DNA of 22,456 nucleotides from a virus, in IMG/VR virus record IMGVR_UViG_3300001849_000422, positions 1 to 22,456 of that record; one strand, written 5' to 3'. This document shows, in pieces, positions 1 to 22,456 of the stretch. The notes beneath the pieces were generated by a model, which made no database searches, was not told where the DNA came from, and worked only from the letters and a program-made list of their open reading frames with translations. The first letter of the stretch is position 1, and each line of letters opens with the position of its first letter. The translations under genes were made by a program, and so were the position numbers.

Positions 1-392
1 AAAAATTTATAAATCAATCCTTCGTCATCTGCTATAAACGAGCAGGTAAAATCAGACATTGCAGCACCGGTTGGTATTTTCTCACTTAAACCAAAACCAT
101 ATCGTCGAACATCTGCTGTTGCTACAGTAACACCAGGAACAGTAGCACTATCACATCTTAGCTGTAGCATTTCCTTTGTTTTGCCTGATTCATATAACGA
201 AGTTAACATTGAAGGTATGCCAAACATTACATCGAAACGATTTGTTTTTGCTATACCTTGTTTTCTTAACGATGCATAAAATTTTGTTAATTTTGAATTG
301 CTTGGCGATGGTGAGTTCAAACTATTTAAAAACGAAGCACCAGCTGCGGCTGCACCGAGAACATTCGCAGCGGTGTTTATTAATTTTGCCAC
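1..392 (-). CDS. Tail-tube-like baseplate protein (gp54 tube initiator or gp19-type), 3' end missing
   Basis: About 130 codons are visible before the left edge cuts the gene. The start is a GTG at 392-390, preceded by a good ribosome site (GGAAG) and lying 2 bp after the stop of the upstream gene. The N-terminus is Ala-rich (LINTAANVLGAAAAGASFL). It is followed by NRFDVMFGIPSM, then LRCDSATVPGVTVATADVRR, YGFGLSEKIPTGAAMSDF and FIADDEG. This order (ligand-sized beta protein, 'cannot-miss' A-x-x-P-G segment, KIP-G segment, S-x-F) is how tube-fold proteins of T4-like phages read. In T4, gp54 starts tube polymerisation and its gene is adjacent to gene 48; here gene 48 lies just across the divergent spacer, which favours gp54. 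A tube protein of gp19 type cannot be excluded while the C-terminal half is missing. Confidence 0.62.
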   Translation of the reverse strand, partial: MAKLINTAANVLGAAAAGASFLNSLNSPSPSNSKLTKFYASLRKQGIAKTNRFDVMFGIPSMLTSLYESGKTKEMLQLRCDSATVPGVTVATADVRRYGFGLSEKIPTGAAMSDFTCSFIADDEGLIYKF

Positions 393-394
393 TA

Positions 395-1006
395 TTATCT
401 TCCTTTTCGAATTTGAATTATTGAATCTCTGTGTACTTTTTGGGTTGGTATCATACCACCACTCGATTTTACAAATTTTTCTAGTGGTAAAAATAAAGCA
501 ATATCCCATTGATTTGCTGGCACCAATGCAAACCGTGTTCGAACATGACTATTTAGATACTGTTTGACACATGGTCGAAAAAATCTATATTTGCTGGAAC
601 TATCGAGAAAATTATATGTTAAACGAAGTCTTGTTTTTTCGTTATAATTTTTATCAGTGATTAATTTGTACAGATTGTCCATTAATATAGCTCTGTAATT
701 TAGAGGTATATAATGCATATTTAATCCGTAAAAACCTTCTTTAGTTCTTCTGAAAGGAAATACTACAGGAAATCGGTCATAATATGGTAATTCATTTTGT
801 GTTTTTGCTATGTACGAAAACATGTATAAAAATCCTGGATAAGTCTTTGTTGTTTGTATTGGTGTAGATCTAATTACTGCAGGTTGATTTTTAACAACAA
901 TCTCTTGTGCTTTTTCACGGAACCACTTCCTCGCATCATCAGTTTTAGCAGATAATACTCCTTTTTCCACAGCTTCCGATAATATAGTAGAAAATAGATT
1001 AGCCAT
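395..1006 (-). CDS. Conserved T4-like phage protein of unknown role next to gp4
   Basis: 203 residues, starting at an ATG that overlaps the end of gene 4 by 8 bp and ending 2 bp before the tube-like gene, so the three minus-strand genes form one translational unit. It has no signal peptide or membrane segment. Visible blocks are an N-terminal helix (residues 1-35), a central LPYYDRFPVVFPF segment followed by GFYGLNMHYIPLNYRAILMD, and a C-terminal block with WDIALFLPLEKF. I recall similar proteins beside gene 4 in marine T4-like phages but cannot attach a function. T4 has gene 2 (DNA end protector, 274 residues) next to gene 4, so a gp2-like or other head/tail completion role is possible by position only. 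The sequence does not let me claim homology with gp2. Confidence 0.75.
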   Translation of the reverse strand: MANLFSTILSEAVEKGVLSAKTDDARKWFREKAQEIVVKNQPAVIRSTPIQTTKTYPGFLYMFSYIAKTQNELPYYDRFPVVFPFRRTKEGFYGLNMHYIPLNYRAILMDNLYKLITDKNYNEKTRLRLTYNFLDSSSKYRFFRPCVKQYLNSHVRTRFALVPANQWDIALFLPLEKFVKSSGGMIPTQKVHRDSIIQIRKGR

Positions 1007-1430
1007 TTACAATTCCAAGATTGTATTCGTCCATAATAATAAACTTCCACTTTCTATCGTCGCAGTATGATTTGGCAGCTTTCCATTTAGCACTGTTTAT
1101 CCCCCAGGTTCTTACTTCGGTTACGTATCTTTTTGTTATTTTTTTCTGTGGTTTAGGTGGTTTAGTTTGACTGTTTGGTTTTATTTCTACAACAATCACT
1201 TGGTTATCTTTCTTCTTTATCCAAAAATCAGGAAAATATCTGTGTATTTTGCCATCTATTGGTGAAACATAAGGAATAGAAAATTCTTCACTTCCCCATT
1301 GAATTATATCAGGATGCTGATCAACATAAGACATCATTTTACATTCCCACGAGGATCTGTACACGATGTTTGTAGGATCCCCTTTGTATTTCTGAGGATT
1401 TCTGGGTTTAAAGAAACCTTTGTGGCTCAC
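999..1430 (-). CDS. 4: Head completion nuclease gp4 (gp50/65)
   Basis: 143 residues, close to T4 gp4 (150). The opening SHKGFFKPRNPQKYKGDPTN is nearly the T4 start, followed by YRSSWECKMMSYVD, EWGSEE-like QWGSEEF, and SPIDGKIHRYFPDFWI. gp4 is needed to finish DNA-filled heads before tails join, and it belongs to the PD-(D/E)xK nuclease fold related to TnsA. The expected catalytic residues are visible: D68 in the PDF motif and E82-x-K84 in VVEIKP, with E48/E49 upstream as a candidate further ligand. The start is GTG at 1430-1428, chosen because it reproduces the family N-terminus; the ribosome site in front is weak. The gene is divergent from gene 48 and overlaps the next minus-strand gene by 8 bp. 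Confidence 0.95.
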   Translation of the reverse strand: MSHKGFFKPRNPQKYKGDPTNIVYRSSWECKMMSYVDQHPDIIQWGSEEFSIPYVSPIDGKIHRYFPDFWIKKKDNQVIVVEIKPNSQTKPPKPQKKITKRYVTEVRTWGINSAKWKAAKSYCDDRKWKFIIMDEYNLGIVNG

Positions 1431-1450
1431 GGTCTTATTTTTGAAACTGT

Positions 1451-1458
1451 TATAAATA
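1451..1458 (+). promoter_or_regulatory. T4-type late promoter core TATAAATA for the gene 48 operon
   Basis: An exact TATAAATA lies 25 bp before the gene 48 start codon, in the 52 bp spacer between divergent genes. In T4-like phages this -10-like element, read by RNA polymerase with gp55 and gp33, is sufficient for late transcription. No -35 element is expected. The reverse complement (TATTTATA) is not a good match, so the promoter of the minus-strand genes is not identified. Confidence 0.7.
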
Positions 1459-1482
1459 GATGAAACAAATATAGGAATATTT

Positions 1483-2598
1483 ATGCCAGATATCTCAATT
1501 CTTAATTCTATTCCGACAACCGTATCGGATAAATTAAATTCGATTGCTCAAGAGGCAACAGGGGCTGTTACAGGTGCTCTGGGATCGATATCGAGCGGTA
1601 TTAATAGTTTTGGGACATCATTAACAGCAGCCGCTGGAGCTTTGAATAAATCATTACAGCTTGCTGGTAATCTATCTGTGGCATCGCTCCCAGGAGCAGC
1701 AACACAGGTTGTTAAAACGTTACGACCAGAATCAATATATAAAGGACTGCTACCGAATAGTTTACAATCATCGTCGGAACAACCTACTGAAACACAATCA
1801 AAAAAATATGAGGGAGCGTTAAGATTTCCTAGTGATTTGGGCGAGCATTTTATATCATTAACATTTACACAATTTAAAGCCAATAGTGCATTATTTCCGC
1901 GAACACAAACAAATCCAATAACCATCCACCTTCCGATGTCACCAACGCTTACTGAGCAGTATCAAGCTAACTACAAAAAAGAAAGTCTTGGTATATTAGG
2001 CGATGCTGCAGGAAAGTTAACCGAAGCCTACCTGGCTAAAAATCCTTCTGTGAAAAACCCAGGGGCAGCGGAAAAAGCGGGAGCAGATTTATATAAGACT
2101 ATAGCCGAATTTGGTAAGAGTGAAGGCAAAGACCTTGTTGCTGGTTTGGCAGGTACTGTTGCTATGAATGCGCTTGGTCCTATAGGATCAGCAATATCTA
2201 AAGAATTAGGAGCTGCTTTAAACCCACACATGGCTGTAATATTCGATAGTGTGAGTTTTAGAAACCATTCTTTTTCGTTTAAATTATATCCTGCAGATGC
2301 TAAAGACAGTGCGGAGTTAAAAAAAATTATAAGTGAGTTAAGAAAACGAATGCTTCCTCCTGTAATACAAACACATTTTTTGGGTTATCCTGATCAAGTG
2401 GAAATCAAAATATACCCAAAAAGTCCATTTCCTATTCTCAAGTGCGTTCTCGAATCTATGAGTGTGAATTATGCTCCAAACGGTCCTGCGTTTTTCAAGG
2501 GCGGTCAAGGAGATCCTGTAGGTGTTGAATTAACTTTGAATTTTTCAGAAATGGACATGTTCACGAGAAAGACAGTTGAAGAATATGAAAAAAAATAA
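1483..2598 (+). CDS. 48: Baseplate tail tube cap gp48
   Basis: 371 residues, close to T4 gp48 (364). gp48 sits on the gp27/gp5 hub and forms the platform on which gp54 and then the tube assemble. The diagnostic C-terminal part carries PILKCVLESMSVNYAPNGPA followed by FFKGGQGDP and ELTLNFSEMDMFTR, the usual tube-cap ending. The N-terminal 60 residues are Ala/Gly/Ser-rich and probably helical. A second Ala/Gly-rich, partly hydrophobic helical segment (about residues 165-250, including LVAGLAGTVAMNALGPIGSA) separates the two halves of the tube-like fold. AGGA at 1473-1476 precedes the ATG with good spacing. It is the first gene after the late promoter and opens the long plus-strand operon. Confidence 0.88.
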   Translation: MPDISILNSIPTTVSDKLNSIAQEATGAVTGALGSISSGINSFGTSLTAAAGALNKSLQLAGNLSVASLPGAATQVVKTLRPESIYKGLLPNSLQSSSEQPTETQSKKYEGALRFPSDLGEHFISLTFTQFKANSALFPRTQTNPITIHLPMSPTLTEQYQANYKKESLGILGDAAGKLTEAYLAKNPSVKNPGAAEKAGADLYKTIAEFGKSEGKDLVAGLAGTVAMNALGPIGSAISKELGAALNPHMAVIFDSVSFRNHSFSFKLYPADAKDSAELKKIISELRKRMLPPVIQTHFLGYPDQVEIKIYPKSPFPILKCVLESMSVNYAPNGPAFFKGGQGDPVGVELTLNFSEMDMFTRKTVEEYEKK

Positions 2599-2613
2599 AA
2601 AATCAAATTCTAC

Positions 2614-2621
2614 AATAAATA
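2614..2621 (+). promoter_or_regulatory. Possible late promoter core AATAAATA before gene 53
   Basis: AATAAATA lies in the 34 bp gap between genes 48 and 53, 11 bp before the gene 53 ATG. It fits the relaxed NATAAATA late motif described for marine T4-like phages. In AT-rich DNA such matches also arise by chance, and the distance to the start codon is short, leaving little or no leader. Gene 53 lacks a recognisable Shine-Dalgarno sequence. Confidence 0.3.
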
Positions 2622-2632
2622 TCTAAACAATC

Positions 2633-3472
2633 ATGGCATCTTCATATTTTAAAAATTTTCCAACAGCATCTTATTCTGGTGTGCTTGTTACAGACATTAT
2701 GAAAAGAATGAAGATAGACAGCAAGGTAAGGGATAAATCATCAGTGTTTTTTCCCTATACGTTGATTGAAGGCGAAAGACCTGATACAATAGCAGAAAAT
2801 TATTATGAAGATTCTAACTTTGCATGGTTAATTTATTTTGCTAATCAAATTATTGATCCTTATTTCGAGTGGCCGTTGTGGGAAGATGAAATGCATGAAT
2901 TTATAAAATCGAAATATCAATCAGTGCAAAAGGCTATGGATACTGTTGTGTTTTTTAGGAATAATTGGTATCCAGACGAATCGATTATTACGCAGGGGGC
3001 TTTTCAATCATTACCAGGTTCTTTAAAAAAATATTGGCAACCTATTTTTGATTTCAGGGGTAATATATCATCGTATGAAAGAGCCAAGAAGGACATGATG
3101 GTTGAAACAAATATGGTAGTTTCGTTGAATCATAATCAGAATTTGCCTTTTGAAATTGGTGAGATTGTTAAACAAGGATCTTCAGCTTCCGGAATTGTCA
3201 AGGCAAGAAGTTCGGGAAATATTGTTGTAGAGAAAATTCAAGGAGCATTTGCAAACACAGCAACAACAAATTATGATCAAACATCGAGTGCAACAATCAC
3301 AAGCTCTTCTATAATTACAAAAGCAATTCCTGATAACGAGACTGTGTATTGGACACCTGTATCAGCTTTTGATTATGAAGAAGAAATTAATAACCAAAGA
3401 AAAACAATTTATATTTTAGATAAGATTTATTTGGATCAAATTGAATTAGAGATGAAAGGCATGCTGATTTAA
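2633..3472 (+). CDS. 53: Baseplate wedge protein gp53, enlarged by a beta module
   Basis: 279 residues against 196 in T4. gp53 clamps neighbouring wedges together around the hub. The family core is clear in the first 100 residues: YFKNFPTASYSGVLVTDI, TLIEGERPDTIAENYYED, WLIYFANQIIDPYFEWPL. After residue 165 an extra segment follows (FEIGEIVKQGSSASGIVKA, about 171-210) that matches a small beta module found in several other proteins of this window and accounts for much of the extra length. The C-terminus is again helical (IYLDQIELEMKGM). The ATG is chosen from the family start; no good ribosome site is visible before it. It ends 1 bp before the hub gene. Confidence 0.88.
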   Translation: MASSYFKNFPTASYSGVLVTDIMKRMKIDSKVRDKSSVFFPYTLIEGERPDTIAENYYEDSNFAWLIYFANQIIDPYFEWPLWEDEMHEFIKSKYQSVQKAMDTVVFFRNNWYPDESIITQGAFQSLPGSLKKYWQPIFDFRGNISSYERAKKDMMVETNMVVSLNHNQNLPFEIGEIVKQGSSASGIVKARSSGNIVVEKIQGAFANTATTNYDQTSSATITSSSIITKAIPDNETVYWTPVSAFDYEEEINNQRKTIYILDKIYLDQIELEMKGMLI

Positions 3473-3473
3473 A

Positions 3474-4727
3474 ATGCCACAAGTATTGCCTGGTAATGTA
3501 AAATTTTACAAAGCGTTGTTAAAAAGCAAGGCTAACGGAGCCCAGCTAGACATATCTCCTCAACTAAAAAATATAAGTATTTTTGAGAATCTCTACACGC
3601 CTACTGTTTTTTGTGAAATGCTTGTTGAAGATGGTATTGATTTGTGGAGCACTTTTCCGATTAATGGTGAAGAAACAATTGAAATATCATATAAGACGTT
3701 TGGTGTTGATGACATAACAACATACAAGTTTGATGTTTTTAAAATGAAAGATAAAAAAGATGAAACAACAGACAAAACATCGATTTACCTATTACAGGGA
3801 GTTTCTTCTGAGTCAATAACAGCAGCAACAGTTGGTAAAATAAACACTTATTTTAAGCTTCCTGTTGAAGACATTGTTTCCGAGCTTCTTGGGAGATATA
3901 TTAAAACAAATAAGAACGTGTTTACTGAAAAAACAAAAGGTCTTGTACCAATAACAATACCAAATTTATATGCTTTTCAAGCAATTGATTTTTTAAAAAA
4001 TCGTGCTGTTAGTGCTGAAGTTCCAAATTCCTCTTATGTTTTTTATGAAAATCAATATGGATTTCATTTCAGGACAATAGAATCGTTGTTATATACAAAA
4101 AGAGATGATATTGGATCTAAAGAATTTACTTATGATAATTCATCACTTTTTTCTGATAAAAATGAAAAAGCAAGGATGTTTAGAAACATTATTGTCCTTG
4201 AAAAAAATAATATTGCAAATCCCGTTAACAATCTTCAAGGGGCTGTAACTAACGTTGTGGAAAATTTTGATATTATTTCAAAAAAAGTAGACAAAGTAGT
4301 ATTTGATTTTACAAAAAAAGCAAGTCAAATAGTTGCTTCGGATAAACTTGCGACTCCTTTCAACACTCAAGAATTTTTTACTGAGTTTAAAAATGTTTCG
4401 AAAAAAGCAACAACGTTTTTCAATGTACAGGATACTTCATTAGTAAGTGATTTACTACCGCAATCGTTAGGAAACAGAATCGCCTACAATTTATTGTTTA
4501 GTACGTTTAGTATTGATATATTAGTGTATGGGGATTCGACGCTGACAGTAGGGGAAACGTTAAAGTTGAAAACCCAAGATAATTCGGGTATGACTGGACG
4601 TAAAGGAGATGAGGCAAAGATATCGGGTACGTATTTAATTACAGGTTTGAGGCATTTGATAACACCAAATCCAAATCCTGTTCATTATACAGCTATGAGA
4701 TTACAAAAAATGGGATTTAATGTATGA
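3474..4727 (+). CDS. 27: Baseplate hub protein gp27-like
   Basis: 417 residues (T4 gp27 has 391). In T4, gp27 forms a trimeric ring that binds gp5 and links the spike to the tail tube. The opening (KNISIFENLYTPTVFCEMLV, then GEETIEISYKT and YKFDVFKMKD) matches the hub fold of a barrel domain with a paired strand order. The C-terminal part (LTVGETLKLKTQDNS, then ISGTYLITGLRHLITP and YTAMRLQKMGF) is the second hub barrel with the usual ending. Residues about 255-335 form a long polar helical insert (ENFDIISKKVDKVVFDFTKK) not expected in T4 gp27. The stop codon overlaps the start of the gp5 gene as ATGA, fitting production of two partners of one complex. The assignment rests on architecture and position rather than on high identity. 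Confidence 0.8.
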   Translation: MPQVLPGNVKFYKALLKSKANGAQLDISPQLKNISIFENLYTPTVFCEMLVEDGIDLWSTFPINGEETIEISYKTFGVDDITTYKFDVFKMKDKKDETTDKTSIYLLQGVSSESITAATVGKINTYFKLPVEDIVSELLGRYIKTNKNVFTEKTKGLVPITIPNLYAFQAIDFLKNRAVSAEVPNSSYVFYENQYGFHFRTIESLLYTKRDDIGSKEFTYDNSSLFSDKNEKARMFRNIIVLEKNNIANPVNNLQGAVTNVVENFDIISKKVDKVVFDFTKKASQIVASDKLATPFNTQEFFTEFKNVSKKATTFFNVQDTSLVSDLLPQSLGNRIAYNLLFSTFSIDILVYGDSTLTVGETLKLKTQDNSGMTGRKGDEAKISGTYLITGLRHLITPNPNPVHYTAMRLQKMGFNV

Positions 4728-5422
4728 ACGATGGCGGATTTAAGTGGTTTTTAGGAACAGTTGAAAATAGAGATGATCCTTTGAAATTAGGACGGGTACA
4801 GATTCGAGTTTTGACAGGAGGAGCTGACAACACACAAAACACTGAAGAGTTACCAACTAGCAGCTTGCCATGGGCAATTCCTCTTCTTCCGATTGTCAGC
4901 TCGTCAATGAATCGTGTAGGTTTAGCTCCTGTAGGACCAGAGGTTGGTTCGACCGTGTTTGGTTTTTTCATGGATGGTTCGGCTGGTCAGAAACGTGTGT
5001 ATTTGGGTACAATGTTTGGTATACCCAATAAAGATATCAAACTCCATGATGTTCCAGAGCAAGCTCGAGAAATTGACAATCTAAATAAGCAGTTAGAAGG
5101 ACCTGAACCTCAGCCAGCATATGGTGCAAAATATCCATATAATAAAGTTTTTAGGTCGGAATCTGGTCATGTTTTTGAAATCGATGACACACCGAGCAGA
5201 GAACGACTCCACACCTATCATAGATCAGGATCTTATAGAGAGATAGACCCGGATGGTAGACGTGTTGAAAAGGTTGTTGGGGATGATTATGAAATTGTAG
5301 TAAAAAACAAAACAGTCTATATTAAAGGCAATGTTAATATCAAAGTTGATGGTACGTACACTGTAGATGCGGGTGGAGAAATAACATTCAAAGCGCCGAA
5401 TATAAACATGGTTTCAAAATAA
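4724..5422 (+). CDS. 5: Baseplate hub/central spike protein gp5, without lysozyme domain
   Basis: 232 residues, against 575 in T4. The N-terminal OB-fold domain is evident (KLGRVQIRVLTGG, LPWAIPLLPIVSSS, VGLAPVGPEVGSTVFGFF, RVYLGTMFGIP; about residues 1-105). After a short linker comes the gp5/VgrG-type beta-helix start, FRSESGHVFEIDDTP, then YHRSGSYREIDPDGRR and DYEIVVKNKTVYIKGNVNIK, ending in a few short repeats (DGTYTVDAGGEITF). The muramidase domain that T4 gp5 carries between OB fold and helix is absent, and the helix is short. The protein should form the trimeric spike under the gp27 ring. Translation is probably coupled to the hub gene through the ATGA overlap. No separate peptidoglycan hydrolase is visible nearby. 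Confidence 0.9.
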   Translation: MNDGGFKWFLGTVENRDDPLKLGRVQIRVLTGGADNTQNTEELPTSSLPWAIPLLPIVSSSMNRVGLAPVGPEVGSTVFGFFMDGSAGQKRVYLGTMFGIPNKDIKLHDVPEQAREIDNLNKQLEGPEPQPAYGAKYPYNKVFRSESGHVFEIDDTPSRERLHTYHRSGSYREIDPDGRRVEKVVGDDYEIVVKNKTVYIKGNVNIKVDGTYTVDAGGEITFKAPNINMVSK

Positions 5423-5443
5423 TCAAACAACCAGGAGAATAAG

Positions 5444-5872
5444 GTGGCTTTAGTACTTAAAAGAGATACTTTCACACCATTAAAAAAACAACCAATTTAT
5501 TTTAGTGACATCGATACTTTGTTTAAGCCCAATTTTGGATTTCGTGATATAGGTGCTGTTGATAATGTCGATGCAGTGAAAAATTCAATAAGAAACATTG
5601 TTTTGACAAATCGCGGAGAGAGATTTTTTAACAAGGATTTTGGATGCGATGTTCGAAAAATGTTGTTCGAAAATTTCGATAGCAGCACTGAGGCATCAAT
5701 CAAGTCGTTTATTGAGCTTGCTATAAGCAATTTTGAACCAAGAGCAAAATTGATTGATGTCAGTGTTTCAGGTGAACCTGATCTCAATGCATTTGCGGTT
5801 ACTATTACTTTTTCAACGATAAATAGTATTGATCCGCAGACACTCGATCTAATTTTAACTAGGGTAAGATAA
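5444..5872 (+). CDS. 25: Baseplate wedge protein gp25
   Basis: 142 residues (T4 gp25 has 132). gp25 belongs to the core wedge bundle and has a counterpart, TssE, in type VI secretion. Family hallmarks are present: IRNIVLTNRGERFFNKDFGC, then LFENFD, SIKSFIELAISNFEPRAKL containing the conserved EPR, and a final pair of strands (FAVTITFSTINS). The start is GTG at 5444 with AGGAG at 5433-5437, a well-spaced ribosome site; no ATG upstream fits. The stop TAA shares one base with the ATG of gene 6 (TAATG). Confidence 0.95.
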   Translation: MALVLKRDTFTPLKKQPIYFSDIDTLFKPNFGFRDIGAVDNVDAVKNSIRNIVLTNRGERFFNKDFGCDVRKMLFENFDSSTEASIKSFIELAISNFEPRAKLIDVSVSGEPDLNAFAVTITFSTINSIDPQTLDLILTRVR

Positions 5873-7674
5873 TGTCATCAAGCACGAATATTAATCTTAT
5901 TGGTTTGGATTTTGAGACGTTAAAATCAAATCTTAAGAATTATCTAAAAAATAACTCATCCTTCAAAGATTATAATTTTGAAGGATCTAATATGAGCGTG
6001 TTAATTGACTTGCTGTCATACAATACATATCTAAACTCGTTTTACACAAACATGGTAGCTAGTGAAATGTTTCTTGATTCAGCCCAATTGAGAGATAGTA
6101 TTGTTTCCCATGCAAAAGAATTGAATTATCTTCCCCGGTCATATACATCAGCTCGTGCGACAGTGGACATTGCCATAACACCATCACAATCCGTTTCTTC
6201 GGTTTTAATTCCTCGTGGTACGAGTTTTACATCTCGTGTAGGATCTTCAATCTTTTCGTTCGTCACGAATGAAAATATAGTAATTAATACACCAGATGAT
6301 GATGCAACTTATCGTGCAAAAGATGTGTTGTTGTATGAAGGATCATATGTAACAGATACGTTTGTTTTCAGTGCTGAGCAAACCAATCAAAGATTTGTTC
6401 TATCGAATCCAACAATAGATATATCGAGTATATCAGTCACTGTGGTAGAAGATAGTGGATCATCAATTCTTTCGTACTCGAAGGCATCATCATTGTTCGG
6501 TGTAACAAACAAATCCACTATCTACTTCATACAACCAGCTGAAAATCAACAATATGAAATCGTGTTTGGAGATGATATATTTGGAAGAAAACCAAAGAAC
6601 AATTCTGCTTTAGTAGTTCAATATCGAATTTCGAGTGGTGAGCTACCTAACGGTGCTTCAACGTTTGTTGCTGATGGAGCGATAGACGGGCATGATAATA
6701 TCAGCGTAACAACTGTATCAGCGGCAGCTAGTGGTTCTGTTGTTGAGTCGATTGAATCGATACGTTACAATGCTCCGCGTGCTGTTGCTACACAAGAACG
6801 TGCTGTGACAGCGAACGATTATAAAACACTTCTACGTGTTCAGTTTCCTGAAATTCAAGCAATTAATGTCTATGGGGGTGAAGATCAAGATCCTCCACAA
6901 TACGGAAAAGTATTCATAGCGGTTGATATTCAAGGTGCTGATGGTTTACCGGATAAAAACAGAAGTGTTTACAATGATTTTATAAAAACAAAAACTCCTT
7001 TGACAATCACGCCTGTTTTTGTAAACCCCGATTTCATGTATGTTCAAGTATATACGTTGGTTCGTTACAACGTAAACGTTACACAAAAAACGCCTGAAGA
7101 AATACAAACAAACGTCCAAGCTGCGATTAACGATTTCAACATAACAAACATCAATGACTTTGAGTCAACGTTAAGGTATAGTCATTTATGCAAAGCGATT
7201 GATGAAGCCGATACGTCAATTGTTGGTAATGAAACAACAATTAAAGCTGTTAAAATTTTATCAGCTCCTACATTAGATTTTGGTACTATTGCTAATTACA
7301 CTATTAATTTTGATATTCCTCTATCTACAGAATACTATACAACTGGTGACACTTATTCGTCATTTGCAGAACATACATTCGATTCCTCACCTTTCACATA
7401 CAATGGAAAAACTTGTTATATCAAAGACAGTGTAGGTCTTTTAAATATTGTGACGAAGATTGGGAATTCTACAGTTGTTGTCAAAAACATTGGTTCAATC
7501 AATTACGATACTGGTGTAGCAACAATTACAAATTTCAATCCTCAAAATGCACCTGGAGGATTAATTAAGTTTTATGCTGTTACTCGAAACAAAGACATAT
7601 TTTGTAGAAAAAATATTTTGCTAACGATAGCTGAACAAGACATATCAATCGATGTTGAGAGAGTACGTGAGTAA
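5872..7674 (+). CDS. 6: Baseplate wedge protein gp6
   Basis: 600 residues (T4 gp6 has 660). gp6 forms the iris-like ring of the inner baseplate together with gp25 and gp7. The N-terminal region is characteristic: NFEGSNMSVLIDLLSYNTYL, NMVASEMFLDSAQLRDSIV, AKELNYLPRSYTSARA. The middle has FGDDIFGRKPKNNSALVVQY and GELPNGAST. The baseplate-J-like part has RYNAPRAVATQERAVTANDY, INVYGGEDQDPPQYGKVFIA, and a helical segment with TPEEIQTNVQAAINDF. The C-terminal 150 residues are beta-rich. It overlaps gp25 upstream by 1 bp and the gp7-like gene downstream by 1 bp (TAATG at both ends), so the three wedge-core genes are probably translated in series. Confidence 0.93.
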   Translation: MSSSTNINLIGLDFETLKSNLKNYLKNNSSFKDYNFEGSNMSVLIDLLSYNTYLNSFYTNMVASEMFLDSAQLRDSIVSHAKELNYLPRSYTSARATVDIAITPSQSVSSVLIPRGTSFTSRVGSSIFSFVTNENIVINTPDDDATYRAKDVLLYEGSYVTDTFVFSAEQTNQRFVLSNPTIDISSISVTVVEDSGSSILSYSKASSLFGVTNKSTIYFIQPAENQQYEIVFGDDIFGRKPKNNSALVVQYRISSGELPNGASTFVADGAIDGHDNISVTTVSAAASGSVVESIESIRYNAPRAVATQERAVTANDYKTLLRVQFPEIQAINVYGGEDQDPPQYGKVFIAVDIQGADGLPDKNRSVYNDFIKTKTPLTITPVFVNPDFMYVQVYTLVRYNVNVTQKTPEEIQTNVQAAINDFNITNINDFESTLRYSHLCKAIDEADTSIVGNETTIKAVKILSAPTLDFGTIANYTINFDIPLSTEYYTTGDTYSSFAEHTFDSSPFTYNGKTCYIKDSVGLLNIVTKIGNSTVVVKNIGSINYDTGVATITNFNPQNAPGGLIKFYAVTRNKDIFCRKNILLTIAEQDISIDVERVRE

Positions 7675-10600
7675 TGAGAAACATTGAAGATACAATTTCC
7701 TTCTTTGTTAAGAATCAATTTCCATCGTTCTATGAAGAGCAAGGACCGAGTTTTGTTGAATTTGTAAAACAATATTACAAGTATCTTGAACAAACAGGTA
7801 ATCCTCTATTTTATTCACGCAACCTGTTAGAGTACAGAGATGTTGATAAAACGATTGACAGCTTCATTGTTCATTTTAAAGAAAAATATCTAAAATATTT
7901 TCCCTATGAACTTGCTGTTGAAGATGCTAGATTTCTTGTAAAACACATCATGGATTTCTACAGATCGAAAGGATCTGAAAGAAGTTATGAAATATTTTTT
8001 CGATCGATTTACAACGCAACACCCACACTTTATTATCCTAAACAGGATCTTTTCAAACTATCGGACGGTAGTTGGTACAAACCTGTTTATCTCGAAGTTA
8101 AAAAAAATAGTAGGGACCTTGGAATTTTTGTTGGCAAAACAATTGTTGGATCTAGCTCTCAAGCTACTGCATTCGTTGAAGCAATAACCACAAAACGTTC
8201 GCAAGGTAGGCATATAAGCGTTGTTTATCTTAGTGGTGTACAAGGAAATTTTGTTGCGGGTGAGGTAATGACGATACAGTCTGATCCTATAATTGAAGGA
8301 AGTCCGTTGATTTTAGGATCGCTCACTAGTGTTGATGTGATAACTGGCGGTGAAAATTTTAGTGTTGGTGATGAGCTAAGAATTGTGTCTGGTCGAGGTA
8401 GCGGAGGTATTTTAAGAGTATCGCAAATTTCAACAGAAACCGGTATTGTTAAATTTATTCTTGTAGAGTCCGGATTTGGATTCACAAATACTGCTGCAGT
8501 GTTAGTGTCACAAAAAACGATGGATGTTTTACAAACAGCACCCGCATCAAATTTTAAAATATTTGATACTATAAGTCAACCGCTAGCCACAATTGAATTT
8601 AACACAGCCACGGGAACGTTCAATGTTGGTGATGTTGTTAATGGTTTTTATGCTAACAATTGGCTTGCAGGCAACGGAACAATTATCAACGTAGATACAT
8701 CGGGCCCTGGTGCAACCAACGGAATAATACTTGTCTCGACACATTCAGGTAATGTTGCTAATGGTTCAGCTGGATTGATTTACAAGTCTGGTAATACAGT
8801 TCAAGCTGTTATTGATGTGTACACAGATTCTACAGCCACAGGAAATTGTATAGGAACAAACACAACTTCTCTCGGGGTTATAAACGTACACAGCAATTAT
8901 GAAGCATACCCTGGAAATTACATTCACGGTTCTCCGATATCTTTATTTGGTAATGTTAACGTAGTTTATAACAGTACATCGATAACTGGAAACGGCACCG
9001 AGTTTGATAGAGAATTAGCTAACGGTGATATTGTTGTAATAGACACAATTAGATATCACATCAATACAATAACGAGCAACACTTCATTAACGATTACTAC
9101 ACCTTATATTAGAAATACCGCTAACGGTGTTGTGATGAAGAAATTTGGTTATATTTCTTACATTACAGACATTGGTTTGGGGTCAGGAGCACAATTTAAT
9201 GTAGGTGATATAGGTAATCCTGAAAGCGTTCGTCTCGACTATACATTTTTAAAAGACAGGAATGTTGGCAACGTTGCTTTCATGGACATGACTTTAGATG
9301 CTTTGAATTCAAATACAGCATATCCAATTGGTGTTGCCTGCACTTCATTCAATGCTCTTTCTGATGTAAGTTCTGTAGGTGACACAATTTCGATTCCGTC
9401 GGCAAATAGCAATTTTTCATATGGTGCTGCTGTTACATATGTTGTAGCGTCTGGTAACACAGCTGTTGGGGGATTAATAGCTAATACATCATATTATATT
9501 AGTTTTGCTAATAGTTCTTCAATCAAACTTTCAAACACGTTAGGTGGGGCAAATATTGATTTGACCGCTAGTTTGACGAATGAGTCTGGACATTATTTGC
9601 GTGGTCCTCTTCCGGGATACGGTTTTTGGAAATATCCTGGTGGTGATAAGGATGCAATACTTCTCGATTGTTTTGACATAGATGATTTTATAATAGGGTC
9701 TGTTGAATCGCTCGTCAGTTTAGACGGTGGTGAAAACTATACTAAACCTCCATTTATTAAAATATATGACAATAAAACTGGTGGTTATGATAAAAGAGAC
9801 TGGATATTTGAAGTGACAGGGGCTCCTCGAAACTTTACTGTAGGGGAAATTGTCGAACAAACATCTTTTGCTCCAGCAACTGTATTAACTGTTTCGTCTT
9901 ATGGTGGTAATACAGAAGCTGCAACACCTGGTGAATATGTATATCAGAGCAACGGATCTGCAAATGTTGCTACTGGTTATCTGTACTCAGCTTCGATTGG
10001 AGTTGGTGGTAGCGGATCTCTAACGTTGGTCAACGTTGCAGGATCTTTTACAACTTCGTACCAAATAAAAACACTATCAACGAATGCTAATGCAGTAGTT
10101 GGTTCGGTTTCGTTAAATACTTTGGATATAACAGGCCGTGCGATTGTAAAGGAAGACTCAAATACATCTGTTCTTCATGTTAAAAGACTTACATTCTTTG
10201 ACACATTTACTGAGGGTAGTGCTATTTTAGGAACAGATTCAGGTGTTCAAGCCACTTTAACAAAAGTGATTGAGGACAAAGACACTCTTAACATAGGTAA
10301 CAATTGTATAGTGACAGCTAACGTGACCATGGCTAATGGAACAATTATCAACGCCTCGATTGTAGATTCGGGAATTGGTTATATTGAAGATGAAATAATA
10401 ACAGCCATTAATGATCAGACAAGCACAGCAATAACCGTAAAAACTCACACACAATCGCAGGGCACAGGTAGGGGATTTTACAAATCAGCAGGTGGTTTTG
10501 CGAGCCATGATAAATATTTACATGATGGTGATTATTATCAAACTTTTTCATATGATATCAGAAGTAAGGTGCCTTTTGATATTTACAAGGATGTTCTCAA

Positions 10601-10706
10601 GCAAGTAATACATGTAGCTGGAACAAAATTGTTTGGAACTTTTGTCAATGATGTAACAGCTGATCTAACCGTAACAAGCAACACAACAATAGATATAATA
10701 ACATGA
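7674..10706 (+). CDS. 7: gp7-like baseplate wedge protein with inserted beta modules
   Basis: 1010 residues, close to T4 gp7 (1032) and in the gp7 position after gp6. The first 140 residues are helical with NQFPSFYEEQGPSFVEFVKQ, YYKYLEQ, LLEYRDVDKTIDSFIVHFKE and FYRSKGSERSYEIFFRSIYN, a block I know from gp7-type proteins of marine T4-like phages. The C-terminal block (residues about 940-990) has HDKYLHDGDYYQTFSYDI and VIHVAGTKLFGTF, also typical. Between them lie beta-rich modules: FxxGE/D-x-V units at about 186-202, 311-342 and 716-792; GG-E-N-F/Y or G-x-G-Y units at about 219-240, 677-699 and 893-915; and one T-G-x-G-T-x-F / G-D-I unit at about 430-492. T4 identity outside the ends is not evident, so the gp7 name rests on the ends, length and order. 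It ends in an ATGA overlap with gene 8. Confidence 0.75.
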   Translation: MRNIEDTISFFVKNQFPSFYEEQGPSFVEFVKQYYKYLEQTGNPLFYSRNLLEYRDVDKTIDSFIVHFKEKYLKYFPYELAVEDARFLVKHIMDFYRSKGSERSYEIFFRSIYNATPTLYYPKQDLFKLSDGSWYKPVYLEVKKNSRDLGIFVGKTIVGSSSQATAFVEAITTKRSQGRHISVVYLSGVQGNFVAGEVMTIQSDPIIEGSPLILGSLTSVDVITGGENFSVGDELRIVSGRGSGGILRVSQISTETGIVKFILVESGFGFTNTAAVLVSQKTMDVLQTAPASNFKIFDTISQPLATIEFNTATGTFNVGDVVNGFYANNWLAGNGTIINVDTSGPGATNGIILVSTHSGNVANGSAGLIYKSGNTVQAVIDVYTDSTATGNCIGTNTTSLGVINVHSNYEAYPGNYIHGSPISLFGNVNVVYNSTSITGNGTEFDRELANGDIVVIDTIRYHINTITSNTSLTITTPYIRNTANGVVMKKFGYISYITDIGLGSGAQFNVGDIGNPESVRLDYTFLKDRNVGNVAFMDMTLDALNSNTAYPIGVACTSFNALSDVSSVGDTISIPSANSNFSYGAAVTYVVASGNTAVGGLIANTSYYISFANSSSIKLSNTLGGANIDLTASLTNESGHYLRGPLPGYGFWKYPGGDKDAILLDCFDIDDFIIGSVESLVSLDGGENYTKPPFIKIYDNKTGGYDKRDWIFEVTGAPRNFTVGEIVEQTSFAPATVLTVSSYGGNTEAATPGEYVYQSNGSANVATGYLYSASIGVGGSGSLTLVNVAGSFTTSYQIKTLSTNANAVVGSVSLNTLDITGRAIVKEDSNTSVLHVKRLTFFDTFTEGSAILGTDSGVQATLTKVIEDKDTLNIGNNCIVTANVTMANGTIINASIVDSGIGYIEDEIITAINDQTSTAITVKTHTQSQGTGRGFYKSAGGFASHDKYLHDGDYYQTFSYDIRSKVPFDIYKDVLKQVIHVAGTKLFGTFVNDVTADLTVTSNTTIDIIT

Positions 10707-12457
10707 CGACACTGCTTCCTTCTCATCTCAAAACTCACATTGCTTCTCAATTAAAAGAATCAATTACAGAGTCATCAAATACAGCTTATTATGTGTTCGC
10801 TGGTAAACACACAGCATACGCAAATGGGTCAATTCCTACACCTGTCGATAGTTATCAAACAACTTTGTACGATGCTTATAATAATATGGTGTTTGGAAAA
10901 AGGGTGTCCAATTCAGATGTTTCGTTGTTAATACCTCGAGTCGAATGGTCTGCTAATGTGATATACAATAGTTATGATTCGAGCGAAGTTGTTGTTAACA
11001 CTAATTTTTACGTAGCTGTGCAGGGAACGGCACAACATGATGTGTTCAAAGTGATAGATAATAATGACCAGACCCCATCTTTAGTGGCTCCTAATGTTGC
11101 AGAAACCAGTCCAAGTGATGAATTTTATCAAACATCTGATGGATATGTGTGGAAATATATGTATAGTGTTGCTAACACTGTGTGGGATAAATTTGTAACT
11201 GACGACTACATGCCAGTTGGTTCAAATACGCAAGTTGAAGGCAATGCTGTGTCAGGAGCTATCGATCGTATTAAAATTGTGGAACGCGGTTCGAATTATA
11301 ATGCTGTTCTTGATGGTCAATTCACAGCTGATCAAATACAGATTGGTGGTAATCCTTTGTTTTATGTGATTGACAGTTCAGCCAGCCCCAATAACGATTT
11401 TTATACAGATAGCAACATTTATATAACATCCGGATCTGGTGCAGGGCAATTCAAGAAAATTACAGATTATATTGGGGCATATAGACGAATAGTTGTTAAT
11501 AACGCATTCACCACAGCGTTGTCAAATACAAGCACGTATGAAATACGTCCTAGTGTCGATATTGATGGGGATGGCACTGGCGCAGCAGCTCGTTGTTTGA
11601 TTGAAACTGGTTCTTCAAACAGTGTATCAGCTGTAGAAATACTTTCTCGAGGATCGGGATATTCATATGCTACACTAACAGTTAGAGCTAACACAGGGGG
11701 AATTTCAAATGCTGCTGTTTTGGTCCCTGTTATTGCTCCGCCTGGAGGGCACGGTTCAAATGCAGCGTTGGAACTTGGAGCAACTGCTGTAGGAATTAGT
11801 GTGAAGTTTGCAAATAACGAATCAAACAATATTCCTACAACAAATGATTATAGGACAATAGGTGTTTTAAAAGATCCTTTGTTTGCAAATGTTCATTTAA
11901 CTTTAACTAGTATAAGTGGTGTGTTTACTGTTGGCGATACGGTAACACAGGTCAATTCTAATGCCACGGGTACTATAACATCATTTGAAGGATCGTCATT
12001 GTATTTGACAAACGTTAAAGGGGAAATTGTTCAAGGTCAGACAGTGTATCAATCTAATGGTGTGGCAAACGTTGCAACAGCAAACGTTTCGTTGTATGAG
12101 ATAAATAATGTAGCGAAAAATTTTAACACGTTTGATCAAAGATTCAAATACAGTGTTAATTATATTTCGGGGACGTTTCAAGCTGATGAAGCGGTTTATC
12201 AAAACAACATTTCTCTTGCAAACGGTGTTTATCACAGCAATGATGCAACGTTTTTCACGATGACAAATGTTAAAGGTGTAATTAATGCTGAAGAAGAAGT
12301 TGTTGGTGTAACATCTTCAGCAAGAGCTAATGTAACTGGAAGAGTTGAACCCGATCTTGTTAAATATTCAGGTGATGTTATTTTCTTGGAATATATAGAT
12401 CCGGTGACAAGATCAAACACACAATCAGAGCAGATAAAAATTGTTTTGAAGTTTTAA
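10703..12457 (+). CDS. 8: Baseplate wedge protein gp8, enlarged
   Basis: 584 residues against 334 in T4. gp8 is a dimeric outer wedge component that binds gp7 and gp10. Family blocks: LLIPRVEWSANVIYNSYD (about residues 75-92), FYVAV and VFKVIDN, DGYVWKYMYSVANTVWDKFV (about 146-165), DDYMPVG, GSGAGQFKKITDY (about 244-256), NDYRTIGVLKDP (about 381-392), and the ending EQIKIVLKF, which parallels the T4 ending. The added length is mostly repeated beta modules: GSNY and GSGY units (about 190-200 and 312-325) and three consecutive FxxG/A-D/E-x-V units between 404 and 545 (SGVFTVGDTVTQVNSNATG, KGEIVQGQTVYQSNGVANV, SGTFQADEAVYQNN). It is 9 bp from the next gene. Confidence 0.88.
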   Translation: MTTLLPSHLKTHIASQLKESITESSNTAYYVFAGKHTAYANGSIPTPVDSYQTTLYDAYNNMVFGKRVSNSDVSLLIPRVEWSANVIYNSYDSSEVVVNTNFYVAVQGTAQHDVFKVIDNNDQTPSLVAPNVAETSPSDEFYQTSDGYVWKYMYSVANTVWDKFVTDDYMPVGSNTQVEGNAVSGAIDRIKIVERGSNYNAVLDGQFTADQIQIGGNPLFYVIDSSASPNNDFYTDSNIYITSGSGAGQFKKITDYIGAYRRIVVNNAFTTALSNTSTYEIRPSVDIDGDGTGAAARCLIETGSSNSVSAVEILSRGSGYSYATLTVRANTGGISNAAVLVPVIAPPGGHGSNAALELGATAVGISVKFANNESNNIPTTNDYRTIGVLKDPLFANVHLTLTSISGVFTVGDTVTQVNSNATGTITSFEGSSLYLTNVKGEIVQGQTVYQSNGVANVATANVSLYEINNVAKNFNTFDQRFKYSVNYISGTFQADEAVYQNNISLANGVYHSNDATFFTMTNVKGVINAEEEVVGVTSSARANVTGRVEPDLVKYSGDVIFLEYIDPVTRSNTQSEQIKIVLKF

Positions 12458-12466
12458 GAGGAAAAT

Positions 12467-15400
12467 ATGTCTATCGAAACGAATTTAAATGTATCGCCGT
12501 ATTTTGACGATTATGACGAGGCAAAAGAATTTTATAGAGTTCTTTTTAGGCCAGGTGTATCTGTCCAAGTACGAGAACTGAATCAACTTCAATCAATTTT
12601 TCAAAACCAAATTGAGCGATTTGGTAATCATGTTTTTAAAAATGGAACGATTGTTAGTGGTGTCAATTTTCAATATGTCCCGTATTATCCATATGTAAAA
12701 ATTAAAGACGTTAATTCCCAAAATCAACCTGTTGATGTTCAGACGTATTCTAAATTATGGGTCAAGAATTCTGCAAATCTTATTGCTAAGGTTATCAACT
12801 ATCAGTTAGGTGTTGAGTCACGCGATCCGGATCTCAACACGTTGTATCTTAGATATTTAAATTCGGGTGATACGCGCGACAAACAAAGCTTTGCTAATAG
12901 CGATGTGCTGACAGTATTTAGCACTGACGACCCGTTATTTGCTGTTAATGTTGAAAACGGTGGTGTCAATTTCTCTAATTCGGACGCAGCTGTATTTTTA
13001 AGTGCACTTACAATCAATGTAGGTTCAGGCACATTTACTAACGGTGAAACAATTAATCAAGCTGTTACCGGGGCCCGTGGTCAAATTTTGGAAATTAATA
13101 CTACAGCCATAGCAGATACCACGTTTATTAAAGTTAAACCTCTCAATAGCGATCTTTCAAACACGAGCGGAACAGCTGCAAAATGGACATTCGAAACAGG
13201 GTATAATATTACTGGAGCTACCAGCAGCGCAGTTGCAAACGTGGCTGGTTTTATTGGTAGTGGAGCAGCTGGTGAAGTTAGGACAGACAGTCTCGGTGTT
13301 GTGCTATCAATACAACTTACAGATGTGGGAAGTGGTTATGTTATTCCCCCTTATACCACAATTAAACCTCTGTCTGTTTCAGCAAGTGTATCGACGTTAA
13401 ATCTGTATTCACAAAACTATTTAACGAATATTACGGTAGCAAATAGTAGTTTTACTTCCCCTGTTGGCAACGGCTATGCTTTTGCTGTATCGGAAGGGAT
13501 GATATATCAAAAAGGGGTGTTTCTCCGGGTTGACCCTCAATTGGTAATTGTTGAAAAATACTCAAGCTCGCCTAATAATGTTGTTGTTGGTTTTGATACG
13601 TCCGAATCAATTATCACGAGCTCAATCGATGAGACGTTGTTTGACAACGCTACAGGATCTCCAAATGAAACAGCACCAGGAGCCAATCGACTAAAACTGT
13701 CCCCAACCTTGACATCCATGTCAAAGCCAGAATCAGAGGCAAATACATCATTCTTGCCATTGGTGGAATTTGTTGAAGGGTTTCCGTATAAAGAGAACAG
13801 AGTAACAGTTTATAACACTTTAGCAAAGGAATTTGAACGCAGAACGCATGAATCGGCAGGGGATTATGTGCTCGATCCGTTTTCTGTTTCAACAAGAGAA
13901 CTAACAATTTCTTCGACAAACACCTCTCCTAACACAACGCATGTGCAGGTTGTTGTTGATCCTGGTACTGCTTATATTTCTGGAAGTCGTGTCGAAACGT
14001 TGAGAAACACGTTGATATCAATACCGAAGGGTGTTGAAACAACAGTGCGTGAAGGGCAAATACTGACAACAAGTTACGGAGCTTATGTATTAGTTAATCA
14101 ATTAGCTGGTTCGTTCGATGTTAAATCGGGAAGCACGATTTCTTTGCGTGATACAGCAGCTCAGGCACTTTCAAACACATCTTCATTCACAGTGACAGCG
14201 GCTGGTAATGAAATCGGCACAGCAAGAATACGTTCAATAGCTTTTAATTCAGGCGCTCTTGGATCACCCGAATCGCTGTATGAATTGTATTTGTTCGATA
14301 TTAATATGAATCAGGGTAAAAATTTCAGAGAAGTTCGTTCCGTTTACTACAACGGAACAGTGAAAGCAATAGCAGACATTAATCTCGAACTTGATCCGTC
14401 GTTGAATTCGTATGTTGCTGTATTGAAGCAAGCTCAGTATCGATCGCTTGTATTTAATACTAATGTTGAAGCAGCTAAAGTTGTAAACACTGCTATATTC
14501 GAATATAAAACAACTGACAATTCATTAAATATTAATGCAAATGGTGTTGTTACAATATCTTTGGTAACGTCCGGTGAAACGTTTCCGTACACTGCTGGTG
14601 GTAGTCTGTCTGATAATCAAGAAAATGAAGTTATCATTATTCCTCAAGCTAATCTTCAGGCATACTCAAACATAGCAGGAAGCGTAACGTTTTCTGGTAA
14701 TGTGATGACAGGCACAAGCACAACATTTGTCAATGACTTGCGTGTTGGAGATTTTATTAAAGTTGCAAACACTATTGCCAGTGAAGTGTTCAGTGTTACG
14801 TCTATTTCAAACAACACAAGCGCTACAGTAAGAGCAGCGCCGTTAGCAGTGTCGACCGGAAACGTCGTGGTATTCTTTCCAGCTTATAGACCACTGAACT
14901 TTTCTTCGAGAACCAGTCGTGCAATTACACTTTCAAGCAACTCGACTGTGTTGTCAGCAGACTTAGGTGTTGCGTTAGTTGGATCAAACACGGTTAGTGC
15001 ATCGTACAAGGTTAGGAACACAGCTTCAGGACAAGTAACAAAATCGGTGTATAGAGATTGTTATGTAAAGCTGCGTCTATCTGATAACGTTGGTGGTAAT
15101 ACAGGACCATGGTGTTTGGGTGTTCCAGATGTCATTAGGTTGAAAAACGTGTATGTGGGTGATTCAACAGTAAATACATCGTCTGCAGATATAACGAAAA
15201 ACTTCTATGTTGATGCAAATCAAAACGATGATTTTTATAATCTCAGTTATCTTGTTCAGCAAAAAAAATCTTCATTAGAATTGACGTCAGCGGATTATCT
15301 GCTAATCAAAGTCGATATATTGCAGCATTCGGTGTCAGGTGGATTCAAGACAATAAGCTCTTATGGTAACATTGATGATTCAAAAACACTAACACAATCA

Positions 15401-16573
15401 ACCAATACGATTAATACATTAGAAATTCCATTCGGTCTTAGAGATACAGTTGATTTCAGACCAATTGTTACTGCGACTGCTACAGTAACAAACGTAGCTG
15501 CTTCGGCTACTATGAACCCGGCTAACACTGTCGGGTTTGATAACTCAACAAAGTATTTTCCTGTCCCCGATAGTGAATTTTCTTATACGGTTGAGAATTA
15601 TCTTGGTAGATCTGATAGAATCATTGTTACAAAGAACGGAGATTTTGAAGCATTACAAGGAAGATATGGTGATATAGATAAGGAACCTCCTCCATCTCCA
15701 GCAGAAGCAATGACATTGCAAATCGTTAAAGTACCCCCGTATCCTTCATTAGCTGGTGTGCCTAGCGTTACTACATCCGAGTTTTTGACAACGTTAATTG
15801 GTGATTCGACAGGTGTAAAGAAAAACAGGCGATCTACAATTGCACTGAATGGCAAGGCATCGCAAATTAGTCCTCAGCCATTACAATATACGATGAATGA
15901 TGTTCGTCGTCTTGAAAACAGAATTCAAGCACTTGAATATCAAGTATCGTTGAATTCGCTGGAGAATCAAATCGGTCGATTGAATATTCCAAGTGGACTT
16001 GACCGTACGGTATCGCGTTTTAAAAATGGTTTCTTTGTTGATGATTTTAATAGTAGCACAAAAGCTGACATTTTGAATTCAGAATTCAACGCATTTATTG
16101 ATTTAGAACGTGGAGAATTGCAACCTAATCAAAATCATATTAACTTGCAGTGTGAATTTGACCGTAGTGATACCGCAACAAATAATGCAATTGTTAATAT
16201 TACACTACCCAACTTTGATACAATAACTAATGTTCTCATGTTGCCGTTCACAGAGTACACATTAATATCGCAGCCAATAGCAACAACCCCGATACCGCCT
16301 ACTCCTCCTGTTGTTGTTGTTCCTACTCCTCCTGCTACACCTGATCCCGAAGTGATTTATGTCCCTGTTGTACAAACAGGGACAGAGACAGTGCCGGTAG
16401 TAACGACTATACCCCCGATCGTTCCTCAAACACAATTTAATGGTCACATGATGGTAATGCCTTCCTCGTTTACAGTTGAAGGTATAATAGAAGAGCGTGT
16501 GACAATTAATCTACAGGATCAGAGTTCATATTATGGGTGGGGTTACGGCGACGGCGACGGCGATACCACGTAA
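12467..16573 (+). CDS. DUF4815-type virion protein, probable baseplate periphery
   Basis: 1368 residues. The N-terminus is the DUF4815 signature: YFDDYDEAKEFYRVLFRPGV, then VQVRELNQLQSIFQNQIERF and GNHVFKNGTIVSG. Proteins of this family lie between gp8 and the fibres in many aquatic T4-like phages and are virion structural proteins; some annotators equate them with gp10, which I cannot confirm. Other features: a beta module (SGTFTNGETINQAVTGARG) at about 186-228, a DVGSGY unit at about 278-303, a T-G-T-S-T-T-F / VGDFIKV unit at about 735-806, a short coiled coil (VRRLENRIQALEYQV) at about 1145-1165, a Pro/Val/Thr-rich linker at about 1271-1318, and a C-terminal YGWGYGDGDGD tail made of a repeated GGCGAC hexamer. 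AAGAGG overlapping the preceding stop codon serves as ribosome site. Confidence 0.8.
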   Translation: MSIETNLNVSPYFDDYDEAKEFYRVLFRPGVSVQVRELNQLQSIFQNQIERFGNHVFKNGTIVSGVNFQYVPYYPYVKIKDVNSQNQPVDVQTYSKLWVKNSANLIAKVINYQLGVESRDPDLNTLYLRYLNSGDTRDKQSFANSDVLTVFSTDDPLFAVNVENGGVNFSNSDAAVFLSALTINVGSGTFTNGETINQAVTGARGQILEINTTAIADTTFIKVKPLNSDLSNTSGTAAKWTFETGYNITGATSSAVANVAGFIGSGAAGEVRTDSLGVVLSIQLTDVGSGYVIPPYTTIKPLSVSASVSTLNLYSQNYLTNITVANSSFTSPVGNGYAFAVSEGMIYQKGVFLRVDPQLVIVEKYSSSPNNVVVGFDTSESIITSSIDETLFDNATGSPNETAPGANRLKLSPTLTSMSKPESEANTSFLPLVEFVEGFPYKENRVTVYNTLAKEFERRTHESAGDYVLDPFSVSTRELTISSTNTSPNTTHVQVVVDPGTAYISGSRVETLRNTLISIPKGVETTVREGQILTTSYGAYVLVNQLAGSFDVKSGSTISLRDTAAQALSNTSSFTVTAAGNEIGTARIRSIAFNSGALGSPESLYELYLFDINMNQGKNFREVRSVYYNGTVKAIADINLELDPSLNSYVAVLKQAQYRSLVFNTNVEAAKVVNTAIFEYKTTDNSLNINANGVVTISLVTSGETFPYTAGGSLSDNQENEVIIIPQANLQAYSNIAGSVTFSGNVMTGTSTTFVNDLRVGDFIKVANTIASEVFSVTSISNNTSATVRAAPLAVSTGNVVVFFPAYRPLNFSSRTSRAITLSSNSTVLSADLGVALVGSNTVSASYKVRNTASGQVTKSVYRDCYVKLRLSDNVGGNTGPWCLGVPDVIRLKNVYVGDSTVNTSSADITKNFYVDANQNDDFYNLSYLVQQKKSSLELTSADYLLIKVDILQHSVSGGFKTISSYGNIDDSKTLTQSTNTINTLEIPFGLRDTVDFRPIVTATATVTNVAASATMNPANTVGFDNSTKYFPVPDSEFSYTVENYLGRSDRIIVTKNGDFEALQGRYGDIDKEPPPSPAEAMTLQIVKVPPYPSLAGVPSVTTSEFLTTLIGDSTGVKKNRRSTIALNGKASQISPQPLQYTMNDVRRLENRIQALEYQVSLNSLENQIGRLNIPSGLDRTVSRFKNGFFVDDFNSSTKADILNSEFNAFIDLERGELQPNQNHINLQCEFDRSDTATNNAIVNITLPNFDTITNVLMLPFTEYTLISQPIATTPIPPTPPVVVVPTPPATPDPEVIYVPVVQTGTETVPVVTTIPPIVPQTQFNGHMMVMPSSFTVEGIIEERVTINLQDQSSYYGWGYGDGDGDTT

Positions 16574-16592
16574 AACCTTACTATTTCAAATA

Positions 16593-16600
16593 AATAAATA
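16593..16600 (+). promoter_or_regulatory. Possible late promoter core AATAAATA before the 192-residue gene
   Basis: The 48 bp gap after the DUF4815 gene is almost pure A/T and holds overlapping AATAAATA copies (16589-16596 and 16593-16600), followed by a clear ribosome site, AGAGGA at 16612-16617, 4 bp before the ATG. It fits the relaxed NATAAATA late motif, and this is one of the few real gaps in the operon. Low-complexity A/T sequence makes chance matches likely. Confidence 0.35.
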
Positions 16601-16621
16601 TATTATATAAAAGAGGAATAT

Positions 16622-17200
16622 ATGCCTATTAGTTTAACACCAAGACCAGCAACACCACCTGGCTGGGTCGAAATACAGGATTCTCGAGAAAACATAGGAT
16701 TCACATACATATCAAAAGCAGAAGCGTTTATGATAGGTGTGTTTGGCTTGATGCCATCAACGCGTCATTATGTTTTTTTTGAAGGTGTACGTGTTTCAGA
16801 CGATAAAATCAAGCCTCTCAATCAGAATATCGGTGCACCGTTATACACAGACGAAAATGGTCAAGCGCAATTTGTGTTTTACTATCAGTCTGATATACAA
16901 GCTGATGTTCCTATGGAACGTTTTGGTGAGGTTTCACAACGTATTGGAGGGGACAAGGAATTAGTATGCGCAAATGCACCAGATACAACCCTATCAATAC
17001 CAACATCAGATATTCTTCCGTTTTCTTCTTATTGCAAACAAAACATAATGTTTAAAGCAACAGCAATTTCTGAATTGCCTATAAAAACAAATTACTCATT
17101 TGCTTATCCTGTGGCACCGGTAGTGCCTAGCTTGCGCCAGTCGTCCGAAGATGGTGGGTTTTATTACACTAATGGTGGTGATGGTGGTAGCGATGGTTAA
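16622..17200 (+). CDS. Small virion protein resembling a segment of DUF4815-type proteins
   Basis: 192 residues. The central block GLMPSTRHYVFFEGVRVSD, followed by PLYTDENGQAQFVFYYQ, resembles the 'L-x-P-N-T-x-x-Y-x-F-F-D-G' segment with a following 'T-D-x-x-G' that I know from the C-terminal half of long DUF4815/gp10-like proteins in related phages. The gene may therefore be a detached part of that architecture. The start is supported by AGAGGA 4 bp upstream. The C-terminus is Gly/Asp-rich (TNGGDGGSDG), echoing the GDGDGD end of the protein before it. There is no signal peptide and no membrane segment. The likely role is a baseplate or fibre-attachment component by position; function is not shown. 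Confidence 0.7.
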   Translation: MPISLTPRPATPPGWVEIQDSRENIGFTYISKAEAFMIGVFGLMPSTRHYVFFEGVRVSDDKIKPLNQNIGAPLYTDENGQAQFVFYYQSDIQADVPMERFGEVSQRIGGDKELVCANAPDTTLSIPTSDILPFSSYCKQNIMFKATAISELPIKTNYSFAYPVAPVVPSLRQSSEDGGFYYTNGGDGGSDG

Positions 17201-17228
17201 TAATGACTAGAGACATTAGAGGAAAATA

Positions 17229-19301
17229 ATGCCAACACAATTCAATTTAGCTCAAACATTTTTTGTTGATAAAGGTGCTGTCGAGTTAGCTCCGACAGTT
17301 GCTATTACGAGTATAGATTTGTATTTCAATAGCAAACCTGAGGAAGGTAAAAGTTTGAGTGGTATATACAAACCAGGTGTTGTGGTTTGCATTTGTCCCG
17401 TCGAAAACGACCAACCGAATATTGATAAGGTAGTCATAGGATCTTTATCTCGTGTTGAATGGGATAATGTTAATGTTGACCAGAATGCAGAAACATCAAC
17501 AAAATTTTCTTTCACAAGACCGATATTGGTTGCAACGGATGCATCTTATGCTGTGTTAATAAAATTTGATGGTGGAGATGATTCATTTCGGCTGTGGTGG
17601 GCGAGAGAAGGCGAAAATTATTTTAATACAAATATTATTGCTTCAATAAATTCTGGTTATAACGATGGTAGTTTGTACATGGTGACGAACGGAAGTGTTC
17701 TTACGAAATTAGCATCGACTGATCTCAAATTCAAAGTTAATATTGCAAAGCATACAACTTTAGATCAAACCTATAGATTCAAAGAAAAGAAATATGAAAG
17801 TGTTTCGTATTTTGCAAATTCGTTGTCGGGAAATTTCATAGTCGGCGAGTATGTTTATAAAAATACGGCGAATATGACCGGCAAAGCCATTATTAGTGAT
17901 TCGTCTTTGACAATTATAGGCAACAATGCAACTACGTTTAGTACTGATTTTGCTGCTGGTGATTACATTGTTTTCACGGATGGTACGTCAGATAATACTG
18001 CAATAAGAATTGTTGTTTCGGTGTCAGGTGCTTCGTCAATGGTTGTTGATGAGCTTGTACATTTTTCCAACAGTGCTGGTGTTTCGTTTTTGAAAACAGC
18101 GGTTGGAACTGTGTATTATAACAGCAAAGTATCTGATTTGATGATCCTTGCTGACTCGAACGCTGCCAACGCTTCGTTGAAATTTAGTGCAAACGACTAT
18201 GTTAAAGGTGAAGATTCAGGAGCTCAAATAAAGATTAAAGAACTCACCGATTTTCAAATTAACAGGGTGATGTCTCAACTGAACGTTGTCCAACCTGCTT
18301 TTACGGCAGCACATACCACAGCTAAGTTTGCAAACAGCACATATTATACCAACGATTCGATCACATATGAGCTTCCAACGGCAAAACGTGTTTTTATTGA
18401 TTCAGATGCAATCATTGGTTCAAGATCACAGGTCGTGACATCATCTGGGTCTTTGTTTTCTGGTAATACCACGTTGCGTGGAGAAATTGGGTTGTCGACG
18501 TCAAACAAATATGTGTCCCCATACATTGAAGAACCAGACGTGGATGTTTTTGTGTACAATTATATCATTAACAATGATTCGACAGGTGAAGAGCAGGGCA
18601 CAGGAAACGCTATGTCAAAATACGTTTCAAAATTTGTAAGTCTTGGCACCAATCAATATGCTGAAGATCTTCAGGTTTACGTCACACAATATACACCACC
18701 AGGAACATCGATAAAGGTGTATGGTAAGATTATTAATCCTGAGGATTATGAAGCAGGTACATCAAAAAATCCGAAAAATTGGACTCTTCTTGAAGAAATT
18801 AATCCACAAAATTACGTTAGCTCTCCCTCGAACAAAAATGACGTGATTGAGAAGGCGTATCAGATTCCGTTTTATCCGGCTGATAGACAAGTTCTTAATG
18901 GGTATGGATCGATGTCAACTCCGAGTAATATTTTATCGACAACAGCTGATTTGACAGGATCGGTTTCACAAGGATCACTTGTAAGAGTTTATCAGGAACG
19001 GGTCCCAAATAATTTCTTTATTTCTGTCGTGTCATCAGCAAACAGTTCGTCAATTACACTGGCTGACACGATAGCAAATACATCGTTCAACGGTAGCATG
19101 AAAATTGATGTTATTGCCAATACAAGCAAACAATCCGCTTTTATCAATCCACAAAACAGAAATATTGTTAGATATTACAGCCATACAATGGCTCCTATGG
19201 ATACATATAATCAATTTGCAATAAAAATTGTTATGCTTTCGGATAGTGTGTGGTCTGTTCCAATAGTAAGTGATTTAAGGGCTGTTGCGGTGTCAGCATA
19301 A
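17229..19301 (+). CDS. Large beta-rich virion protein linked to the DUF4815 system
   Basis: 690 residues. The opening (NLAQTFFVDKGAVE, then ITSIDLYFNSKP, VVVCICPVENDQPNIDKVVI, SFTRPILVATDASYAVLIKF, FRLWWAREGENYF, ASTDLKFKVNIAKHT) follows the order of the C-terminal part of long DUF4815-type proteins ('AQTF-V... T-x-V-D-L-Y-F... P-V... Y-x-x-V... W'). A beta module (SGNFIVGEYVYKNTANMTG) lies at about 199-222 and a GNNATTF / AAGDYIVF unit at about 227-294. The C-terminal region (EDLQVYVTQYTPPGTSIKVY, NRNIVRYYSHTMAP, YNQFAIKIVMLSD, VPIVSDLRAVAVS) also looks like the end of that family. The ribosome site AGAGGA is at 17218-17223. It overlaps the next gene by one base (TAATG). Probable baseplate-periphery or fibre-network protein. 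Confidence 0.78.
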   Translation: MPTQFNLAQTFFVDKGAVELAPTVAITSIDLYFNSKPEEGKSLSGIYKPGVVVCICPVENDQPNIDKVVIGSLSRVEWDNVNVDQNAETSTKFSFTRPILVATDASYAVLIKFDGGDDSFRLWWAREGENYFNTNIIASINSGYNDGSLYMVTNGSVLTKLASTDLKFKVNIAKHTTLDQTYRFKEKKYESVSYFANSLSGNFIVGEYVYKNTANMTGKAIISDSSLTIIGNNATTFSTDFAAGDYIVFTDGTSDNTAIRIVVSVSGASSMVVDELVHFSNSAGVSFLKTAVGTVYYNSKVSDLMILADSNAANASLKFSANDYVKGEDSGAQIKIKELTDFQINRVMSQLNVVQPAFTAAHTTAKFANSTYYTNDSITYELPTAKRVFIDSDAIIGSRSQVVTSSGSLFSGNTTLRGEIGLSTSNKYVSPYIEEPDVDVFVYNYIINNDSTGEEQGTGNAMSKYVSKFVSLGTNQYAEDLQVYVTQYTPPGTSIKVYGKIINPEDYEAGTSKNPKNWTLLEEINPQNYVSSPSNKNDVIEKAYQIPFYPADRQVLNGYGSMSTPSNILSTTADLTGSVSQGSLVRVYQERVPNNFFISVVSSANSSSITLADTIANTSFNGSMKIDVIANTSKQSAFINPQNRNIVRYYSHTMAPMDTYNQFAIKIVMLSDSVWSVPIVSDLRAVAVSA

Positions 19302-19531
19302 TGTTTACGAAAACTAATCAAAGATACGCAGCAACCGAACTTCCTGGATATGTACGGGACACCAGTTCAACAGCTATAATAAATAATGATGCAAATGCAT
19401 TTGAAACTTATAGAACTATGCGGGATGATAAGTTGAGAATAAAACAACTGGTTGAACAGGTCGCTATTTTACAACACGATGTGTCTACGATGAAACAGCA
19501 ATTAGCGATTCTTTCAAATAAAAAAGGATAG
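19301..19531 (+). CDS. Small coiled-coil protein in the fibre operon
   Basis: 76 residues, start ATG sharing its A with the preceding stop (TAATG). Residues 1-40 are polar (ATELPGYVRDTSSTAIINND). Residues about 43-72 form a heptad-like helix (LRIKQLVEQVAILQHDVSTM) that should be a coiled coil. Small proteins of this kind, with a 'D-x-x-x-x-x-x-Y' spacer and then a coiled coil, occur at this point in other marine T4-like phages as far as I remember. An oligomerising connector or chaperone for the following fibre proteins is a guess. The next gene begins 5 bp after its stop. Confidence 0.7.
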   Translation: MFTKTNQRYAATELPGYVRDTSSTAIINNDANAFETYRTMRDDKLRIKQLVEQVAILQHDVSTMKQQLAILSNKKG

Positions 19532-19536
19532 TATAG

Positions 19537-20331
19537 ATGGCATACGCAGTAGCGAACGTTAACATAGCGACAGATACATTCAATGGTTGGGTGACAAAAA
19601 CCAATCTTACTCTTCATCAGTTGACAAATTATATTGTTACTGCAAACAATGAAGCTAATGGATCGTTAACAACTGGTAATGGGTTTGTTATTGGTATTCT
19701 TGGTTCAAACACAATATGTGTTCCTTCTCAACTACGAGGAGGAAACGTCCAATCTACCAACACATTAAATATAACATCGAATGTTGTGGTAGGAAACACG
19801 TTTACTATTAATAGTCTGGCCAATTTTGCGTACTTTAATACCAACACGTCGATTCAAGCAGCTAATGTATATGTTAACGCTACGAACATTACATTGTATT
19901 CCAACACGCTTTCTGTTCCATCGAACACAGTTAATTTTAATTCGAATACAATCACTGTCGATAATGCAAATATTAATAGCAATCTAATCATACGTACTGA
20001 TTGTAGTTTAATTGTTTATTCGAATAACGACATAGGATCAAATATATCAACTCCTGTTGATGTTTTTTCGTTTTCAAAAGGTAGTTTCTCGACAGGGAAG
20101 CTTTCTGTTCAAAGTAAGTTTGGAACAAACACAAACATAAGTGAAATTCTCGTTGCTCATGACACTACAACAAACACAGCCCAATTGACTGTCTATGGTT
20201 CTATTAAAGCTCCAACAACAGCTAATTTAGGTGTGTATTCTATTTCAACAAACGCTACCCATGTTGTTCTTGGGTTTACGCAAACAAATCCGAACACATC
20301 AGTCAAAGTTGTTGCAAATTTAATTAAATAG
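19537..20331 (+). CDS. Short fibre-like virion protein
   Basis: 264 residues. The N-terminus (VNIATDTFNGWVTKTNLTLH, then YIVTANNEANGSLTTGNGF) and the RGGNVQSTNTLNITSNV block (about residues 67-83) are what I expect of fibre proteins that dock on the tail of marine phages. Residues 85-165 are Asn/Thr/Ser-rich with short NTI/NTL strands, suggesting a beta-solenoid or triple-stranded shaft. Residues about 172-264 (PVDVFSFSKGSF, then ISEILVAHDTTTNTAQLTVY and LGVYSISTNATHVVLGF) resemble the common C-terminal fibre domain with 'S-E-x-L-V-x-H-D'. The ribosome site AAGGA overlaps the end of the preceding gene. Likely role: fibre or fibre-attachment subunit next to the collagen-like fibre. The receptor is unknown. 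Confidence 0.75.
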   Translation: MAYAVANVNIATDTFNGWVTKTNLTLHQLTNYIVTANNEANGSLTTGNGFVIGILGSNTICVPSQLRGGNVQSTNTLNITSNVVVGNTFTINSLANFAYFNTNTSIQAANVYVNATNITLYSNTLSVPSNTVNFNSNTITVDNANINSNLIIRTDCSLIVYSNNDIGSNISTPVDVFSFSKGSFSTGKLSVQSKFGTNTNISEILVAHDTTTNTAQLTVYGSIKAPTTANLGVYSISTNATHVVLGFTQTNPNTSVKVVANLIK

Positions 20332-20339
20332 AGAAATAA

Positions 20340-22456
20340 ATGGCTAATTCAGTTTTTAAAGTAGAAAATGGGTTACAAGTTCTTAATGGTGCAAACGTTG
20401 CAACAGGTACTGTTGAAATTACTGGCAACACATCAATATATGATAGGTTGAGTGTTAGCAATGCAGCTACTTTTTCAAATACGGTAGTTGTTACCGGCAA
20501 TGCAACATTTTCAAATACAATAGCTGTAACAGGAAATGCAGTTTTATCAAATACGTTAAACGTCACTGGGCTAATCACTGGAGCCGGTGGTCTTACAATC
20601 ACTGGTATTTCTAACACTTCAGCAAATAGCAATGTTGGTGACCAGCTTAATGTAACAGGTCTGATTACAGGTAGCGGTGGTCTTACCATTACAGGTATTT
20701 CAAACACGTCAGCAAACAGTAACGTTGGTGGTCAGCTTAATGTTACTGGGCTAATCACTGGAGCTGGTGGTCTTACAATTACTGGTGTTTCTAACACATC
20801 AGCTAATAGCAACGTAGGTGGTCGACTCAACGTCACAGGTGCAACAACCCTCTCAAACACTATTGCTACTACAGGTAATGCAACGTTCTCGAACACTGTA
20901 GCTGTGACAGGAAACGTATCTTTATCAAATACATTAGCTGTGACAGGTTTAATTTCCGGTAGTGGTGGTCTTACAATAACCGGGATATCGAACACTTCGG
21001 CAAATAGTAATGTTGGAGGTCAGCTTAATGTTACCGGTGCCGCAACATTAGCTAACACATTGAATGTGACAGGTGCAACCACTCTTACAAGTACATTAAC
21101 TGCTGGAGGACTGATTGCAGGTAATGGTGGTCTTACAATAACTGGTGTTGCCAACGTTTCATCAAATGCAAACATTACCGGCCAATTGAATGTAACTGGT
21201 GCTGCAACACTTTCAAACACTATTGCTGTTACAGGTAGTGCTACTCTTTCAAATACGTTGGGTGTCACTGGTTTAATTACAGGCAGTGGTGGTGCAACAA
21301 TAACAGGTACTGCAAATGTAACAACGGCAATAAATGTTGGTGCCAATGTAAATATAACAACGACATCAGCAAAGGTTGGTAATAGCACTAGTAACGCCAC
21401 AATATCGAATTCACAAATTGTTGTTGCAGGATCTACTAATCTGTCAAATGTTACAATCACTGCTTCTGATATTACAATTGGTAATTCGTTGGTTTTTGCA
21501 ACAGCGAACTCGACAACATTTTCTGGTACATCAAACAACGCATCGAATCTTGGGGGGCAACCAAGTTCTTATTATACAAACGCAACAAATATTGCGACTG
21601 GCACATTAAATGCAAACAGGCTTGCTACGTCAGGTGTTCAGGCTGGTACTTATGGTAATCCTGCAGGTGGTTTAGTTCCTATAGTTACTGTTGATGACAA
21701 AGGTAGAGTAACAACGATGTCTACATGGCCTGTGGCTACGGTTACAGGACCTCAAGGACCTCAAGGGCCACAGGGGGCAATTGGTGTTCAAGGACCACAG
21801 GGATATCAAGGTCAGATAGGAAGTCAAGGATTCCAATCATCCGTTCCAGGACCTCAAGGCTATCAAGGCGCTTCAGGACCACAGGGAGCACAAGGGTATC
21901 AATCGAGTGTTCCTGGTCCTACTGGTCCTACTGGTCCCACCGGTCCAACAGGTGCTCAAGGTTTCCAAGGATCCACGGGATTGACGGGTGCTACTGGTCC
22001 TACTGGCCCAACAGGTGCTACTGGTCCTACTGGTGCTCAGGGTGCACAGGGATTTACAGGGTCTACGGGTGCTACAGGTCCTACAGGTCCAACGGGTGCT
22101 ACTGGTGCTCAGGGTGCACAAGGATTCACAGGTTCTACTGGTGCTACAGGTCCGACAGGTGCTACAGGTCCTACGGGTCCAACAGGTGCTACTGGTCCTA
22201 CAGGTGCTCAAGGTTTCCAGGGAATAACAGGGTCTACAGGTGCAACTGGCCCAACAGGTGCTACTGGTCCTACTGGTGCTCAAGGTGCATTGGGTCCAAC
22301 AGGATCTCCAGGTCCAACAGGTCCAACAGGTGCTCAGGGTGCACAAGGATTCACAGGGTCTACAGGTGCCACTGGTCCTACAGGTCCAACGGGTGCTACT
22401 GGGGCTCAGGGTGCACAAGGATTCACAGGGTCCACAGGTCCAACAGGTCCTACAGG
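20340..22456 (+). CDS. Collagen-like tail fibre protein, cut by the right edge
   Basis: At least 705 codons, open to the end of the window with no stop in frame. Start ATG at 20340, 8 bp after the previous stop, with only a weak GAG ribosome site. Residues 1-40 ([20 protein letters not shown]) look like the tail-docking end. Residues 43-283 are two interleaved beta repeats (12 and 30 residues). Residues about 330-400 are Asn/Thr-rich strands. A conserved [20 protein letters not shown] motif lies at about 401-420, followed by a [11 protein letters not shown] segment (about 449-459). From residue 470 (21747) onward the chain is collagen-like Gly-X-Y with two SSVP breaks. Charged residues are very rare overall and absent from the collagen part. 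Probable trimeric long fibre; the receptor-binding tip would lie beyond the window. Confidence 0.85.
20466..20573 (+). repeat. Three tandem 36-bp (12-residue) fibre repeats
   Basis: Units at 20466-20501, 20502-20537 and 20538-20573 encode [24 protein letters not shown] and [12 protein letters not shown]. The pattern is x-x-[FL]-S-N-T-[VIL]-x-V-T-G-[NL], a short strand-turn unit suited to a beta-solenoid or triple beta shaft. The third unit runs into the first 30-residue repeat. Confidence 0.85.
20559..20828 (+). repeat. Three tandem 90-bp (30-residue) fibre repeats
   Basis: Units at 20559-20648, 20649-20738 and 20739-20828. Each reads N-V-T-G-L-I-T-G-[AS]-G-G-L-T-I-T-G-[IV]-S-N-T and then SANSNVG[DG][QR]L. 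The protein repeats differ at only a few residues, while the DNA copies differ at many third positions (16 synonymous codon differences and 2 replacements between copies 1 and 2, counted by hand). Confidence 0.9.
20844..21026 (+). repeat. Second copy of the compound cassette (three 12-residue plus one 30-residue unit)
   Basis: 12-residue units at 20844-20879 ([12 protein letters not shown]), 20880-20915 ([12 protein letters not shown]) and 20916-20951 ([12 protein letters not shown]) run into a 30-residue unit at 20937-21026. The whole block repeats the layout of 20466-20648, offset by exactly 378 bp. Confidence 0.85.
21099..21188 (+). repeat. Diverged fifth copy of the 30-residue fibre repeat
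   Basis: Encodes a unit with [20 protein letters not shown] at its core and aligned ends (SNANITGQL). It keeps the GGLTITG centre but differs at more residues than copies 1-4, marking the downstream edge of the repeat array. Confidence 0.75.
21747..22456 (+). repeat. Collagen-like Gly-X-Y repeat region
   Basis: Tract 1 (21747-21836) is 10 triplets, tract 2 (21849-21902) is 6 triplets, and tract 3 (21915 to the edge) is at least 60 unbroken triplets. The tracts are separated by SSVP at 21837-21848 and 21903-21914. Tracts 1 and 2 use mainly Gln in the Y position (GPQ, GYQ, GAQ); tract 3 uses mainly Thr (GPT, GAT, GST, GFT) with periodic GAQ. A higher-order unit of about 72 bp, [18 protein letters not shown] plus GPTGAT, recurs several times. 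The domain continues beyond the window. Confidence 0.95.

Follow-up and report, generated by a model that had tools for sequence, protein, structure and literature searches.

The window (the whole stretch of DNA that was analyzed, a virus record of 22.5 kb) was found to contain the baseplate gene cluster of a myophage related to T4. The genes of this cluster that are of concern here, with the hosts of a repeated module (module A) marked, are as follows:

2633..3472, plus strand: gp53 gene, module A host; a member of Pfam family PF11246 (E 2.7e-7, 30.9 bits against a cut-off of 21)
5872-7674: gp6 gene
7674..10706, plus strand: gp7-like gene, module A host; matches phrog_17744, baseplate wedge (E 5e-149), with T4 gp7 weakly matched (E 0.02)
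10703..12457, plus strand: gp8 gene, module A host; a member of Pfam family PF09215 (E 6.3e-6, 25.9 bits against 25)
12467..16573, plus strand: DUF4815 / VrlC-type gene, module A host; PF16075 (E 2.2e-48)
17229..19301, plus strand: gene for a 690-residue protein (p690), matching the C-terminal part of phrog_358 (E 2.6e-36)

A preliminary description of this DNA had proposed that the pattern F-x-x-G-[ED]-x-[VI] is common to several of these baseplate proteins, which was confirmed. The pattern occurs seven times in the 17 window proteins, compared with a mean of 0.35 and a maximum of 4 in 2000 residue shuffles, and reversed versions of the 17 proteins gave no match. As the pattern was itself taken from that description (post hoc), profile tests are the fairer and weightier evidence. 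A profile was seeded with the four gp8 half-units alone and run iteratively against the 17 window proteins and 2634 ORFs taken from 81 related loci. At i-E ≤ 1e-3 it collected 429 domains (218 in gp7-like proteins, 123 in gp8, 40 in DUF4815 proteins, 35 in gp53 and 13 in p690), each ORF being assigned to a family by its best phmmer match to a window protein, a procedure by which module-only matches could misassign some. Copies map to consistent positions within the assigned families. In the same set no other protein family was reached at this threshold, gp6, gp25, gp5 and the remaining families being free of module A. The controls never reached the threshold (best E 0.51 for reversed and 0.13 for shuffled sequences), and chance or composition is ruled out by them as the source of the motif. 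A profile thus joins the copies above background; its failure to do so had been named beforehand as a refutation.

The unit is about 70 residues long and consists of two half-units of about 35 residues (profile length 71 positions), so that the four gp8 motifs make two domains. The first half matches the second in profile-profile comparison (96%, E 4e-9) and, at the level of sequence, module A is itself a duplication of the ~35-residue half. The copies in the window are:

3110..3325, plus strand: module A, gp53 residues 160-231 (profile E 1.2e-8 for 160-227); six strands in the AlphaFold2 model at 161-167, 178-181, 185-193, 196-204, 210-213 and 219-230
8127..8279, plus strand: module A, gp7-like residues 152-202, containing FVAGEVM (profile E 1.9e-7)
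8589..8795, plus strand: possible degenerate module A, gp7-like residues 306-374, with FNVGDVV at 316 (E 22, not significant in the window)
9807..9899, plus strand: half-unit, gp7-like residues 712-742, with FTVGEIV at 721 (E 0.26 alone)
9897..10118, plus strand: module A, gp7-like residues 742-815 (profile E 2.9e-10)
10131..10268, plus strand: partial module A, gp7-like residues 820-865 (profile E 6.1e-5)
11885..12106, plus strand: module A copy 1 of gp8, residues 395-468 (profile E 7.5e-17, seed copy); predicted strands at 397-405, 413-416, 422-429, 432-439, 447-450 and 459-467
12137..12346, plus strand: module A copy 2 of gp8, residues 479-548 (profile E 1.4e-17 for 479-545, seed copy); predicted strands at 481-489, 497-499, 507-513, 518-524, 532-535 and 541-548
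13004..13246, plus strand: module A, DUF4815 protein residues 180-260 (profile E 7.2e-12)
17802..18002, plus strand: marginal module A, p690 residues 192-258 (E 0.0091)

Three motifs had been listed for the gp7-like protein. FVAGEVM lies in a significant copy, but FNVGDVV and FTVGEIV are not significant alone in the window. Seven significant copies were mapped to the FNVGDVV site in relatives, which also have significant copies at the FTVGEIV site.

Profiles trained on a single protein family, with training sets picked using the joint profile, recovered the other families. The gp8-only profile matched 42 gp7-like, 14 gp53 and 13 DUF4815 proteins, the gp7-only profile 67 gp8, 32 gp53, 26 DUF4815 and 2 p690 proteins, and the gp53-only profile 39 gp8, 23 gp7-like and 3 DUF4815 proteins. 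Fewer matches were returned by the profiles of DUF4815 (3 gp8, 5 gp7-like) and p690 (2 gp7-like, 3 DUF4815). The DUF4815-trained profile gave one stray match outside the carrier families, to p143 (E 0.0079), and in these tests controls were matched weakly, down to 0.022, for which reason trust is restricted to E ≤ 1e-3. Profile-profile probabilities were 95.5-98.9% for all six pairs among gp8, gp7-like, gp53 and DUF4815; pairs involving p690 were weak (7-79%). On the basis of these two comparisons gp8, gp7-like, gp53 and DUF4815 are secure as module A carriers, and p690 is a likely but weak fifth. The motif had also been assigned to p690, where its standing in the window is marginal, and module A was found at ≤1e-3 in 8 of 37 p690 relatives. 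The second half of the p690 copy overlaps another repeat, module B (G-T-x-x-T-x-F...G-D-x-V), of which 192 copies were found in p690, DUF4815, gp8 and gp7-like proteins (controls 0.21 and 0.32). A further repeat, module C (G-x-G-x-G-A...G-S-G-Y), is common to gp8, DUF4815 and some gp7-like proteins (controls 1.1 and 0.93). No relationship was detectable among modules A, B and C (12, 0.6, and 0.3%).

AlphaFold2 models were obtained for gp53 (31-sequence alignment, mean pLDDT 86.1) and gp8 (50 sequences, mean pLDDT 90.7). A six-strand domain is predicted alike in gp53 160-231, gp8 394-475 and gp8 481-549, with the strand order long-short-long, twice, and local confidence mostly above 85, with a single dip to 74 (gp8 451-460). 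Different folds for the segments had been named beforehand as a refutation; the fold is a matching one in both modeled proteins. Module A is predicted to form a separate domain with the core of the host protein left intact. The three modeled copies bear a weak resemblance to domain III, a barrel, of aIF2-gamma, EF-Tu or EF1A (Z about 6, rmsd 2.2-3.3 over 63-75 residues), and gp53 159-227 and gp8 394-467 match the identical template range (2plf residues 325-415). This likeness to EF-Tu and aIF2-gamma domain III and to T-protein C-terminal beta barrels extends over the whole module. A Z below 8 may reflect no more than an arrangement shared by many folds; calling the module a barrel is provisional, and the likeness comes without sequence support or a functional link. 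Against GTP_EFTU_D2 (PF03144) the module A copies reached only E 0.13 and 13.2 bits, below the cut-off of 30.3.

The positions of the copies were compared with those of T4-type relatives. The cores of the window proteins match T4 gp8 (1n7z; Z 20.2, 270 residues aligned with the gp8 model) and the T4 gp53 structure (Z 9.9), but the T4 proteins are without modules, and the profile of module alignment A3 (65 of 66 picked references, a weak second p690 stretch at E 0.028 being excluded) finds nothing in the T4 genome. The two gp8 modules sit between a strand aligned to T4 ~270-281 and a segment aligned from T4 ~297, where T4 gp8 has only a short loop. A further copy in Cr30 gp8 (228-295, E 3.7e-17) splits a stretch which is continuous in the window and phiM12 proteins. 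The window gp53 is 279 residues long, compared with 196 in T4, 190 in phiM12 and 201 in Cr30, and alignments showed the insert to be absent from gp53 of T4, phiM12, Cr30 and the related locus L082, the sole return of a related-locus search with gp53 as query. In three other related loci (L009, L036, and L052) gp53 is full length, yet without a profile match, and their inserts have probably diverged. Much of the length in excess of T4 had been attributed to the repeat. This holds for gp53, where the module of ~72 residues makes up most of the excess, and in part (about 60%) for gp8, where the modules contribute ~154 residues to a protein of 584 compared with 334 in T4. The idea of an insert shared by structurally unrelated wedge proteins is likewise upheld, in that the homologous domain is absent at the matching T4-type places and that Cr30 gp8 carries it at a new position.

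Copy number varies from 1 to 9 in gp7-like proteins (65 relatives), 0 to 2 in gp8 (72), 0 to 1 in gp53 (34), 0 to 1 in DUF4815 proteins (55) and 0 to 2 in p690 (37). All 14 whole contigs searched, of up to 247 kb, contain module A matches in ORFs whose size and position, by which they were judged, are as expected for baseplate-cluster genes. In a 202-kb record (G001) all 11 matches lie between 53.6 and 69.0 kb (~15.5 kb). In a hand-picked sample of named phages, eight of ten records match at E ≤ 0.01, T4 and Campylobacter phage CP81 being the two without a match, and none of a further six (KVP40, RB49, phiW-14, phiKZ, lambda, and SPO1) matches. For CP81 protein G0LWJ5 there is a structure-level match in BFVD although the sequence profile is negative, and absence by sequence thus does not exclude the fold.

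A module A copy was also identified in the neck protein gp14 of the cyanophages S-PM2, S-SSM4, P-SSM2 and P-HM2, and none was found in the corresponding region of gp14 from T4, phiM12 and Cr30. Of the five baseplate proteins originally named as carriers, four are secure and p690 is weak, and the module is not limited to the baseplate. Its presence in P-HM2 gp14 explains a mislabeled baseplate protein of HTVC008M. This 1016-residue protein is labeled 'head closure Hc2', but its N terminus is of gp7 type (profile E 1e-34), the module lies at 79-148 within this gp7-like region, and on comparison with gp14 proteins the sole match was the module-bearing gp14 of P-HM2.

The copies share ancestry by descent, to judge from their alignment, and had been described as a mobile domain. 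On an evolutionary scale this is a fair description, but copies have mostly stayed at fixed sites. For 356 of 369 copies (per-family counts above being at i-E ≤ 1e-3, and this analysis at ≤1e-2 with ≥45 profile columns) the nearest neighbor is a copy from a different phage within the same protein family. Recent intragenomic copying was rejected as an explanation, as only 13 of the 369 have their nearest neighbor in another protein family, and one of these is within the same genome. In a tree with many open forks (166 copies after thinning, copies below 55 residues dropped, 73 columns), seven site labels require 16 changes compared with 97 when labels are shuffled. The tree traces the DUF4815 copies to a single origin (100/95), and one clade (97/90) unites the gp7-like copies near residue 140, the site of the window copy at 152-202. 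The extra gp8 copy of Cr30 is nearest by BLAST to the copies that other phages have at gp8 site 1 (47%, compared with 37% to its own site 1) and in the tree is grouped with gp7-like copies (88/86, below the support mark). The neighbor counts and the tree point to a spread between proteins that is mostly old, with occasional newer gains.

No established family accounts for the module. When 65 copies were scanned against Pfam, 20 families were matched at E ≤ 1 but none by more than one copy. Big_1, Big_2, I-set and fn3 were not among them, and the Ig-like Transglut_C was matched once (E 0.12). A search of PDB sequences with the module profile found no solved relative (best E 2.1). Module copies match inside the long structural-protein profiles phrog_17744, phrog_358 and phrog_460, but these are whole-protein clusters and none sets the module apart as a domain. 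The closest parallel is with the Ig-like domains of phages, which are small, optional beta domains on different virion proteins (Fraser et al., 2006, as cited in PMC9022992). Like these, module A recurs across several virion protein classes (gp53, gp7-like, gp8, DUF4815, and gp14) and varies in presence between relatives. However, it belongs to another sequence family and is predicted to be a six-strand two-fold repeat inside wedge and neck proteins, probably in place of an Ig sandwich. Among the structural matches listed for the models there are EF-Tu-type barrels, and the lack of Ig entries in that list does not count against an Ig fold. Passages of a report on pelagimyophages (PMC7029224) describe the baseplate as the structural region differing most from T4 and list a number of putative carbohydrate-binding domains for the structural operon; those passages do not describe module A, nor was a published description found in literature searches of titles and the beginnings of abstracts.

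The modules diverge faster than the proteins which carry them. Mean identity in gp8 is 36.7% for modules compared with 46.4% for the core (lower in 97% of 1172 pairs), and in gp53 29.7% compared with 42.4% (lower in 97% of 433 pairs). The modules are also poor in W+Y+H (4.4% compared with 6.9% in the core) and low in charge (11.5% compared with 16.3%), and fold-type residues (F, G, E, Q, A, and V) predominate at the profile positions with the strongest conservation. In gp8 the linker that separates the two modules is conserved (mean majority fraction 0.75, compared with 0.59 and 0.61 in the modules themselves), so that a portion of the insert may be packed against the core. It is on balance probable that module A is an unnamed promiscuous beta insert of T4-related phage virion proteins serving as a peripheral spacer or brace. 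The ~70-residue module has entered loops or end regions of gp53, gp7-like, gp8, DUF4815/VrlC-type, probably p690, and cyanophage gp14 proteins, and its domains would project from baseplate and neck, thicken the periphery as spacers or braces and add weak contacts between adjacent subunits, being presumably neither catalytic nor specific in receptor binding. This reading draws on the fast divergence, the poverty in W/Y/H and charge, the fold-type conservation, the insertion into loops and the presence of copies at either end of the tail. A more elaborate form, in which modules of adjacent wedge proteins (gp53, gp7-like, gp8, and DUF4815) dock self-complementarily into an outer bracing lattice or exoskeleton, and likewise at the cyanophage neck, is quite improbable.

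The main rival is that module A is a decoration domain which binds weakly to the cell surface or to glycans and aids adsorption, as has been speculated for phage Ig-like domains (PMC9022992). Faster divergence of modules than core would suit it, but fits a host-surface interaction or a lack of constraint as well. Matches of the gp53 model in BFVD include proteins annotated as CBM5/12, pectinesterase and LamG-like in addition to neck and structural phage proteins; since the whole gp53 model was the query, these need not all reflect module A. Against a conserved sugar-binding site, the fold-type conservation and W/Y/H depletion are mild evidence, no conserved surface cluster was noted, and Pfam CBM_6 was matched by just one of 65 copies (E 0.072), which does not place the module among carbohydrate-binding modules. 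The module also occurs in gp14 of the neck, where the tail meets the head. Surface binding is considered unlikely. Another reading is that the modules are near-neutral inserts, spread by recombination among structural genes and tolerated in loops without a selected function, as the wide-ranging copy number, the fast divergence and the new site in Cr30 might suggest. Neutral inserts should, however, lose their fold-type residues, which are kept in same-site copies persisting across deeply diverged phages, and this reading is rated somewhat lower still. The segments might also have converged on one beta-hairpin pattern (G-x-F-x-x-G-E-x-V) without common descent, which is conceivable given that they are short, S/T/G/V-rich beta sequences of low complexity and that the pattern is a plausible turn solution, but alignments of 64-71 columns, 95-99% profile-profile probability and E values down to 1e-17 are hard to reconcile with it. 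Convergence is disfavored as very improbable, as the remaining virion proteins encoded at these loci are also without matches and the reversed and shuffled controls gave none at the threshold.

Together, modules A, B, and C make up much of the size excess of baseplate and neck proteins over those of T4 in marine and alphaproteobacterial T4-related phages. With a domain model of module A annotators could mask the inserts, and structural biologists would gain a testable hypothesis of baseplate reinforcement. The findings suggest a reusable building block that makes the tail machine larger on its outer side in a sizeable group of aquatic phages.

A second repeat of about 60 residues, module B, is common to the gp7-like, DUF4815 and p690 (690-residue) proteins, with 192 copies counted across the related loci and the consensus GTgTtF...GDyV...V.sV.N.T. 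A third repeat, module C (GxGTGA ... GSGY), is common to gp8 and DUF4815, and was seen too in the longer form of the neck protein gp14 of the cyanophages P-SSM2 and P-HM2. The copies in the window are:

8964-9104, module B in the gp7-like protein
14681-14848, module B in DUF4815
17892-18074 and 18915-19082, module B in p690
11561-11740, module C in gp8
13256-13387, module C in DUF4815

The HTVC008M protein annotated as 'head closure Hc2' (L154:5436-8486, corresponding to NC_020484 33435-36485) is, as judged from its position and N-terminal profile, a gp7-like baseplate protein. The label probably derives from the shared module A (the ~70-residue beta domain). At the end of the window, an open-ended ORF with collagen-like repeats, truncated by the contig end, probably encodes a tail-fibre protein:

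20340-22454, collagen-like-repeat ORF

The two module A copies of gp8 are joined by a linker:

12107-12142, gp8 residues 469-480, K-x-F-x-T-F-D-Q-R

As this linker is more conserved than both flanking modules, it may be a docking segment. The gp8 of Caulobacter phage Cr30 carries an additional, lineage-specific module A at residues 228-295, which provides a natural test case of copy gain.
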